Assembly: GCA_017798125.1 (NCBI GenBank)
Contig: CP059070.1
Span: 1,984,001 to 2,048,000, forward strand
Reading direction: 5' to 3'
Source of the DNA: Cryomorphaceae bacterium
GTDB lineage: Bacteria > Bacteroidota > Bacteroidia > Flavobacteriales > ECT2AJA-044
DNA length: 64,000 nt
Position numbers and translations under genes: made by a program. Shown piece after piece: positions 1 through 64,000 of the stretch (the first letter of the stretch is position 1; the number at the start of each line of letters is the position of its first letter). The notes under the pieces were generated by a model that made no database searches, had not been told where the DNA came from, and worked only from the letters and a program-made list of their open reading frames with translations.

Positions 1-1782
1 GAGAAGAAGATAGAAGTGGAATCTGTACTGCCCGATGAGATTGAGGAATTCCCCTGGTCTGGACATTTAGGCATCCGACTGCTCGAAAAAGTGGTGCCGA
101 TCATCGAGAAGAGCAAAAGCACGTTAATCTTTACCAATACCCGCGCTCAAGCCGAGATTTGGTATCAACGCCTCTTGGCCGTCAAGCCAGAGCTTGCCGG
201 GCTCATGGCCATGCACCATGGCTCTATCGATAAACACTTGAGGCATTGGGTGGAGGATGCCATTCACGAAGAGCGGCTAAAGGCAGTCGTCTGCACGTCA
301 AGTTTGGACTTAGGGGTTGATTTTAGACCCGTGGAGACTATTGTGCAGATCGGGTCACCCAAGGGAGTCGGACGTTTTCTGCAACGCGCAGGAAGGAGCG
401 GGCACCGACCTGGAGCAACAAGCCATATTTATTTTGTCCCTACGAATTCGCTGGAGCTTATCGAAGCCAGTGCGTTGCGTTTTGCGATGCAACATCAGCT
501 CATTGAGCAGCGAACGCCTTATATCCGGTGTTTTGATGTTTTGACCCAATACCTGATCACATTGGCGGTATCCGAGGGCTTTGATCCGCAGGAGATCTAC
601 AGGGAAGTCAAGGCCACGCATTGCTACAACAGTATGGATCAGGAGGAATGGTCTTGGATACTTCGTTTTATCACGTCGGGTGGGGAGTCTCTGAATAGCT
701 ACAGCGAATTCAAGAAGGTGGAAATTGAGGACGGACGTTACGTGGTACGAAGCCGCAGAACCGCCATGCGGCATCGAATGTCCATCGGCACCATTGTGAG
801 CAGTGCAAATTTGACGGTTAAATTCAAGCGGGGCCCTCGCATAGGGTCCATAGAGGAGTGGTCTATCGGGAAGTTGAATCCAGGTGATGCCTTTCACTTC
901 GGGGGGCGGACATTAGAGCTTATTCGTATTGATGGCATGACTGCTGAGGTCAAGCTGTCCAAGAAGAAAAAGGCCAAGGTGCTTTCCTATATGGGAGGGA
1001 GGATGCCCTTGAGCAGTCAGATGTCCGAGGTGCTCAGGAAGCAACTGACCAAGGCGATTTCAGGGGGTGAGTTGGATATTGAATTAGAGACGCTTCAGCC
1101 CCTCATTGCTTTTCAAGCCCATCGGTCCGCGGTCCCTAGAGAAGATCAATTACTCATTGAGCACTTTGAAACACGGGACGGCCACCATTTGAGTGTATAT
1201 CCTTTTGAAGGGCGTATGGTCCATGAAGCTATGGCTGCATTATTGGCCTATCGAATTGGATTGCTTGAGCCCATCAGTTTTTCCATGGCCTACAGCGATT
1301 ACGGCTTTGAATTGCTGAGTGATCGGCCTATTCCCATTCAAGATATTTTGGACAATGACCTCTTTACGAGTCGAGGCCTTAGTCAGGATCTTCAGGCCAG
1401 TTTGAATAGCTCTGAACTGGCCACGCGGCAGTTCCGTGACGTGGCTCAAATTGCGGGTTTGGTTTGGCAGGGTTATCCCGGTCAGCCCGTGAAGCTCAAA
1501 CATCTTCAGAGCAGTACCAAGTTGTTTTTCAAGGTCTTTGAGGACTACGAGCCGGACAACTTATTGTTGCGTCAAGCCTTTGATGAGGTGTTCCAGTTTC
1601 AGTTGGAAGAAGCCCGACTTCATGAGGCCTTGGAGCGCATTGCGGGCCAAGAGTGGCTGATTCGAAATCCCGAAAAGCCCAGCCCTTTTGCCTTTCATTT
1701 GATGGTTGATCGATTGAGGGAAAGCATATCTTCCGAGACGTTGGAAGATCGCATCAAAAAAATGCAGGTACAATTCGCATGA
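1..1782 (+). CDS. Ligase-associated DEXH-box (Lhr-type) DNA helicase, 3' part
   Basis: The reading frame is open from base 1, so this gene starts before the window and its N-terminal ATPase half (Walker A, DEVH box) is not visible. What remains shows the second RecA-like helicase domain: motif IV (TLIFTNTRAQAE), motif V (VVCTSSLDLGVDF) and motif VI (QRAGRSGHRPG), followed by about 400 residues resembling the C-terminal part of Lhr-like helicases. The stop overlaps the next start by four bases (ATGA). The partner is a PdeM-type phosphoesterase, the arrangement known for the 'ligase-associated' helicase of bacterial DNA-damage response clusters that also carry an ATP-dependent DNA ligase. The ligase is not in view. 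Function as an ATP-driven 3'-5' DNA repair helicase is inferred from family. Confidence 0.9.
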   Translation, partial: EKKIEVESVLPDEIEEFPWSGHLGIRLLEKVVPIIEKSKSTLIFTNTRAQAEIWYQRLLAVKPELAGLMAMHHGSIDKHLRHWVEDAIHEERLKAVVCTSSLDLGVDFRPVETIVQIGSPKGVGRFLQRAGRSGHRPGATSHIYFVPTNSLELIEASALRFAMQHQLIEQRTPYIRCFDVLTQYLITLAVSEGFDPQEIYREVKATHCYNSMDQEEWSWILRFITSGGESLNSYSEFKKVEIEDGRYVVRSRRTAMRHRMSIGTIVSSANLTVKFKRGPRIGSIEEWSIGKLNPGDAFHFGGRTLELIRIDGMTAEVKLSKKKKAKVLSYMGGRMPLSSQMSEVLRKQLTKAISGGELDIELETLQPLIAFQAHRSAVPREDQLLIEHFETRDGHHLSVYPFEGRMVHEAMAALLAYRIGLLEPISFSMAYSDYGFELLSDRPIPIQDILDNDLFTSRGLSQDLQASLNSSELATRQFRDVAQIAGLVWQGYPGQPVKLKHLQSSTKLFFKVFEDYEPDNLLLRQAFDEVFQFQLEEARLHEALERIAGQEWLIRNPEKPSPFAFHLMVDRLRESISSETLEDRIKKMQVQFA

Positions 1783-2450
1783 GAACCGCTACCGTTGAAA
1801 TTCGAGGTGAGTTATTGGAATTACTTCCAGAAAAGGCTGTTTGGTGGGCGGGTCGTCACGCTCTCGTGCTCAGCGATACTCATTTTGGCAAGGTGACGCA
1901 TTTCCGAAGAAACGGGCTGTATGTGCCGTCCTCAGCTAAGCTAGAGACTATAAAACGTCTGGAATGGTTGATCGTCAAGTATCAACCTGAGACAGTCTTT
2001 GTGCTGGGTGACCTCTTTCATTCAGCCTCCAATGAGGAGACCCAAGATGTCATGGATTTGCTCGCGCGCCACCCAGAGATTCGTTTTGTAGTCGTTATTG
2101 GAAACCACGACCGACACCATGAACCACTTCTTGAAAAGCTGGGGTGGGAGTCTGTTTATGAATGGGAGGAGGGCCCGTTTACATTTGTGCATGAGCCTCA
2201 ATCAATAGATGGAAGGTATGTACTGGCTGGGCACATTCATCCTGCCGTAAGGCTGCAAGGAAAAGGCAGGCAACGATTAAAGAGGCCGTGCTTTCATTTC
2301 GGCGATATGCTAGGGGTGCTTCCCGCCTTTGGAGAATTCACGGGTACCTACGTCATTGAACCCCAGAAATCAGATACAATTGGGGTGTGTTTGGAAGATG
2401 AAATTTGGCTTATTTCTTCTGAATCACCGCTCGATGATGGGCTTGGCTGA
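1779..2450 (+). CDS. pdeM: Ligase-associated DNA damage response endonuclease/phosphoesterase PdeM
   Basis: A calcineurin-like metallophosphoesterase of 223 residues. The metal-binding motifs are all present: D33 and H35 in LSDTHFGK, GD at 77-78, GNHD at 108-111, and GHIH at 151-154. It overlaps the preceding Lhr-type helicase by four bases, so the two are almost certainly translated together. PdeM proteins occur with the ligase-associated helicase and an ATP-dependent ligase and are thought to process DNA ends in repair; the exact substrate is not shown by the sequence. The 3' end overlaps the convergent sulfotransferase gene by about 40 bases. Confidence 0.9.
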   Translation: MRTATVEIRGELLELLPEKAVWWAGRHALVLSDTHFGKVTHFRRNGLYVPSSAKLETIKRLEWLIVKYQPETVFVLGDLFHSASNEETQDVMDLLARHPEIRFVVVIGNHDRHHEPLLEKLGWESVYEWEEGPFTFVHEPQSIDGRYVLAGHIHPAVRLQGKGRQRLKRPCFHFGDMLGVLPAFGEFTGTYVIEPQKSDTIGVCLEDEIWLISSESPLDDGLG

Positions 2451-3543
2451 CCCTCCATGACTCTCCTCGAAGTAAGTATCTTAAAGACTTCATCCATAGT
2501 TTTTTAGCATCATTAATTGAAACTGATGCTTGAACATATTCTCCTTCTGTTTTTTCTGCCGAGTAATCGAAGAAGTCCAAGGCTTCACGCATGGATAGTT
2601 CAGGTATTCCGTAAACGGACGCAAAACGAGGATCTATTAGGGTGTTTAAGGACCCCTCAAAGAGATCCTGAGCCTTGTTGCTCACTTTTCGGTTGTTGGC
2701 GTTTTGAACGCTTTTATCGTCTCCGGTGGACCAAGTGGATATTCTTTTGACTTGCTTTCGGTACGGATTTTCCTCGTAAGATTTGCGCAGATCTTCTGCT
2801 GTTATATGATGAGGACTACAAAGCATGTTCAGTAATGCGCTTACCCTTGGAAAAGGATCGCCAACCAGATCTTCATATTTGACAAGGTGTACTCGGGGAT
2901 GTTCCCGGAAATTCCAATACAGGGCAACGTTTACCAGCCATGTGGCAGATGCAGTATACGGCCCCCATCCGCGGCGAAGCAGGCTATCGAGGACATACAA
3001 GGGGTGGCGAACCGTATAGATGAAGTGATGATCCGGATGAGTATCGAGCCAAAGATCAATGGCGTTCGCGTTTTGAGGCGTTTTCTCGAAGACCATCCCG
3101 TTTTTAGGCTTCTTCCGAAAGGCTAGAAAGCCGCGGGCAAAATCCTGAATCCAGGCGTTCAAATCGGGTGCCTCTTTAAAGCTATTGTTGAACTCGGTGT
3201 GGGACAATCCATAACCCGGAAGATGGTCGTATCGCGTGTGGATTCCGGTGGCCTTCAGTGTGGCAATATTGCTGGTGCGTTTGGGGTTGCGCTGAAATCG
3301 GCTGAAGTCGTAAAGCTCTCGATTGCAAAACAACTCCAATTCAGGGCCGCATGCCGCGAAAGGAGCGCTGTCGAGAAGATCGGCCAGTAGCGTGCTGCCC
3401 GAACTTGGCGAGTTGCCCAGAAGTATCAGTTGTTGTCTATCTTCACCCACGAAATCCAAAAGTAGAGAATTGGCCCTTACCCGTAATGCGAATCTGGTGA
3501 ATACCGCTCTGTCCTTTGCAGGGGCGGGCTTGGGCTTTGTCAA
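2410..3543 (-). CDS. Sulfotransferase family protein
   Basis: A PAPS-dependent sulfotransferase-like protein. The 5'-phosphosulfate-binding loop is visible as GNSPSSGSTLLADLLDSAP and a 3'-phosphate-binding segment as YTVRHPLYVLDSLLRRGWG. The product would transfer sulfate from PAPS to a glycan or other hydroxyl, or be a structural relative. The ATG at 3543 lies inside the oppositely oriented flippase gene. An internal GTG at MGEDRQQLILLGN (about 3453) would remove the overlap, because the conserved domain begins right after it. The head-to-head flippase suggests a role in decorating an exported polysaccharide, but this is inference. The 3' end overlaps pdeM. Confidence 0.8.
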   Translation of the reverse strand: MTKPKPAPAKDRAVFTRFALRVRANSLLLDFVGEDRQQLILLGNSPSSGSTLLADLLDSAPFAACGPELELFCNRELYDFSRFQRNPKRTSNIATLKATGIHTRYDHLPGYGLSHTEFNNSFKEAPDLNAWIQDFARGFLAFRKKPKNGMVFEKTPQNANAIDLWLDTHPDHHFIYTVRHPLYVLDSLLRRGWGPYTASATWLVNVALYWNFREHPRVHLVKYEDLVGDPFPRVSALLNMLCSPHHITAEDLRKSYEENPYRKQVKRISTWSTGDDKSVQNANNRKVSNKAQDLFEGSLNTLIDPRFASVYGIPELSMREALDFFDYSAEKTEGEYVQASVSINDAKKLWMKSLRYLLRGESWRVSQAHHRAVIQKK

Positions 3544-4939
3544 TCAGGTGGTCCTAATGGCGGGTTTCTTCTCGCCCGAAGAGCTCGGTTTAACGCGCGT
3601 TCTTTTTCAATCGGGAACCCTATTGGCTCAGTTCATGGTTTTTGGAACCAATCCCCTGGTCATTCGATTCTATCGGGCCGATGCACCTCCTGTGCTTCGA
3701 AATCTTCGATTGGCTTCGGCCAGTATTTTGGCTTTTGGCGCGTTGATTTCAGTATTGCTGCTCTGGGTGTTTCAAAAGCCATTCATTGCCTTCTACGTGG
3801 AGAAATCTGCCTTGTTTGCAACCTACGCATATTGGGCTGTACCCTTGGCCTTAGGATTGGCCGTTTTTCAACTGCTAGCCGCATGGGCGCAGTCTGCGCA
3901 GCGATCTGTTTTGGAAACAGGGCTGAAGGAAGTGGGATTGCGCTTGCTGATCACGATAGGCATCTCCGCGTATTTGTTTGATTGGGTGTCTTTCGAAGTT
4001 TTTGTTGGGTACTACGCCTGGATCCCGATGATCACCGCCTTGGCCCTTGGTGCAGCACTGTGGCCCCGAAAGACGGTGTCGCGTGATCAAGAGGAGGAAA
4101 GTGCCATTCCCTGGAAAGTCTACTTGCGTTTTTCCGCCTATAACGTCTTATCGAGGGCCAGTAACTTCATTACGTTGACCATTGACGTCCTATTCCTGGG
4201 GGCCTTGGTAGGGCTGGAGGCCGTAGCGGTGTATTCGATTGCAACCTATCTCGTAGGTTTCATGATGATTCCCTATCGCGCCTTGCAAAAGGTGGCTTTT
4301 CCAAGAGTGGCCCGCTGGTGGCAGGACAAGGACAAAGCGTCGATTCAAAAATTATACGGAGAAACCGCGAATGGACTCCTTTTTTGGAGCGGGACTATAT
4401 TCGTCGGTCTTTCCCTGTGCTTGCCTTGGTTTAACGCGTATTTAGGACCGGAGTACGCGGGTGTAGGTTTGGTCTTCAGTATTTTCGGACTGGGCCGCTT
4501 GGTAGAAATGATTACCAGCATCAATAGGGGTATACTGCGCAACTCTCCATTATTTCGATTCGAAACGCTCTATTCTTTGATATTCATGGGTACTCTGATC
4601 GGTTTGGACCTTTGGTTGATCCCCGTTTTTGAAGAGCTCGGGGCCGGCCGAGGAGTTGAAGGAGCGGCATGGGGGAGCGCCGGAGCATTCCTGCTGTTCA
4701 ACACCTTGATTAGTAGCACTTTGTTTTTTGCCTACGGCATGATGCCTTTTCGCCCGCAGCAGCTCATACTGGCCGTTTGGCTTTTCCTGAGTTGGTTCCT
4801 TTTACCCCGTTGGAGCCCTACAGATCAGATCTTGCTGGATACGTTTATCCGAGCGGCCATATTTGGGCTCTCAGCCATTGGAATCTTCATGTACTGGTAT
4901 CAAAAAAAGGCCAACCGCGATTGGCTGACCTTAAAATGA
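3470..4939 (+). CDS. Polysaccharide flippase (Wzx/MATE-like membrane protein)
   Basis: About 489 residues, strongly hydrophobic throughout, with roughly 12-14 predicted membrane segments and the pattern of the polysaccharide biosynthesis/oligosaccharide flippase (MOP) superfamily. Such proteins turn lipid-linked glycans across the inner membrane. The frame is open from an ATG at 3323, but that start would lie deep in the opposite sulfotransferase gene and add a non-hydrophobic tail. I chose the TTG at 3470 because the first membrane segment (VNTALSFAGAGLGFVNQVV) follows it directly. The first later ATG (3557) would cut that segment in half. A copy of the short CATCG palindrome family sits at about 4722-4743. 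The start is uncertain, the family assignment is firm. Confidence 0.8.
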   Translation: MALTRNANLVNTALSFAGAGLGFVNQVVLMAGFFSPEELGLTRVLFQSGTLLAQFMVFGTNPLVIRFYRADAPPVLRNLRLASASILAFGALISVLLLWVFQKPFIAFYVEKSALFATYAYWAVPLALGLAVFQLLAAWAQSAQRSVLETGLKEVGLRLLITIGISAYLFDWVSFEVFVGYYAWIPMITALALGAALWPRKTVSRDQEEESAIPWKVYLRFSAYNVLSRASNFITLTIDVLFLGALVGLEAVAVYSIATYLVGFMMIPYRALQKVAFPRVARWWQDKDKASIQKLYGETANGLLFWSGTIFVGLSLCLPWFNAYLGPEYAGVGLVFSIFGLGRLVEMITSINRGILRNSPLFRFETLYSLIFMGTLIGLDLWLIPVFEELGAGRGVEGAAWGSAGAFLLFNTLISSTLFFAYGMMPFRPQQLILAVWLFLSWFLLPRWSPTDQILLDTFIRAAIFGLSAIGIFMYWYQKKANRDWLTLK

Positions 4940-4955
4940 TTTTGTGGGAGTGGGC

Positions 4956-5441
4956 TTATTTGCCTAGCCAAGAACGAAGCATCCAGTGATCCTTTTCCAT
5001 GTCCTTGGTATATTCCTGAAGGAGGGTAACGGTACCCGTGTCTCCGTTGTTTGCCGCGATTTCCGTGGCTTCCACAAAGTAGCCGAGCATTTCTTCGAAA
5101 TCAGCCAAGATCTCACTGGCCATTTCTCGTGATTCCGTATTTGGTGATGCCTCGGCAATGCTTGCGTGCTCCAGATAATCACTGAAATTGCTCAGTGGCG
5201 TACCGCCAAAAATGCGAATACGTTCTGCGATTTCATCAATGTGCTCAACCGCTTTGGTGTAGTACACTTCGAAGTTCTCATGCAAGTCGAAAAAATCATC
5301 GCCAACAACGTTCCAGTGAAAGTTGCGAAGCTTTTGGTAGTGCATTTGATAGTTCGCGAGTACGGCATTTAGGCCGCCAATAATGGCATTGCTTTCTTCA
5401 GAGTTAAAGCCGAGACGGTTGCTGGTTGATGTATTCATCAC
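4956..5441 (-). CDS. dps: Dps family ferritin-like DNA-protecting protein
   Basis: 161 residues, the normal length for Dps. The ferroxidase signature is clear: the segment LRNFHWNVVGDDFFDLHENF followed by helix VEHIDEIAERIRIFGG matches the inter-subunit iron site of Dps (His in HWNV, Asp/Glu in DLHENFE). Dps dodecamers store iron, consume hydrogen peroxide and may coat DNA in stress. It is a single gene, convergent with the flippase, and separated from its upstream neighbour by 135 bases in which no clear promoter was recognised. Confidence 0.93.
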   Translation of the reverse strand: MMNTSTSNRLGFNSEESNAIIGGLNAVLANYQMHYQKLRNFHWNVVGDDFFDLHENFEVYYTKAVEHIDEIAERIRIFGGTPLSNFSDYLEHASIAEASPNTESREMASEILADFEEMLGYFVEATEIAANNGDTGTVTLLQEYTKDMEKDHWMLRSWLGK

Positions 5442-5576
5442 ATATCGTGTTTTAAAGATTATGGATTCAGTTTTAACGCTCTACGAAGGTCGTGATTCTT
5501 TGGGGTTGTGCCATAGAAAAATCATTATGATATCCAATCAAGTATAGGTAATCTCAATATAGCTTCTTCTATTAAC

Positions 5577-5990
5577 TCAAGGTAGGCAACTCCCTTTGGC
5601 GGTCCACCAGGGGTGAAGCTCCATGACGAGTCTTCCGGCCTGAATCATGGGGTCCATGGATTCTAGTTCGCGTGCTTCCTCAACTGTTCCAACGTCAAAA
5701 ATGATTATGCCTCGGAGGTCGGTGTCGTCTCCCATGGGGCCCACCATGGCAATCTTTCCTTCCTCGGCGAGGCGATTGAAATGGGCGAGGTGACCTTCTT
5801 GTAAAGTGGCGGCCGTGGCGGAATCATGATCGCGATTCGGCCCGGCTTTCAGCAGGCAAAGGACGTAGCTTTTCATGATGTAGGTAGTGTCGCCTTCCTC
5901 GAGTTCGAATTCACGAGGAGGCTGCTGGGCCATCGCGCCGTAGGCGCAAAACATAAAAAGTAGGAGTGTGGTTAGTAGCTTCATATCCAA
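5577..5990 (-). CDS. Exported YciI-like protein
   Basis: 137 residues. Residues 1-21 form a signal peptide (hydrophobic core LLTTLLLFMFCAYGAMA, cleavage before QQPP). The mature part matches the YCII domain: a ferredoxin-like fold with the segment HLAHFNRLAEEGKIAMVGPMGDDTD and a GIIIFDV strand. Function of the family is mostly unknown; some members are dehalogenase- or isomerase-like. The stretch coding the signal peptide contains a perfect member of the short palindrome family (5931-5952), giving the residues CAYGAMA. Confidence 0.8.
   Translation of the reverse strand: MDMKLLTTLLLFMFCAYGAMAQQPPREFELEEGDTTYIMKSYVLCLLKAGPNRDHDSATAATLQEGHLAHFNRLAEEGKIAMVGPMGDDTDLRGIIIFDVGTVEEARELESMDPMIQAGRLVMELHPWWTAKGSCLP
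5931..5952 (+). repeat. Short palindrome family, copy 1 (C:G stem variant)
   Basis: CATCG-C-GCC-GTA-GGC-G-CAAAA. A 5-bp stem GCGCC/GGCGC with a 3-nt loop and conserved flanks CATC and CAAAA. It lies inside the coding region for a signal peptide on the opposite strand. See the finding on this repeat family. Confidence 0.7.
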
Positions 5991-6029
5991 GGCTTCAGAT
6001 TTTAGAGAAAATTCGAATATTATTGCAAC

Positions 6030-6662
6030 ATGAGCAACGAGATTGAAGAGATCTTTCCGACCCTGAACGACGAAGAGCTGCGCGAGCAGTTAAGGAATGA
6101 ATGCACCGTTCGGCAGATTCCTGCCGGAACGACGCTAATGGAAATGGGCCAATATGTCAAGGCGATTCCCTTGATTACATCGGGCCGTGTGAAGGTATTC
6201 CGAGAAGACGATGATGGGCACGAGCTTTTCTTGTACTATTTGGAACCCGGAGAAGGTTGCGCCATGAGCTTCGCTTGCACGCTTCACGACCAAACCTCGC
6301 AGGTGAAGGCTGTTGCCATGGAGGATACAGAGTTTATTTCCGTTCCCGTCACCTTGATGCCGGAATGGATGAGTAGGTTTAAATCGTGGTATCGCTTTGT
6401 GATTGAAACCTATCAAGATCGTTTTGAAGAGTTGCTGAAGACCTTGGATAGTATTGCCTTTCATCGAATGGATGAACGTTTGATTCAATATCTGCAGAAA
6501 AACGCTAAGGTATTGGAAACAAAGGTTTTAAAGCTGTCGCATCAAGAGGTGGCCTATGAGCTAAATACCTCGCGGGAGGTGATCTCACGCCTCTTGAAAA
6601 AGATGGAAAAGGACGGCATGGTGCTGCTTGGGCGCAATCGAATTGAGCTCCTGTCTATTTAA
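6030..6662 (+). CDS. Crp/Fnr family transcriptional regulator
   Basis: 210 residues: a cyclic-nucleotide-binding-like beta-barrel (about residues 20-120, with ITSGRVKVFREDDDGHELFLYYLEPGE) and a C-terminal winged helix (LSHQEVAYELNTSREVISRLLKKMEKDG). No cysteine cluster of the Fnr type is seen at the N-terminus, so an iron-sulfur sensor is unlikely. It heads the sulfur island. Four downstream promoters carry a CRP-like palindrome GTRAC-N4-GTYAC at class II activator distance, so this protein is the likely activator, perhaps sensing sulfide, persulfide or redox state. That link is inference. TATTATTG ends four bases before the ATG and may be its -7 element. Confidence 0.9.
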   Translation: MSNEIEEIFPTLNDEELREQLRNECTVRQIPAGTTLMEMGQYVKAIPLITSGRVKVFREDDDGHELFLYYLEPGEGCAMSFACTLHDQTSQVKAVAMEDTEFISVPVTLMPEWMSRFKSWYRFVIETYQDRFEELLKTLDSIAFHRMDERLIQYLQKNAKVLETKVLKLSHQEVAYELNTSREVISRLLKKMEKDGMVLLGRNRIELLSI

Positions 6663-6665
6663 GCC

Positions 6666-6710
6666 GTGACTTTGGTTACTGAGTTCAGGCGTCCGCGAGT
6701 TCTACCTTTG
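6666..6710 (+). promoter_or_regulatory. CRP-like operator plus -7 element for SulP
   Basis: GTGAC-TTTG-GTTAC at 6666-6679, followed by TACCTTTG at 6703-6710, a Bacteroidota -7 element. The palindrome centre is 30.5 bases before the -7 element, which puts it near -42 from the expected start of transcription. No TTG -33 element is present at the usual place, as expected for an activator-dependent promoter. The ATG of the permease follows 18 bases later. Confidence 0.65.
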
Positions 6711-6728
6711 CCGTAAATTAGCGTCGCT

Positions 6729-8459
6729 ATGAACCCCAAGTCCTTTATTCCCATACTCGAATGGTTGCCTCGCTACAAGCGGGAAGACTTGCGCGGTGAC
6801 ATCTCAGCAGGCTTAACCGTGGGAGTAATGCTCATTCCTCAGGGGATGGCGTATTCCATGTTGGCTGGTCTACCACCAATCTACGGACTTTACGCATCAA
6901 CTATCCCACTGATCCTCTACGCGATTTTTGGAACAAGCCGTCAACTGGCGGTGGGTCCGGTGGCTATGGTAGCCCTTCTTATTTCATCCGGGGTAGGAGC
7001 TATTGCGCCTGTGGGTAGCGATGAATTCATCGGATTGGCGATTTTGCTGGCCTTTATGGTTGGGGTGCTTCAGTTTTCCCTGGGATTGTTTCGTTTGGGT
7101 TTTCTGGTCAATTTCTTATCTCATCCCGTCATTTCAGGTTTCACGAGTGCCGCTGCATTAATTATTGGCTTGAGCCAACTCAAGCACCTACTGGGCATTG
7201 ACATTCCTCGTAGCAACTATATTCATGAAATACTGATCAATGCTGGTCAGAACATTCAGCACGTGCACGTGCCCACACTTCTTCTGGGCGTCGTAGCGAT
7301 TGGGCTGATGATTGGCTTAAAGAGAATCAATCGACGCATTCCTGGTCCACTCGTGGTCGTATCCCTTGGAATTGGCCTGGTGTCCCTGTTCAAATGGGAT
7401 CAGGGAGGGATGAAGATCGTCCGAGAAGTGCCGAGCGGATTACCGGACATTCAACTTATGGCGATGGATTGGGCGGCCATAAACCAACTCATGCCTATCG
7501 CGCTGACCATTGCACTGGTCGGGTTCATGGAATCGATTGCCGTAGCCAAGGCCATTCAGGCCAAACACAAGGATTATGAAGTAGTTCCAAACCAGGAGCT
7601 CATTGGCCTCGGTTTGGCCAATATTGGAGGTGCGCTTTTCCAGGCTTTTCCAACAACGGGTGGATTTTCCCGTACCGCGGTAAATGATCAGGCAGGTGCG
7701 CGTACAGGCTTAGCCAGTATCATCAGCGCCGTTCTCATCATTCTGACCTTGCTGTTCCTTACGCCTCTTTTTTACTACTTGCCCAAAGCCATCCTCGCAA
7801 GCATCATTATGGTCGCCGTCTTTGGTCTGATTGATTTTAAAGAGGCCCGGTACTTGTGGCGGACGGACAAGCGCGACTTTGCGATGTTGGCGGTGACCTT
7901 TGGAGCAACCTTGGTCCTGGGTATTGAAGAGGGAATTGGAATTGGTGTTCTGTTGAGCCTCGGGGTTGTGATTCACCGTGTAGCTTATCCACATATGGCT
8001 CGTGAAGGCCAGTTACCGGGTACGCAGAAGTTTCGCAACATTGAACGTTATTCTGAAGTGGAGGACGACCCGGAAATGCTGATTGTGCGATTAGACGCCC
8101 GTCTTTTCTTTGCAAACACCAATTACTTTCTTGATCGGTTGACGCGATGGGAACGAGAGAAATCGAATACCCTGAAGGTGGTCATCCTCAATGCTAAACC
8201 CATCAACGGGTTGGATTCCACCGGAGTGCACACCTTGCATGACATGGCTGAAAGCTATCGAGAACGAGGTATTCAATTCTACATTTGCGGCCTAAAAGGT
8301 CCATTGCGGGATGTCGTTCATCGTTCGGGTTTGGTGGATCAAATTGGAAAGGAGAACTTTTTCTTTGATTTACGTGATGCGGTAAACCACTACCGCGGAG
8401 AGCAAGATCGAGTATCTGCAGAAGTCGTCATGCAAACCAACACCGACGAAAATGCCTAA
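6729..8459 (+). CDS. SulP family anion permease with STAS domain
   Basis: 576 residues. The N-terminal 430 residues hold the SulP transporter core with about 12-14 membrane segments, including the family signature near the start (GLTVGVMLIPQGMAYSMLAG, LPPIYGLYAS). The C-terminus is a STAS domain with the typical NAKPINGLDSTGVHTL segment. SulP proteins move sulfate, bicarbonate or related anions. In this setting it may take up sulfate or release sulfate/sulfite produced by sulfide oxidation; direction and substrate are inferred from neighbours only. The next gene (DUF202) overlaps its end by eight bases. Confidence 0.92.
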   Translation: MNPKSFIPILEWLPRYKREDLRGDISAGLTVGVMLIPQGMAYSMLAGLPPIYGLYASTIPLILYAIFGTSRQLAVGPVAMVALLISSGVGAIAPVGSDEFIGLAILLAFMVGVLQFSLGLFRLGFLVNFLSHPVISGFTSAAALIIGLSQLKHLLGIDIPRSNYIHEILINAGQNIQHVHVPTLLLGVVAIGLMIGLKRINRRIPGPLVVVSLGIGLVSLFKWDQGGMKIVREVPSGLPDIQLMAMDWAAINQLMPIALTIALVGFMESIAVAKAIQAKHKDYEVVPNQELIGLGLANIGGALFQAFPTTGGFSRTAVNDQAGARTGLASIISAVLIILTLLFLTPLFYYLPKAILASIIMVAVFGLIDFKEARYLWRTDKRDFAMLAVTFGATLVLGIEEGIGIGVLLSLGVVIHRVAYPHMAREGQLPGTQKFRNIERYSEVEDDPEMLIVRLDARLFFANTNYFLDRLTRWEREKSNTLKVVILNAKPINGLDSTGVHTLHDMAESYRERGIQFYICGLKGPLRDVVHRSGLVDQIGKENFFFDLRDAVNHYRGEQDRVSAEVVMQTNTDENA

Positions 8460-8766
8460 GAATCCACCTGTACGCGATGATTTAATCCTAAGGGACTACT
8501 TGGCCATTGACCGAACACGTTTAGCCAACCAACGCACGTTATTGTCCTTTTTTAGAAGCGGCTTGTACCTCTTCGTCACTGCCGTGGCCGTGGACAGAGT
8601 TCCCATGTTAGAAGACCTCAAGTGGTTGACCGCAGTCATGTGGGCCTTGGGCGTTGGCGTGATGCTCATTGGACTGATCAATTACCTTTTGATGCGAAGA
8701 AAGATCCTTCGTGCCTATCGCATTAGCGAAGAAGCGGCGGAAAAACTCGCCGAAGAAGACTCCTGA
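8452..8766 (+). CDS. DUF202 (YidH-like) small membrane protein
   Basis: 104 residues. An N-terminal DRTRLANQRTLLSFFRSGLYL segment followed by two to three hydrophobic helices matches the DUF202/YidH family of small inner-membrane proteins of unknown role. It overlaps the SulP gene by eight bases and is surely co-translated. The tight coupling suggests it acts with the permease, but no reaction can be assigned. Confidence 0.8.
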   Translation: MPKNPPVRDDLILRDYLAIDRTRLANQRTLLSFFRSGLYLFVTAVAVDRVPMLEDLKWLTAVMWALGVGVMLIGLINYLLMRRKILRAYRISEEAAEKLAEEDS

Positions 8767-8771
8767 ACATC

Positions 8772-8815
8772 GTAACATTCATCACGTTCAGGTATGATAA
8801 TCATCAGTATTTTTG
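8772..8815 (+). promoter_or_regulatory. CRP-like operator plus -7 element for the first MBL-rhodanese gene
   Basis: GTAAC-ATTC-ATCAC at 8772-8785 (one mismatch to GTRAC-N4-GTYAC) and TATTTTTG at 8808-8815. Centre-to-element distance is 29.5 bases, as at the two sister promoters at 10322 and 11426. The operator sits inside a 7-bp inverted repeat CCTGAAC (8762-8768) / GTTCAGG (8786-8792), which could be a weak terminator of the preceding operon or part of the site. Confidence 0.6.
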
Positions 8816-8846
8816 TACCGTCTTTAGAAGTTAAAGAAGTATTCCT

Positions 8847-10274
8847 ATGAAAATAGAGCAGATATATACCGGGTGCCTTGCTCAAGGTGCCTACTACATA
8901 GAGTCGAACGGAGAAGTAGCGATTATTGATCCGCTTCGCGAAACACAACCTTACCTGGACAAGGCTCAAGCCGAGGGAGGTAAGATCAAATACATTTTTG
9001 AAACCCATTTCCACGCGGATTTCGTGTCTGGACACGTCGATCTCGCCAAGAAAACGGGAGCCACCATCGTTTACGGTCCCGGAGCACAAACCGCCTACGA
9101 TATTCACGCCGCACAAGACGGTGAGGAGTTCACGGTGGGCGCTGTTCGGATTAAAACGTTGCACACTCCGGGACATACTCCGGAAAGCACGACATGGCTC
9201 TTGATCGACGAAGAAGGCGGTAACCACGCGATCTTCAGTGGAGATACGCTGTTTATTGGTGATGTAGGACGTCCTGATCTCGCCGTGAAAAGTGACTTGA
9301 CAGAGCGCGATTTAGCGGGTATGTTGTTCGACAGCCTCCGCAATAAGATCATGCCTCTTGAAGACGAAGTCATCGTCTATCCAGCACATGGAGCGGGTTC
9401 TGCGTGTGGTAAGAACATGAGTAAAGAAACGCATGACTTGCTGGGCAATCAAAAGAAAGTCAATTATGCCCTACGGGCCGATATGACCAAGGAGGAATTC
9501 ATTGACGAATTGCTCGATGGCATCTTACCTCCACCTCAGTACTTCCCCAAAAACGTACAAATGAACAAGGAGGGGTACGCTTCCATCGATACGGTATTGG
9601 AAAAAGGGGTAGTGCCTTTGAATGTCGAGACGTTTGAGGCTCTGGCGAACCACGAAGGTGCACTCGTGCTCGATGTGCGCGGCCCTCAGGACTTTGCCCA
9701 AGGTCATATTCCCAACTCCATTTTCATCGGGATCAATGGATCCTTCGCCGGATGGGTAGGAACGCTCATCACCGATTTGCAACAGCCGATCATTATTGTT
9801 GCTCCCGAAGGTCGTGAGGAAGAGACCGTAACACGATTGGCTCGTGTGGGTTACGACAATACCTTGGGGTATCTGGATGGTGGATTTGCTGCCTGGAAGG
9901 CTGCCGGGAAAGAAACCGATACTGTAGAGTCCATCCCTGCTACGGAGTTTGCTTCGCGCTGGAAGGCAGATACGATTAAGGTGCTCGACGTGCGCAAGCC
10001 AGGAGAGTTTGAAGCTGAGCACATCGACAAAGCGTACAACCGTCCATTGGATTACATCAATGACTTCATGGATGAGTTTGACTCTGAGGAGAAGTACTAC
10101 ATCCACTGTGCTGGAGGGTACCGCTCCATGATTTACGCTTCTATTTTGAAGGCTCGCGGATTTCATGAATTGGTTGACGTGCAAGGCGGCTTCAAAGCCA
10201 TTGCCGAAACGGATATTGAAGTCACAGACTATGTGTGTCCTTCAACCCTGCGCAAAGAGCAGCAAGAAGGATAA
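8847..10274 (+). CDS. MBL-fold persulfide dioxygenase-like protein with two rhodanese domains (copy 1)
   Basis: 475 residues. Residues 1-230 are a metallo-beta-lactamase fold of the ETHE1/Blh/CstB type: THFHADFVSGH, GHTPEST, SGDTLFIGDVGRPDL and YPAHGAGSACGK hold the metal ligands. Then follow two rhodanese domains. The first (DVRGPQDFAQGHIPNS) has no active-site cysteine. The second ends in YIHCAGGYRSM with the catalytic Cys. Family members oxidise glutathione- or other thiol-persulfides to sulfite and pass sulfane sulfur. A close paralog lies at 11499. It is probably cytoplasmic, since no signal peptide is seen, and it is driven from its own CRP-like promoter. Confidence 0.9.
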   Translation: MKIEQIYTGCLAQGAYYIESNGEVAIIDPLRETQPYLDKAQAEGGKIKYIFETHFHADFVSGHVDLAKKTGATIVYGPGAQTAYDIHAAQDGEEFTVGAVRIKTLHTPGHTPESTTWLLIDEEGGNHAIFSGDTLFIGDVGRPDLAVKSDLTERDLAGMLFDSLRNKIMPLEDEVIVYPAHGAGSACGKNMSKETHDLLGNQKKVNYALRADMTKEEFIDELLDGILPPPQYFPKNVQMNKEGYASIDTVLEKGVVPLNVETFEALANHEGALVLDVRGPQDFAQGHIPNSIFIGINGSFAGWVGTLITDLQQPIIIVAPEGREEETVTRLARVGYDNTLGYLDGGFAAWKAAGKETDTVESIPATEFASRWKADTIKVLDVRKPGEFEAEHIDKAYNRPLDYINDFMDEFDSEEKYYIHCAGGYRSMIYASILKARGFHELVDVQGGFKAIAETDIEVTDYVCPSTLRKEQQEG

Positions 10275-10321
10275 ACACTCCTTTTACAGGCATTTTACGG
10301 GCGACATTACTCATCCCTTGT

Positions 10322-10365
10322 GTAACAAAAGTTACGGTCCAACCTGAGGTCTGTATCTACCTTTG
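10322..10365 (+). promoter_or_regulatory. CRP-like operator plus -7 element for the YeeE/YedE pair
   Basis: A perfect palindrome GTAAC-AAAA-GTTAC at 10322-10335 followed by TACCTTTG at 10358-10365. The spacing of 29.5 bases places the centre near -41.5. No -33 TTG is seen. The downstream ATG is 20 bases after the -7 element. This is the best of the four sites in the island. Confidence 0.7.
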
Positions 10366-10385
10366 ATTCATAAAGGCTAGGAGCT

Positions 10386-10952
10386 ATGGAATGGATAACC
10401 GCCCCATGGCCTTGGTACGTCGCAGGGCCTATGATCGCATTGATCATGTTTGTATTACTGGCGTTCGGTAAAGAGTTCGGGTTTAGTGCTAACCTACGCA
10501 CCATGTGTGCGGCAGTAGGAGGAGGGAAGTACGCTTCTTTTTTCAAGTTCAATTGGAAAGGACAGATCTGGAACTTGGTGTTCGCCGTGGGCGCCATTCT
10601 AGGGGGGTATATAGCACACACTTACCTCATGCCCTCGGAGAAAATAAGCTTGAATCCAAAAACGGTTGCAGAGTTGGAAACCTACGGTCTTTCGGCCGCT
10701 GGCGAGCAGTATATTCCGCCCGAATTGTTTGGATGGGATTATCTAGCTACATGGCAGGGTTTTGTCATGATGGTCGTCGGAGGGTTCCTCATCGGCTTTG
10801 GTACGCGCTATGCCGGCGGGTGTACATCGGGCCACGCCATTTCGGGTTTGAGTAATCTACAATGGCCCTCGCTGTTAGCGGTGATCGGTTTCTTCATTGG
10901 AGGGTTGCTCATGACCTATTTAGGGCTCCCTTTCTTATTACCAGGTCAATAA
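10386..10952 (+). CDS. YeeE/YedE family half-transporter (PmpA-like)
   Basis: 188 residues with about five membrane helices. Conserved cysteines appear in LRTMCAAVGGG and in the family signature GTRYAGGCTSGHAISG. YeeE/YedE proteins such as TsuA import thiosulfate through a row of cysteines. Half-size members work in pairs (PmpA/PmpB). The following gene encodes the matching second half 16 bases downstream. Together they probably move a sulfur compound (thiosulfate, polysulfide or persulfide) across the inner membrane; the substrate is inferred. Confidence 0.88.
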   Translation: MEWITAPWPWYVAGPMIALIMFVLLAFGKEFGFSANLRTMCAAVGGGKYASFFKFNWKGQIWNLVFAVGAILGGYIAHTYLMPSEKISLNPKTVAELETYGLSAAGEQYIPPELFGWDYLATWQGFVMMVVGGFLIGFGTRYAGGCTSGHAISGLSNLQWPSLLAVIGFFIGGLLMTYLGLPFLLPGQ

Positions 10953-10968
10953 CCACAAACGGAAGGTC

Positions 10969-11382
10969 ATGAAATACTTTAGGTTCTTACTTATCGGGGT
11001 CGTATTCGGAGTGGTTTTGACCAAAGCCGAAGTCATTTCTTGGTATCGGATATATGAAATGTTCCGCTTCCAGTCCTTCCATATGTATGGAGTCATTGGC
11101 TCTGCGGTGGTTGTGGGCATTGGACTCGTTTGGCTGATCAAGAAATACGACATCCATCCCTGGTACGGCGAAGAGATGATGCTTTTTGATAAGCAGCCCA
11201 GCGTACCTAGATACTTATACGGCGGAATTCTCTTTGGACTTGGATGGGCGATGACTGGAGCGTGCCCAGGCCCTATGTTTATTCTTCTCGGCTATGGCGT
11301 GCCCGTTATTGCGGTCGTCATTTTGAGTGCTCTGCTGGGCACCTTCGTCTACGGGCTGGTTCGGGACAAAATCCCGCACTAA
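10969..11382 (+). CDS. YeeE/YedE family half-transporter (PmpB-like, DUF6691)
   Basis: 137 residues with about four membrane helices and the second-half signature GWAMTGACPGPMFILLGYG, whose cysteine corresponds to the one in GGCTSGH of the first half. It follows the PmpA-like gene by 16 bases and ends just before the promoter of the second MBL-rhodanese gene. The two halves most likely form one channel. Confidence 0.85.
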   Translation: MKYFRFLLIGVVFGVVLTKAEVISWYRIYEMFRFQSFHMYGVIGSAVVVGIGLVWLIKKYDIHPWYGEEMMLFDKQPSVPRYLYGGILFGLGWAMTGACPGPMFILLGYGVPVIAVVILSALLGTFVYGLVRDKIPH

Positions 11383-11425
11383 ACACATCGATCAGTTCTT
11401 CAGCTGATAAAGATCAGTTTTGAAT

Positions 11426-11469
11426 GTGACTATTGCCACGTTTAAAGCGTGGAGCACCGGCTACTTTTG
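11426..11469 (+). promoter_or_regulatory. CRP-like operator plus -7 element for the second MBL-rhodanese gene
   Basis: GTGAC-TATT-GCCAC at 11426-11439 (one mismatch to GTRAC-N4-GTYAC) and TACTTTTG at 11462-11469, again 29.5 bases from centre to element. Because this promoter lies between the upstream ATG at 11433 and the conserved ATG at 11499, it supports 11499 as the real start of the gene. Confidence 0.6.
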
Positions 11470-11498
11470 AAAGAGTAGAAAAATCAACGATTCAGAAA

Positions 11499-12908
11499 AT
11501 GAAAATTGAACAGATATATACCGGGTGTTTGGCGGAAGCCGCTTACTATATTGAGTCAAATGGAGAGGTGGCGATTGTAGATCCACTCCGCGAAACGCAA
11601 CCTTATATTGACCGTGCAGAAAAGGACGGTGCGCAGATCAAATACGTTTTAGAAACGCATTTTCATGCCGACTTTGTATCGGGGCATTTAGATTTGGCAA
11701 AGCGCACAGGCGCTAAGATTGTCTTTGGGCCTACCGCTCAGCCATCATATGAGGCGCACGTGGCCGAGGACGGCGAAGTGCTGACCCTTGGAGATATTCA
11801 AATCAAGGTTTTGCATACACCTGGGCACACCATGGAGTCGACGACCTTTTTGGTTATCGATGCCGAAGGGAAGGAGCACTCCATATTTACTGGGGACACG
11901 CTTTTTATCGGGGATGTAGGACGGCCTGACTTGGCCGTGAAAACAGATCTCAGTCGCGAGGATCTGGCTGGGCATCTCTTTGACTCCTTGCGGACGAAGA
12001 TAATGACCTTGCCGGGAGATGTCATTGTGTATCCTGGTCATGGAGCTGGCTCCGCTTGCGGTAAGAAGATGAGCGATGAAACGGTCGATACGCTTGCGCA
12101 TCAATTGGAAACGAATTATGCCCTACGGGCCGATATGACCCGTCAGGAATTCATCGAAGAAGTAACGGATGGTCTTGTGACGCCTCCACAGTACTTCCCT
12201 AAGAATGCCGTGCTGAATAAAACCGGATACGAGTCTTTCGAACAGGTTATGGACCGCGGACTACAGCCACTCTCTGTGGACGATTTTTTGAAATCCGCTG
12301 AATTGACCGATGCCCTCATCTTAGATACGCGCACGCCGGACGATTTTCGAGATGGTCATATTCCGGGTTCCATTTTTATTGGAATTGACGGGAGTTTTGC
12401 CACTTGGGTCGGAACGCTAATTACGGACTTAAAACAACCGATGCTCATCGTTGCTGATCCAGGCCGAGAGGAGGAAGTGGTCACGCGCTTGAGTCGTGTG
12501 GGATACGACAATGCTCTTGGGTATCTAGGAGGTGGATTTGAGCAGTGGGTGGCATCGGGCCGTGAGGCCCAAAAAGTAGCCCAAGTAAGCGCTGCTGAAC
12601 TCAAAGAGTCCATAAATGAGCCTGGAACCGAGGTTCTCGATGTGCGCAAGAAAAGCGAGTTTGACAGTCAGCATATTGAAGGGGTTCGGAACCTTCCGCT
12701 CGACTTTTTGAATGAGCATATGAATGAATTGGATAAAGATACTTTGCGTTATGTGCATTGTGCTGGTGGGTACCGGAGTATGGTATTCATCAGTATTCTT
12801 CAGGCCCGTGGCTATCAGCATTTGGTAGACGTGGCTGGAGGTTTTAAGGCCATTGAGGAAGAAGGCTTCCCGATGACCGAATATGTTTGCCCTTCCACGA
12901 TGCTTTAA
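11499..12908 (+). CDS. MBL-fold persulfide dioxygenase-like protein with two rhodanese domains (copy 2)
   Basis: 469 residues and collinear with the protein at 8847 over its whole length, clearly a paralog. The same metal motifs (THFHADFVSGH, TGDTLFIGDVGRPDL, YPGHGAGSACGK) are present. The first rhodanese domain has no catalytic Cys and the second ends in YVHCAGGYRSM. I chose the start at MKIEQIYTGCL because copy 1 begins identically and a promoter lies just upstream; an in-frame ATG at 11433 is discounted. Differences between the copies are spread evenly, so specialisation for different persulfides or redox states is possible but unproven. A short palindrome repeat (12553-12576) lies within the coding region. 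Confidence 0.9.
   Translation: MKIEQIYTGCLAEAAYYIESNGEVAIVDPLRETQPYIDRAEKDGAQIKYVLETHFHADFVSGHLDLAKRTGAKIVFGPTAQPSYEAHVAEDGEVLTLGDIQIKVLHTPGHTMESTTFLVIDAEGKEHSIFTGDTLFIGDVGRPDLAVKTDLSREDLAGHLFDSLRTKIMTLPGDVIVYPGHGAGSACGKKMSDETVDTLAHQLETNYALRADMTRQEFIEEVTDGLVTPPQYFPKNAVLNKTGYESFEQVMDRGLQPLSVDDFLKSAELTDALILDTRTPDDFRDGHIPGSIFIGIDGSFATWVGTLITDLKQPMLIVADPGREEEVVTRLSRVGYDNALGYLGGGFEQWVASGREAQKVAQVSAAELKESINEPGTEVLDVRKKSEFDSQHIEGVRNLPLDFLNEHMNELDKDTLRYVHCAGGYRSMVFISILQARGYQHLVDVAGGFKAIEEEGFPMTEYVCPSTML
12553..12576 (+). repeat. Short palindrome family, copy in MBL-rhodanese 2 (G:C variant)
   Basis: CATCG-G-GCC-GTGA-GGC-C-CAAAA, a 5-bp stem with a 4-nt loop, encoding ASGREAQK in the sense strand. 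The paralog at 8847 has the same protein length here but not this DNA sequence, so it arose by substitution or conversion rather than by insertion. Confidence 0.65.
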
Positions 12909-12930
12909 GCATCGAGTAGGTTCATAGCGT

Positions 12931-12960
12931 GTCCCGGGATTCAGGGGTGGATCCCGGGAC
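12931..12960. terminator. Perfect 10-bp inverted repeat between MBL-rhodanese 2 and the SQR-like gene
   Basis: GTCCCGGGAT, a 10-base loop, then ATCCCGGGAC. The stem is very stable, but it is followed by TATTTTCG rather than a T-tract, so it may be a weak terminator, an mRNA-stabilising hairpin that separates expression of the two genes, or a protein site. Confidence 0.5.
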
Positions 12961-13027
12961 TATTTTCGACCCCTCGAAACGCTGAGAACAAGAGGCAGCT
13001 TTGATTTATGAACTTAAACCAAACGCT

Positions 13028-14278
13028 ATGAAAAGCCATCAAATCGTCATTATTGGAGGAGGAACCGCCGGAATCACGGTGGCCGCTCAATTGATGCGTA
13101 AGAACAAAAATCTCGACATCGCCCTTATTGAGCCCTCAGAAAAGCACTACTACCAGCCGGCATGGACCTTGGTTGGGGCTGGAACTTATGATATGGCAAA
13201 GACCGAGCGCGATGAGGCAGGGTTAATCCCACCAGGTGTTCGATGGATTAAAGAATACGCCGAAGAACTGAACCCGGATGAGAATAAGGTCGTCTTGCGG
13301 AGCGGTGAGGAGGTTGGATATGAGTTCTTAGTAGTGGCGCCGGGAATTCAAATGGATGTGGATGGTATTGAAGGGCTGGCGGAGACCTTGGGTAAAAATA
13401 ATGTTTGCTCCAACTACATTGATCCGGAATACACTTGGGAAATTCTTCAAAACTGGAAAGGGGGGAAGGCTCTTTTTACTCAGCCGGCCACACCGATTAA
13501 GTGTGGTGGGGCACCCATGAAGATTATGTTTTTGGCGGCCCACAACTTCCGCAAGAACAACCTGCATGCTCAAAGCGAAATCACTTTTGCTTCCCCTGGG
13601 AGCATCATTTTTGGGGTGAAGGAGTTCGCTATCACTCTGGAAAAGGTCGTAGAACGTTACGATATCGATACGCGGTTTCATCACAAGTTGATCAAGGTCG
13701 ACGGTGAGCGAAAAGTGGCGACATATGAGGTTGTGAAATACGATAACACAGGTTGTATGGTGTTGTCTGATCAAGGTGAGCCTGTAAAATCTGTTGAAGA
13801 GATTGAGTTTGACATGCTTCATTTGGCACCGCCGCAAAGTGCGCCTGATTTCATCAAAAGATCCAAACTGGCGCATCAAACTGGCGCCAACAAGGGATGG
13901 ATGAATGTGGATATTCATTCGCTTCAAAATCCAGACTACAGCAATGTTTTTGGATTAGGTGATGCGGCGGCCCTTCCTACAGCCAAAACGGGTGCTGGGG
14001 TTCGGAAACAAGCTCCCGTAGTCGTGGACAACATCTTAAACATGATCGAAGGAAGGCACGCACATAACTTGGGCTATACAGGATACAGCTCATGTCCGTT
14101 GGTGACTGGCTACGGCAGAATGGTGCTTGCCGAGTTCGGTTATGAGAACAAGAGAATGAGTGACCCTATGATCTCCACCTTTGTGGATACAACCAAAGAA
14201 CAGTGGAGCATGTGGATGCTTAAAAAATACGGACTTCCCTTTATGTATTGGGATTTAATGCTGAAAGGGAAAGCGTAA
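13028..14278 (+). CDS. Sulfide:quinone oxidoreductase-like flavoprotein
   Basis: 416 residues of the FCSD/SQR family. The FAD-binding GGGTAGITVAAQL is at residues 10-22, and a second nucleotide-facing segment GLGDAAALPTAKTGAGVRKQAP is near 309-330. Three candidate redox cysteines are C127 (NVCSNY), C159 (IKCGGAP) and C356 (YSSCPLVTG); the last two match the pair used by SQR to hold the polysulfide bridge. SQR oxidises sulfide at the membrane face, passes electrons to quinone and hands sulfane sulfur to a thiol, giving the persulfide that the MBL-rhodanese proteins would use. I chose the ATG at 13028 because it directly precedes the Rossmann motif. Confidence 0.88.
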   Translation: MKSHQIVIIGGGTAGITVAAQLMRKNKNLDIALIEPSEKHYYQPAWTLVGAGTYDMAKTERDEAGLIPPGVRWIKEYAEELNPDENKVVLRSGEEVGYEFLVVAPGIQMDVDGIEGLAETLGKNNVCSNYIDPEYTWEILQNWKGGKALFTQPATPIKCGGAPMKIMFLAAHNFRKNNLHAQSEITFASPGSIIFGVKEFAITLEKVVERYDIDTRFHHKLIKVDGERKVATYEVVKYDNTGCMVLSDQGEPVKSVEEIEFDMLHLAPPQSAPDFIKRSKLAHQTGANKGWMNVDIHSLQNPDYSNVFGLGDAAALPTAKTGAGVRKQAPVVVDNILNMIEGRHAHNLGYTGYSSCPLVTGYGRMVLAEFGYENKRMSDPMISTFVDTTKEQWSMWMLKKYGLPFMYWDLMLKGKA

Positions 14279-14297
14279 CAGCAGGTTGAGGTAAAAG

Positions 14298-14330
14298 TGA
14301 AAAGCCCCATTTTGATGGGGCTTTTTTTTA
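14298..14330. terminator. Bidirectional terminator
   Basis: AAAGCCCCAT, loop, ATGGGGCTTT with an A-run before and a T-run after. It serves the SQR-like gene on the plus strand and the cysteine-dioxygenase-like gene on the minus strand, whose stop codon lies inside the T-run. Confidence 0.85.
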
Positions 14331-14852
14331 TTCCCGTACGGGGTCGCTCCAGACACTCATGGAATGAACCCTTTTGTTTTCTTCATCATAAACCTGCCAA
14401 GTCTCGATGGGTAGGCTGTAAATATGCAGGCTGATCGTTCGGCGATCCACACAATTAAAGCCGCGGTGGAAACCAATGTAATCGTTCAGGTATGGAATGG
14501 ACTTTTCGGGTAGCCTCGTGCTTTCAATCAGTTTGAGCTGATTTTCCAGCATAGAGGTAAAGTACTGTTCAATACAGAGCTCGCCTTGTAGAATGTACAT
14601 CCAACCTTCTTGATAATCATAGGTGTGAATAGGGGAGGTTTGATGAGGTTCCCAGCACATGAGTAGCAGTTCGCAATCATTGTTGCGAAAAAGCGGTATT
14701 CGAGTGTAATGATCGTCACTCCAAGTGCACAGCGGAAGCACTTCCTTTTCTAAATCCAGCTGGACCCGCTTTAGGATGCCCATATACCCATCCTGATCTG
14801 GGCCTTTGGCCAGTTCTTCTCTCAATTGATCGATGGTGGTTATCGGGTTCAT
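14328..14852 (-). CDS. Cysteine dioxygenase-like cupin protein
   Basis: 174 residues with the cysteine dioxygenase fold pattern: LLLMCWEPHQTSPIHTYDY, then YILQGEL, GFHRGFN and SLHIYSLPI. H76 and H129 match two of the three iron ligands of CDO. The second His of the usual HDH motif is Tyr here (H76-T-Y78), and the position of the crosslink Cys is Trp84, while the crosslink Tyr (Y145) is kept. The enzyme would oxidise cysteine or another thiol to a sulfinate, but the altered site makes activity uncertain. The start at 14852 (MNPITTIDQL) is preferred over an upstream ATG at 14903. It lies convergent to the sulfur island and may belong to it. Confidence 0.8.
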   Translation of the reverse strand: MNPITTIDQLREELAKGPDQDGYMGILKRVQLDLEKEVLPLCTWSDDHYTRIPLFRNNDCELLLMCWEPHQTSPIHTYDYQEGWMYILQGELCIEQYFTSMLENQLKLIESTRLPEKSIPYLNDYIGFHRGFNCVDRRTISLHIYSLPIETWQVYDEENKRVHSMSVWSDPVRE

Positions 14853-15053
14853 GGTGTCTTTTCTGGATATACCTAAAGTTCCGAAAAAATGTCCAGAAAC
14901 CATGAATATGGAAACAGCTAATCTATCCGGTCGTTAGATAGGGGTGAATAGATAATTTGTTGATAAAAATTGAACTAAACCCCTTTTGATCGAGGGTTAT
15001 AAATGTAAAAGTTGAATAAATTAGCTCTTCATAACTAAAATATAGGGGGTAAA

Positions 15054-16370
15054 ATGGAAAAGAAGAATAAATTAGTGTCTCGAGGAATGTTCTTCATTTT
15101 GGTTGTAGTGGCCATTGTAGCAAGTGTATATCCAGCGAGCCATCCTGAGTCAACCCGTGATTGGGATTCTGGAACGATCGCATGGCTGCTCACTGCGGCT
15201 GGATTAGTGCTCATTATGACACCTGGACTGAGCTTCTTCTATGGAGGAATGGTTCGGGCAAAGAACGTTGTGAGTACCATGCTGCAGAGTTTTATCGCTC
15301 TTGGGGTTGTCAGTATTTTCTGGTACGCATTTGGATTTAGTCTAGCCTTTGGGGATAGTATTGGTGGTTGGATTGGTAATCCCTTGAGTTTCGCTTTCTT
15401 CAACGACGTTGGCACTGCCGCTCATCCTCGAATTGCTTCGGGAATACCCTTCATTCTTTTCGCGGCGTTCCAGCTCAAATTTGCCATAATCACTCCAGCG
15501 CTGTTCACTGGTTCCATGGCGGAGCGTCTTCAGTTTTGGAGTTATGTAGTGATGATGGTGCTTTTCTCATTGCTGGTATACTGTCCATTGGCTCATTGGA
15601 CCTGGCATCCCGATGGAGTCCTTTACACCCATGGAGTGCTGGACTTCGCCGGCGGAACAGTTGTTCACATAAGCGCCGGAATCATGGCCTTGGTTGGCGC
15701 ATGGTACTTAGGGCCACGTAAGGTGAAGGAGTTGGTAGATCCATCCGAAATCAATGTGCCTTACGTCATTCTCGGTACCGGATTACTGTGGTTCGGTTGG
15801 TTTGGTTTCAATGCAGGTTCAGCCTTAGCTGCAGATTCGCTTGCTGTCAAGGCTTTTGTCAATACGCATTTCGCCTCTGCGGCCGCCATGATTGGTTGGG
15901 TGCTGTACGATGTTATGATGGGTAGAAAGCCTACGGCTCTTGGTGCTTGTATCGGCGCAGTGGTGGGGCTCGTCGCCATTACACCTGCTGCGGGATTCGT
16001 GAGTTATGGGCCTTCGTTAATTATAGGTTTGTCTGCTGCACTCGTTTCAAATGTCGTAGTGGAACGCTTTAAAAGATCTAGTGTGGACGATACCCTGGAT
16101 GTGTTTGCCTGCCATGGACTCGGAGGTATGATTGGAATGCTCTTAACGGGCGTGTACGCCGAAGAAGGGGGATGGGTGACCACTGGTAATCCAACCTTGT
16201 TTTTAAAACACCTAGGAGCACTGGTCTTTGTCGTTGTGTTTGTGGGAGTTAGCTCGTACATAATTCTTCGTGTCGTAGATCGAATGATACCCATGCGTGT
16301 CTCAGACTCGGAAGAAAAAGAGGGTCTCGATCGAGCTATTCACGGAGAAGCTATTCTGAAAACAGCTTAG
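15054..16370 (+). CDS. amt: Ammonium transporter (Amt family)
   Basis: 438 residues with about 11-12 membrane segments. The conserved pore residues are present: the first pore His in GGTVVHISAG and the second in FACHGLGGMIGMLLTG, and the signature FFYGGMVRAKNVVS is near residue 62. It moves ammonium/ammonia into the cell. No GlnK/PII gene is adjacent. The 200 bases upstream are AT-rich and probably hold the promoter, but I could not pick a convincing one. Confidence 0.95.
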   Translation: MEKKNKLVSRGMFFILVVVAIVASVYPASHPESTRDWDSGTIAWLLTAAGLVLIMTPGLSFFYGGMVRAKNVVSTMLQSFIALGVVSIFWYAFGFSLAFGDSIGGWIGNPLSFAFFNDVGTAAHPRIASGIPFILFAAFQLKFAIITPALFTGSMAERLQFWSYVVMMVLFSLLVYCPLAHWTWHPDGVLYTHGVLDFAGGTVVHISAGIMALVGAWYLGPRKVKELVDPSEINVPYVILGTGLLWFGWFGFNAGSALAADSLAVKAFVNTHFASAAAMIGWVLYDVMMGRKPTALGACIGAVVGLVAITPAAGFVSYGPSLIIGLSAALVSNVVVERFKRSSVDDTLDVFACHGLGGMIGMLLTGVYAEEGGWVTTGNPTLFLKHLGALVFVVVFVGVSSYIILRVVDRMIPMRVSDSEEKEGLDRAIHGEAILKTA

Positions 16371-16381
16371 TGCTCGTTGTG

Positions 16382-16403
16382 CATCGTGCCTTAGGCACAA
16401 ATA
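16382..16403 (+). repeat. Short palindrome family, intergenic copy (T:A variant)
   Basis: CATCG-T-GCC-TTA-GGC-A-CAAAT just after the amt stop codon and at the outer edge of the tRNA-Met element. The stem is 5 bp (GTGCC/GGCAC) with a 3-nt loop. Confidence 0.65.
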
Positions 16404-16407
16404 GAAT

Positions 16408-16440
16408 AAAAAAGGTCCTGCTGAAATGCGGGACCTTTAT
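16408..16440 (+). terminator. Terminator after amt, formed by the distal copy of the tRNA-Met repeat
   Basis: A-run, then AGGTCC..GGGACCT with mismatched loop, then TTTAT. This hairpin resembles the one directly downstream of tRNA-Met and overlaps the duplicated segment 16427-16460. Confidence 0.6.
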
Positions 16441-16460
16441 TGACTTGTAGCGAGAGAGAG
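16427..16460 (-). repeat. Distal copy of a 34-nt direct repeat: tRNA-Met 3' end plus terminator arm
   Basis: Identical to 16603-16636. It includes the last 13 bases of tRNA-Met (discriminator plus acceptor 3' strand and some T-arm) and the flanking terminator arm. The tRNA body is absent here. The spacer between the copies is 142 bases. Confidence 0.9.
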
Positions 16461-16602
16461 CGTTAGCTCCCGATGGTCGCTGAGTGGGAGGGGAGGCATT
16501 ACAGATCAAAAAAAGCTTCACTTCGTTCAGCACATTTTGCATTACCCCACTCGCTAAAGCAAGCTTTGCTCGGGGCTAAATGCAAAAAAAGTCCCGCAAT
16601 TC
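16461..16602 (-). other. Structured spacer of the tRNA-Met downstream element
   Basis: 142 bases without a credible gene. It holds a hairpin with arms TTTTGCATTA..CCCC / GGGG..TAAATGCAAAA (16535-16587) whose apex carries AGCAAGCT (16558-16565), and a CTTCG-type hairpin (16515-16531). The same two modules, in the same order relative to the tRNA, occur by tRNA-Arg and tRNA-Ser. Confidence 0.7.
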
Positions 16603-16612
16603 TGCGGGACCT
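16584..16612 (-). terminator. Terminator of tRNA-Met
   Basis: On the minus strand: AAGGTCCCGCAGAATTGCGGGACTTTTTTTGC, a 7-bp GC-rich stem with a T-run, starting about 12 bases after the tRNA 3' end. Confidence 0.8.
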
Positions 16613-16636
16613 TTATTGACTTGTAGCGAGAGAGAG
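16603..16636 (-). repeat. Proximal copy of the 34-nt direct repeat, overlapping the tRNA-Met 3' end
   Basis: Perfectly matches 16427-16460, 176 bases away, and runs 13 bases into the tRNA gene. See the finding on duplicated tRNA 3' ends. Confidence 0.9.
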
Positions 16637-16697
16637 ACTTGAACTCTCGACCTCCGGGTTATGAATCCGACGCTCTAACCAGCTGAGCTACCTCGCC
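16624..16697 (-). tRNA. tRNA-Met (CAT anticodon)
   Basis: 74 bases. Acceptor GGCGAGG pairs with TCTCGCT, the D-arm is GCTC..GAGC, the anticodon loop is TTCATAA, and the T-loop TTCAAGT is canonical. The first acceptor pair is G:U-like (G1:T72) and the anticodon stem lacks the three G:C pairs of initiators, so this is an elongator Met or possibly a CAT-Ile(lysidine) species. No CCA is encoded. Confidence 0.93.
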
Positions 16698-16715
16698 TTG
16701 CGATTTTTGAGGGTG

Positions 16716-16747
16716 CAAATATAAGTCAAATAGATTTTTCAACACAA
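16716..16747 (-). promoter_or_regulatory. Promoter of tRNA-Met
   Basis: On the minus strand TTG, 21 bases, then TATATTTG: the Bacteroidota sigma-A pattern. The -7 element ends 18 bases before the tRNA. Confidence 0.7.
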
Positions 16748-16799
16748 TTTTCCTAACCCTTGATTTTTATATATTGCGACCCAGCAATTCATCCCCTAC

Positions 16800-17180
16800 A
16801 TGTCAGACAAAATCAAATACCAGCTTGAATTTCCGGTGAAAGCGTCACCAAAAATGTTGTACCAATATTTGACGACGCCATCGGGATTGTCCGAGTGGTT
16901 TTCCGACGATGTAAATTTTCGTGGAAAGAAATACGTCTTCATTTGGGATGACAGTCAAGAAGAAGCTGAAATCATCAGCAAGAAGCCCAATGTCTACATG
17001 AAGCTGAGGTGGCTGGAAAACGACGACGATTCGTTTTTTGAGTTCCGGATTGTTATCGATGATTTAACCAAAGATGTTTCGCTGATCATTACGGACTTCG
17101 CGGATGAAGACGAGATCGATGAAAGCAAGATGTTATGGGAGACGCAAATTCACAACCTGCTGCACGCCATAGGTTCTTGA
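16800..17180 (+). CDS. START-like (SRPBCC/AHSA1-type) domain protein
   Basis: 126 residues. It begins with the typical KYQLEFPVKASPKMLYQYLTTPSGLSEWF segment of helix-grip proteins and ends in a long helix. Members bind hydrophobic ligands or act as co-chaperones, and the specific ligand is unknown. The stop overlaps the start of the PAP2 gene (TTGA), so the two appear translationally coupled. Confidence 0.8.
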   Translation: MSDKIKYQLEFPVKASPKMLYQYLTTPSGLSEWFSDDVNFRGKKYVFIWDDSQEEAEIISKKPNVYMKLRWLENDDDSFFEFRIVIDDLTKDVSLIITDFADEDEIDESKMLWETQIHNLLHAIGS

Positions 17181-17851
17181 TTCCAATTGATCGCAAGGGA
17201 ACAGGGAGTATCTTGCCTTGGTTCCTCATCCCATTTGGGATATTTCTTGTCTTCGCTCAGTTTACCTTGTTTAGGTCCGGTAAGGGAATGGAGCTTCAGT
17301 TGAGGTTTCAGGACCTGCATCATCCCGTCGCAGATGCTTTCTTTAAATACTTCACCTACCTAGGAGACGGAGTTTTTGTGGGTGTGATCATCTTAATTTT
17401 ATTGCTCTTCGTTCAGGTCCGTTCGGGCTTGTTTTTGTTAGTGGCCAGCCTCGTAGATAGTGTTGTTATACAATACCTCAAAAGATCGGTCTTTGGAGAT
17501 TCTTACAGGCCTTCACATTATTTAATGGGCCATGAAGATTTCAAGACTGTTCCCGGCGTTGAGCTTCACGATCGCTTTAGTTTCCCGTCTGGACACACAG
17601 CGGCTGCGTTTTGTCTTTATTTTGGATTAGTATTGGTTGTGCGCAAGAAGATTCCGGCTTTTGTGTTTTTTCTCGTGGCTCTAGGAGTAGGCTATTCGAG
17701 AATACACTTGAATCAGCATTTCCTTCAGGATATCTACGTCGGCTCTATGATAGGCACGGGAATAGCGGCACTTTGTTATCCAATTTTCTATCCACGAAGT
17801 CGCACCAGTCCTAAGGGCCTTTTGGATCGTCCTATGATTCGTCTCCGATGA
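17177..17851 (+). CDS. PAP2 family phosphatase
   Basis: About 224 residues with five to six membrane helices. PAP2 motifs are KRSVFGDSYRP (motif 1 region), FPSGHTAA (motif 2) and SRIHLNQHFLQD (motif 3, SR-x5-H-x3-D). These enzymes remove phosphate from lipid phosphates such as undecaprenyl pyrophosphate or lipid A. The frame is open from an ATG at 17135 inside the previous gene, but the TTG at 17177 forms a TTGA overlap with its stop and starts just before the first helix, so I prefer it. It overlaps the GT39 gene by four bases (ATGA). Confidence 0.85.
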   Translation: MIPIDRKGTGSILPWFLIPFGIFLVFAQFTLFRSGKGMELQLRFQDLHHPVADAFFKYFTYLGDGVFVGVIILILLLFVQVRSGLFLLVASLVDSVVIQYLKRSVFGDSYRPSHYLMGHEDFKTVPGVELHDRFSFPSGHTAAAFCLYFGLVLVVRKKIPAFVFFLVALGVGYSRIHLNQHFLQDIYVGSMIGTGIAALCYPIFYPRSRTSPKGLLDRPMIRLR

Positions 17852-19500
17852 AAAAAGAGTTGTGGATCAGTATTTCCATATTCGTTGGATCCTTGATTTT
17901 GTTTGTTCCATTTCTCGGTGCCGTTCACCTCTTTGACTGGGACGAGTTGAACTTTGCCGAGGCCGCGCGTGAAATGCTTCTTACAGGACAGCTGAGCACC
18001 GTGCAGATCAACTTCCAGAACTTCTACGAGAAACCGCCTTTGTTTTTCTGGATGCAGGCCTTGAGTATGTCCGCTTTTGGTGTGAATGAATTTGCTGCAC
18101 GTCTGCCAAACGCTATTTGCGGTGCGTTTACCTTGAGCATAGTCTGGAACATCGGAAAGAGGTGGTTCGACGAACGAATGGCGTGGTGGTGGGTGCTGAC
18201 CTATTTAGGTGCCCTTCTGCCTGTTTTTTATTTCAAGAGCGGAATCATTGACCCTTGGTTCAACCTCTTCATTTTCTTAGGCATTTACTACGGTGTTCGG
18301 TTTACATCGAAGTATCAGGAGCGCAAGAGTCACGTCATCATACTGTGCGCTTTCTTCTTGGCTCTAGCACTGTTGACAAAGGGACCGGTGGGTTTGCTCG
18401 TCTTTTTACTCGTCAGCGCCGTGTACTTTGTATTTAAAAGATTCTACGGTTTTCCACGTTTGGGCCAAGTGCTGTTATTCTTAACCGTGTTCTTGCTAAC
18501 TGGAGGCTCTTGGTTTCTTTTTCATGTATTGACAGGCACACCAGAAGTGGTTCAAGAATTCATCAAGGTTCAGGTTAACCTCTTTTCATCCGACGTGGCT
18601 GGTCACGCTCAACCATTTTGGTATCATTTTGCCGTCTTGTTGGTCGGCTGTTTTCCAATCAGTGTATTTGCCCTTCCCGCCATGCTTCGCATGCGTTTGG
18701 CGAGCTATGAGCGCGATCATTTTCATCTGTGGATGAAGATCATGTTTTGGGTAGTTCTCATTCTGTTCTCCATCGTCAAGACCAAAATCGTCCACTACAG
18801 TTCGCTGACATATTTCCCGTTGACCTTCCTAGCGGCATTGACCCTGTACCGGTTCGAACTTCGATCGAAACGACTTCATCCAGGATTATTCGCTTTAGGC
18901 TTAATGTTATCCCTTGCATTAGGCGCAGTATACAGTGTCCTTCCATGGATTGAAAGTTGGACGGGCTTGGTCGATTGGTCGAAAGTTGATGTGTTTACGG
19001 CTTCTCAGTTCACGCAGCAAGTAGAATGGCCAGAAATCACTCGTTGGATAGGACCTCTGTTCTTGGTGCTTTCTGTTGCGTCTATGATTGGTCTGTTGCG
19101 CGGAAAGATCTATTGGGCTAGAATACAGCTTGTAGGAGGACTTTTCATTTCCATGGCGCTCATTCTCTTGGTCACGCCAAAAGCAGAAATCTACTTTCAG
19201 CGTCCGGCAATTGAATTCTACAAAAGAGCTTCAGAAGAAAAGGCTTATGTACACACCCTGGGGATGAAATCTTATGGATACCTGTTCTATGGGCAAAAGG
19301 AAGGTCCGTTGCCGAAACCTCTAGGTCAATCTGAACGGGAATGGCTGACTGCTGGAGAGGTGGACCGAGTCGTGTATTTCATTGGGCGCAACAACAGACG
19401 TGACAAAGTATTGGAGCGCTATCCGAACTTGCAGTTCGTCGAAGAAAGGGGAGGGTATGACCTATACGTCAGACCATACAGTGCTCAGCCCTTGGAATAG
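17848..19500 (+). CDS. Glycosyltransferase family 39 (ArnT/PMT-like) membrane protein
   Basis: 550 residues with about 11-12 membrane segments. The first periplasmic loop has the catalytic-type acidic pair in HLFDWDELNFAEAAREML, and a later FYEKPPLFFWMQALSM is a GT39/ArnT signature. These enzymes transfer sugar from a polyprenyl phosphate donor to lipid A, protein or another acceptor in the periplasm. Together with the coupled PAP2 phosphatase and the convergent GT2 (which resembles polyprenyl-phosphate sugar synthases), an envelope-glycan or lipid A modification role is likely by inference. Confidence 0.85.
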   Translation: MKKELWISISIFVGSLILFVPFLGAVHLFDWDELNFAEAAREMLLTGQLSTVQINFQNFYEKPPLFFWMQALSMSAFGVNEFAARLPNAICGAFTLSIVWNIGKRWFDERMAWWWVLTYLGALLPVFYFKSGIIDPWFNLFIFLGIYYGVRFTSKYQERKSHVIILCAFFLALALLTKGPVGLLVFLLVSAVYFVFKRFYGFPRLGQVLLFLTVFLLTGGSWFLFHVLTGTPEVVQEFIKVQVNLFSSDVAGHAQPFWYHFAVLLVGCFPISVFALPAMLRMRLASYERDHFHLWMKIMFWVVLILFSIVKTKIVHYSSLTYFPLTFLAALTLYRFELRSKRLHPGLFALGLMLSLALGAVYSVLPWIESWTGLVDWSKVDVFTASQFTQQVEWPEITRWIGPLFLVLSVASMIGLLRGKIYWARIQLVGGLFISMALILLVTPKAEIYFQRPAIEFYKRASEEKAYVHTLGMKSYGYLFYGQKEGPLPKPLGQSEREWLTAGEVDRVVYFIGRNNRRDKVLERYPNLQFVEERGGYDLYVRPYSAQPLE

Positions 19501-20231
19501 AGTTTACTCTTCATCACTCCCCATTTGCACAAGCGGTGAATCAACGAAACCCTCAAAACGCCAAGACCGTAGATCGAGCTGTCCTTTAGGTTAATGGAGG
19601 AGGCGTCATCAAAATACTTAGTCGGACAGGTGATTTCGGCAATGTCATACCCTTCATAGAAGATCTGACTTAGCATTTGATTGTCGAAGACAAAGTTGTC
19701 CGAGTTGATGTTGTAGTTGATGGATTGCAGGACTTCTTTCGAGAAAGCTCGGTATCCCGTGTGATACTCGGAAAGTTTCTCATTCAATAGGATGTTCTGC
19801 GCAAGGGTAAGAATCCGGTTAGCCACATACTTGTACCATGGCATGCCCCCTTTAAGAGCACCTTTACCCAAAATCCGAGAGCCCAAAACGACGTGGTAAA
19901 GCCCGTTGGCGATCAGGTAGCTCATGCTCGCCACCAATTTGGGTGTATACTGGTAATCGGGATGAACCATGACGACGATGTCGGCATCCAGCTCCAAGGC
20001 CGTGTTGTAGCACGTCTTTTGGTTCCCTCCGTATCCTTTGTTTTGCTCGTGGCGAATGATGTGTTTGATTCCCAGTGAACGACCCACTTCTGTGGTATTG
20101 TCCGGACTGTGATCATCGACGAGAATAACGTCATCTACCAAGTCCATCGGTAGTTCTTGGTAGGTCTGCTCCAGTGTTTTGGCCGCATTGTATGCGGGCA
20201 ATACGACGACGAGTTTCTTTCCGTTAACCAT
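19485..20231 (-). CDS. Glycosyltransferase family 2 (DPM1-like)
   Basis: 248 residues with a GT-A fold: VVVLPAYNAAKTLEQTYQ at the start, the VDDHSPDNT nucleotide site, and VMVHPDYQY in the place of the DxD-like motif. It resembles enzymes that make polyprenyl-phosphate sugars. There is no long C-terminal membrane region, so it is soluble or peripheral. The 3' end overlaps the convergent GT39 gene by 16 bases; the lipid-sugar product could be the donor for that enzyme (inference). Confidence 0.85.
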   Translation of the reverse strand: MVNGKKLVVVLPAYNAAKTLEQTYQELPMDLVDDVILVDDHSPDNTTEVGRSLGIKHIIRHEQNKGYGGNQKTCYNTALELDADIVVMVHPDYQYTPKLVASMSYLIANGLYHVVLGSRILGKGALKGGMPWYKYVANRILTLAQNILLNEKLSEYHTGYRAFSKEVLQSINYNINSDNFVFDNQMLSQIFYEGYDIAEITCPTKYFDDASSINLKDSSIYGLGVLRVSLIHRLCKWGVMKSKLYSKG

Positions 20232-20351
20232 AAAGGGTGCCTTTTATTCGAGCGATCGCAAAAGTAATAAATCCACGTGGAAGGCCGCATTGTAGCCCGA
20301 CGCAAGAAGATTTTTCTTAGTTTAGGATGCTGTTTGGAATGTGAAGTGCAT

Positions 20352-23159
20352 ATGAAGGAAAAGCTAATTCGAGCGGGCGTTTTATTCCTGCTCCTTTTTT
20401 TTGGTCTTGAAGCTAGTGCCCAGCGGATTAGAGGTACCGTTACGGATATTGAAACCGGTGAAGGCGTCTTCGGGGCGGGAGTCCTTATAGAAGGCACTCA
20501 GATTGGAACCACGACTGATTTCGATGGGAATTTTGAATTGAACCCAGTTGGGCAGTCTTTTCCTTTGACCATTCAAGTGAGTTACATTGGCTACGAATCA
20601 GCTGAGATAGAGGTGAAAAACACCAACGTCCAGGTTCGAGCCAAACTCAAACCAACGAGTTTCAACCTCAATGACGTCACGGTCGTAGAGTCCAGAATTA
20701 CTAAGAAACAAAAAGAAGCGGCCTTGACGGTTGAGTCTATGGACGTCATTGCCATCAAAGAGGCAGCCTCTGGATCCTTCTACGAATCCTTGGGGAATCT
20801 TAAAGGAGTCGATATGACTTCTGCTAGTTTAGCCTTTAAGATCATCAATACTCGAGGGTTTAATAGCACCTCTCCAGTACGTTCGCTTCAAATCATTGAC
20901 GGAGTGGACAACCAAGCACCTGGATTGAACTTTAGTTTAGGTAATTTCCTGGGAGCGAGTGACTTGGATGTGGCTCGGGTGAACATCATCGCCGGTGCAA
21001 GCTCGGCGTTTTTTGGCCCAGGAGCCTTTAACGGAGTTATCCAAATGGAGACCAAAGACCCTTGGAGATACGAAGGCATAAGTGCTTCACTTAAAGTAGG
21101 GGAACGTTCCCTTACGGAAACAGCTGTGCGTTATGCCAATGTCTGGCAGAATAAAGATGGTGAGGATAAGTTCGCCATTAAATTGAATCTCTTCTACTTA
21201 TCTGCGTACGATTGGGAAGCGACGAATGATCAACCTATTTATGAATCGGATGCTCCGTTTGGAAATCCAGGAGGATGGGATCGAGTCAACTGGTATGGAG
21301 ATGAGGATGTGTCTCGACGTTCGAACGATTACACGGACCCCTTGAGCCTTCGCGATGTGCCTGGTCTGGGAATTGTACACCGTACTGGATACTCCGAATT
21401 GGACCTAGTGGACTACAATACACGGAACGGAAAGTTTGCCACGAGTCTCCATTATAAAGTAAAGCCAGATGTTGAGGTAATCTATGCCCTCAACTACGGA
21501 ACGGGAACAACGGTCTATCAAGGGGATAATCGCTACAGCCTGAAGAATATCCAATTCCTTCAAAACCGATTTGAGATTAAGAAAGAAGGCAAGTGGTTTC
21601 TTCGTGCTTACCTGACCAACGAGGATGCCGGGGATACTTATGATGCGGTGTTTACCGCATTTCAAATGCAGGACGTAGCCAAGGATATTGATGATTGGCT
21701 CATTGATTATAAGGCCTACTGGCGAAGCGTTTACAGCAGTCAAGTTCGCGACCTAACAGGTCTCGACGCCAACGGAAACACGGTATCTATTGGTGAAGTA
21801 CTCAATACTTTTCCTTTTGACGAAGACTTGTACTACTCCTTGCTCGAGCAGAACAATGAGACCATTCAAGACTTTCATGATGTAACCCGAGCGTGGACGG
21901 ATTCGACTCCGCGTGTTGGTGGATACGCTTATTTTGAGCCTGGAACGGCTCGATATGACTCCATCTTTGATTGGGTGACTTCTCGATCCTTCCAAGAGGG
22001 CGGTTCAAGGTTCTATGATAAGAGCGCACTTTACCACATACACGGGGAGTACAAGTTCACCCCGATGTTTGGAGACATTGTGGTCGGAGGAAACTTCCGC
22101 CAGTACTTGCCGGATAGTCGTGGTACCATCTTCTACGATACCGCGGACGTGGTCATTCGCAACAGTGAGTTTGGAGCATACATCGGTTTGGAGAAGAAGT
22201 TGATGATGGAGCGCTTAAAGCTGAACGCGACATTGCGGATGGATAAAAATCAGAACTTTGATTATGTGTTCTCGCCCGCTGTATCTGCCGTGTTCTCGCC
22301 GGATGAAAAGAACACGATTCGTCTGACCTTCAGCTCTGCCGTTCGAAACCCAACGCTTCAAGATCAATACCTGTATTACAATGTCGGCCGAGCCATTCTC
22401 ATCGGAAATCTAGATGGCTACGACTCCTTGATTACCCTACAATCATTCAGCGACTATATTGGATCCTTGCAGCCGAGCGAACTCGAATACTTCGACGTTG
22501 CACCGATTTCTCCAGAGCAGGTTCGGACCATTGAACTGGGGTATAGAGCTACTTTGGGTAAGAAGGCTTATGTCGATTTAACGTACTACTACAGCATGTA
22601 CGACAACTTCATTGGATTCAATGTCGGAGTCGACGCAGGTATTCCAAACCAAGGAGGTATTCCTCCAAGTTCAGTGCAGGTCTATCGTATTGCGGCAAAT
22701 TCTCGTGACCGCGTATTCACTCAAGGGTTTTCTATTGGAGCTAATTACTACCTCAGTGACAATTATATTCTCTCTGGTAACTATTCATGGAACCGCATTG
22801 ATTTACGGGATTCCGATGACCCTATTATCCCTGCCTTTAATACGCCAGAACACAAATACAACCTTGGGCTCACAGGACGGGACTTGACTATCCTGGGCGT
22901 TAAGAACTTGGGTTGGAGTGTCAATTACAAATGGGTCGATAGCTTCCTTTTCGAGGGCTCTCCTCAGTTTACGGGAATCGTGCCTTCTTACTCCTTAGTG
23001 GACGTACAAGCGAATTACTCTATTCCCGATTGGAATTTGCTCTTTAAAGTGGGGGCGTCCAACGTTCTGAACAACGATGTCGTTCAAGTATATGGGGGTC
23101 CTACCGTAGGCCGATTGGTTTACGGTCAGGTCATCTTCGACTTAGACTTCAAGAAATAA
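20352..23159 (+). CDS. TonB-dependent outer-membrane receptor with CarboxypepD_reg-like domain
   Basis: 935 residues. A signal peptide (LIRAGVLFLLLFFGLEASAQ) is followed by a carboxypeptidase regulatory-like beta domain (IRGTVTDIETGEGVFGAGVLIEGT), then a plug domain (RGFNSTSPVRSLQIIDGVDNQAPG) and a C-terminal beta-barrel. This is the SusC/CirA-like receptor architecture of Bacteroidota, which uses TonB energy to import oligomers, siderophores or vitamins. No SusD partner follows. I chose the ATG at 20352 because the longer frame adds a non-signal N-terminus. The next gene, a T9SS-secreted hydrolase, begins 50 bases downstream and may be co-expressed. Confidence 0.88.
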   Translation: MKEKLIRAGVLFLLLFFGLEASAQRIRGTVTDIETGEGVFGAGVLIEGTQIGTTTDFDGNFELNPVGQSFPLTIQVSYIGYESAEIEVKNTNVQVRAKLKPTSFNLNDVTVVESRITKKQKEAALTVESMDVIAIKEAASGSFYESLGNLKGVDMTSASLAFKIINTRGFNSTSPVRSLQIIDGVDNQAPGLNFSLGNFLGASDLDVARVNIIAGASSAFFGPGAFNGVIQMETKDPWRYEGISASLKVGERSLTETAVRYANVWQNKDGEDKFAIKLNLFYLSAYDWEATNDQPIYESDAPFGNPGGWDRVNWYGDEDVSRRSNDYTDPLSLRDVPGLGIVHRTGYSELDLVDYNTRNGKFATSLHYKVKPDVEVIYALNYGTGTTVYQGDNRYSLKNIQFLQNRFEIKKEGKWFLRAYLTNEDAGDTYDAVFTAFQMQDVAKDIDDWLIDYKAYWRSVYSSQVRDLTGLDANGNTVSIGEVLNTFPFDEDLYYSLLEQNNETIQDFHDVTRAWTDSTPRVGGYAYFEPGTARYDSIFDWVTSRSFQEGGSRFYDKSALYHIHGEYKFTPMFGDIVVGGNFRQYLPDSRGTIFYDTADVVIRNSEFGAYIGLEKKLMMERLKLNATLRMDKNQNFDYVFSPAVSAVFSPDEKNTIRLTFSSAVRNPTLQDQYLYYNVGRAILIGNLDGYDSLITLQSFSDYIGSLQPSELEYFDVAPISPEQVRTIELGYRATLGKKAYVDLTYYYSMYDNFIGFNVGVDAGIPNQGGIPPSSVQVYRIAANSRDRVFTQGFSIGANYYLSDNYILSGNYSWNRIDLRDSDDPIIPAFNTPEHKYNLGLTGRDLTILGVKNLGWSVNYKWVDSFLFEGSPQFTGIVPSYSLVDVQANYSIPDWNLLFKVGASNVLNNDVVQVYGGPTVGRLVYGQVIFDLDFKK

Positions 23160-23209
23160 CCACCTGAATTCATTATTTTAGCATTCTGTCAACCTAATAA
23201 ATTGTCTTT

Positions 23210-24952
23210 ATGAACAAAAAGCTATCCTTTGTACTCTTGGCCCTGGTTGCCGGAGTAACTTCTTTCGCGCAAAACCTGCGATACTATGATCCAGTATTTT
23301 CTGGCAACGTGGTTACAACGCAGGATATTACCTACGGCACTAATGTAGACTTCCTTATTTCAGGAGATTTAGCCGATCCAAACAACGCTACACAAGTTGG
23401 AGCGGACCTCGTTGCCCTCAATACGGCAATTCTTACAGGTCAACCGATTCCTGCAACGCATTACACTCCCTACGCCGTGGATCAATCTACCGTAGTAAAG
23501 GTCACGGATTTGAAAATGGACATTTACGAGCCAGATCAAACGGTCGATACGGAGGGGGCTCGTCCAGTAATGATCATCATTCACACAGGTAACTTCTTGC
23601 CACAGATCGTAAATGGTTCTGCAGTAGGAACACGTCGCGATAGTTCAATCGTGAACTTGGCGAAGCGTGCTGCAGCAGCAGGTTATGTTGCAGTGAACAT
23701 CAGCTACCGTGGCGGATGGAACCCATTGGCAGCTACTGTTGAAGAGCGTCGCTCACAATTGTTGAACGCGGTATACCGTGCGATCCACGATACTAAAGCA
23801 TGTGTTCGCTTTTTGAAAGAAGACGCTGCTACTGTGAACACGTACGCGATCAACCCCAACAAGATTGTTCTTTTCGGAGAAGGATCTGGAGGGTACGTTT
23901 CTTTGGCGTATGCAACCATGGACAAGTATTCAGAGTTGACATTGCCTAAGTTCACTTGGGCTTCTGGACCACTCGTAGGACAGTCGTACATCGATACGAA
24001 CACCGTTGGAAACCTAGAAGGACTGGGTGGAGCATTGAACCTGTACCAAGACAATGGTTTCAACACCAATGTTGCTATGGTAGCGAACACAGGTGGAGCT
24101 TTGGCGGACACTTCATGGTTGGAAGCAGGTGATGTTCCTATGGTAACCTTCCACGCCGTACGCGATGGATTTGCTCCATTCGAAAACGGAATTGTAATCG
24201 TACCGACCACCAACGAAGACGTTGTTGAAGTACAAGGGCCAAACCTCTTCATGAAGAAAGCGAACCAACTTGGAAATAACGATGCGTTCAAGAACTCTGC
24301 CTTCTTCGCGGATCCTTACACCGAGCGTGCCCGTGCGGTATACGGAAATACATACAGCTATTACTTGCCAGCGCCGAACAACAACATCACGGTTCAAAAC
24401 TGGCTCGAGGGATGCTTCCCAGTCATTAAGCCCCTTTCCGCTTCTCAGTTGACTCAGAACGGTTCTCCATGGCAATGGTGGGACTTGAACACCTTGACCC
24501 TTGTTGTTGCGGGTGTGAACGCGCAGTTGGGTACCAGCTATGACGCGAACACGATTCACCAAAACGGTATCGCTGGAAACCCAGACATGGGACCAGCCGA
24601 AGGAAACGCCTACTTGGACACCATCCAAGGATACTTGTTCCCTCGTGTGATGTTGAGCTTGAACTTGCCAGGAGCGAATGTATTTAGCGTTGAAGAAGCG
24701 AATACTGCAGCAAACAGCATCGATGTATTCCCTAACCCTGCAGCCGATCACTTGACCATCAATACTGCTGAAGCGCCAAAGGCGGTCACCGGCGTGGAAA
24801 TGATCAATGCATTGGGGCAGGTTGTACGCAGCAATGAAAGCGCATCTGTTGAGATTCGTTGGGATCTAACGGGCCTCGAAGGAGGCGTATACTTCTTGAA
24901 TTTCCAGTTTGAAGATGGTTCAGTTGGAACCCGCAAGCTGATTGTCCAATAA
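23210..24952 (+). CDS. Secreted alpha/beta-hydrolase with T9SS type A sorting domain
   Basis: 580 residues. Residues 1-20 are a signal peptide ending in TSFA. The middle has an alpha/beta-hydrolase pattern: RPVMIIIHTGNF, then YVAVNISYRGGW, then LFGEGSGGYVSLAYATM. In known carboxylesterases the nucleophile elbow is GESAGG; here S226 lies one residue later and its -2 neighbour is Glu. The last 80 residues are a type IX secretion C-terminal domain (IDVFPNPAADHLTI .. GGVYFLNF .. RKLIV). It would be exported to the surface or medium. Codon use is strongly biased (AAC, GGA, CCA), suggesting high expression. Substrate unknown. Confidence 0.85.
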   Translation: MNKKLSFVLLALVAGVTSFAQNLRYYDPVFSGNVVTTQDITYGTNVDFLISGDLADPNNATQVGADLVALNTAILTGQPIPATHYTPYAVDQSTVVKVTDLKMDIYEPDQTVDTEGARPVMIIIHTGNFLPQIVNGSAVGTRRDSSIVNLAKRAAAAGYVAVNISYRGGWNPLAATVEERRSQLLNAVYRAIHDTKACVRFLKEDAATVNTYAINPNKIVLFGEGSGGYVSLAYATMDKYSELTLPKFTWASGPLVGQSYIDTNTVGNLEGLGGALNLYQDNGFNTNVAMVANTGGALADTSWLEAGDVPMVTFHAVRDGFAPFENGIVIVPTTNEDVVEVQGPNLFMKKANQLGNNDAFKNSAFFADPYTERARAVYGNTYSYYLPAPNNNITVQNWLEGCFPVIKPLSASQLTQNGSPWQWWDLNTLTLVVAGVNAQLGTSYDANTIHQNGIAGNPDMGPAEGNAYLDTIQGYLFPRVMLSLNLPGANVFSVEEANTAANSIDVFPNPAADHLTINTAEAPKAVTGVEMINALGQVVRSNESASVEIRWDLTGLEGGVYFLNFQFEDGSVGTRKLIVQ

Positions 24953-24972
24953 GACATTTATAAAGCACAAAG

Positions 24973-25000
24973 TAAAGCCCCGGTACTGCCGGGGCTTTTT
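24973..25000 (+). terminator. Terminator after the secreted hydrolase
   Basis: AAAGCCCCGGTACTGCCGGGGCTTTTTT: a 9-bp stem and T-run. The T-run merges into the TATTTTTG (25001-25008) that precedes the next start by four bases. Confidence 0.85.
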
Positions 25001-25012
25001 TATTTTTGAGGC

Positions 25013-25498
25013 ATGAATAAGGCCATTTTTCTGGACCGAGACGGGGTAATCAATCACGACCCCGGTGACTATACCACCAGTTGGGATGAGTTCACCTTTC
25101 TTCCTGGAATTGAAGAATTCCTCATCAAGCGAATCAATGAAGGGTACCTACTCATTCTCATCACGAATCAAGGTGGTGTAGCCAAAGGGAGATATACCCT
25201 AGAGACCGTGGAGGACATTCACATGAGAATGCAGGAACATTTAGCGGATTACGGCATACACTTCGCCGAAATCTACTTCAGTCCGTACCACGATGATTAC
25301 AGCAGATCATTGTCGCGGAAGCCCGGGTCCATCATGGTTGAAAAAGCATTGGCCCGTTTCAACATTGACCCGGTACAATCGGTTATGATCGGCGATAAGC
25401 AAAGGGATTTGGATTGTGCGGTAGCAGCCGGAGTTTCCGGACATTTGGTGCCTGTGAATTCAAATCTGAACGAAATTCTAAGCGATGATCAATTTTAA
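25013..25498 (+). CDS. HAD-IIIA phosphatase (GmhB/histidinol-phosphatase-like)
   Basis: 161 residues of the HAD superfamily: FLDRDGVINHDPGDYT is motif I with both catalytic Asp residues, ILITNQGGVAKGRYT is motif II, and MIGDKQRDLDCAVAAG is motif IV. The match is closest to D-glycero-D-manno-heptose-1,7-bisphosphate 7-phosphatase, which makes a heptose precursor for LPS. The zinc-binding Cys cluster of E. coli GmhB is not seen, so substrate is tentative. TATTTTTG ends four bases before the ATG, which suggests a leaderless mRNA. It overlaps the next gene by 14 bases. Confidence 0.85.
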   Translation: MNKAIFLDRDGVINHDPGDYTTSWDEFTFLPGIEEFLIKRINEGYLLILITNQGGVAKGRYTLETVEDIHMRMQEHLADYGIHFAEIYFSPYHDDYSRSLSRKPGSIMVEKALARFNIDPVQSVMIGDKQRDLDCAVAAGVSGHLVPVNSNLNEILSDDQF

Positions 25499-26321
25499 TG
25501 GGGGCCTACGGCCCGATGAAGCTGTCCAGCTCAGTACGACTAATAGGGGATTTCGTTACGCTGATGGTGTTTTCGAGACCATCCGCGTCGTTCAGGGCAA
25601 GATTCACTTCTGGGAGGATCACTATTTCCGGCTCATGAGCGATATGCGGATTCTGCGCATGGAGATTCCATTGTCTTGGTCACCAGAATACCTGGAAGAG
25701 CAAATCCATGAAACCCTTAAGGCGAATGCTCTAGACAACGGTGCTGCACGAGTGCGGTTCTCCGTTTATCGCGCTGGAGGAGGGACTTATACGCCCGAGA
25801 CCCGTGAAGTAGAATACATTATTGAAGCATGGCCCTTGTTGGACGAGGAGTTCATCGTGCCGCAGGCAGGAAAAAACATTCAGCTCTTTCAAGATCACGC
25901 GAAACCGTCCGGACTCTTGTCCAATTTAAAAAGCAGTAATGCACAGGTCTACACCTTGGCCGGAATTTTTGCTCAGGAGAATGGCTTCGACGATGCGCTC
26001 TTGATCAATGAGCACAAGCACTTGGTTGAGGGTATTTCAAGCAATGTGTGGCTTGTTTTCGGTAAAACGGTCAAGACTCCTGGGTTGGATCAAGGCTGCG
26101 TTAAAGGAGTCGTTCGAACGAATCTTCTCAAGTGGTTGCCGAAATGGGGATACGAAGTAGAGGAAACCAAGATTACGCCTTTTGAGCTTCAGCGGGCCGA
26201 TGAAGTCTGGCTGACCAATACAATCAAGGGTCTGGAATGGGTAGGGCAGTACCGAAAGAAGACCTATTCCAATACAGAAGCCTCTGGAGTCGTGCGCCGC
26301 ATGAATATGGCGCTTACTTAA
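25485..26321 (+). CDS. Class IV PLP-dependent aminotransferase
   Basis: 278 residues. The class IV pattern is present: GFRYADGVFETIRVV near the start, KSSNAQVYTLAGIFAQENGFDDALLIN, then EGISSNVWLVFGK and GCVKGVVRTNLL. The Lys in SNLKSSNAQ is the probable PLP-binding residue. The family includes branched-chain aminotransferase, D-amino acid aminotransferase and aminodeoxychorismate lyase (PabC); the short length favours a PabC-like enzyme but does not settle it. A palindrome family copy (25496-25518) lies in its first codons. The 3' end overlaps the convergent yqgE by four bases. Confidence 0.85.
   Translation: MINFNGGLRPDEAVQLSTTNRGFRYADGVFETIRVVQGKIHFWEDHYFRLMSDMRILRMEIPLSWSPEYLEEQIHETLKANALDNGAARVRFSVYRAGGGTYTPETREVEYIIEAWPLLDEEFIVPQAGKNIQLFQDHAKPSGLLSNLKSSNAQVYTLAGIFAQENGFDDALLINEHKHLVEGISSNVWLVFGKTVKTPGLDQGCVKGVVRTNLLKWLPKWGYEVEETKITPFELQRADEVWLTNTIKGLEWVGQYRKKTYSNTEASGVVRRMNMALT
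25496..25518 (-). repeat. Short palindrome family, copy in aminotransferase N-terminus (G:C variant)
   Basis: Read on the minus strand: CATCG-G-GCC-GTA-GGC-C-CCCAT. A 5-bp stem with a 3-nt loop, coding for GLRPDE in the sense strand. Confidence 0.6.
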
Positions 26322-26887
26322 TTCAGTAAAGGATCCTTTGGGGCGTTCGCCCAAATCTTGTAGTCATCGCCAAGGTGCAGCAGAACCTTTTTCCAAAGGG
26401 TTTCGGGCTCATCGTTCAGTGGGTCAATAGAGCCTGCTTCCAGAACGACCCAGCTGTTTTCTTCTAGCTCCCCATCGAGCTGACGCGGGCTCCAGCCGCT
26501 ATAACCCATAAAGAATCGAATCTCATGGGACTCAACCACACCTGCGTGGAGAAGCGCTTTGAGCTGTTCAAAATCTCCTCCCCAGTATAGGTTGCCTTGA
26601 ATATGAATGGAGTCGGCTACGCGATCTCCTAAGGTGTGTACATAGAAGATGCTGTCGTTTTGCACGGGTCCGCCAAAAAAGACAGGGAACTCGCTTTCGG
26701 GTAGTTCGGGCACCAGTTCGTGAATGTAGAGGTCCATGGGCTTGTTCAGTACAAAGCCTACTGAACCTTCTTCATTGTGCTCCGTCAAAAGCACCACAGT
26801 TCGGTTGAAACTCTGATCAAGGAGCATAGGCTCGGCAATCAGGTACCGACCGATTCGCGCTTTTTTTATGGGGGTATGACGCATCAT
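26318..26887 (-). CDS. YqgE/AlgH family protein
   Basis: 189 residues with the family pattern GRYLIAEPMLLDQSFNRTVVLLTEHNEEGSVGFVLNKP and the closing FFMGYSGWSPRQLDGELEENSWVV. YqgE/AlgH proteins are conserved cytoplasmic proteins of unknown biochemical function. Divergent from pdxH. Confidence 0.92.
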   Translation of the reverse strand: MMRHTPIKKARIGRYLIAEPMLLDQSFNRTVVLLTEHNEEGSVGFVLNKPMDLYIHELVPELPESEFPVFFGGPVQNDSIFYVHTLGDRVADSIHIQGNLYWGGDFEQLKALLHAGVVESHEIRFFMGYSGWSPRQLDGELEENSWVVLEAGSIDPLNDEPETLWKKVLLHLGDDYKIWANAPKDPLLN

Positions 26888-26975
26888 CTATGAACGAATG
26901 TAGGGGGCAAAGCATTAGAATCCAAAGCCCTCATCGTATATTTGTTAACAGGATAATAACGTAAAAACCCCGACT

Positions 26976-27617
26976 ATGGGTATGCTTGCCAACATGCGTG
27001 AAGAGTACACGAAAGGGACCCTTCACAAGTCGGATCTCCATCCCGATCCACTCGCTCAATTTCAATTGTGGTTTGATCAAATCCGAGACATGGAAGTTGC
27101 GGATGCGAACGCCTTTACGCTAAGTACGCTTGATCATCGTGGATTCCCCACCGGTCGTGTGGTACTGCTCAAAGGAATCGAAGACGGGCGCTTCGTGTTC
27201 TACACGAACTACAACAGTGAAAAAGGAACACATCTGACTCAGCATCCTTCTTGCGGTATGACCTTTTTCTGGAGAGAACTCGAACGCCAGGTGCGCATCA
27301 CGGGAACGGTGGAGAAGGTGGCGCCTGAAGTATCAGATGCCTATTTCAATTCTCGGCCCTATGGAAGCCAGTTGGGTGCGGTGGCCTCTCCGCAGAGCAA
27401 TATTATTGAAAGTAGGGCGTGGCTTGAAGATCGCTGGAAAAAGCTACAAGAGGAACATCCAGAAGCGTCGGATATTGATCGGCCCGATCACTGGGGTGGT
27501 TTTGCCATTACTCCCTTAGATTTTGAATTCTGGCAGGGGAGAGCCAGTAGGCTGCATGATCGGTTTCGCTATCGTCCCGAAGGGACTGAGTGGGCTATTG
27601 AGCGGTTAGCTCCCTAA
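26976..27617 (+). CDS. pdxH: Pyridoxamine 5'-phosphate oxidase
   Basis: 213 residues, standard for PdxH. FMN- and PLP-binding signatures are RVVLLKGIEDGRFVFYTNYNSEKG, FFWRELERQVRITG and FNSRPYGSQLGAVASPQS, and the C-terminus ends with the usual WQGRASRLHDRFRY segment. It oxidises pyridoxine or pyridoxamine 5'-phosphate to PLP, the cofactor of the neighbouring aminotransferase. TATATTTG at 26937-26944 may be its -7 element. Confidence 0.95.
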   Translation: MGMLANMREEYTKGTLHKSDLHPDPLAQFQLWFDQIRDMEVADANAFTLSTLDHRGFPTGRVVLLKGIEDGRFVFYTNYNSEKGTHLTQHPSCGMTFFWRELERQVRITGTVEKVAPEVSDAYFNSRPYGSQLGAVASPQSNIIESRAWLEDRWKKLQEEHPEASDIDRPDHWGGFAITPLDFEFWQGRASRLHDRFRYRPEGTEWAIERLAP

Positions 27618-27646
27618 ACGGACGCACCTTACAAACATACAGGCAT

Positions 27647-27680
27647 AAAAAAACCCGGCACCAAGGCCGGGTTTTTTATT
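27647..27680. terminator. Bidirectional terminator between pdxH and the HU gene
   Basis: An A-run, ACCCGGC, loop, GCCGGGT and a T-run, serving both convergent genes. Confidence 0.88.
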
Positions 27681-27693
27681 CTTTCGTGAATTC

Positions 27694-27966
27694 TTAGTTC
27701 ACTTTGCTGTTCAAGTCAGCACCAGCTTTGAACTTCACAACGTTCTTAGCAGCGATTTTGATGGTAGCACCAGTTTGTGGGTTACGACCTTCGCGTGCAC
27801 TACGCTTAGAAACAGAGAAAGATCCGAATCCTACCAAAGAGATACGACCGCCTTTTTTCAAGGCATCAGATACATTGTCTGTGAAAGAGTCCAATGCTTT
27901 TTTTGCAGCAGCTTTTGAGATTCCGGCGTCTTCCGCCATAGCATCGATCAAGTCAGCTTTGTTCAT
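27694..27966 (-). CDS. hup: HU family DNA-binding protein
   Basis: 90 residues. The sequence follows the HU/IHF fold: an N-terminal helix pair (MNKADLIDAMAEDAGISKAAAKKAL), then VGFGSFSVSKRSAREGRNPQTGA with the DNA-intercalating NPQTG arm. HU dimers bend and compact DNA. A strong promoter lies upstream (28019-28048). Codons are those of highly expressed genes. Confidence 0.95.
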   Translation of the reverse strand: MNKADLIDAMAEDAGISKAAAKKALDSFTDNVSDALKKGGRISLVGFGSFSVSKRSAREGRNPQTGATIKIAAKNVVKFKAGADLNSKVN

Positions 27967-28018
27967 AACAAATCGAAATTAAAGGTTAAACATTCATTGT
28001 TTTGGTTCCAATGCCCTA

Positions 28019-28048
28019 CAAAGTTAGACTTGTAGCGGGTTCACGCAA
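28019..28048 (-). promoter_or_regulatory. Promoter of the HU gene
   Basis: On the minus strand TTG, 19 bases, TAACTTTG: an ideal Bacteroidota sigma-A promoter. The leader to the ATG is about 50 bases. Confidence 0.75.
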
Positions 28049-28134
28049 GATTTGCCCTTCAAAACAGGCTGTTTTGTTGATAATTGCGCAAAATTGTTAA
28101 TAAACCCACCTCAAATGCAGTGCTGGTGCGGGTT

Positions 28135-29067
28135 TCAGGCGAATTTCAACTCGGTTTTACCCCCTAAACCGTTGATGAAGTCATTTGCACGCATCCGCTT
28201 TTTACCCGCTGGCTGTAATTCCAGGATCTCCAAACGCCCTGATCCACACCCTACAAAGATCTGCTTCCCTTCAACGCGAACGACCCCTTCAGGTGCGCTG
28301 CCATCAGCTTGGCGAGTGCTGTATATTTTCACCTTCAATGGCCCTTGTTCTTGTTCCCAATGGGTCCACGCTCCGGGAAATGGAGAAAGGCCGCGCACGA
28401 GATTGTGAATTTCATCTACGGGTTTGGACCAGTCCAAGTGTCCGGTTTCGGAGTTGAGCTTTGGCGCAGGTTTGAGCTCCTGTTCTTTACTTTGGACAAT
28501 TGGCGAGAGGCTGCCGGCTTCCAATCCATCCAAGGTCTGAAGAGCCAATTCAGCTCCGGAGCTCATAAGGCGACCGTACAGATCTTCTAGAAGGTCATTT
28601 GGACCGATGGGTTCTTCGGTTTGCAGGAGAATGTTTCCAGTATCAATTTCTTCGTCTAGGAGAAAAGTAGTCACCCCCGTTTTCGTCTCCCCATTGATCA
28701 GCGCCCAATTGATGGGTGCCGCACCGCGGTATTGAGGCAGAAGGGAGGCATGTACATTAAACGTTCCTTTGGGAGGCAAAGCCCAAACACTTTTAGGAAG
28801 CATGCGGAAGGCGACCACGACAATGGCTTCGGGCTTCCACGATTCTAACTGGCGTTGAAACTCCGGATCCCGAAGCTTTTCGGGTTGAGCGAGTGGGAGG
28901 CCGTGCTCCACAGCAAAATCCTTGACTGCTGAAGATTTGAGTTTCCTTCCCCTTCCAGCTGGGCGGTCTGGCGCTGTGACGACACCCGCAACTTCGTGCT
29001 TGCTCCTTAAAATGGCGTCCAAGGTTGCAACGGCAAACTCGGGCGTTCCCATGAATACTACTCTCAA
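28135..29067 (-). CDS. fmt: Methionyl-tRNA formyltransferase
   Basis: 310 residues. Formyltransferase motifs: VVFMGTPEFAVATLD at the start, NVHASLLPQYRGAAPINWALI with the Asn-His catalytic pair, and GVTTFLLDEEIDTGNIL. It formylates initiator Met-tRNA using 10-formyl-tetrahydrofolate. Only four bases separate it from the recQ-like gene upstream, so the two are probably co-transcribed. Confidence 0.95.
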   Translation of the reverse strand: MRVVFMGTPEFAVATLDAILRSKHEVAGVVTAPDRPAGRGRKLKSSAVKDFAVEHGLPLAQPEKLRDPEFQRQLESWKPEAIVVVAFRMLPKSVWALPPKGTFNVHASLLPQYRGAAPINWALINGETKTGVTTFLLDEEIDTGNILLQTEEPIGPNDLLEDLYGRLMSSGAELALQTLDGLEAGSLSPIVQSKEQELKPAPKLNSETGHLDWSKPVDEIHNLVRGLSPFPGAWTHWEQEQGPLKVKIYSTRQADGSAPEGVVRVEGKQIFVGCGSGRLEILELQPAGKKRMRANDFINGLGGKTELKFA

Positions 29068-29071
29068 TGCG

Positions 29072-30970
29072 CTAGTTTTTTTCCTGATTCACTACAACGA
29101 GCTCGGGGCCTTCCCAATGAAGTCTTCCTGCTTCAACCTGAATGCGTATCCAGGACTGAATTTCTTCAGATTTCCCGGGATAATGTGCCATCACCTGATT
29201 CCATTCTCTTTGCGAACCCTTTAAGTAGGTCCACAAGGCATCGTCATTCAAGTCTTTGCGTCCAAGGCAAAGGTCGCATTTTCCGCAAGGCTCGGTACCC
29301 CTTTCGCCAAAGTAGGCCAACAAATGCGCCGATCGACATCCGCTGGCTAGTTCAAGGTATTCGACCATGGCCCCAATACGTTCTTCCTTTCTGGACCGCA
29401 AGTCAGAAAGAGCCTTGCGATTCCAGGGCAAGTGCTTGGTGTTTTGCCTAGGAATGGTCATCCACAATCGGTCGGCTGCAGGCCGCGCTTTGTACGACCA
29501 TAATTCTTGTGCTTGCCCTTGTTCCAGTTCTTTCCTGATCTCCTTGGGAGTTGCACCGAGTTTTGCCGCCATTCGGTTCTCGTCAATATGCGCCCCTTCT
29601 TCGGTGATTCCCGGATAGGAGCGGAGTAGGAATTGAATGACTTTGTCTGCCAACGGGTGGCGCAACCGCGCCTCATATAGGCTGCGATTCGAAGCCGTAA
29701 TATGTAAATAGGAACGCTCCTTGTATCCATCACTCAAATGCCAAAACCCGTCCTTGTCCAAGAGGTCGATGGTCTGATAAACACCGTAGAGGTCGAACTC
29801 ATAGTGTCGAGCAAACTCTTTGAGGTCGAGATCGAAGCTCTGTTCTGCTCCACTACCGATTGGTAAATGAAGGTAGTTCATCAGCGCATCGTAGTGGCGA
29901 TGAACATCTTTTTCAGTCACTAATTGCTCCACATAGCGTTCGTAGAGCTGATCCCCATCACGGGCATCATAAAACACGTAGGATACGGCGTCTTTGCCGT
30001 CGCGACCCGCTCGACCTGCTTCCTGAAAGTAGCTTTCGATACAGTCCGCAGGTTCCCAATGCAGAACCCAGCGCACATCGGGTTTGTCAATACCCATCCC
30101 AAAGGCATTGGTGGCGACCATAACACGCACCTCATTTTTGGTCCATGCGGACTGCCTTGCCGCCTTTTCAGCGGGATCTACTCCTGCGTGGTAGTATTGT
30201 GCAGACAAACCTCTTCGTTGAAGAAAAGAGCCGATTTCCTGAGTTTTACGTCTATTTCTGACATAAATGATGCCAGGGCCTTCGTGTTCGCTAAGAAGCG
30301 CCTGAACAGCGCCGAATTTATCTCGAGTCGGCCAAACGCGATAGGCGAGGTTCTCACGGGCAAAGCTCTTTCGTATGATGTGGTCTTCCTCAAACTCGAG
30401 TTGCTCTTGAATGTCTTCCACCACATCGGGCGTAGCGGAAGCGGTGAGCGCAAGTACGGGTACTTTTGGAAGCCAAGATCTGACTTCTTTGATCAAGCGA
30501 TAGGCAGGCCTAAAGTCATACCCCCACTCACTAATGCAATGCGCTTCGTCCACAGCGATAAGCTCTATGGGCATTTGCGGAAGACGAGCTCGAACGATCT
30601 CGGTACGGAGCCGTTCAGGAGAGAGGTACAGAAAGGAAATGGCGCCCGTCATGGCATTCTCGAGTGCGAGGTCGGTTTGGCGATGATCGAGTTCAGAAGT
30701 CAGAGCAATGGCTCGGATGCCTCGATCCTGAAGTGCCTTGACTTGGTCGTTCATCAAGGCGATCAAGGGACTGATGACCAGAGTCATTCCGGGTCGGCAG
30801 AGGGTAGGGATTTGAAAACACAGGGATTTACCGCCTCCAGTGGGCATTAAGGCCAAGGTGTCGCGGCCTTCAAGAACGGCTTCTATGATCTGTTCTTGGG
30901 GTTCCCGAAAGCCATCATATCCCCAGTACTTCTGGAGAACTTCTAGAGGTGTTGCGTTCTGAGCTGACAT
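29072..30970 (-). CDS. recQ: RecQ family ATP-dependent DNA helicase
   Basis: 632 residues. Motif I GGGKSLCFQIP, DEAH box in VDEAHCISEWGYDFRPAY, motif VI QEAGRAGRDG and the zinc-binding Cys cluster CRSAHLLAYFGERGTEPCGKC..C typical of RecQ. The region after the zinc site is only about 60 residues, so the HRDC domain of E. coli RecQ appears to be missing. It unwinds DNA 3'-5' in recombination and fork repair. Confidence 0.93.
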   Translation of the reverse strand: MSAQNATPLEVLQKYWGYDGFREPQEQIIEAVLEGRDTLALMPTGGGKSLCFQIPTLCRPGMTLVISPLIALMNDQVKALQDRGIRAIALTSELDHRQTDLALENAMTGAISFLYLSPERLRTEIVRARLPQMPIELIAVDEAHCISEWGYDFRPAYRLIKEVRSWLPKVPVLALTASATPDVVEDIQEQLEFEEDHIIRKSFARENLAYRVWPTRDKFGAVQALLSEHEGPGIIYVRNRRKTQEIGSFLQRRGLSAQYYHAGVDPAEKAARQSAWTKNEVRVMVATNAFGMGIDKPDVRWVLHWEPADCIESYFQEAGRAGRDGKDAVSYVFYDARDGDQLYERYVEQLVTEKDVHRHYDALMNYLHLPIGSGAEQSFDLDLKEFARHYEFDLYGVYQTIDLLDKDGFWHLSDGYKERSYLHITASNRSLYEARLRHPLADKVIQFLLRSYPGITEEGAHIDENRMAAKLGATPKEIRKELEQGQAQELWSYKARPAADRLWMTIPRQNTKHLPWNRKALSDLRSRKEERIGAMVEYLELASGCRSAHLLAYFGERGTEPCGKCDLCLGRKDLNDDALWTYLKGSQREWNQVMAHYPGKSEEIQSWIRIQVEAGRLHWEGPELVVVNQEKN

Positions 30971-31027
30971 GCTTCAGCGAACTTAAGAAATGGAAGGGCC
31001 AATGACGAACCCTCAGGGCAGACTTGT

Positions 31028-31510
31028 TCAGTATTTTATACCGAGGCTTTTGTAGATAAAGGCGATCAGCCAGGCGGGGCCAATCATCAAGAATTGAAGG
31101 TCTTCAAAGAAACTGGGTTTCTCACCTTCAATCTTGTGCCCAATAAACTGCCCAATCCAGGCCAGTACAAAGATAATTCCGGCGATTTGCCATACCGGCA
31201 TTCCTCCCTGAGCCGCAAGGACTTTGATGACGTACAGGCAAAAGGCGGAGAAGGTGGCTACTCCTAAGAACATGGCGGTACTCAGTCGAATGTAAAAAAT
31301 CAATCCTACCAGTACCAAGACCGTTCCCCAATGCACGTACGGTTGGAACGGTTCAGAGACAAGTCCTTTTAAACCAGCCGATGGGATGCCCGAAAGGAGG
31401 CCTAACACGCTCCAGAAGATAAGGGGCACACAGATCCAGTGGATTAATTTGTTTGTGGCGTTCTGGTGGCTCACTCCGTAATCGTCGAGCCATTGCTGCA
31501 TTGTTCTCAT
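31028..31510 (-). CDS. Mpo1-like (DUF962) membrane protein
   Basis: 160 residues. The N-terminus MQQWLDDYGVSHQNATNKLIHWICVPLIFWSVLGLL carries the conserved H residues of the DUF962/Mpo1 family, and four membrane helices follow. Yeast Mpo1 is an iron-dependent dioxygenase in fatty acid alpha-oxidation; the bacterial role is unknown. It overlaps the upstream small membrane protein by four bases. Confidence 0.85.
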   Translation of the reverse strand: MRTMQQWLDDYGVSHQNATNKLIHWICVPLIFWSVLGLLSGIPSAGLKGLVSEPFQPYVHWGTVLVLVGLIFYIRLSTAMFLGVATFSAFCLYVIKVLAAQGGMPVWQIAGIIFVLAWIGQFIGHKIEGEKPSFFEDLQFLMIGPAWLIAFIYKSLGIKY

Positions 31511-31866
31511 GGGTTCATGTATTGGTTTTGCTTCTTTTTAGCGGGCAGGGTGATTCGATTCACCGCAATAGCAGTAAAGGAGGACGTCAACGCTGTGACG
31601 AAGGTGACGATCACATATGGGTGAATACTGCCCAGACCCAGCACTTCAGCGAGTAAGCCGCTCACTTCAGGATTGGGCTGGAAAAAGACAAACAGGAGAA
31701 GGAGGGCGGCTACAGACGCACTCAGGTACTGAAAGAAGTTGATGTGCCTTCTGGGAAACAATCCAGCAAGGGCGCTAAACGTGAAGAGAAGTCGAGTGTC
31801 TTCAAGTCCGAAGGCCAGCAGAAACAGCGCACAGTGGATGACAAATGTAAAGTAGGGGCTTTTCAT
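31507..31866 (-). CDS. Small conserved membrane protein of unknown function
   Basis: 119 residues with four hydrophobic helices (for example ALFLLAFGLEDTRLLFTFSALAGLF and SVAALLLLFVFF). I do not recognise the family. It overlaps the Mpo1-like gene by four bases and lies two bases after the penicillin-acylase stop, so it sits in the middle of a three-gene operon. Confidence 0.6.
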   Translation of the reverse strand: MKSPYFTFVIHCALFLLAFGLEDTRLLFTFSALAGLFPRRHINFFQYLSASVAALLLLFVFFQPNPEVSGLLAEVLGLGSIHPYVIVTFVTALTSSFTAIAVNRITLPAKKKQNQYMNP

Positions 31867-31867
31867 C

Positions 31868-34204
31868 TTACTTGAAATTTATGGCTTGTTTCCATTGTTT
31901 TTCCTGAGGGGCCTTCACGAATTCTACTTTGAAGTACTGTCCGTTGTACCAGTCATCTACTTGATCGCTGTAGTTGGGGTGTTCCGGGCGACCGACTTGA
32001 CCGCCAGCGATGACGAAATCAGCTTTGGGTCCTTCAGGAGTAAGCTCAATAACGGTGCGCATGGCTGCGCCGTGAGTGCCGGGTTCTCCGCTCGAAACAT
32101 TGACGGTTCGGTTACTCCCTTTACCAGCTAAGGTATCGTAATTGAAGGCCGGTATACGCGCGATGTGGCGAAGTGTAATCTTGTGGTAATCCCCGTAGCG
32201 CCAGTCGTTCGGTTCCTTGCTGAGGAACTTGTTTTTCATGTCCTCTAAGACATCCTTCCACAATTGCTCTGCAATTGGAGCAATGTAAATGGGGCCGTCA
32301 AGTCCCGGAAGAGTATCGCTCTGACGGATCATCATAAAGAGGTTTTCTGCTCGAGGCTTGAAGTCGAAGTCTCCAACCAGTAATTCGCTAATGGTGTCGT
32401 GAAGCATCCACTTATAGTAGTTGTAGACGGTCGCTCCCTGACTTTTCTGATCAGAGGTCCCATCCCAGTCACCGAGCACCTTCATCATATCGTAAGGAGC
32501 GTATTTGTGGATGTGGTCTTTCAACAGTGGCCATTCGCCGTCCACCACATCGTACTGCATGTCTTTGAGGTAGCTTCGGTCAATCTTCTCGCGAGCTTCC
32601 ATCATGGCGCCGATTCGACGGCCTCGCGCCGTAGGCGTAAACATATAACTCAAATAGGCGCTCAGTGAATCAGCCACCTGATGTTGATTGGCGCTGTGGT
32701 TCCAGCCTTTCTCGGGGTTGAGCACGTAGAGTGTTTTCCCCATATGCTTGAAGACCTGACGGTCCGATGATCGCTTCGCCTCAATAATCCCTCTAGTCGG
32801 TTGGTTGTGCATCGCGGCAAACCCGGCCGTGACCATTCCGATATCCCCATGGCGATCCGCGAGTACGAAGTTCTGAGGGGGGTGACCAAATCCTTGAAGA
32901 GCCTCGTATCCCTCTTGCAAACTTTCGGCGTACGAAAGCTTCTTGAGGGCTTTCATTTCATTCTTGGTGAAGTCCGAGGCCACCCAATTGGTGGCTAAGA
33001 ACTCGCCGTCAATGGTGTCGGTAGGGCCGAAGTAGGTGTCATAGTAGGTGATGGAGACGGCTTTTTCGCCTTTGACCGGAATTTCAACGGTGCGGGCTTC
33101 CAAGGGTGTCCAGGCTCCATCGAGCATGTAGTTGCCCTTTCCGTCGGTCTCAAGGTGGTAAAAGTCCGTTAAGTCCCAGGTGGCATTGGTCATGCCCCAG
33201 GCCAGGTCCTTGGTGTATCCGGACACTATGAATGGGGCTCCAGGAACACAGAGGCCATGAACGACGCGGTCACCAATGACTTGGTGGACTTCGTACCAAG
33301 TTCCCGGAAGATCGAGTGCCAGGTGGGTATCGTTGCACAAAAAGGCGTTTCCCGTTGCGGATTTCTCTGCTGAGATGGCCCAGTTGTTGCTCCCGAGGTC
33401 TTGGCGATTGTGGTCGGTGATGTACGCGCCGGGGAAATCGCTATCCGAAGTGTAGGCTTCAGGTGCGTCACTGTAGGCCGCAGCCGTGAGTTCTGTTCCC
33501 GAGATTTCGGGATAGATGGGATAATTGTAGTCGGATGCCCAAGGGTAGTAGATGTCGATTAGACTGTCTGGAAGGTATTTCTGAAGGGCGCTGAATTTGA
33601 GATCGTCTTCGCGATAGTCGAGCACCTTGTCCATATAACGTACCAAGAGAATGGGCGTGTGAGCTTCCATGGGTTTGGGCTCAAATCCGAGAAGCTGATA
33701 CTCCAAGGGGCGTTGCGCGGGATCCAGCGTGGCCAGGTAGGCATTGAAACCTTCGGCATACGCGTCGAATTGGAGCTTCATTTTAGGGTCGCTTTCCTCC
33801 AGGGCTTCGTATTGAGCCATAGCTTGGGCCTCAAAATCGAACTTGAGCCACCAGCGATCACTGGGAAGAGCGCGTGCCCCGACCACCTCAGACAGACGAC
33901 CACGGACGGTACGGCGGAGCATTTCCACTTGGAAAAGTCGGTCCTTGGCGTGGGTGTAGCCCATTCCGTAGGCCATGGCGAATTCGTTGTTGGCAAAGAC
34001 GTGGGCAACTCCTCGGTCATCGTACCGTAGGTACAAACTAGGGTAAGGAGAGCCTTCGATGTCGATGGTCTCGTCGGAGTGCTCAATTTGAAGAGGGGTA
34101 GTGGGGTAGAGCAAGAATTGCTGAAGGGGCGGAAGTCCGCTCCACGGATAGTTGAGAACACCAATCCAGAGGATGAGTACAATCAGCCAGGACCATTTGC
34201 GCAT
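31868..34204 (-). CDS. Penicillin acylase family protein (N-terminal nucleophile amidase)
   Basis: 778 residues. A signal anchor (WSWLIVLILWIGVLNYPW) is followed by an alpha chain, a linker and the beta-chain start LGSNNWAISAEKSATG, whose Ser is the self-cleavage and catalytic residue. Ntn hydrolases of this family cleave amide side chains such as acyl-homoserine lactones or beta-lactams; the natural substrate is unknown. I chose MRKWSW at 34204 because the longer frame adds a charged tail that would block the signal. A short palindrome copy (32622-32642) codes part of FTPTARGRRIG. Confidence 0.87.
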   Translation of the reverse strand: MRKWSWLIVLILWIGVLNYPWSGLPPLQQFLLYPTTPLQIEHSDETIDIEGSPYPSLYLRYDDRGVAHVFANNEFAMAYGMGYTHAKDRLFQVEMLRRTVRGRLSEVVGARALPSDRWWLKFDFEAQAMAQYEALEESDPKMKLQFDAYAEGFNAYLATLDPAQRPLEYQLLGFEPKPMEAHTPILLVRYMDKVLDYREDDLKFSALQKYLPDSLIDIYYPWASDYNYPIYPEISGTELTAAAYSDAPEAYTSDSDFPGAYITDHNRQDLGSNNWAISAEKSATGNAFLCNDTHLALDLPGTWYEVHQVIGDRVVHGLCVPGAPFIVSGYTKDLAWGMTNATWDLTDFYHLETDGKGNYMLDGAWTPLEARTVEIPVKGEKAVSITYYDTYFGPTDTIDGEFLATNWVASDFTKNEMKALKKLSYAESLQEGYEALQGFGHPPQNFVLADRHGDIGMVTAGFAAMHNQPTRGIIEAKRSSDRQVFKHMGKTLYVLNPEKGWNHSANQHQVADSLSAYLSYMFTPTARGRRIGAMMEAREKIDRSYLKDMQYDVVDGEWPLLKDHIHKYAPYDMMKVLGDWDGTSDQKSQGATVYNYYKWMLHDTISELLVGDFDFKPRAENLFMMIRQSDTLPGLDGPIYIAPIAEQLWKDVLEDMKNKFLSKEPNDWRYGDYHKITLRHIARIPAFNYDTLAGKGSNRTVNVSSGEPGTHGAAMRTVIELTPEGPKADFVIAGGQVGRPEHPNYSDQVDDWYNGQYFKVEFVKAPQEKQWKQAINFK
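32622..32642 (+). repeat. Short palindrome family, copy in penicillin acylase (C:G variant)
   Basis: CCTCG-C-GCC-GTA-GGC-G-TAAAC. The stem is one pair shorter than in other copies because the outer C is T. Confidence 0.5.
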
Positions 34205-34214
34205 AGGGCTACGT

Positions 34215-35033
34215 TTACGGGTTGATGAGCGACCCCGGCTCGTGCCATTGCGAAAGGTCAACAGACCAATCGTAATCTTTGTACGACCAATTGGGAGACT
34301 CGTTTGCGTCTAGGTCTCCGAATTTCTGCAAAATTTTTGTGATTCCCTTGTGGCCGCCGAAATCTGCGCGAAACCAGAGAAAGAGGGCGGGTATTTCCAG
34401 CTTATCTCTTTTGGTCCAATCGATTTCTCGGCCCAGGTAGAAATGGGAAGCTTCATTGAGCTGCTTGTCCAGCCGATCGCTGCGGTAGAAGGCTACGGGC
34501 GGACAACTTCGGGCTCCGCAGTTCAGCGCAAAGTGGATCCTCCAATCCAAACCGTCCAGGCGGTAGCGCTTCACCGATTTCCGCTGTCCCAGCCGATTGA
34601 AGTACCCGAGGCTGTAGACGTACTTATTTCTTCGGAGAATACCGTGCTCGATATCGTTGAAGCTCATCAGTTCGCCGGCTATGAGCATGTCGCGCTCGGC
34701 GAAAAAGGCATTGCGATCACCGTATTGAAGGGTGTCTGCTTGCAGTTTAACTTGGATGAGGGCGTTGTATGTGTTGATCCAAAAGGCGAGGCGCTTAGCG
34801 TCGTTGTCCAGGCTTGCGGCGAGCTCTTCGGGGTCGAGGGCACCCAGCTGAGTGAGGAGGTCGTCTGTGGGCATCGCGCCGTAGGCGCTGAGCAGCAGGT
34901 CATAACTCAATTGCTCTTGCACGGATACGTCGTCGGTACTGGTCTCCGTGAGGTTCAGGGTCTTATCACTTCCGCAGGCGCTCAGGAGGGCGAGCAGCAG
35001 TAAGAAGAGTGCTGAAGTCGTCTTTTTAAGCAT
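34215..35033 (-). CDS. DUF547 domain lipoprotein
   Basis: 272 residues. A lipoprotein signal peptide ends in LLALLSAC. The DUF547 core is present: AFWINTYNALIQVKL, the conserved IDWRIHFALNCGARSCPPVAFY, and ending NWSYKDYDWSVDL. DUF547 resembles papain-like hydrolases, but the function is unknown. I prefer the start at 35033 (MLKKTTSALF) over 35081. It lies 10 bases before the penicillin acylase gene. The palindrome copy at 34872-34890 codes AYGAM just after the signal region. Confidence 0.85.
   Translation of the reverse strand: MLKKTTSALFLLLLALLSACGSDKTLNLTETSTDDVSVQEQLSYDLLLSAYGAMPTDDLLTQLGALDPEELAASLDNDAKRLAFWINTYNALIQVKLQADTLQYGDRNAFFAERDMLIAGELMSFNDIEHGILRRNKYVYSLGYFNRLGQRKSVKRYRLDGLDWRIHFALNCGARSCPPVAFYRSDRLDKQLNEASHFYLGREIDWTKRDKLEIPALFLWFRADFGGHKGITKILQKFGDLDANESPNWSYKDYDWSVDLSQWHEPGSLINP
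34872..34890 (+). repeat. Short palindrome family, copy in DUF547 gene (C:G variant)
   Basis: CATCG-C-GCC-GTA-GGC-G-CTGAG. The stem GCGCC/GGCGC is intact; the CAAAA flank is lost. Confidence 0.55.
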
Positions 35034-35057
35034 GTGACCGATTCGTATCTTTGGGTT

Positions 35058-35333
35058 ATGAACAGTGAAGAATTCTATCAATCGTTGCGGGAGAAGCTGA
35101 ATGAACAGACGGAGTGGCCAACGGTGTACATGTTCAAATTTATCATTCCGGCCGATAACCAGAAAATGGCGCAGGTGAATGAATTGTTCGACGAATCGGC
35201 TCAGATCACGACTCGGGCGTCCAAGAAGGGCAATTACTTGAGCATTAGTGCTAAAGAAGTAATGGTCAGTGCGGAAGCGATTATTGCGCGCTACGAGAAA
35301 GCTGCGGAGATCGAAGGGATCATCTCCCTGTAG
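35058..35333 (+). CDS. DUF493 (YbeD-like) small protein
   Basis: 91 residues with the family ferredoxin-like pattern: WPTVYMFKFIIPADNQKMAQVNELF and KGNYLSISAKEVMVSAEAII. YbeD/DUF493 proteins are small and of unknown regulatory role. The ATG at 35058 is four bases after a TATCTTTG element, so the mRNA may be leaderless; an upstream in-frame GTG at 35034 overlaps the opposite lipoprotein start and is less likely. Confidence 0.85.
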   Translation: MNSEEFYQSLREKLNEQTEWPTVYMFKFIIPADNQKMAQVNELFDESAQITTRASKKGNYLSISAKEVMVSAEAIIARYEKAAEIEGIISL

Positions 35334-35357
35334 GCCTGAACCGCTATCCTATAAATG

Positions 35358-35388
35358 AAAAAAGCCCGCCGAAGCGGGCCTTTTTTTT
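35358..35388. terminator. Bidirectional terminator
   Basis: A-run, AGCCCGC, loop, GCGGGCC and a run of eight T, between convergent genes. Confidence 0.85.
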
Positions 35389-35405
35389 GTGCCTACGGCA
35401 CGATC
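35379..35405 (-). repeat. Short palindrome family, copy after the DUF493 terminator (T:A variant)
   Basis: On the minus strand GATCG-T-GCC-GTA-GGC-A-CAAAAA. It abuts the stop codon of the C1 peptidase gene and its CAAAA flank merges with the terminator T-run. Confidence 0.65.
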
Positions 35406-36578
35406 TTACATGTTCACTGCCTTGGCAATGTCTTTGGGTACTCCATCCTTGTGCACCACAAAGCTTAATGTTTTCAAGCGTACGTACTCTTCGCTGAAGT
35501 ACAAGTAGCCGTCAAAGCCGTACTTGGTTCCCCAAGAGTTTTTGACGATGTAGAACTTGTTTCCTTCTTGATCCGTCGCGATTCCTGTGATCTGCATTCC
35601 GTGATCATCCGTTGTTTGGTAGTTGTCATACTCCAACTGGCGAATTTCTGGGGTCACATCTAACTGTGGGTGAGGTCCTTTGAAGATGTCTTCTTTTTCC
35701 TCATCGCTCAAGTCTTTCCAGTCGCGGTCTGGAATAATGGCCACGCCATTTTTCAAGCTGAAGCCCTTCTCGGACACATCTGCCGCCCAGCTGATGGTAT
35801 ATCCTTCTTCCAAGGCGTGGTCGATCGCCGTCATCATTTCGTCCAACTCGACATTGTAGGCGGGAGCCCACAACCAGTTGTCCGGAACTTGGATCATCAC
35901 TTCTTCATGCATCGGGTGATGCGTAAAGGAGGTGAACTGAACGTAGTCATCAGGGTTGATTCCAACCACCTCGTCGGCGAAGCTGCGCGGAGTGTAAGTC
36001 TTTCCGTTGTATTCAAACTCCTTTGGGTCTTCACCCAAGTAAGCGTTCAGGGTAGCGTCATAAGAAGTCTTCCAAACGGGGCTCAAGCGGCCGTTTTCGT
36101 TTTCGATAACGGCGTCAACGATTCCTTTAAGTACGGCTTCCATTTCACCGTGTTTGTTGTAATCGAATCCAATCTCAAGTCCTTCGTAGGCTTCTTGAGG
36201 AACAGCTCCGTAGTACTTGATGACGTGCATCACATCGAGGAGCGCTCCGCCTTGTCCGAAGTTCAAGTGACCATGCAAGCGCACATATTTATCCGCCTTG
36301 TCTTCGTAGGTTTTACGTACGGTATACATTTCTGCGACATCCACGGGCTCTTTACCCATGCGGATCATCTCAGATTCGATAAAAGAGGTGGTACAGTAGC
36401 TCCAACAGGTACCTGAGCTTCCTTGGTTCTTGACGTCGGTAGCGTCGAGGTTGATGACCGTCTCAAAGACATATCCGTCTTCGCCGCCATTGTCCTTCAC
36501 TTTATTGATCAATTCGTCTTGGGCCTGTGTGGCCATCCATCCGCCCGTGAGGGCGATAAGCAAAAGTGCTTTCTTCAT
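35406..36578 (-). CDS. C1 family peptidase (aminopeptidase C/bleomycin hydrolase-like), exported
   Basis: 390 residues. A signal peptide (ALLLIALTGGWMATQA) precedes the papain fold. The catalytic Cys lies in NQGSSGTCWSYCTTSF, the His in TTDDHGMQITGIA and the Asn in FYIVKNSWGTKYGF. The long insertion between helix and His and the C-terminal layout match peptidase C1B. It probably trims peptides in the periplasm. Confidence 0.9.
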   Translation of the reverse strand: MKKALLLIALTGGWMATQAQDELINKVKDNGGEDGYVFETVINLDATDVKNQGSSGTCWSYCTTSFIESEMIRMGKEPVDVAEMYTVRKTYEDKADKYVRLHGHLNFGQGGALLDVMHVIKYYGAVPQEAYEGLEIGFDYNKHGEMEAVLKGIVDAVIENENGRLSPVWKTSYDATLNAYLGEDPKEFEYNGKTYTPRSFADEVVGINPDDYVQFTSFTHHPMHEEVMIQVPDNWLWAPAYNVELDEMMTAIDHALEEGYTISWAADVSEKGFSLKNGVAIIPDRDWKDLSDEEKEDIFKGPHPQLDVTPEIRQLEYDNYQTTDDHGMQITGIATDQEGNKFYIVKNSWGTKYGFDGYLYFSEEYVRLKTLSFVVHKDGVPKDIAKAVNM

Positions 36579-36616
36579 GATAGTGTGTGATTCAGTTTAA
36601 GCGGCCCTAAGATATA

Positions 36617-36645
36617 AAATGGAGGCCTTTTGAGCCTCCATTTTC
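36617..36645 (-). terminator. Terminator after clpB
   Basis: AAAATGGAGGC / GCCTCCATTTT with a 7-nt loop, two bases after the clpB stop. It separates clpB from the C1 peptidase gene. Confidence 0.75.
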
Positions 36646-36646
36646 C

Positions 36647-39259
36647 TTAGGCTTTCACCTCGTGTTCACCTTCATTCCGAAAGACGAGCTGTCCGTCCTC
36701 GGCGTCGATCAAAATGATGCTGTCTGCCGTTACCGTGCCTTTGAGGATGTCGCGCGACAGTTGATTCAGCACGTCCCGTTGCAAGACCCGCTTCACCGGT
36801 CGAGCCCCAAACTGGGGATCAAAACCCCGCGCAGCAATCAAGCGAATGGCTTCGTCTGTAGCATCAATGGTCACATCGTTTGCTTTAAGGCGCTTTTGAA
36901 CGTCCTTGATTTGAATACGGACAATTTCTTCGATATCCCGCTGGGATAGGGGGGTGAAGACGACCGTTTCGTCGATCCGGTTCAAAAATTCCGGCCGGAT
37001 GCTCTTGCGCAACAGTTCCAGTACTTGCCTTCGCGTGTTCTCTAAGACATCGTACTGATTGTCTTCGGTCATGCCCGCGTAGTTTTCCTGAATGATTCCG
37101 GAACCCATATTGCTGGTCATGATGATGATGGCGTTCTTGAAATCCGCCACCCGGCCTTTATTGTCCGTGAGTCGGCCATCGTCCAGCACCTGTAGCAGGA
37201 TGTTGAAGGTATCTGGATGTGCTTTCTCGATCTCATCCAGTAAGATGACGCTGTAGGGCTTTCTACGCACCGCTTCGGTGAGCTGCCCACCTTCATCGTA
37301 TCCGACATATCCCGGAGGCGCTCCAATCAACCGGCTAACGCTGTGGCGCTCTTGATATTCGCTCATATCGATACGCGTCATGGCGTTCTCGTTGTCGAAA
37401 AGATATTCCGCTAGGGCTCTCGCGAGTTCTGTTTTACCCACTCCAGTAGTTCCCAAGAAAAGGAAGGAGCCAATCGGTTTTCGAGCATCTTGAAGCCCAG
37501 CACGGTTGCGGCGTACCGCATCCGCAACGACCTGGATAGCCTCATGTTGACCCACAACGCGTTCGTGCAGCTCGTCTTCTAGATTCAATAGCTTTTCTCG
37601 CTCGCTCTGCAGCATTTTGCGTACGGGTATTCCGGTCCATCGGCTCACCACGTCTGCAATGTCCTCACTGTCTACCTCTTCCTTGATAAGGCTCTTTCCC
37701 GTTTGCATCTCGCTCAGTTGCTGGCCAAATTTCTGCAGGCGTTCTTCCGCCTCCTTTACCTTGCCGTAGCGGATCTCGGCGACCTTACCGAAGTCGCCAC
37801 TGCGCTCCGCACGCTCTGCTTCCAGCTTCAAATGCTCAATGTCTTCCTTGGCCTGTTGGATGCCTTCAACGACTTCTTTTTCCTGTTCCCATTGGGCGTT
37901 CAACCCAGCGCGTTCTTCCTTTAGATTCGCTAGTTCTTCCCCGAGAAAGGCAAGTTTCTTTTCGTCCTTCTCCCGCTTAATGGCCTCAATCTCAATCTCC
38001 AACTGCATGATCTTGCGATCCAGCACGTCAATTTCCTCGGGCTTCGAGTTGATTTCCATTCGGAGTTTGGAGGCCGACTCATCGATGAGGTCAATCGCCT
38101 TATCCGGTAAGAATCGATCGGTAATGTAGCGCTGGCTCAATTCTACTGCGCTGATAATCGCCGCGTCCTGAATCCGAACCTTGTGATGCGTTTCGTACTT
38201 CTCCTTAATACCTCGTAGGATCGAAATCGCAGAATCCGTATCTGGTTCATCGACCAAGACCTTCTGGAATCGACGCTCCAAGGCTTTGTCCTTTTCAAAG
38301 TACTTCTGGTACTCGTTCAGAGTCGTTGCGCCTACGGCGCGAAGTTCCCCTCGGGCTAGGGCAGGCTTAAGAATGTTAGCCGCATCCATAGCGCCTTCGC
38401 CGCCACCAGCGCCCACTAGTGTGTGGATTTCATCAATAAACAGTAGGATGTCTCCATCGCTTTCGGTGACTTCCTTCACCACGCTTTTCAGGCGTTCTTC
38501 AAATTCCCCTTTGTATTTGGCTCCGGCGACCAACGCACCCATGTCCAAGGAGTAGAGCTGTTTGGTCTTGAGGTTTTCCGGAACGTCACCATCGACAATT
38601 CGGTGCGCCATACCTTCCGCAATAGCCGTTTTACCAACTCCGGGTTCTCCAATAAGAATAGGGTTGTTTTTGGTCCGGCGCGATAGAATTTGGAGTACGC
38701 GTCGAATTTCTTCATCGCGCCCAATGACCGGGTCCAACTTGCCGTCACGTGCCAGCTGGTTCAAGTTCTTGGCGTACTTACTCAGCGCATTGTAGGTCTC
38801 TTCTGCGCTTTGCGAAGTAGCTGTTGCTCCTTTTCTCAGATCCTCTATGGCCGCTTTCAAGCCCTTAGCGTCAACCCCAGCATCTTTGAGCATTTGCGCT
38901 ACTTGATCCTTAGTGTCCAAGATTCCGAGAAGCAAATGCTCTAAAGTGACGTATTCATCGCCAAACTGTGCGGGATACGCACTGGCCTTTGTCAGGGCCT
39001 CTTGAGCGTTTCGGCTCAGTTGTATTTGCCCTCCTTCAACAGTGCTCAAACTGTCTATAATTCGCTCAGTGGCTTGTTCTACCGCTTGAACGGATACGTT
39101 GAGCTTCTTGAGCAAAAAGGGCACAACGTGTTCGTCCGCCTGCATCATTCCCTTGAGTAGGTGAACCACCTCAATACTGGGGTGGTTTTCGAGCGTCGCC
39201 ACCTGTTGAGCGTGAGCGATGGCCTCTTGGGCCTTTATGGTGAATTGATTCAAGTTCAT
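36647..39259 (-). CDS. clpB: ATP-dependent chaperone/disaggregase ClpB
   Basis: 870 residues with the full ClpB order: N-terminal Clp repeat domain, first AAA+ with [13 protein letters not shown] and [15 protein letters not shown], long coiled-coil middle domain (about residues 400-520) and second AAA+ with [15 protein letters not shown]. It works with DnaK to pull proteins out of aggregates. I chose [14 protein letters not shown] at 39259 because it is the family start; the longer frame adds 20 unrelated residues. A palindrome family copy (38328-38340) falls in the conserved [12 protein letters not shown] segment. Confidence 0.95.
38320..38344 (-). repeat. Short palindrome family, copy in clpB (C:G variant)
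   Basis: Minus strand CTTCG-C-GCC-GTA-GGC-G-CAACG. It codes the conserved RAVGATT of ClpB, so protein constraint alone could explain part of it. Confidence 0.4.
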
Positions 39260-39395
39260 CTTGTGTTCTTTTGGGTGTTGTTTCGATGTCCGGTCTAACC
39301 CTATCAAAGAAAACGCCAAGTCGATTCACCTGAAAATCTGGCAGGAAACCCGGATTTCAACCGCCTTTCTGTCTTAAAATCAGCAATTTAGCTGA

Positions 39396-40169
39396 CTATA
39401 TGACCTTTTTGATCAGTCTCAGCTTATGAGTGTGGGTGCGTGCTTCCGCATTGAAAATACCTTGCTGATCAAGGCGATCAATGCGCACCTGTCCACTGGC
39501 GTGGATGATTCGATTCTCTTCTAGAATGATGCCCACGTGGGTAATGACCCCTTCGTTATTGTCAAAGAAGGCAAGGTCTCCCGGCTGTGTTTCCTCAATA
39601 AAACTGAGGACTTCTCCTTGGGTGGCTTGTTGACTGGCATCTCTGTACAAACGAATACCGTTCATCTTGTATACCAGTTGGGTAAATCCAGAGCAGTCAA
39701 TTCCAAAAGGACTTCGACCTCCCCACAAGTAGGGAGCATGGAGGTACATAAAGGCGTTTTCTACCAATTGGGCCTTTGGGGCGTCAGATTGGCTTACTGC
39801 CCCTTCGTAGCGAAAGCTGAGCCCTCCAAATTGGCAAGAACCATCGCTGTATCGTGGTAGAGAAGAGCCCATGACAATAGGAATCATGCGGTTGGTCTCT
39901 TTATTGACAACGACATCTACCAGGTCGGTAGTCATTACCTGCGTCTCTTTAGAGAGCTCTTCGTATTCTGATTTTTCGAGGTAGTGAACTTGTTTGGCGT
40001 CGATCCAGCCCTCGTATCGGTCGTAGCCAGTCTCAATGTGCACCCATTTCTTGGTTTCGCGAAGGATGCGGTACGATTCGCCAAACAAGAGCTGAGTCAC
40101 CTGTTCGCTTGAATCAGCGGCTTCCCGACGAACCGGGACGATGCTCAATGGACAGATTCCGTACTTCAT
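39396..40169 (-). CDS. C40 (NlpC/P60) peptidase with SH3-like domain
   Basis: 257 residues. The N-terminal 100 residues look like a bacterial SH3 domain (SEQVTQLLFGESYRI..WVHIETGYDRYEGWI). The C-terminal NlpC/P60 domain has Cys in FGIDCSGFTQLVYKM, His in ITHVGIILEEN, and the third polar residue near IIHASG. Such enzymes cut peptidoglycan stem peptides (gamma-D-Glu-diaminopimelate). No signal peptide is visible at either possible start, so it may recycle muropeptides in the cytoplasm. I chose 40169. Confidence 0.88.
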   Translation of the reverse strand: MKYGICPLSIVPVRREAADSSEQVTQLLFGESYRILRETKKWVHIETGYDRYEGWIDAKQVHYLEKSEYEELSKETQVMTTDLVDVVVNKETNRMIPIVMGSSLPRYSDGSCQFGGLSFRYEGAVSQSDAPKAQLVENAFMYLHAPYLWGGRSPFGIDCSGFTQLVYKMNGIRLYRDASQQATQGEVLSFIEETQPGDLAFFDNNEGVITHVGIILEENRIIHASGQVRIDRLDQQGIFNAEARTHTHKLRLIKKVI

Positions 40170-40234
40170 TTCAGCTCCGCTAAGTACGGCATTTTTTGAA
40201 GACCTTTTCGCGTATCTTCGCGTTATCACTTGGT

Positions 40235-40954
40235 ATGATGCGAATTCGAACCCTTCTTTTGACGGCCGTTTCGGCCCTGTTGGTGTCCTGTTCTGACGAA
40301 CCGAACGATGTTCCAGAAATCCTGGGACTCGATGATTTGTACCTCGATATCACACTAGAGCGAAGCATCACTACTCAAGATTACATTTACATGGTGGTCG
40401 CTGAAGAAGAGTGGGGTGATTTTGCACCAGTGGAGCTCAACGACATTGATATCTACTACAACGGTGAGTATCAAGACTCACCCTTTATCTATGAGTGTGA
40501 TTGTCCTTCAAAAAGCAAATTTGCCTACCGCTTTACCTACAATGCTAATCAACCGGCCCGCATAGATCTCGTACAAGGCCGGGACACGTTAACACAATCT
40601 TTTGACGCCCCAGAATGGGAGCCTGTGGACTTCGCAGACGATTTAGACAGTCTTTATATGCTGGCGAGTTTTCGCTTGAATTGGGCGGGAAGAGGTGTTC
40701 GTTTTATCGATGACTCCGTGCGTATTCGTATGACCACGCCAAGTCCAGATACAACTGATATACAAGTAATTACAGAGCTTTACCAGAAGCACTGGTTTAG
40801 TAGAAGAGAATATACCCGCCACTGGGGTGACGGGTATATATCCTTGTTTCAAATCAATCGTTATACGCCAATTCCCTTACCGGAACCCACCTCAAAGGGA
40901 GGAAAGGCCAGACTCAGCTTTGAGTCCCGAAGATTGGTTACATACTTTCGATGA
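40235..40954 (+). CDS. Lipoprotein of unknown function
   Basis: About 239 residues. A lipoprotein signal peptide (RIRTLLLTAVSALLVSC) with the Cys of the lipobox at residue 18 is followed by acidic, Tyr-rich sequence likely to be beta-sheet. It resembles Bacteroidota DUF4249-type outer-surface proteins in composition, but I do not recognise a defined family. Adjacent ATGs at 40235 and 40238 are equal candidates. The last 17 bases overlap the convergent thiolase gene. Confidence 0.65.
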   Translation: MMRIRTLLLTAVSALLVSCSDEPNDVPEILGLDDLYLDITLERSITTQDYIYMVVAEEEWGDFAPVELNDIDIYYNGEYQDSPFIYECDCPSKSKFAYRFTYNANQPARIDLVQGRDTLTQSFDAPEWEPVDFADDLDSLYMLASFRLNWAGRGVRFIDDSVRIRMTTPSPDTTDIQVITELYQKHWFSRREYTRHWGDGYISLFQINRYTPIPLPEPTSKGGKARLSFESRRLVTYFR

Positions 40955-42116
40955 CCATGGCGCTTGCGCCACCTCCACCGTTGCAGATTCCCGCAGCTCC
41001 GAATCGAGCATTGTTTTGCTTGAGTACATTGATCAAGGTCACAATAATTCGAGAACCTGAATTTCCTAGTGGGTGACCCAATGAAACAGCTCCTCCATTA
41101 ACGTTTACGCGCTCTGCATCTAGACCCAATTCCTTGATGTTGGCCAAGCCAACCACGGAAAAGGCTTCGTTCAATTCGAAGTACTCAATGTCGCTTTGTT
41201 CCATTCCCGCTTTACCGATGGCGATCGGTAGTGCTTTGGCAGGAGCGGTGGTGAACCACTCTGGCGCTTGTGCAGCATCGGCATAGCTGACAATTCGGGC
41301 GATGGGGTTCAATCCCAATTCTTCTGCTTTTTCCGCACTCATGAGGACTAGGGCGGAAGCGCCATCATTCAAGGTAGAAGCGTTCGCCGCAGTCACTGTT
41401 CCTTCACGATCGAATACTGGACGCAAATTTGGAATCTTATCCATGATTACGTTTTTGTATTCTTCATCCTCCGTCATGACTACGGGATCTCCTTTGCGCT
41501 GTGGAATCTCCACAGGAACAACTTCATTGGCGAAGCGACCTTCGCTCCAAGCCTTGGCGCTGCGGTTATAGCTTTCAATGGCAAAGGCATCTTGCTCCTC
41601 ACGGCTGAATTCGCCTTCCTTGGCACAGAGCTCAGCACAATTACCCATGTGCTGTTTGTTGTACACGTCCATCAAACCATCGCGGAGCAATCCGTCCACG
41701 AGCTTCTGATCACCTAGCTTTTGGCCATTTCGACCTGAGGTCAAGTAGTGTGGGACGGCACTCATGTTTTCCATACCTCCAACAAGAACGATTTCGTTGT
41801 CACCAGCCTTAATGGTCTGCGCACCGATCATAATTGCTTTCATACCTGAAGAACACACCTTGTTCACAGTGGTACAGGGAACACGCTCAGGGATACCGGC
41901 GTACATAGCCGCCTGACGCGCGGGAGCTTGACCTACATTCGCTTGCAGGACATTTCCCATGAATACTTCTTGTATCTGGTCTGCCGAGACTCCGGCTTTA
42001 TCTAAGGCTCCTTTAATCGCAGCAGCACCCAAATTTGGGGCTGAAACACCGCTCAATGCACCCAAAAAGCTACCCATGGGCGTACGCACTGCGGATACGA
42101 TAACGACTTCTTTCAT
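40938..42116 (-). CDS. Acetyl-CoA C-acyltransferase (thiolase)
   Basis: 392 residues. Thiolase signatures are complete: the active Cys in CTTVNKVCSSGMKAI, the His in GGAVSLGHPLGNSG, and the second Cys in GICNGGGGASAMVIE. It condenses or cleaves acyl-CoA with acetyl-CoA, in fatty-acid oxidation or acetoacetyl-CoA formation. I chose MKEVVIVSAVRTP at 42116, the universal start for the family. Confidence 0.95.
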   Translation of the reverse strand: MKEVVIVSAVRTPMGSFLGALSGVSAPNLGAAAIKGALDKAGVSADQIQEVFMGNVLQANVGQAPARQAAMYAGIPERVPCTTVNKVCSSGMKAIMIGAQTIKAGDNEIVLVGGMENMSAVPHYLTSGRNGQKLGDQKLVDGLLRDGLMDVYNKQHMGNCAELCAKEGEFSREEQDAFAIESYNRSAKAWSEGRFANEVVPVEIPQRKGDPVVMTEDEEYKNVIMDKIPNLRPVFDREGTVTAANASTLNDGASALVLMSAEKAEELGLNPIARIVSYADAAQAPEWFTTAPAKALPIAIGKAGMEQSDIEYFELNEAFSVVGLANIKELGLDAERVNVNGGAVSLGHPLGNSGSRIIVTLINVLKQNNARFGAAGICNGGGGASAMVIESM

Positions 42117-42206
42117 GTCTTTTGATTTCTTTTGGTAGTGAATGTGGTGCAAAGGTAACCAAATACGGCCGAAAAGGTGCGCGCGATTTATCGTAGGTTT
42201 GTACAC

Positions 42207-44270
42207 ATGAGCAAGGGATTAACCGCCATTAGGGATAACCATCAGGCCATCTACAAGGGACTTCTCTTCGTCCTCACTATTTCCCTAATTGTGTACCTCT
42301 TTCCCAAAGAAGGTAAGTTCAAGTACGAGTTTCAGAAGGGAAAGCCCTGGCTTCACGAGAACTTGATCGCCCCTTTTGACTTTGCTATCGATAAATCACC
42401 AGACCAGATAGAGGAGGAGCGTCAGCAGATTGCCCTTCAAAAGGATTTATTTTTTACCCTACGGGTCGATGTCCGCTCCACCGTCCAGGAGGTATTTAAA
42501 GGTCAAATCCAAGCTCAATCCACCTTTCAAGCCGATTCTTCGGCTCAGGCAGCCTTGGCATTAAGTATGGGTACCATGGTGCTCGATGAGCTTTACAAGC
42601 AGGGAATCGTGCGCTGGCCCGAAACCCTCAGAATTGAAGATTGGCCCGAGGTGAGCCTTTTGGTTGACGGTGTAGCTCAAGATGCTCGACCCGCGGATTG
42701 GCGTACCCTTCGCAGTGCCAGCCTGTACATCAATGATCGACTGGGTCAATTCGAGCTCGAGGACGAAACCCGTTCCGCTCTCGAAACAGCTCTCCTAGCA
42801 AGCCTGGAACACAACATCCTTTACGACAACGAAACCACGCAGAAGGTCTTAGAAAGCGAACTGGATAACATTTCATTGACGCGTGGCGTGGTCCAAAAGG
42901 GGCAAAGCATAATTCTGCGCGGTGAAGTCGTCGATGAGGACCGATTTCAAAAGCTCAACTCCCTCAAGAAGGAATACGAGGCCAGCATCTTAGCCAAGAG
43001 CAATTACTACCTCATTGTCGCAGGGCAAGCCATTCTGGTCAGCGTGGTCCTTTCGGTGCTCTTTCTCTTTTTGCAGCGCTACCGGCCCGCTATTCTCGCC
43101 GACAACAACAAAATCGGGTTCATTCTATTGAACATCATCTTGATGATTTTGATGGGCACCTTGCTCATTCGCTTGGCTCCAGAATACCTCTACCTAGCGC
43201 CTTTTTGCCTGCTACCGATCATGTTGCGGGCCTTTTTTGATGGGCGTGTAGCCATCTTTACCCATCTAGTCACGGTCATCATCATCGGTTTCGTTGCACC
43301 GAATCCATATGAATTCGTTCTGCTCCAACTGATCGCTGGAATCGTTTCCATCTTAACAGTAAACAACCTGTACCAGCGCGTACAGCTCTTCATTTCGGCA
43401 GCCAAGATCATCGGTATCTACTTTGTAAGCTATTTCGCTCTAGCTGTCCTTCAGGAAGGAAGTCTGTCCACCATTGAGACTTTGAACTTCGCCTTGTTCG
43501 CGGGTGCGGGATTCTTGACGCTGTTTTCCAATCCGCTGATCTACGCCTTCGAGAAGATCTTTGGCCTGGTGAGCGATATCTCTTTGCTCGAGCTCAGCGA
43601 CACCAACAACAAGCTCCTCCGAGAACTTGCCGAGAAAGCCCCGGGAACCTTCCAGCATTCCCTTCAGGTGGCCAACCTGGCGGAAAGCGCTGTGAGCGAG
43701 ATTAACGGAAACACACTGCTGGTCCGCACCGGCGCCCTGTACCACGATGTTGGGAAGATGGTCAATCCCCTTTACTTCATAGAGAACCAGGCCACGGGAA
43801 TGAATCCTCACGATGATCTTCCTTTTGATGACAGTGCACACATCATCATCGAACACGTGACCCAAGGGATTGAATTGGCCAAGAAAAATGGCCTGCCAGA
43901 CCGCATTATCGACTTCATCCGAACGCACCACGGAACGTCGACCGTACAATACTTCTACCGTCAATACGTCAAGAGCTTCCCGGAACAGGAGGTCGATATG
44001 GCGGAATTCAGCTATCCAGGACCACTGCCATTCTCCAAGGAAACCGCCGTCCTCATGATGGCGGATAGTGTTGAAGCGGCCTCACGGAGCCTAAAACAAC
44101 CCACAGCGGATGCTATTGATCAGTTGGTCAATTCCATTATTGATCACCAGATGGAGGAGGGGCAATTCGCACAAGCCACCATTACGTTGAAGGAAATTAA
44201 TGTGGTCCGCAAAGTGTTGAAGAAAAAACTGCTCAACATCTACCACCTGCGCATCGAGTACCCGGAGTAA
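42207..44270 (+). CDS. 7TM-HD domain protein (PgpH-like, predicted c-di-AMP phosphodiesterase)
   Basis: 687 residues. One membrane segment (YKGLLFVLTISLIVYLFP), an extracytoplasmic domain of about 250 residues (7TMR-HDED type), then seven membrane helices (about 280-460) and a cytoplasmic HD domain with ALYHDVGKM, the HIIIEHV segment and THHGTSTVQYFY. PgpH proteins hydrolyse cyclic-di-AMP. TAGGTTTG ends five bases before the ATG, so a leaderless mRNA is possible. Start chosen at 42207; an earlier ATG at 42177 lies upstream of that element. Confidence 0.9.
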   Translation: MSKGLTAIRDNHQAIYKGLLFVLTISLIVYLFPKEGKFKYEFQKGKPWLHENLIAPFDFAIDKSPDQIEEERQQIALQKDLFFTLRVDVRSTVQEVFKGQIQAQSTFQADSSAQAALALSMGTMVLDELYKQGIVRWPETLRIEDWPEVSLLVDGVAQDARPADWRTLRSASLYINDRLGQFELEDETRSALETALLASLEHNILYDNETTQKVLESELDNISLTRGVVQKGQSIILRGEVVDEDRFQKLNSLKKEYEASILAKSNYYLIVAGQAILVSVVLSVLFLFLQRYRPAILADNNKIGFILLNIILMILMGTLLIRLAPEYLYLAPFCLLPIMLRAFFDGRVAIFTHLVTVIIIGFVAPNPYEFVLLQLIAGIVSILTVNNLYQRVQLFISAAKIIGIYFVSYFALAVLQEGSLSTIETLNFALFAGAGFLTLFSNPLIYAFEKIFGLVSDISLLELSDTNNKLLRELAEKAPGTFQHSLQVANLAESAVSEINGNTLLVRTGALYHDVGKMVNPLYFIENQATGMNPHDDLPFDDSAHIIIEHVTQGIELAKKNGLPDRIIDFIRTHHGTSTVQYFYRQYVKSFPEQEVDMAEFSYPGPLPFSKETAVLMMADSVEAASRSLKQPTADAIDQLVNSIIDHQMEEGQFAQATITLKEINVVRKVLKKKLLNIYHLRIEYPE

Positions 44271-45440
44271 TCACTCCTTAGGCTGGAGCCAGCGGCGCAA
44301 AGCCTCACCGAGTAAATTGTAGGATGTCACGGTGATGAAGATCGCTACGCCTGGAAAGACCACGAGCCACCAAGCTTCTACGTTCATTCTTCCCGCATTT
44401 AGCATGCTTCCCCAGGTCACCGTTTCGACGGGCACTCCAATTCCCAAAAAGGAAAGCCCGCTTTCGATCAAAATGGCAGAGGCAATTCCAAAAGCCATGT
44501 TCACCCAAACCGGTGCAAGAGCATTGGGCAAGGCGTGACGAAGCAAAACCCGAAAGGCCTTAACCCCCGTGGCTTCAGCTGCCGTGATGTACTCCATACT
44601 CCGGATGCGCAGTACCTCAGCACGAGTATATCGGGCGATATGCGTCCAGCTGGTCAGTCCGATAATCACCATGACGAGCCAAATACTTCTGCTCGTAATC
44701 GATGCTACGGTAATGATGATCAATAGGCGGGGCAAGGAGGTCAATACCTCCGTAAGCCTCGTAATCAGCGAGTCTAAGGGCACGTATATGGTTTTGTGCC
44801 TCACGGCACGATGCCTGCCCACAAGCCAGGCTCCACCTAGTGGTATGCCAAAGAACAATACAGCGTCTACGGGAGGAGGTCCGAAGTTGGCTTTAAGGCC
44901 GTAAAACCAACCGAGTGGAAGCAGTATCCAGAACGCCCAAAAAGAAACTTTGGGCACCCTCCAACCTCTGTTGCCCCAATAGCCGCTTACACCGCCTAAA
45001 AATACGCCCAATAGAGCCGCTATTCCCATGGCGATCCACCCAATACTCAAGGAGATGCGCGCTCCGTGCAGCAAGCCCGCGGCCACGTCGCGACCTATTC
45101 GATCCGTACCCAATAGGTGTCCATCTGTTCCCGGTTTCAAGTAGGCGCTTCCTGAAGGCCCCAGTCCCTCGGGGCTGAACGGTATCCAAGGCATTTGGAT
45201 GGCGTCCCAATCCTCTGAAGACCAGTCAAAGCGTTGATAGTGGACCGATCTCACTCCCGAGGGTGTTTCAATCTCATGCGTTCCGCCCTGCCCGAAATAG
45301 ATGGACCAAGCAGGATAATAGTTGTTCTTGCCTTGTCGAACGTGCAGAGGCACGTCGTTGGCCAGAATAGGAGCAAGAATCGCTAGCACGAGTAGCAAAA
45401 GGAGAACACCTATGGATATGTGCCCCGATCTAGCGGTCAT
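44271..45440 (-). CDS. Oligopeptide/dipeptide ABC transporter permease (DppC-like) with insertion
   Basis: 389 residues. The N-terminal helix (ISIGVLLLLLVLAILAPILA) and the C-terminal permease core with the EAA loop (EYITAAEATGVKAFRVLLRHALPNAL) are typical of DppC/OppC. The family is usually near 280-320 residues. The extra length is a long periplasmic stretch after helix 1 and a hydrophobic insertion (about residues 165-235, FWAFWILLPLGWFYGL .. GIPLGGAWLV). A palindrome family copy (44791-44813) lies in that insertion. Start chosen at 45440, overlapping the DppB-like gene by 11 bases. Confidence 0.87.
   Translation of the reverse strand: MTARSGHISIGVLLLLLVLAILAPILANDVPLHVRQGKNNYYPAWSIYFGQGGTHEIETPSGVRSVHYQRFDWSSEDWDAIQMPWIPFSPEGLGPSGSAYLKPGTDGHLLGTDRIGRDVAAGLLHGARISLSIGWIAMGIAALLGVFLGGVSGYWGNRGWRVPKVSFWAFWILLPLGWFYGLKANFGPPPVDAVLFFGIPLGGAWLVGRHRAVRHKTIYVPLDSLITRLTEVLTSLPRLLIIITVASITSRSIWLVMVIIGLTSWTHIARYTRAEVLRIRSMEYITAAEATGVKAFRVLLRHALPNALAPVWVNMAFGIASAILIESGLSFLGIGVPVETVTWGSMLNAGRMNVEAWWLVVFPGVAIFITVTSYNLLGEALRRWLQPKE
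44791..44813 (-). repeat. Short palindrome family, copy in DppC-like gene (T:A variant)
   Basis: Minus strand CATCG-T-GCC-GTGA-GGC-A-CAAAAC: perfect flanks on both sides and an intact 5-bp stem. It codes HRAVRHK within the insertion specific to this permease. Confidence 0.7.
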
Positions 45441-46506
45441 AGCGAATTCTTGGATCAGCCCAGGCGTACAGTAAATCAGCCACAATGTAGCCCACGACGG
45501 TCAACAGGCCGCCCAGCGTAAATATGGCCACTATGACGGGGTAGTCATAATTCAAAATGGCTCGGTAGGCTTCCCATCCAATTCCCGGGAGGGTGAAAAT
45601 GGTCTCGATGATAACGCTACCGCCCACCGTAATTGGGAATACCTGGCCGATGACCGTGATCAAAGGCAGAAGGGCATTGCGGAGGCTGTGCTTCCAAAGG
45701 ACTTTCCTTTCTGAAAGGCCTTTCGCTCGGGCAGTGGTGATGTAGTCCTTCTGCTGTTCTTCTGCCAATCCACTGCGGGTAATTCGACTCAAGTATGCCA
45801 GGGAGCCATAGGTAAAGGTGATGAAGGGCAGTACCAGGTGCGGGGTCCAGTGCTTAATCTTCCGACCGAGGGACCAATCCGGATCAAAGGTGATGGGGTT
45901 TTGAAGTCCTGCCGATGGGAACCAGTACAAGACGTCGGGATTGGAAAAAGTCAACAGCAAGAGGGTGCCTACAAAGAATGTAGGAAGAGAGTACAGCATG
46001 AAAAGGACTAGTGCTGAACTTCGGTCAAAGAAACCATCGGGCCGTGAGGCCCCAAATACCCCAATAGGAACGCTGATGAGGAAGGCAAGCAGCAAGGAGC
46101 TTGTGGTCAGGAGAAAGCTCAGGCGCAACTTAGGCCAGAGTTTGGCTCCCACAGCTTCTCCGTCGTAATAGGAGTATCCAAAATCGCCACGGACGGCATT
46201 TCCGAGCCAGAAATGGAATTGATTGTTGGTCCCGTGAAACTCAGGAACAGGGATAGGAAAGCTGGTTTCTGAGCTTCGAATGGTCCAGTAGAATAGGGGT
46301 TTGTCGATTCCGAGTCGAGCTCGCCATTCTTGCTTGAGTTCTTCCGTGCGCTGTCGGTTAGCGCTGCCAGATCCATCATCACTGAACTGCATGAGACGCT
46401 CAACCGGGTCTCCTGGTGCTTCGATGCTGATCCAAAAACTGAAAAGGGCGATGGCCAATAGGGTAGGCACCATCCAAAGTAGTCGTTGGATCAGGTAATT
46501 CAGCAT
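45430..46506 (-). CDS. Oligopeptide/dipeptide ABC transporter permease (DppB-like)
   Basis: 358 residues with six membrane helices. It begins with the family pattern NYLIQRLLWMVPTLLAIALFSFWI and holds the EAA loop (KDYITTARAKGLSERKVLWKHSLRNALLP). With the downstream DppC-like partner it forms the membrane channel of a peptide importer. No ATPase genes (DppD/DppF) are in the window. A palindrome copy is at 46035-46058 (coding GASRPDG on the reverse). Confidence 0.92.
   Translation of the reverse strand: MLNYLIQRLLWMVPTLLAIALFSFWISIEAPGDPVERLMQFSDDGSGSANRQRTEELKQEWRARLGIDKPLFYWTIRSSETSFPIPVPEFHGTNNQFHFWLGNAVRGDFGYSYYDGEAVGAKLWPKLRLSFLLTTSSLLLAFLISVPIGVFGASRPDGFFDRSSALVLFMLYSLPTFFVGTLLLLTFSNPDVLYWFPSAGLQNPITFDPDWSLGRKIKHWTPHLVLPFITFTYGSLAYLSRITRSGLAEEQQKDYITTARAKGLSERKVLWKHSLRNALLPLITVIGQVFPITVGGSVIIETIFTLPGIGWEAYRAILNYDYPVIVAIFTLGGLLTVVGYIVADLLYAWADPRIRYDR
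46035..46058 (+). repeat. Short palindrome family, copy in DppB-like gene (G:C variant)
   Basis: CATCG-G-GCC-GTGA-GGC-C-CCAAA. It is nearly identical to the copy at 12553 over 18 bases although the two genes are unrelated and lie in opposite orientation to it. Confidence 0.65.
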
Positions 46507-46509
46507 AAG

Positions 46510-48297
46510 TTATTCGGCAGTATCGGCTTCAGCCAGAGGAGCAGTGGGTGTGAAATTCGGATCCAAACGGAAGGAATTGACCAATACACCTGGGCGCTCG
46601 TTGTACGTTTCGCGATTCTCAAAACGCTTGTGAATAGCCACTTTTCTGCGCGTAGAATACAGAAACACATACGGCTGGAAATCATAGACCTCCGCCTGGA
46701 GTTCCTTAATCAATGCGTCCCGATCGGGCTTGTTCATGGTGGCGTTGTAGGTCGTAATTAAAGAGTCGCTGTAGTCGTTCCCAAAGCCACAGAAGTTCGC
46801 TCCCATGCTGCTCCAGCTGCTGGTATGCCATAGCTGGAGAGGGTCTGTATATCCCGCACTTTCGCTCCAGGCGCCCATCAAGGCGTCAAAGTCTTGCTGA
46901 TAGGCCTTTTGATAGAAGGCAGAGAAATCCATTCCGTTCAGATTACAGTCGATTCCGACCTTTCCGAGGGACTCTTTGATCATCAAGCATGTGGCCTCCG
47001 TGGTTTGATTGCCACTCATGTAGTTGAGTTCGAAACTGAAAGGAGTTGATGCTCCATCAATATCTCGGTCCAAAATACCGTCTCCGTCACTATCAGCCCA
47101 TCCGGCCTCACTCAAAAGAGCCGCAGCTTTATCCAGGTCATATTCGATAAAATCCAAAGTATCGTTGAATTCATCCTTCTTTAGCGCACTGACCATAGTA
47201 ATCTGCTCTGCACCTCCCTGGTTGTGCAAGAGATCTTCCATGATTGCTCTGACCGGCGTTGCATGGGCAACGGCCCTTCTGACCAGCTTGTCCGTAAAAT
47301 ATGGGGTACGCTCTTTGGCGGTAGGTCGGCAATTCAGTCCCATATAGCTGTAGGCGAATTGATCGACGAAGTCACTTTCAAAATTCGCATTGAAGTCTTC
47401 GTTTTCTCTTAGTCTTAGGAGCTCATCCGTACCTAATCGGTTGCTGACATCTATATCACCATTGCGGAAGGCGAGTAGGGTTGCGTTGTCGTCCTTGATG
47501 ATTCGGAAAACGATTTTGGAAGGGTTGTTGTCGAAGTACATCCCGTTTTCATCATCTCCCCACCAGTCGTCCTTGCGCTCTAGGGTAATGTATTGGCCAC
47601 GTTCCCATTCTGTAATGCGATAAGGCCCCAAACCTTCCAGTTTTTCTGGTTCATATTGGTTAGAAGCATCATTAAAGCGTTCAAAATAGTCGTTGATGGC
47701 ATCCGTTCGCTCAAATTCATCTGCAATGATGCGCTCAAGCGGAATGCTGTCAAACAAGCCCGTGGAATCCCAGGCACTTTTTTGAATCAGATTGGCTTCA
47801 ATCAAGATCTGATTGTTTCCCGCATGCTGTTCATTGCACAGGAGATAGAATTGATTGGGATTATCCGGATGCGCTTCATATCCTTGAATGACGCTCGAAT
47901 AGAGGGGGCGGATGGCTTGGTTGTTGGAAAGCGGACTTAAGTTCATTTTGAGCGTGAACTCCATGTCCTCCCGTGTGAGTATTTCGCCATTGGCCCAGGT
48001 TACATCGTCCCGAAGGGTGTAGAGGTATCGCTGACCGTCTTCGGATTGCGGTAGCTCGGTCACCAGCAAAGGCTGTAGCTCAAAAGTGCCCAGGTCCACT
48101 TTCAGCAGGGGGCGATGGGTGTACATGTAGATGTGAGACCGTAAACTGCTGAAGTCGTTGACCGGGTGAAGGCCATTGGGCTCATAGCTGGTGTGAATGA
48201 CTACCGTGAAGTCCTCCTGGGCTTCCGAGCGCTGCGTATTCTCCACGCAGCTTGAGAGCAGGGCACTGGTAATGAATAGAATAAAGATGCGTTTCAT
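46510..48297 (-). CDS. Peptide ABC transporter substrate-binding lipoprotein
   Basis: 595 residues of the SBP_bac_5 (DppA/OppA) family. The lipobox is LLSSC. Family segments are PLLVTELPQSEDGQRYLYTLRDDVTWANG and RRAVAHATPVRAIMEDLLHNQGG. It captures peptides or similar ligands and delivers them to the DppB/DppC-like permeases encoded three bases downstream. The three genes form one operon. Confidence 0.92.
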   Translation of the reverse strand: MKRIFILFITSALLSSCVENTQRSEAQEDFTVVIHTSYEPNGLHPVNDFSSLRSHIYMYTHRPLLKVDLGTFELQPLLVTELPQSEDGQRYLYTLRDDVTWANGEILTREDMEFTLKMNLSPLSNNQAIRPLYSSVIQGYEAHPDNPNQFYLLCNEQHAGNNQILIEANLIQKSAWDSTGLFDSIPLERIIADEFERTDAINDYFERFNDASNQYEPEKLEGLGPYRITEWERGQYITLERKDDWWGDDENGMYFDNNPSKIVFRIIKDDNATLLAFRNGDIDVSNRLGTDELLRLRENEDFNANFESDFVDQFAYSYMGLNCRPTAKERTPYFTDKLVRRAVAHATPVRAIMEDLLHNQGGAEQITMVSALKKDEFNDTLDFIEYDLDKAAALLSEAGWADSDGDGILDRDIDGASTPFSFELNYMSGNQTTEATCLMIKESLGKVGIDCNLNGMDFSAFYQKAYQQDFDALMGAWSESAGYTDPLQLWHTSSWSSMGANFCGFGNDYSDSLITTYNATMNKPDRDALIKELQAEVYDFQPYVFLYSTRRKVAIHKRFENRETYNERPGVLVNSFRLDPNFTPTAPLAEADTAE

Positions 48298-48361
48298 GAC
48301 GGCTGTTTTGGGGGTAAAGCGAATATAGCAAATAGAAGATGGAAAAAGCGAAATGCGCCCT

Positions 48362-48391
48362 TTGTCAGAAAAGATGATTTCTCTAAATTTG
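48362..48391 (+). promoter_or_regulatory. Promoter of tRNA-Ser
   Basis: TTG, 19 bases, TAAATTTG: a good Bacteroidota sigma-A promoter, with the -7 element ending 32 bases before the tRNA. Confidence 0.7.
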
Positions 48392-48423
48392 CCGTCCGTT
48401 TGTCATAGAACGGAAACAGCCAA

Positions 48424-48511
<88 letters not shown>

Positions 48512-48512
<1 letters not shown>

Positions 48513-48631
48513 CAAGAAAGAAACCCGTGCACGCGCACGGGTTTTTTTTGTTGGGCGGACGCCAAGCTTGCTTGTGTGGACGACTAACAAAAAGACAGAA
48601 TGTTGCTTCGCAACTTCGGTTTCTTTCTTGC
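48512..48631 (+). repeat. tRNA-Ser downstream element with terminal 14-nt inverted repeat
   Basis: GCAAGAAAGAAACC (48512-48525, including the tRNA discriminator) reappears inverted as GGTTTCTTTCTTGC (48618-48631). Between them lie the terminator (48521-48549), a TTTTTGTT-armed hairpin (48545-48593) carrying AGCTTGCT, the complement of AGCAAGCT, and GTTGC-TTC-GCAAC (48602-48614). The order of modules away from the tRNA is the same as at tRNA-Met and tRNA-Arg. No gene is seen between 48632 and 48694. Confidence 0.75.
48521..48549 (+). terminator. Terminator of tRNA-Ser
   Basis: AACCCGTGC, loop, GCACGGGTT and a run of eight T, starting nine bases after the tRNA. Confidence 0.88.
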
Positions 48632-48694
48632 TGGTTCCCCCACCTGGGATCACCACCCGGTAATCCCGTTCATTCTCTTGAAGATAATGTTGGC

Positions 48695-49504
48695 TCAATT
48701 CTGATCCCAGACCACTTGGCAATTGATCGGAGTATTCCCTGAACCACTAGGAACCATAGTATAGTTCAAGGTAATAGTGTGGTCTCCTGAGTCTTCAGTG
48801 AACGTTGCGGTGCCTTCAATATCCATAAGGCCTGAGCTGGTCGTTACCGACTGTTCGGGTACAATGATCTCCTGCGTTGCGCAAAGTACTTGACCCACTA
48901 CCAGGGCATTCCCCCAAGCTGGAAAGTTGAACCAGATCTCCAATTCTGTCGGCGACTGAACCACTGTTCCCGAATAAGGGTTATTCGCGGAGCAATTATC
49001 ATTCACGGTATATCCTCCGAGCATGGCGGCAATACAGGAGGCGTCATTATTTTGGACGTTTACGTAGATCGTCTTGGTGCTCTGGGCCGGTTCATACAGC
49101 TCTGAGGACTGAGCCGACCCGGTTACTTCCAGTTCGTAAATACCCTCATCCGCTTGGACGTTCGAGTTTACTTCGATGAGAATATCAGCGAACTGATGGG
49201 GTTCGCTGGTTACCGTCCCATTAACGGGTATTGAGGTAGGGCCTAAAATCCGAACGTTAGAATTGGATCTAGATACCGTGAATTTACCGATCAAGTTTGC
49301 GGGTAAGGTATTGGTAGTGAAAGAGATAGGGGTAGGTCCATCTGAGGTGTATGTCCCTTCAAGCATTCCTTCTTGACCGATGGACACGTACAAGGTGTCA
49401 TTGCCGAAGTCGAGCTGTACAGAATTCTCTGATTTATCGGGGTCACAGGAAGACAAGACGCCTAACAAGGCAAATCCTACAAGAATGGAAAGTCTATTTT
49501 TCAT
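48695..49504 (-). CDS. Tandem lipoprotein B of unknown function
   Basis: 269 residues with lipobox LLGVLSSC. The mature part is rich in Thr, Ser, Asn and looks like two to three beta-sandwich modules, with a conserved Cys pattern in the C-terminal half (DASCIAAMLGGYTVNDNCS .. VLCATQ .. NCQVVW). It starts directly after the stop of its neighbour and shares length (269) and layout with it, so the pair is a tandem duplication that has diverged. Likely outer-membrane or surface exposed. I do not recognise the family. Confidence 0.7.
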   Translation of the reverse strand: MKNRLSILVGFALLGVLSSCDPDKSENSVQLDFGNDTLYVSIGQEGMLEGTYTSDGPTPISFTTNTLPANLIGKFTVSRSNSNVRILGPTSIPVNGTVTSEPHQFADILIEVNSNVQADEGIYELEVTGSAQSSELYEPAQSTKTIYVNVQNNDASCIAAMLGGYTVNDNCSANNPYSGTVVQSPTELEIWFNFPAWGNALVVGQVLCATQEIIVPEQSVTTSSGLMDIEGTATFTEDSGDHTITLNYTMVPSGSGNTPINCQVVWDQN

Positions 49505-50314
49505 TTAGTTCGAAGTCCAAGTTGCGGTACAGGTAGTGGGCGGGTCTGAGGATCCGGTCGTAACTAAATCATAGACCATGATGATGGTAATTCCATCCGT
49601 GGTTACGGTATAGGTGCCTGTTCCGCTGATGTCCAAGTCTTGTTGACCAGTATTGATCGTTTGAAGTGGAATGGTCAAAGCATCGTTCGGACAGTCCGTG
49701 ATAGCCGTGATTTGAGCGGTACCCGTCAATTCCATGGTGAAAATAAACTCATTCTCAGAACCAGCCGTAACGATGTCTCCAACAGTTGGCGGGAATCCGG
49801 CAGGGGCACAGCTATCGTCGATGGTGTATGAAGCGATAAGGTCATCACGACATGGGTCACCTCCGCCGGTATCATCGATCACGTTTACATAGTAGGTTTC
49901 TGTGGTTTCTGCGTCGTCCTGGCTGTTGTCGTAGTACTCGATATAATAAACCTCAAACTCGTACAATCCGTCCGCATCAATGGGTGTGGTAATTTCATAT
50001 CGGAAGAAGTTGCCGGCCATACTTTCATCGTTGAATGGAAACTGTAAGGTATCGGCGTAGTTTCCCGAATTTGGCCCGGTGAATGCCGTGCCCTCAAAAT
50101 TTGAAGGGAATCCTATTGAAGAAAAACCTCTGATATTTCCCGCAGGACTGGCGCTTATTTGACCCGTAAATGCGCCGGATTGACCAGGCCCAAGGACTAA
50201 TGTGTCGGGCGTGTGCGTATAGCTTAGCATTACGTCATCTTCAGCATCTTTAGGCTCGCAGGATGTAATTAGCAATAGGGCAAAGGCTCCTATACTCAGT
50301 AATTGAAATTTCAT
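49505..50314 (-). CDS. Tandem lipoprotein A of unknown function
   Basis: 269 residues with lipobox LLLITSC. Its C-terminal half matches that of the downstream neighbour in outline: DPCRDDLIASYTIDDSCA .. ITDCPNDALTIP .. TTCTATWTS. The start at 50314 (MKFQLLSIG) gives a proper signal peptide; a longer frame to 50380 would run into the region just before tRNA-Pro. Its stop is immediately followed by the start of the second copy. The function is unknown. The fold is likely an Ig-like beta-sandwich (inference from composition). Confidence 0.7.
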   Translation of the reverse strand: MKFQLLSIGAFALLLITSCEPKDAEDDVMLSYTHTPDTLVLGPGQSGAFTGQISASPAGNIRGFSSIGFPSNFEGTAFTGPNSGNYADTLQFPFNDESMAGNFFRYEITTPIDADGLYEFEVYYIEYYDNSQDDAETTETYYVNVIDDTGGGDPCRDDLIASYTIDDSCAPAGFPPTVGDIVTAGSENEFIFTMELTGTAQITAITDCPNDALTIPLQTINTGQQDLDISGTGTYTVTTDGITIIMVYDLVTTGSSDPPTTCTATWTSN

Positions 50315-50360
50315 GGAACGTAGATTTTTTGAAATATATGTTTTTTTCTTTTTCCTCTTT

Positions 50361-50389
50361 TTGGCTGACAAATAAAACACTTATATTTG
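50361..50389 (+). promoter_or_regulatory. Promoter of tRNA-Pro
   Basis: TTG (50361-50363), 18 bases, TATATTTG (50382-50389). The -7 element ends 10 bases before the mature tRNA, so the 5' leader is only a few bases. Confidence 0.75.
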
Positions 50390-50399
50390 CGCCCTCGTT

Positions 50400-50474
50400 C
50401 GGGGTATAGCGAAGCCCGGTTATCGCGCCTGCTTTGGGAGCAGGAGATCGCAGGTTCGAATCCTGCTACCCCGA
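50400..50474 (+). tRNA. tRNA-Pro (TGG anticodon)
   Basis: 75 bases. Acceptor CGGGGTA pairs fully with TACCCCG, the anticodon loop is TTTGGGA, and the T-loop TTCGAAT is canonical. No CCA is encoded. Unlike the other three tRNAs here, no duplicated or structured element follows. Confidence 0.95.
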
Positions 50475-50478
50475 CAAA

Positions 50479-50510
50479 GAAGCCTTCGAGAAATCGAGGG
50501 CTTTTTTTTG
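50479..50510 (+). terminator. Terminator of tRNA-Pro
   Basis: AGCCTTCGA, loop GAAA, TCGAGGGCT and a run of eight T; it ends seven bases before the opposite gene's stop. Confidence 0.85.
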
Positions 50511-50517
50511 TCCTGTA

Positions 50518-51498
50518 CTAAGATGATTTTCTTCGAGCGAGCTCTTCGGCGATTCGCTTGCCGTGGACTCGACTATTCTCAATGAACCACTTATGCGTCT
50601 CGAGGCCACCACAGACTACTCCGGCGACAAACACTCCCGGTTCATCCGTCTCCATGGTTTCTTCGTTATAAATCGGTGCTTGGGTTTCGTCATCATTTAT
50701 GCCGACGCCTAAGCTTCGCAAGAGCTTGAAATTGGGTTCGTATCCCGTCATGGCCAGTACAAAGTCATTCTCAATTTCTTGGAGTTCTCCATTTGCATCT
50801 CGAAATATGACGCTGTCTTCTTTGATTTCGACTAATTCGGCGTTGAAGTGAGCGGGTATAGACCCCTCTTCAATTCGGTTGATCAAATCAGGACGCACCC
50901 AGTATTTGGCTCGCGGTGATATCTCGGGTTCTCGAACGATCATGCTTACTTCGGCGGCGCCTTTTCGCCAGGTTTCCAAAGCCACATCTACGGCCGAGTT
51001 CGCTGCTCCTACAACCACGATTTTTTTGCCGAAAAAGGGGTGAGGGTCTTTGTAGTAATGATAGACTTTGGGAAGTTCTTCTCCGGGAATACCGAGTTTA
51101 TGAGGCGCATCGTAGAACCCTGTCGTGAGCACCACGCATCGCGCCGTGTAGGCGCTCTTCTTAGAACTGACGGTAAATAGGTCATTCTCCTTTTCGACGC
51201 GTTCGACACCTTCGTAGGTAAGTACGTTCAGGTTCCAAGCGCTTGTGACACGGCGGTAATACTCTAAGGCTTCGGATCGCGTAGGCTTGGTATTGTGAGA
51301 AATGAATGGAACATCACCGATTTCCAACTTGTCTGAAGTGGAAAAGAAGGTCATGTTCTGGGGGTAGTTGTAGAGGGAATTGACCAGTACGCCTTTTTCC
51401 AAGATAATATAGCTCAAGCCTCGTCGCTCGCACTCTATTCCGGTGGCCAAGCCAATAGGCCCGCCCCCAATGATGACAACATCTAATGTTTCTTCCAT
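50518..51498 (-). CDS. YpdA-like putative bacillithiol disulfide reductase
   Basis: 326 residues of the FAD/NAD(P)-dependent pyridine nucleotide disulfide family. FAD site IIGGGPIGLATGIEC at the start, NADPH site VVVGAANSAVDVALETW, and the closing FVAGVVCGGLETHKWFIENS matches YpdA. YpdA reduces bacillithiol disulfide with NADPH. No redox-active CxxC is seen, as expected for YpdA. It suggests this organism uses bacillithiol, which could also be the persulfide carrier for the sulfur island (inference). A palindrome copy is at 51137-51157. Confidence 0.87.
   Translation of the reverse strand: MEETLDVVIIGGGPIGLATGIECERRGLSYIILEKGVLVNSLYNYPQNMTFFSTSDKLEIGDVPFISHNTKPTRSEALEYYRRVTSAWNLNVLTYEGVERVEKENDLFTVSSKKSAYTARCVVLTTGFYDAPHKLGIPGEELPKVYHYYKDPHPFFGKKIVVVGAANSAVDVALETWRKGAAEVSMIVREPEISPRAKYWVRPDLINRIEEGSIPAHFNAELVEIKEDSVIFRDANGELQEIENDFVLAMTGYEPNFKLLRSLGVGINDDETQAPIYNEETMETDEPGVFVAGVVCGGLETHKWFIENSRVHGKRIAEELARRKSS
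51137..51157 (+). repeat. Short palindrome family, copy in the YpdA-like gene (5-nt loop)
   Basis: CATCG-C-GCC-GTGTA-GGC-G-CTC. The stem GCGCC/GGCGC is intact with a 5-nt loop; the gene reads it as AYTARC on the minus strand. Confidence 0.5.
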
Positions 51499-51616
51499 GT
51501 AGGTGATAAAGGTAATCGAACAACGGAATATTGAAGGTACGTTTCTCGGTACTTTTCGTGACGCTGTCTTTAGTATCTTGCGGCCCTCAATTAAAGGGCG
51601 TTAAAGTCTGCATAGA

Positions 51617-52894
51617 ATGAAGCGAGTACTAGAAATATTTTCAACGGTTATCATTGCCTTATTTCTGTTGTCCCTATTCGGATGGACGGTCAAAGAAATC
51701 TCTACGAAGAACAAGAAGTTCGGGTTCATTACAGAACCGGTGAAATTCATGTATTCCTTTCCGGATCTATTCAAACAGTCTGTAGAAGAGGTCAAGACCC
51801 TTCCGAAAACCTTCATCAAAACCTATGAAAAGTTCGAGTCGGTGAACGAGCTAGAGAGGGATTTGATTGTCTTATTCTCGCATTCGGAGAATAATGGGGA
51901 CCGGACTGTGAAGGTCATGAATCTCCGAAATGATTCGGTTTTGAGGAGTTGGACCATTGAAAATCCGTGGGATGAAATTGCTCGAATTGTCAACCCCATT
52001 TTGCTGGAGGACGGATCCCTGATCTACAACTACGCTTATAAAGCCAAGCCTGGCCTCATACGCTTGAATCCAGAAGGGGAGATGGTTTGGAAAAATGATT
52101 CATTGGTGATCCACCACGGAATGAATCAAAACAAGGACGGCGATATCTGGGCGTGTACGAAAGCTCTTCCTAAGGCTTCAGGTCGTATCTCAATTGGTGA
52201 CAAGGAAGTTTATTACAACGATTACCGTATTAGTAAGTACAGTTTGGAAACGGGCGAAATGATGTTCGATAAGTCCATCACGGAAATCATGGAAGAGAAT
52301 GGTTTGGGGAATCATATTTTCAAGACGCCGAATACTAGGGACCCTTGGCATTTAAATGATGTTCAGCCAGCCTTATGGTCGGGTCCCTATTTTGAAGAAG
52401 ATGACATCTTCATCAGCCTTCGAAACATCTCTATGATTTTGCACTATCGTCCCTCGACGAATGAATTGATCAACTATTTCGAAGGCCCCTTCGTCAACCA
52501 GCACGATATTGATATCCTGGATGACAGCACCCTGGTTCTGCACAATAATAACGTGTATGCCGAGCTAATTCTGAAAGGGTTTGAGCCTATGAAGTCCAAT
52601 ATTAAAAAGGCTGTAGATGGCGGGGACTACTATTCCAATATTGTCCGTTATAACATGGCGAGTAAAGCCTTTGACTTTGTAGGTGATTCCATTTTTAAAG
52701 CGAATCGAATCTTTACGAAAAGTGAAGGCTTGGTTGAGTTTATCGATCACCAAACGTATTTCGTGGAAGAACAAAACACTGGCTTACTTTGGGTGATTCA
52801 AAACGATGAGGTGATCTACAAGAATGTCTTGAAGTCCCAAAACGAAGGGTATCACCATCTTCCGAATTGGACGCGAATCGTATCCTACGAATAA
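51617..52894 (+). CDS. Arylsulfotransferase (ASST)-like beta-propeller protein
   Basis: 425 residues. An N-terminal membrane anchor (FSTVIIALFLLSLFGWTV) is followed by a predicted beta-propeller with ASST-like segments: LVIHHGMNQNKDGDIWACT, DPWHLNDVQPALW, FISLRNISMILHY, and NQHDIDILDDSTLVLHNN. Bacterial ASST moves sulfate between phenols without PAPS using a catalytic His. The His residues in HHGMN and QHDID may serve the same role, but activity cannot be told. It is likely anchored in the inner membrane facing the periplasm. Confidence 0.75.
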   Translation: MKRVLEIFSTVIIALFLLSLFGWTVKEISTKNKKFGFITEPVKFMYSFPDLFKQSVEEVKTLPKTFIKTYEKFESVNELERDLIVLFSHSENNGDRTVKVMNLRNDSVLRSWTIENPWDEIARIVNPILLEDGSLIYNYAYKAKPGLIRLNPEGEMVWKNDSLVIHHGMNQNKDGDIWACTKALPKASGRISIGDKEVYYNDYRISKYSLETGEMMFDKSITEIMEENGLGNHIFKTPNTRDPWHLNDVQPALWSGPYFEEDDIFISLRNISMILHYRPSTNELINYFEGPFVNQHDIDILDDSTLVLHNNNVYAELILKGFEPMKSNIKKAVDGGDYYSNIVRYNMASKAFDFVGDSIFKANRIFTKSEGLVEFIDHQTYFVEEQNTGLLWVIQNDEVIYKNVLKSQNEGYHHLPNWTRIVSYE

Positions 52895-52901
52895 GCCAAC
52901 T

Positions 52902-54227
52902 TTAGTCGGCTTCGACCCAGAAAGGAATGTTGGCGTGTGCCACGTGTCCTTGGCCATCTTCGATATATACAAATAGCCTGTACGCGCCGCTCTCAGGAGG
53001 AGCTGTGAGCTGTGTAACGCTATCGGCCGGCAGGCTTATTAAGTTTTCAATCCGCTCCGGTACGGGTTCAGGGTCGCCTCCCGTAGCCTTGCTTGTGCTC
53101 TCTCTTAGAATTTCCCACCTAAAGTTCAAGGGGTCTTTATCGAAGTCGCTTACTGAGGCTTTGGCGATGTAGGTTTCTCCTTTCTTTAATCGAATATTCT
53201 CTTCGGGATCCTTGCCATCCAGTTTGAAATCGTGAAGGCGAGGGCTTCTATTCTCAGGCCACGAACTCTTCCATATTTGGTGCATGGCATCCACTGCTTC
53301 AGATTCTTGACCATCGGGCATGAACATCCCGAACCAAGTTGGTGTCCGCTCCTGCTTTTGTCCCCATAGGAAGGCAAATGAGCCCATGACTTGTTCGGAT
53401 TGACCGGCTATAGACTTCTCGAATCGACTTCGGTACAGGTCTGCTTTAATTGAGCTGGTATTTTCAATAGGTGCTCCCCATTCCGTCTTGGCCACTTCCC
53501 AGTAGCCGGTGGCACCCCATTCCGTGACCAGCAAAGGACCTGTATAGCCCGATTCTTCAATGAGTTCGGGTAAGATTTCAATTTCCCCGTACAATTGAAC
53601 ACTTATAAAATCGAGTTCCGGTGCTCGTTCTTGAACTAGCCGAACTACTTCTGGCTTCATGCCGGCGAGTGGGGTAGTGCACAAGTGGTTTCCATCCAGC
53701 TCATGAATCATTTTAGCTACATCGTTTACTGCGTCCCATACTTTTGGATTCTCTGAGTGATGATTGAGTTCGTTTCCGATGACCCAGAGGAATAGTGCCG
53801 GATGGTCCTTTAAGGCTTTGACCTCAGACTCAACGCGTTTTAGTTGCTTCGCAACTGCGCGCTCGTCGTCGTAGTTGAATCCATGTCGCTCCAGACCCAA
53901 ATGCAATCCCATAGCCACTTTTAGTCCTAGTTCATCAGCCGCGTCAAGGGTTTCAATCCCTGTACGCTTCTTATTCTTCGTTCTCCAAGTCCTGAAAGAG
54001 TTGGCTCCATGGGCGGCTAGGGCCTCCATATTGCCGTATTCCAAGCCAGCGCCTTTTACGTAGAATTCTTCGTCATTTAAATAAATGCGGTAGCCTTCCT
54101 CGGTCAGCCGAATTTCTGATATGGTGATGCCTTGGCTCGATTGCTCTTGATTCTTTGGAGCGCAGGAGACTAGAATAAGTAAGGATAGTAAAATAAGAGT
54201 GGCTCTTGGAGCATTCATGTTTCGCAA
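52902..54227 (-). CDS. Glycoside hydrolase-like lipoprotein (GH2/GH5 TIM barrel)
   Basis: 441 residues. Lipoprotein signal ILLSLLILVSCAPK. The barrel shows the GH clan A pattern: RTWRTKNKKRTGIETLDAADELGLKVAMGLHLG, then LFLWVIGNELNHH with the acid/base Glu after Asn, and PLLVTEWGATGYWEV with a second Glu as likely nucleophile. The C-terminal 120 residues resemble a beta-sandwich module. It would cleave beta-glycosidic linkages in the periplasm or at the surface; the sugar is unknown. The 13-base palindrome GTTGCTTCGCAAC at 53843-53855 also occurs by tRNA-Ser. Confidence 0.8.
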   Translation of the reverse strand: MRNMNAPRATLILLSLLILVSCAPKNQEQSSQGITISEIRLTEEGYRIYLNDEEFYVKGAGLEYGNMEALAAHGANSFRTWRTKNKKRTGIETLDAADELGLKVAMGLHLGLERHGFNYDDERAVAKQLKRVESEVKALKDHPALFLWVIGNELNHHSENPKVWDAVNDVAKMIHELDGNHLCTTPLAGMKPEVVRLVQERAPELDFISVQLYGEIEILPELIEESGYTGPLLVTEWGATGYWEVAKTEWGAPIENTSSIKADLYRSRFEKSIAGQSEQVMGSFAFLWGQKQERTPTWFGMFMPDGQESEAVDAMHQIWKSSWPENRSPRLHDFKLDGKDPEENIRLKKGETYIAKASVSDFDKDPLNFRWEILRESTSKATGGDPEPVPERIENLISLPADSVTQLTAPPESGAYRLFVYIEDGQGHVAHANIPFWVEAD

Positions 54228-54413
54228 GTTTGATCCGCTCGAAATTACGGATGAAATAGCTTAATACCCCTACTAGTAGCTTCATTCTTATCGCCTTCTC
54301 GCCCGAACTACTGAGCTTTCTTATCTTGTCATCAAATGTTTTCGGTGCCTGCCGATTTAAGCAAACCTTCACCTTTCACTGTTACCCGAACAACATAATT
54401 CTTCCCTTAGAAC

Positions 54414-56081
54414 ATGAGAATGCCTACCGTCCTTTTTCCGCTTTTAGTCGTGCTCTTTTTTGGTTGTCAAACCTCTGAGAAAGAAAGCTCTGGGGAAGCG
54501 GAAACTGAAATCCTCTCTTCCAATGACTATCAGGATTTGATTACTTTATTTAGAGACTGGAGAGCCTTTGAAAACCCTCCAAAGCTGGAAGGAGCACCCG
54601 ATTATCGCCAAGCGACATTCACTAAGAGAATGCCTGCATTTGATCAATTAAGAGCGCGGCATGCAGCGATTGACACTGCAGGCTGGTCAATTCCCAACAA
54701 AGTAGATTGGATGGTCGTATGGGCAGAGATGAATGGCTTTGATTTTAACTATCGAGTGCTGAAGCCATGGGAACGCGACCCCGCTTTCTACAAGACTGTT
54801 TGGACTTATAAGAGCGATGTACCAGCGCATGAGGGCCCCACGCATCATGAGACCTTGGAATTGTGGACCTATGAATTTCCATTGAGTAATGGTGAACGCA
54901 ACAGAATGCTCAATGATCTGGCCGTAATCCCACCCTTAAACGCACAAGCTCAAAAGAATCTTACCGGGAATGCCAGGGACCTCTGGATCACGGGGATAAG
55001 AGATATCAAAGAGCAGTCAGAGGTACTCGAGAATATGAAAAGCGCAGCAGGCGTAGCTGATGATAGAGACCTTATGTCCGCAATTGAAAAGGCTCAATCT
55101 TCTACAATTGAATTGGCAGAATGGCTAGAGGCAGAATCCGATAAGAAGACTGGCCCCTCTGGTATAGGAAAGGATAACTATACGTGGTATTTGCAAAATG
55201 TGCATTTGGTTCCACTTACTTGGGAAGATGAGGTGATGGTTCTGAAAAGGGAAGTTGCGCGTGCTTGGTCTGCCTTAAAATTGGAGGAACATCGTAATCG
55301 TGATCTCCCCAAACTGGTCGCAGCAGATTCACCTGAGAGCTATGATGAGCTTGCCGATCGCGCAGCAAGGAGTTTGATTGGTTTCTTAGAGGATGAGGAT
55401 ATCGTGACGGTTAAAGATTACTTCGATCCAGCGCTAAGAGAACATTTAGGCAGTTTTGTCCCAGTTGAGACCAGAAATTTCTTCTATATCACTTCTCATT
55501 TTGACCCACGCCCGCTTTTCTCTCACTTTTACCACTGGTTTGAATTGGCTAGAATGGAAAAAGAGCCTAACTCCAGTGAGATCAGAAGAGGGCCACTGTT
55601 GTACAATATCTTCGATTCACGAAATGAAGGTGTTGCGACTGCAGTGGAAGAAATGTTTATGGATGCCGGCTTATATGATGATGATCCTAGGGTTCGTGAG
55701 ATCGTCTACATTATGATTGCGCAAAGAGCCGCAAGAGGATTGGGCTCTCTTTATGCCCATGCCAACGAAATGACCATGGAAGAGGCCGGTGGCATACATT
55801 CAGAATACACACCTCGAGGGTGGATGAAAACGGAGAAGGAGTTGTTGATCTTTGAGCAGCACTTGTATTTGAGACAACCGGGTTATGGCACAAGCTATAT
55901 CACTGGAAAGTACTTGCTGGAAGACGCTATGGCGGAGTACGCCCGAATCAAAGAGTTAAATGGTGAGACTTTTGAAGTCGTCGATTTCTTTGACCGTATC
56001 AATCGCATTGGAAATATCCCTGTAGCCTTGACCCAATGGGAATTGACGGGTAAGTCCGATCATATGGTCATGATGAAGTGA
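54414..56081 (+). CDS. DUF885-like lipoprotein lacking the metal-binding motif
   Basis: 555 residues with lipoprotein signal [14 protein letters not shown]. The outline follows DUF885 proteins, putative zinc peptidases: [25 protein letters not shown], then the C-terminal [27 protein letters not shown] and [17 protein letters not shown]. At the place of the HEAxPGHH motif the sequence reads [19 protein letters not shown], so the HE..GH metal ligands are absent and the protein is predicted to be inactive or altered. Codons include many AGA arginines, unlike most neighbours. It lies 25 bases before the S9 peptidase gene, probably in one operon. Confidence 0.7.
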
Positions 56082-56106
56082 GTAGGTTTTAGAATATTGT
56101 TAGTAC

Positions 56107-58263
56107 ATGTCGATGAAAAAAATCACTTTTTGGCGAATATGGTTCGTAACGGCCTTACTCATGGCCCTGACCATTGCGGTTAAAGCTCAGAATGATAAGC
56201 TTACTCTTGATGAGCTTTTCTCTTCACCAAAACTGACAGGAACAACTCCTTCGCGACCTGTATGGGCCCTTGATAGCGAACATTTCGCCTTTTCATGGAG
56301 TGAACCAGGAACTCCTGGGCGAGGCCTTTGGGTAGCCAACAAAGAGGGAAAAGAGTTGCGACTCATTTCCAGTACGGACTCTCCTTCAGTGCGCGATATT
56401 GTCTGGATTGATGCTAACACCATTATCAGCCTAAGGGGAAGGAGCATTTGGCGGACAACCCTGAGCAAAGGAGAAGATTTCGAAATGATGACCTTAGAGA
56501 TAGGTGCACATGATTTGTCGATTTCACCAAAGGGTGATGAATTGGCCTATATAAGCCAAGGTGATTTGTGGCTCGCTGATCTAGTCAGTAAACAGAATCG
56601 CCAGCTCACCAGCATTGGCATTGCAAGTCTCTCGAATTTGGGTAAAGGACGCTACAACCGACCAGAACGAGAAATTGGTCCGGGCATCTGGAGTGGCCCA
56701 ACGTATAAGTGGTCCCCAGATGGCAAAACGATCGTGATTCACGAAGTGGACAGACGCGAGATGCGCAAGGTGCCCTTTCCAGATTACCTCGCTGACGAAA
56801 CGAATCCGAATGAAATTCGAAGAAGCTACCCTGGTGATCCTAACGAAATTCGCAGGGTTGGCTTACTTGATGTGGAAAACGGAACTATCTTATATCTTGA
56901 TTTGCCTGATCCGAGCGCTAATCAGATCATCGACTTTAACTGGTCATCAAAAGGTGCTCTGCTGATTGATGTTGCATCCGACGATGCTGTTACACGTAGA
57001 TTATTCCTCTTGGCGGAAGGAGAAAGCCAACCACGTGAGATTTGGAAAGGTGTCAGAGAGAGCCGTATGTACACATCTTTTGGCTCTAACTGGCATCCCG
57101 ACGGGCAGCAGGTCGTATTCTTGAGTGATATGGGTGATCGTTACGGTCTTTATGAGATTGACGCAACATCTTCCGAGAGAGACTCACAACTTTTAACAGA
57201 TCCATCCTACGATGTGTTGTCTGTACCTCATTTTAGAGGTGAACTCTTGTTTTATGAGGGCAACGGTGTCAATCCGTACGAACAACATGTCTATCGATTG
57301 AACGAGTCTCAAAACGAACTTGAGCAGCTAACATTTCTGGCTGGTCGTAACGTTGGCTATCCGTCACCTGATGGCCAGAGCTTGGTGTTCATGCATAGTG
57401 ACGATACATCACCGCCCGAGCTATACGCAGTTGGCAGTAGGGGCAGTAAAGCCAGGCGAGTAACACACTCGCCCTTGCCGACTTTCACAGGGAGAACCTG
57501 GGTGGGTGCAGAATATGTCAGTTTCCCGAGTCTTGTAGATGACTATACACTCCATGCACGGATTCTAAAACCTGCGGACCTGGAGCCCAACATGAAGTAT
57601 CCCGTGCTTTTTGGGCCTGTGTACTCGAATACAGCAAGAAACCGCTGGGCCGGAAACTACAGCCTTATCCAGCAACTGATGGTCGCGAAAGGATATATTG
57701 TTGTGCAAGTAGATTCTCGGGGCAGCAATGGATATGGTCGCGCATTTCGTGAAGAATTCCTTTTGGGCTTTGCAGACCAGGATATAGAAGATTATGCAAG
57801 TGCGGTGGCCTACATGGAGTCGCTAGATTTTGTTGATCCAGATCGCATCGGTATCTGGGGTAGCAGTTACGGTGGCACCCTCTCCGTTTATTCACTTTTG
57901 AAGAAGCCAGGCTTATTCCAGGTTGGCGTGGCCGCCGCTGCTGCTGTGGACCCAATATTTTTTGGCACAGACGATGTTGCGATTGTCCGTACCCCACAAA
58001 CACACCCAGAGGTTTTTGAAAGAAAGGCACTCAGGTATGCAGCGAACCTCCAGGACAAACTTTTATTCATCCACGGTATGCAGGATCATGTGGTGCCATT
58101 TAAGACCACGACTGTGCTTGCTGAAGAACTGATTAAACAGGGCAAGGACTTCGATTTTGCCTTTGCACCTGGTGCAACCCACGGATGGAGTCGTGAGTCA
58201 GATTACGATCGCTATCTCTTTGGTAAGTTGATCGAATACTTCGATCGATACCTGCAGGATTAA
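56107..58263 (+). CDS. S9 family peptidase (DPP IV-like), exported
   Basis: 718 residues. Signal peptide FVTALLMALTIAVKA, an eight-bladed propeller region (repeated WSPDGK, SPKGDEL, NWHPDGQ, SPDGQSL strand motifs) and an alpha/beta-hydrolase domain. The catalytic triad is Ser587 in IWGSSYGGTLSV, Asp near 660 in HGMQDHVVPF and His near 692 in GATHGWSRES. DPP IV-type enzymes remove N-terminal dipeptides, often Xaa-Pro. Start could be the ATG at 56107 or 56113. It is probably co-expressed with the DUF885-like gene. Confidence 0.9.
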   Translation: MSMKKITFWRIWFVTALLMALTIAVKAQNDKLTLDELFSSPKLTGTTPSRPVWALDSEHFAFSWSEPGTPGRGLWVANKEGKELRLISSTDSPSVRDIVWIDANTIISLRGRSIWRTTLSKGEDFEMMTLEIGAHDLSISPKGDELAYISQGDLWLADLVSKQNRQLTSIGIASLSNLGKGRYNRPEREIGPGIWSGPTYKWSPDGKTIVIHEVDRREMRKVPFPDYLADETNPNEIRRSYPGDPNEIRRVGLLDVENGTILYLDLPDPSANQIIDFNWSSKGALLIDVASDDAVTRRLFLLAEGESQPREIWKGVRESRMYTSFGSNWHPDGQQVVFLSDMGDRYGLYEIDATSSERDSQLLTDPSYDVLSVPHFRGELLFYEGNGVNPYEQHVYRLNESQNELEQLTFLAGRNVGYPSPDGQSLVFMHSDDTSPPELYAVGSRGSKARRVTHSPLPTFTGRTWVGAEYVSFPSLVDDYTLHARILKPADLEPNMKYPVLFGPVYSNTARNRWAGNYSLIQQLMVAKGYIVVQVDSRGSNGYGRAFREEFLLGFADQDIEDYASAVAYMESLDFVDPDRIGIWGSSYGGTLSVYSLLKKPGLFQVGVAAAAAVDPIFFGTDDVAIVRTPQTHPEVFERKALRYAANLQDKLLFIHGMQDHVVPFKTTTVLAEELIKQGKDFDFAFAPGATHGWSRESDYDRYLFGKLIEYFDRYLQD

Positions 58264-58265
58264 GT

Positions 58266-58323
58266 AAAAACGGATGGCTACTGCCATCCGCTGTTTGCTT
58301 GTTCTAGTGATCCCTACAGGATT
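58266..58323 (-). repeat. Distal copy of a 58-nt perfect direct repeat: tRNA-Arg 3' end plus terminator
   Basis: Identical to 58452-58509. On the minus strand it begins with the last 16 bases of tRNA-Arg, continues through the flank and ends with the terminator hairpin. The tRNA body is absent. It lies two bases after the S9 peptidase stop and may act as its terminator. Confidence 0.93.
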
Positions 58324-58451
58324 TTGCCCCTCACGATGCTCGGGGCAAGAATAGGCGGGCTGATCACTATTGCGAGCAAACAGCTCGCTTCGCTCGTATT
58401 TTGTTGTCTAGCCTCTGCCCAGAGCAAGCTCGACCTGAATCTAGAGCACAA
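58324..58451 (-). other. Structured spacer of the tRNA-Arg downstream element
   Basis: 128 bases between the two repeats with no credible gene. It contains GCGAGC-aaaca-GCTCGC (58372-58388) followed by CTTCGCTCG, and a hairpin with arms TTTTGTTGTCTAG (58399-58411) / CTAGAGCACAAAA (58441-58453) with AGCAAGCT (58423-58430) near its apex. A longer-loop variant of the CATCG palindrome (GCCCC..GGGGC) lies at 58325-58345. Confidence 0.7.
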
Positions 58452-58476
58452 AAAAACGGATGGCTACTGCCATCCG
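58450..58476 (-). terminator. Terminator of tRNA-Arg
   Basis: On the minus strand CGGATGGCAGTAGCCATCCG followed by a run of seven T. It starts about 18 bases after the tRNA 3' end and is part of the duplicated segment. Confidence 0.85.
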
Positions 58477-58509
58477 CTGTTTGCTTGTTCTAGTGATCCC
58501 TACAGGATT
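58452..58509 (-). repeat. Proximal copy of the 58-nt direct repeat, overlapping the tRNA-Arg 3' end
   Basis: Perfect match to 58266-58323, offset 186 bases. It covers the terminator, the flank and the last 16 bases of the tRNA. Confidence 0.93.
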
Positions 58510-58567
58510 CGAACCTGTGACCGTCTGCTTAGAAGGCAGATGCTCTATCCAGCTGAGCTAAGGGACC
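58494..58567 (-). tRNA. tRNA-Arg (TCT anticodon)
   Basis: 74 bases. Acceptor GGTCCCT pairs with AGGGATC (one G:T), the D-arm is GCTC..GAGC, the anticodon stem CTGCC/AGCAG frames the loop with TCT, and the T-loop TTCGAAT is canonical. No CCA is encoded. It reads AGA codons. Confidence 0.95.
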
Positions 58568-58578
58568 TCGAAGGGGTG

Positions 58579-58607
58579 CAAAGATAATACATTCATTGCC
58601 TTTTCAA
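58579..58607 (-). promoter_or_regulatory. Promoter of tRNA-Arg
   Basis: On the minus strand TTG, 18 bases, TATCTTTG; the -7 element ends 11 bases before the tRNA. Confidence 0.7.
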
Positions 58608-58643
58608 TACCGAGAAGGCATTTAGGATTAGCAATTATAGAGC

Positions 58644-58680
58644 ATAAAAAAAGGCGCCACGACAAATCACAGCGCCTCTG
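58644..58680 (-). terminator. Terminator after the DUF2911 gene
   Basis: On the minus strand AGGCGCTG..TGGCGCCT followed by a run of seven T. Confidence 0.8.
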
Positions 58681-58698
58681 TAAACTATAAGAGGAGTG

Positions 58699-59199
58699 TT
58701 ACTCTACAGGGAATGAGATTCGGGTCGTTGCCCATTCCAAGTGAATCATACCATCTGAAACGCTGTATTTGAGCATCTCAACAGGCTCAATTTCAGTAAC
58801 AGTAGCTTCTGATTCCAATACGTTTTTCTCCGTATCCAGATTGTATGCCCCCCACTGATCCGCTTGAGAATTAAGCATGATTGGCCAATTGCCCTCTTCT
58901 TTGGGCATTGTGAAGAAAGCGTATTTACCTGCAGCTACTTTATTACCGTTGATGGTCACGTCTTCTGTAAAGGTGATCGTAGTCGCTTTGTCGGCCCCTG
59001 CGCGCCATACCTTATCGTAAGGAACAAGATCACCAAAAATGGTACGTCCACGTACTGAAGGAGCATTGTAGGTGATGGTCACTCCAACATTACCAATTTT
59101 GTCTTGTGTCGTTTGGAACGGGCTCTTTTTGTTTTGTGCTTCGGTAGTCAGTCCTCCTAGAATGAGGAAGAAGGAGAGAAGGGCAGTAATTTTCTTCAT
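58699..59199 (-). CDS. DUF2911 domain protein, exported
   Basis: 166 residues. Signal peptide ITALLSFFLILGGLTTEAQ, then the DUF2911 pattern: NVGVTITYNAPSVRGRTIFGDLVPYDKVWRAGADKATTI and KVAAGKYAFFTMP. The function of this Bacteroidota-enriched family is unknown. Start chosen at 59199 because the ATG directly precedes the signal peptide. Confidence 0.87.
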   Translation of the reverse strand: MKKITALLSFFLILGGLTTEAQNKKSPFQTTQDKIGNVGVTITYNAPSVRGRTIFGDLVPYDKVWRAGADKATTITFTEDVTINGNKVAAGKYAFFTMPKEEGNWPIMLNSQADQWGAYNLDTEKNVLESEATVTEIEPVEMLKYSVSDGMIHLEWATTRISFPVE

Positions 59200-59320
59200 T
59201 TGAATGAATTTAGTCCGATATGGTTCGGTTCGTTTATGGAATTCGTTCGAACGGATCCTTACTGGACTCATTCTGAACAAGTGATTAACGGACTATCTAA
59301 CTGAGAATAGCGTTCGTTGT

Positions 59321-60334
59321 TCAAACCGCTGTTCGAATAGCTTGAGAAATAGCGCGGACTTTTAGCATGAGCTCATTAAATTGATCAAAGTCTAGCGTCT
59401 GCTGCCCGTCTGTCGCAGCTTTTTCTGGTCGTTCGTGAATTTCCACGATTAATCCATCGGCACCAGCAGCTACCCCTGCCAAAGCCATAGGAATAACGTG
59501 CTTTCGAATGCCAATACCGTGTGAAGGATCGACAACAACAGGCAAGTGTGATTTCTCCTGAAGAATAGGCACTGCATTTAAATCCAAGGTGTTTCTAGAT
59601 GAGGTTTCAAACGTCCTAATACCCCGTTCACATAGAATGACCTTCTCATTTCCATTTTTAAATACGTATTCAGCAGAGTACAACAGTTCGTCTATGCTTC
59701 CGCTAATGCCGCGTTTGATCATCACCGGTTTATCAATTTGACCCAATTCTTCGAGGAGATTGAAGTTTTGGGAGTTGCGAGCCCCGACCTGAAAAATGTC
59801 AACGTAGTCCATCATTTCGTCTATTTGACTGGCTTCCATTACTTCGGTGATGATCTTGATTCCGTTTTCACGACAAATGGAATGAAAGAGCTTTAGCCCT
59901 TCAATCCCTAAACCCCTGAAAGAGTAGGGGCTGGTTCTGGGTTTATAAACGCCTCCTCTCATGACGGTTACGCCTTTATCCACGAGTTGAGTCACCACCT
60001 TCCGTATTTGATCTTCGCTCTCGATACTGCAGGGGCCGGCCATAACGGTCAGACCATTTCCGCCAATAAAATCTCCACCCCCGATGTCAATGGATGATCG
60101 CCCGACTTTCCATTTACTGCTGACGAGTTTATGCTTGCCACTAACGCGGTGAAGATCTTCTACGCCGGGCATAGCACCAATTCTACGTATGTCGAACTCC
60201 TCCTTGCACAGACAGATGAGGTAGTTGGCTACCTGGGTTCGAACGGGATATGATTCAATACTCAGTTGATTCAATTCACGCACAAGTGCTTGTTCTGATG
60301 CGGACGAAATATTGCCTTCAAGTTTTATAATCAT
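59321..60334 (-). CDS. 3-deoxy-7-phosphoheptulonate (DAHP) synthase, type I-beta
   Basis: 337 residues. The N-terminal 70 residues form a ferredoxin-like regulatory domain seen in Thermotoga-type DAHP synthases. The catalytic barrel has MAGPCSIESEDQIRKVV, GGVYKPRTSPYSF, and VVVDPSHGIGIRKHVIP. It condenses PEP with erythrose 4-phosphate at the entry of the shikimate pathway. It is the last gene of the trp operon and overlaps trpA by four bases (ATGA), which ties aromatic precursor supply to tryptophan synthesis. Confidence 0.93.
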   Translation of the reverse strand: MIIKLEGNISSASEQALVRELNQLSIESYPVRTQVANYLICLCKEEFDIRRIGAMPGVEDLHRVSGKHKLVSSKWKVGRSSIDIGGGDFIGGNGLTVMAGPCSIESEDQIRKVVTQLVDKGVTVMRGGVYKPRTSPYSFRGLGIEGLKLFHSICRENGIKIITEVMEASQIDEMMDYVDIFQVGARNSQNFNLLEELGQIDKPVMIKRGISGSIDELLYSAEYVFKNGNEKVILCERGIRTFETSSRNTLDLNAVPILQEKSHLPVVVDPSHGIGIRKHVIPMALAGVAAGADGLIVEIHERPEKAATDGQQTLDFDQFNELMLKVRAISQAIRTAV

Positions 60335-61110
60335 GACATCGTGTTGATTTTAGTCATCTTTTCGACGAACTGTTTGCTGGCTGATTCGACATCGTTATGA
60401 CCGACCAGGGATTTGATAAAGGCGGATCCGATGATTCCGCCGGGTGCATAGGTGTGTACGAGCTCTAAATCGGATGGAGTAGAAATGTTAAATCCAACGA
60501 GGACGGGATGCTTCAAGGATAGCTTTCGGATCTTACTGAGGTATGGGACGGCACTTTTGATTCCATCTCCTTTTCCTGTAGTGCTGGATGAGCTTACCGC
60601 ATAGATAAAGGTGGAGCTAAGCTCGTCAATCCGCGCTATTCGTTCCGGGGAAGTATCAGGAGTAATCAGAAAAATAAAGCTGATTCCGTATTCCTCGAAC
60701 AGAAGCTTGTATTGCTCCTCGTAAACTTCCAGAGGCAAATCAGGTAGAATGACACCGTCTACCCGGGCCTCCGAGCATTTCAATACGAATTTTTCAAACC
60801 CGTATTGGAGCACAGGGTTCAAGTAGCCCATTAATATTTTAGGCATGTCCTCCTTGAACTTATTCACTTGGTCAAAAATGAGGTCCATGGTAATTCCATT
60901 CTCCAAGGCGACACTATTGCTCGCTTGAATTGTTGGGCCGTCGGCAATGGGGTCGGAGTATGGGATGCCTACCTCGATCATATCTGCTCCAGATTCGTAA
61001 AGCGTGTTCGCAATCTTCGGCAGATCGTGCAGGTTTGGAAAGCCAGCAGTACAGTAGATGTTAAGCAGTTGGGATTTCTTATCCTGGAGTTTCTTCTTCA
61101 GCTTATTCAT
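60331..61110 (-). CDS. trpA: Tryptophan synthase alpha subunit
   Basis: 259 residues. Catalytic Glu in [20 protein letters not shown] and catalytic Asp in [12 protein letters not shown] are both present. It cleaves indole-3-glycerol phosphate and passes indole to TrpB. Overlaps both neighbours by four bases. Confidence 0.95.
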
Positions 61111-62273
61111 AGACTAAAATGATTCATGTATGTGGCTAAATCTTTGTCTCCTCGACCACTCAAGTTTATGACCACACGGTTACCATGTTCGAGCTTCATC
61201 TTACTTAAGTAGGCTAGGGCATGAGCGGTTTCCAATGCAGGAATAATACCCTCGAGTCTCGAAAGGAAAAGAGCGGCTTCTAAGGCCTCTTGATCCGTTA
61301 CGCTGTCGTATTGGACCCGTCCTTCTGAATGAAGATGTGCGTGCCATGGCCCAATCCCAGGGTAGTCCAACCCGGCCGAGACGCTATGCGGTTCTACAAC
61401 TTGACCTTCCAAGGTTTGCATCACATAGGTCATGGATGCATGCAGTACGCCAGGGGTTCCTAGAGCAAGAGTTGCTGCGGATTTTCCAGAAGTGACGCCT
61501 TCACCTGCAGCTTCTACACCAATGAGCTTTACGCTTTCGTCTTCAATAAAGTGATAAAAGGCCCCGATGGCATTCGATCCTCCGCCTACACACGCGATGA
61601 CATGGGTGGGGTCTCCCACCAATTGGTTTGTAATCTCTTGCGAAATGACAGACTGCAAACGGGCCACTAGATCCGGGTAGGGATGTGGCCCCACTACTGA
61701 ACCAATGATGTAGTGCGTGTCCGTTGGATTGTTGATCCAGTCTCGTATAGCTTCGTTTGTTGCGTCCTTAAGCGTCCGGCTGCCACTCGTAGCAGAACGA
61801 ACTTCGGCACCGAGCATTTTCATTCGTGCTACATTCGGAGCTTGACGTTCAATGTCCTTTTCACCCATATAAACGATGCATTCCAAGCCCTTGAGCGCAC
61901 AAACAGTGGCGGTGGCGACACCGTGTTGTCCAGCCCCAGTCTCTGCAATTATTCGCTTTTTACCGAGCTTTTCGGCGAGGAGAACCTGCCCTAGGGTGTT
62001 GTTCACTTTGTGCGCACCGGTATGACAGAGGTCTTCACGTTTGAGATAGATTTCGGCCCCGAAGTGCTCGCTCAGACGCTCTGCTAAGAATAATGGAGTG
62101 GGTCGCCCAACATATTCGTTTAACAAAGCATGAAACTCTTCTTGAAATGATGCGGAAGAGAGAAGCTCTACGTACGTATCTTGTAGTTCATGAACATTGG
62201 GATATAGCATTTCAGGAATGAATGCTCCACCGAACGATCCATAGAATCCTTTTTGGTCAATGGTGTATTTCAT
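61107..62273 (-). CDS. trpB: Tryptophan synthase beta subunit
   Basis: 388 residues. PLP-binding Lys in [19 protein letters not shown], and [17 protein letters not shown] and [14 protein letters not shown]-type phosphate-binding segments are intact (here [17 protein letters not shown]). It joins indole and serine to make tryptophan in complex with TrpA. Four-base overlaps with trpF upstream and trpA downstream. Confidence 0.96.
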
Positions 62274-62896
62274 ACTGTCCTAACTTGATTGATCAATTCT
62301 TTTGAGGCATCAATATCTTTGAGCCCCGGTGCTGTTTCTAGCCGACTATTGGCATCCACCCCCGCCAAATAGCTCAATTCTAAATCTTTAATTTCTTCGA
62401 TGTCATTTTCGCTGATTCCGCCGCTTAGAAGGAAAGGGGTTGACAGAGGATACCTCTTGAGTAAGTCCCAATTGAAGTGCTTTCCACTGCCACCGCGGTT
62501 TGCTGTTCGCGTATCAAATAGAAAATATTCGACGTACGGCTCATAACTTTTCAGCGTATCAAATGGAATTTCTAGACCTACAGAAATTGCTTTGATGATT
62601 CGGATTCCTCCTTCGGCCAATTGACAGCAATAATCAGGGGTTTCATCACCATGCAGCTGTACAAAATCAAAATCGTACTCCCTCGTAATTCGTTCGACTT
62701 GTTTCATGTCTTCATTGACAAATACGGCAACCTTTTCTACGGTGGCATCAACCTCCACAAGAGCAAGAGGAATGCCCTCAAAATCAACGAATCGGGCTGA
62801 TTTCTCATAGAAGATGAAGCCCATCAAATTGGGTTTGAGAGCAGAAATTGCCTTGATGTTATCCGGATCCCGCATGCCGCAAATTTTGACAATCAT
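62270..62896 (-). CDS. trpF: Phosphoribosylanthranilate isomerase
   Basis: 208 residues. Starts with the family motif [15 protein letters not shown], with the catalytic Cys, and has [19 protein letters not shown] with the catalytic Asp, and [12 protein letters not shown]. It converts N-(5-phosphoribosyl)anthranilate in the third step of the pathway. Four-base overlaps on both sides. Confidence 0.95.
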
Positions 62897-63687
62897 TTGT
62901 GGTCATTTATTTCTTTGACAAGACGAGCACATGCTCGCTCGGGCTGAGCGTGCTGCATAAAGTATCCCCCAATTAAGAAGCCTTGGAATCCAACTTCCTT
63001 TAATGTCAAGACTTCCTTTGCCGACTTTATGCCACTTTCGCTTATCCGACAAAAGTGATCTGGAATTAAGGACGACAAACGAATACTGTTCTCGATGGAT
63101 GTTGAGAAGGTCTTGAGGTCTCGATTATTGACACCGACCAAATTCAGATGCTCGTTCAGATGATCTTGAATTTCGATTTCATTGTGGACCTCGAGAAGAA
63201 CTTCTAACCCTAGACTACGAGCGAATCCGGCCAGGGATTTAGACTGTTGAGGGCTAAGAGCTGCAGCAATCAATAGAATGCAATCGGCTCCACTGCTTTT
63301 TGCTTCAATAATCTGATACTCAGAAACAACAAAGTCTTTTCGTAAAATGGGACAGTAGTTGAATTTCCGGGCGACCTCAACGTCTTTAAGACTTCCGCTA
63401 AAGTACTTGGAATCGCTCAGCACACTCAAGGCCGAAGCTCCGGCCTGCATATAGCCGATGCTGAGCTGTTCTACATCCACATGCTCATGCAGAGTTCCCG
63501 TACTGGGTGAAGCGCGTTTGATTTCTGCTATGATTCCAACCTTATCAGGCCTTGTGATGTACTGCTTCATGGAAACACAATCCGTTTCGAAGAAAATGCT
63601 CTTCTCTAGGAGTTTAACAGGTCGAATCTCCTTGCTTTCAGCAACTTCAGCGCGTTTATGAGCGATGATTTCGTCTAGAATATTCAT
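62893..63687 (-). CDS. trpC: Indole-3-glycerol phosphate synthase
   Basis: 264 residues. Catalytic segments: IIAEIKRASPSTGTL, LRKDFVVSEYQIIEA, LVGVNNRDLKTF and ISESGIKS. It closes the indole ring to give the substrate of TrpA. Four-base overlaps with trpD and trpF. Confidence 0.96.
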   Translation of the reverse strand: MNILDEIIAHKRAEVAESKEIRPVKLLEKSIFFETDCVSMKQYITRPDKVGIIAEIKRASPSTGTLHEHVDVEQLSIGYMQAGASALSVLSDSKYFSGSLKDVEVARKFNYCPILRKDFVVSEYQIIEAKSSGADCILLIAAALSPQQSKSLAGFARSLGLEVLLEVHNEIEIQDHLNEHLNLVGVNNRDLKTFSTSIENSIRLSSLIPDHFCRISESGIKSAKEVLTLKEVGFQGFLIGGYFMQHAQPERACARLVKEINDHK

Positions 63688-64000
63688 GATTTGATAAGGC
63701 GTTTAAATACGTTCAAGGCGTTTCCACTTGTCAGTGACTCCTGGGCCATTACACGACATTCTTGAAGAGACTTCTGTGGGTTTGCCGATGAAATGGCTAA
63801 GGAGCTGTTTGCAATAACCACAGCATTTTGAGCATCTGTTCCACTCCCTTCGAGGATATTCATAAAAATGGCAGCAGCCTCCTTTACGGATTGTCCTCCG
63901 TGCAATGCTTCAGGTTGAAGTGTTTCTGCTCCAAAGTCGTCAGGGTACAGAACCATGTCTGATTGAGGAGAAAGGACCTTGCTTCCGGAGGTTAGTGAAA
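63684..64000 (-). CDS. trpD: Anthranilate phosphoribosyltransferase, C-terminal part
   Basis: The frame is open to the window end, so the gene continues beyond base 64000 (an internal Met at 63956 is not the start). The visible 105 residues are the C-terminal part: DAQNAVVIANSSLAIS (the conserved Asn-Ala region) and the closing helix ESLTSGNALNVFKRLI. It joins anthranilate and PRPP. Four-base overlap to trpC. trpE and trpG are expected further upstream. Confidence 0.9.
   Translation of the reverse strand, partial: SLTSGSKVLSPQSDMVLYPDDFGAETLQPEALHGGQSVKEAAAIFMNILEGSGTDAQNAVVIANSSLAISSANPQKSLQECRVMAQESLTSGNALNVFKRLIKS

Follow-up and report, generated by a model that had tools for sequence, protein, structure and literature searches.

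A folding element of about 175 nt lies behind many tRNA genes of Bacteroidota and has apparently not been described before. It seems able to insert, to repeat itself and sometimes to frame imported genes, including a CRISPR locus. In the window, i.e. the whole 64-kb stretch of DNA that was analysed, four tRNA genes are present (Met and Arg on the − strand, Ser and Pro on the + strand), and copies of the element stand behind those for Met, Arg and Ser. An earlier note on the window had described a terminator and hairpin order common to these three spacers. This was confirmed when the spacers were read in tRNA sense, in which all three run through a trailer arm (A), a terminator hairpin (T), a hairpin with the apex AAGCTTGCTT (H2), a third hairpin (H3) and an arm complementary to the trailer (A’):

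48424..48513, + strand: tRNA-Ser(GCT) gene, preceding the Ser copy (ARAGORN, Rfam RF00005)
48512..48525, + strand: arm A of the Ser copy (the tRNA trailer), which supplies the 5’ strand of the closing helix and forms a perfect inverted repeat of 14 nt with 48618-48631
48524..48541, + strand: terminator hairpin T of the Ser copy, CCCGTGC-ACGC-GCACGGG, then a T-tract at 48542-48549 (fold, direct reading)
48543..48595, + strand: hairpin H2 of the Ser copy, apex AAGCTTGCTT at 48564-48573 (covariance-model match 48539-48599, 54.5 bits; pair covariation)
48602..48614, + strand: hairpin H3 of the Ser copy, GTTGC-TTC-GCAAC (fold)
48618..48631, + strand: arm A’ of the Ser copy, 3’ strand of the closing helix (inverted repeat; family-wide A/A’ complementarity, permutation 0/2000)
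48637..48641, + strand: C-run of the Ser copy, between A’ and the right-end hairpin (direct reading; enriched family-wide)
48646..48667, + strand: right-end T-arm-like hairpin of the Ser copy, GGGATC-ACCACCCGG-TAATCCC (direct reading; kept in the same-genus orthologue L055)
16623..16697, − strand: tRNA-Met(CAT) gene
16502..16623, − strand: Met copy (H2 model match 16531-16591, 52.6 bits; fold)
16608-16623, 16591-16610 and 16535-16590, − strand: arm A, terminator and H2 (apex 16558-16565) of the Met copy
16515-16532 and 16502-16518, − strand: H3 and arm A’ (decayed) of the Met copy
16408..16460, − strand: remnant of the tRNA-Met 3’ end following the Met copy, with older trailer and terminator; repeats 16584-16636 directly (53 nt, 87%)
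58493..58567, − strand: tRNA-Arg(TCT) gene
58362..58498, − strand: Arg copy (H2 model match, 51.5 bits; inverted repeat)
58476-58498 and 58457-58476, − strand: arm A (reaching into the tRNA 3’ end) and terminator of the Arg copy
58396-58456, 58384-58397 and 58362-58384, − strand: H2 (apex 58423-58430), H3 and arm A’ of the Arg copy
58355-58361 and 58319-58348, − strand: C-rich stretch and T-arm-like hairpin TTGCCCC..GGGGCAA + AATCC at the right end of the Arg copy (direct reading)
58266..58323, − strand: tRNA-Arg 3’-end remnant with trailer and terminator, behind the Arg copy; equals 58452-58509 (58/58 nt)

The Ser copy extends as a whole over 48512-48667, past 48631, and the T-tract of its H2 pairs with the A-tract behind the hairpin. 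Its 14-nt inverted flank is perfect, as had been noted, but is not peculiar to Ser: the Arg copy has inverted arms too (58476-58498 with 58362-58384; 23 nt, 83%), those of the Met copy have decayed, and such arms are the rule, being present at most copies in the genome. The direct repeats at Met and Arg, with which the flank at Ser had been contrasted, are a separate feature, in which the tRNA 3’ end, trailer and terminator occur once more, further downstream. The right part of the Met remnant is the same in the congener locus L326. The third hairpin, described as CTTCG/CGAAG, is present, although a hairpin with a C(GNA)G loop is the more apt description. The window contains the 8-mer AGCAAGCT at exactly three places, 16558 (+), 48565 (−, as complement) and 58423 (+); these are precisely the positions reported, all of them inside the tRNA spacers. 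This count is ordinary by itself (1.93 expected; three or more reached in 32 of 100 shuffles).

The three elements of the window belong to a family of 11 copies in this genome of 2.84 Mb, of which ten follow tRNAs and one follows tmRNA. Reading the 3’ sides of the tRNA genes (36 by Rfam) revealed the full architecture behind ten of them: Met (twice), Arg-TCT, Asp, Ala, Val-TAC, Pro-GGG, Leu-CAA, Leu-TAG and Ser-GCT. The tRNA-Pro(TGG) of the window lacks the element, as had been stated, but the tRNA-Pro(GGG) elsewhere in the genome carries a copy (L019). A covariance model (R1), built without tRNA sequence from only the T-tract and H2 of the ten own-genome copies, recovered these training copies and one new match behind tmRNA; no further place in the genome fell below E = 0.001. 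The element is thus carried by 11 of 37 tRNA/tmRNA genes, and a further, degraded copy lies behind tRNA-Gln (L029). Behind some own-genome tRNAs without the element (L017, L021, L026, L028), dispersed intergenic short hairpins with C(GNA)G loops were observed (GCGCCGTAGGCGC, GTGCCGTAGGCAC, GGGCCGCAGGCCC), which may form a repeat family of their own.

Outside this genome, R1 found 13 matches among 39 relatives of the same order, 11 directly behind intact tRNA genes and two (L046, L051) behind broken tRNA ends. The model search was positive in 39 of 296 genomes of the order. The genome-wide statistics rest on such searches, run as the earlier note had proposed. After removal of opposite-strand shadows, 103 distinct matches (ten of them the training copies) were obtained in the 86 loci searched, and 81 of these start 18–43 nt 3’ of a tRNA or tmRNA on the same strand. 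Eleven lie 60–600 nt behind one and are mostly tandem copies, and the last 11 have no tRNA or tmRNA within 600 nt. Seven of the latter (L046, L051, L069, L080, L084, L102, L109) follow truncated tRNA/tmRNA 3’ ends, and L062, at a contig end, equals a copy behind tRNA-Ser.

At the level of the phylum, a second model search (R2) was positive in 6 of 395, an underestimate caused by a too strict cut-off. A pattern scan of approximately 85,000 species returned at least 119 stretches. Among the matches listed, 95 of 125 lie 23–40 nt behind a tRNA or tmRNA, and almost every title points to Bacteroidota (Flavobacteriia, Bacteroidales, Chitinophagia, Cytophagia, Saprospiraceae). The other titles among the matches listed were Blautia, Bdellovibrionales, Nitrospinaceae, Acidobacteria, SAR86, an Osedax symbiont and bins labelled Comamonas and Euryarchaeota. 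All but the bins have neither a tRNA end nor a convincing fold; the Comamonas (L234) and Euryarchaeota (L251) bins are not among the tRNA-less pattern matches. Cultured hosts include Robiginitalea marina (14 matches), Gilvibacter sediminis (9), Niastella soli (9), Cryomorpha ignava (5) and Leptobacterium flavescens (4). The viral collection IMG/VR gave 37 pattern matches, mostly unstructured, of which only L259, at a prophage edge, is clearly genuine. About ten IMG/VR contigs (L254, L262, L264, L266, L267, L274, L277, L282, L284, L289) share a conserved TTTTTTGGGG(G)TAATAAAAAGCTCGCTTAAGCGAGCTGGGTTGAGAGCAATAAAAAA that matched the pattern and is not tRNA-linked.

The element folds as a cloverleaf: arm A at the tRNA end, the terminator hairpin, H2, H3 with its C(GNA)G loop, and arm A’. 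The order is nearly symmetric (A, T, T-tract, H2, A-tract, H3, A’). In an alignment of 82 copies, which was fitted to the model and therefore leans towards the structure, 90.1% of cells were paired (63.9% in shuffles) and both-side changes occurred at 17 of the 19 H2 pairs, with 378 such cells against 110. The A/A’ helix lies outside the model. When the first 18 trailer nucleotides were compared with the segment behind H2, the mean complementarity was 10.2 within elements versus 5.6 between elements (permutation 0/2000, n = 68). Compensatory changes also keep the structure between orthologues (Ser, Leu-TAG). Covariation and enrichment next to tRNAs, the absence of which the earlier note had named as evidence against its idea, were thus both found; a chance frequency of the 8-mer, named alongside them, did hold but is immaterial, since the model search and the pair statistics exclude chance for the structure. 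In locus L330 (tRNA-Leu TAG of the congener G001), the H2 apex GAGCAAGCTC is the inversion of GAGCTTGCTC in this genome's orthologous copy, as if the palindrome tip had flipped.

The loops differ between the strands. Compared with the opposite strand, the tRNA-sense strand had GNRA loops in the T hairpin 49 times versus 0 and GNA loops in H3 52 times versus 3, and apex loops were CTTG/CTCG 67 times versus CAAG 0 times. This asymmetry indicates that it is the tRNA-sense strand which folds, be it as RNA or as single-stranded DNA. Unlike the terminator hairpins, H3 favours GNA triloops over GNRA tetraloops, which may hint weakly at DNA. Two further features are enriched on the right side: CCCCC behind A’ in 38 of 175 copies (approximately 9 in shuffles) and a right-end T-arm-like hairpin, GGNTC..ARTCY, in 61 of 175 (4 in shuffles). 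No function could be tied to either.

The unit measures about 165–190 bp, typically 175 bp. Tandem units of 171–183 bp begin exactly at AATCC; behind tRNA-Val of genome G066, for example, three units of 171–173 bp each start with AATCCC, on the 3’ side of the T-loop, and end with GGGATCGCGAAGC. The units lie in the 3’ part of a tRNA or tmRNA gene, which is restored, and an older tRNA tail with its terminator is still found behind the element at Arg, Met and Asp. The duplicated tRNA 3’ end amounts to 58/58 nt at Arg, 53 nt (87%) at Met and 22 nt at Asp; at Met and Arg, the direct repeat is what remains of the old tRNA end behind the insertion. Such a far-side repeat was also seen at Pro and Ser of Niastella; in most copies it has decayed to the T-stem strand. 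In many arrays only the 3’ half recurs, from just behind the H2 apex (e.g. about seven copies behind tRNA-Pro in G104); breakage at the palindrome tip followed by repair, or palindrome-driven slippage, could be their source.

Copies are gained and lost within the genus and recur as identical units at distant sites. This genome and its congener G001 share copies at Ser, Met and Leu-TAG, the Val-TAC copy is reduced to the right-end hairpin in G001, and both genomes have private copies at other tRNAs; as G001 is a draft assembly, gaps may account for some of the absences (Ala shows N). A block of 202 bp in Niastella soli, reaching from TTCGAATCC in tRNA-Pro to ..CCCGACTAA, recurs with 100% identity 7.7 kb away, flanked at the two sites by different sequences both upstream and downstream. 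The stretch between the two holds a single gene, which encodes a 1910-aa TIG/FG-GAP protein with a type IX sorting tail. Two further copies, 180 bp long and likewise 100% identical, stand on either side of a CRISPR-Cas locus with an array and Cas6, Cas7, Cas3, Cas4 and Cas1 (L371, G642:C27:675500-693500, 1054-16700), which suggests tRNA-linked transfer of CRISPR-Cas. In G041, copies frame a 6.1-kb stretch with a degraded integrase (N-terminal fragment) and a matrixin-like type IX protein. Small type IX-secreted proteins that are homologous to each other were also seen between copies behind tRNA-Met at L095 (1777-2655) and L075 (1730-2416), in one genus or close genera (G154 g55, G277 g55).

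Family, position, covarying structure and tRNA-end repeats are all observed. The tandem copies, the within-genus gain and loss, and the identical copies with different flanks framing cargo lead us to infer a non-autonomous element that inserts at the tRNA T-loop, and we lean, with modest confidence, towards a Bacteroidota-wide family of such small elements entering tRNA and tmRNA 3’ ends. The unit would begin on the 3’ side of the T-loop (AATCC...) with a tRNA 3’ end that replaces the old one, continue with arm A, the terminator, H2, H3, A’ and the C-run, and close with the T-arm-like hairpin (GGATC..hairpin..TAATCC). The replacement end and the terminator would keep the tRNA gene working, whilst the old end would stay behind as a remnant. 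Insertion may proceed by site-specific recombination in the T-loop, with a recombinase acting in trans that presumably recognises the folded tRNA-sense strand, and larger cassettes may use the same route. The idea of a structured RNA or self-copying DNA element at tRNA 3’ ends, put forward in the earlier note, is supported as far as copying as a unit is concerned; the folded strand may work either as RNA or as single-stranded DNA.

Several observations speak against the mobile element. The sequences of copies at different tRNAs are completely different, which gives no support to movement from one tRNA type to another; arrays of the 3’ half only are not explained by simple insertion of units; and no insertion was observed between near-identical strains. 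No recombinase for the element was identified in the copy-bearing genomes examined. No integrase of its own was found inside or beside the unit, and the ~175-bp units carry no gene. Several copy-bearing genomes (G177, G154, G265, G197) have two PF00589 genes only, of about XerC/XerD length; a dedicated tyrosine integrase as the mover is thus not universal. This genome encodes four PF00589 tyrosine recombinases: XerD, an XerC-like protein, an XerA-like protein of 415 aa and a distant one. The XerA-like gene (L124 853-2669; 2599589-2601405 in its own genome) is directly followed by two small ORFs resembling a toxin-antitoxin pair. Y1_Tnp was found neither in this genome (G000) nor in G177, G154, G197, G166, G104 and G066; G265 had one weak match with an internal stop, and G041 and G115 had the domain. 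It is possible, though doubtful, that the copies belong to a phylum-wide, integron-like cassette system of Bacteroidota. The T-loop would then be the entry site and the folded element a single-stranded DNA recombination site, and cargo such as type IX-secreted proteins and the CRISPR-Cas locus would be stacked behind tRNAs by a recombinase not yet recognised, possibly the host XerC/XerD.

A cis function as terminator or trailer structure would likewise conserve the fold. We consider it a possible but rather improbable alternative that the element is a cis-acting RNA or terminator module, made of opposed terminators (T on the tRNA strand, H3 and the A-tract on the other) with a closing helix that begins at the 3’ end of the tRNA. 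It would block transcription from both sides and fold read-through tRNA precursors for processing or discard, and the arrays and remnants would be by-products of DNA slippage. The tRNA's terminator lies inside each copy and the A/A’ helix starts at the tRNA end, and the compensatory changes between orthologues and the loop asymmetry agree with this explanation, CUUG being a stable RNA tetraloop. However, only 11 of the 37 tRNA/tmRNA genes carry the element here and the set of carriers varies within the genus; a copying step is needed to explain the tRNA ends in duplicate, the units that are identical but differently flanked, and the framed cargo; and the triloop preference of H3 does not resemble that of terminator hairpins. 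Since a mobile unit must carry a terminator, terminator function is expected for the mobile element as well, and the two explanations overlap.

It is unlikely that the element is the end piece, or attachment-site module, of larger tRNA-integrating islands or prophages, with solo copies as scars after deletion of the rest. Copies do frame islands of 6.1 kb (the one with the integrase fragment), 7.7 kb and 15.5 kb, in G166, G250 and G066 a truncated tRNA with the element has a divergent integrase at a distance of about 1 kb, and the IMG/VR prophage end at L259 carries the element. Yet most copies are solo, ~175 bp long and preserved at both ends, no integrase is among the ORFs listed inside the Niastella islands, and the different tails behind each Niastella copy make the unit discrete from the island. 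Local formation, in which template switching at the terminator hairpin inverts a trailer copy that palindrome instability then multiplies, with no dedicated mobility, is very improbable: A’ mirrors the local trailer, arm A and terminator at Arg exactly equal the old copy and the 3’-half arrays start at the palindrome tip, but apex, C-run and right-end hairpin are common to unrelated tRNAs across the phylum and identical units occur at two distant sites.

tRNA genes are classic entry points for foreign DNA. If mobile, the element would be a very small discrete integrating unit and a handle on how CRISPR-Cas or type IX-secreted protein cargo comes to lie behind tRNA genes; if an RNA, it would be an undescribed family covering tRNA and tmRNA 3’ ends. 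The covariance model lets others annotate it, and it is directly testable in cultured Robiginitalea marina, Gilvibacter sediminis and Niastella soli. The literature search, limited to open-access papers, found no description of the element and no account of any conserved folded element that follows many of the tRNA genes throughout a phylum.

The element shares features with several known systems. Like structured non-coding RNAs in Rfam, it has a conserved secondary structure with covariation. At gathering score, Rfam 15 returned no family but the tRNAs and tmRNA themselves, with low-scoring matches only below threshold, and a known RNA family or self-cleaving ribozyme was rejected with nothing convincing at gathering or relaxed thresholds. 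REP/BIME sequences moved by RAYT (Y1) transposases are short palindromic repeats as well; the element differs in its strict tRNA linkage and in that Y1_Tnp is missing from most copy-bearing genomes tested, and identity with REP/RAYT was rejected as the transposase is not universal. With integron cassettes and their attC sites it has in common that the sites are palindromic and folded, that arrays stand behind a single fixed site with cargo between the sites, and that the cassettes contain no recombinase; the loop strand asymmetry is only suggestive of folded single-strand recombination as at attC. The fixed site is attI in integrons and the tRNA T-loop here; the attC core RYYYAAC..GTTRRRY occurred in 0 of 175 copies on either strand, so that by core motif the element is not an attC site, and the best score of the four PF00589 recombinases of this genome with the integron integrase model NCBIfam TIGR02249 was 196.8 (cut-off 265). 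Islands, prophages and tycheposons that use tyrosine recombinases likewise insert at the tRNA 3’ end, regenerate the tRNA and leave a direct repeat of its 3’ end, whereas the element is only ~175 bp long, has no integrase gene, keeps a conserved three-hairpin core and forms tandem arrays. Although it lacks their integrase, we class the element with those that integrate at tRNA 3’ ends, on account of its insertion position and direct repeats.
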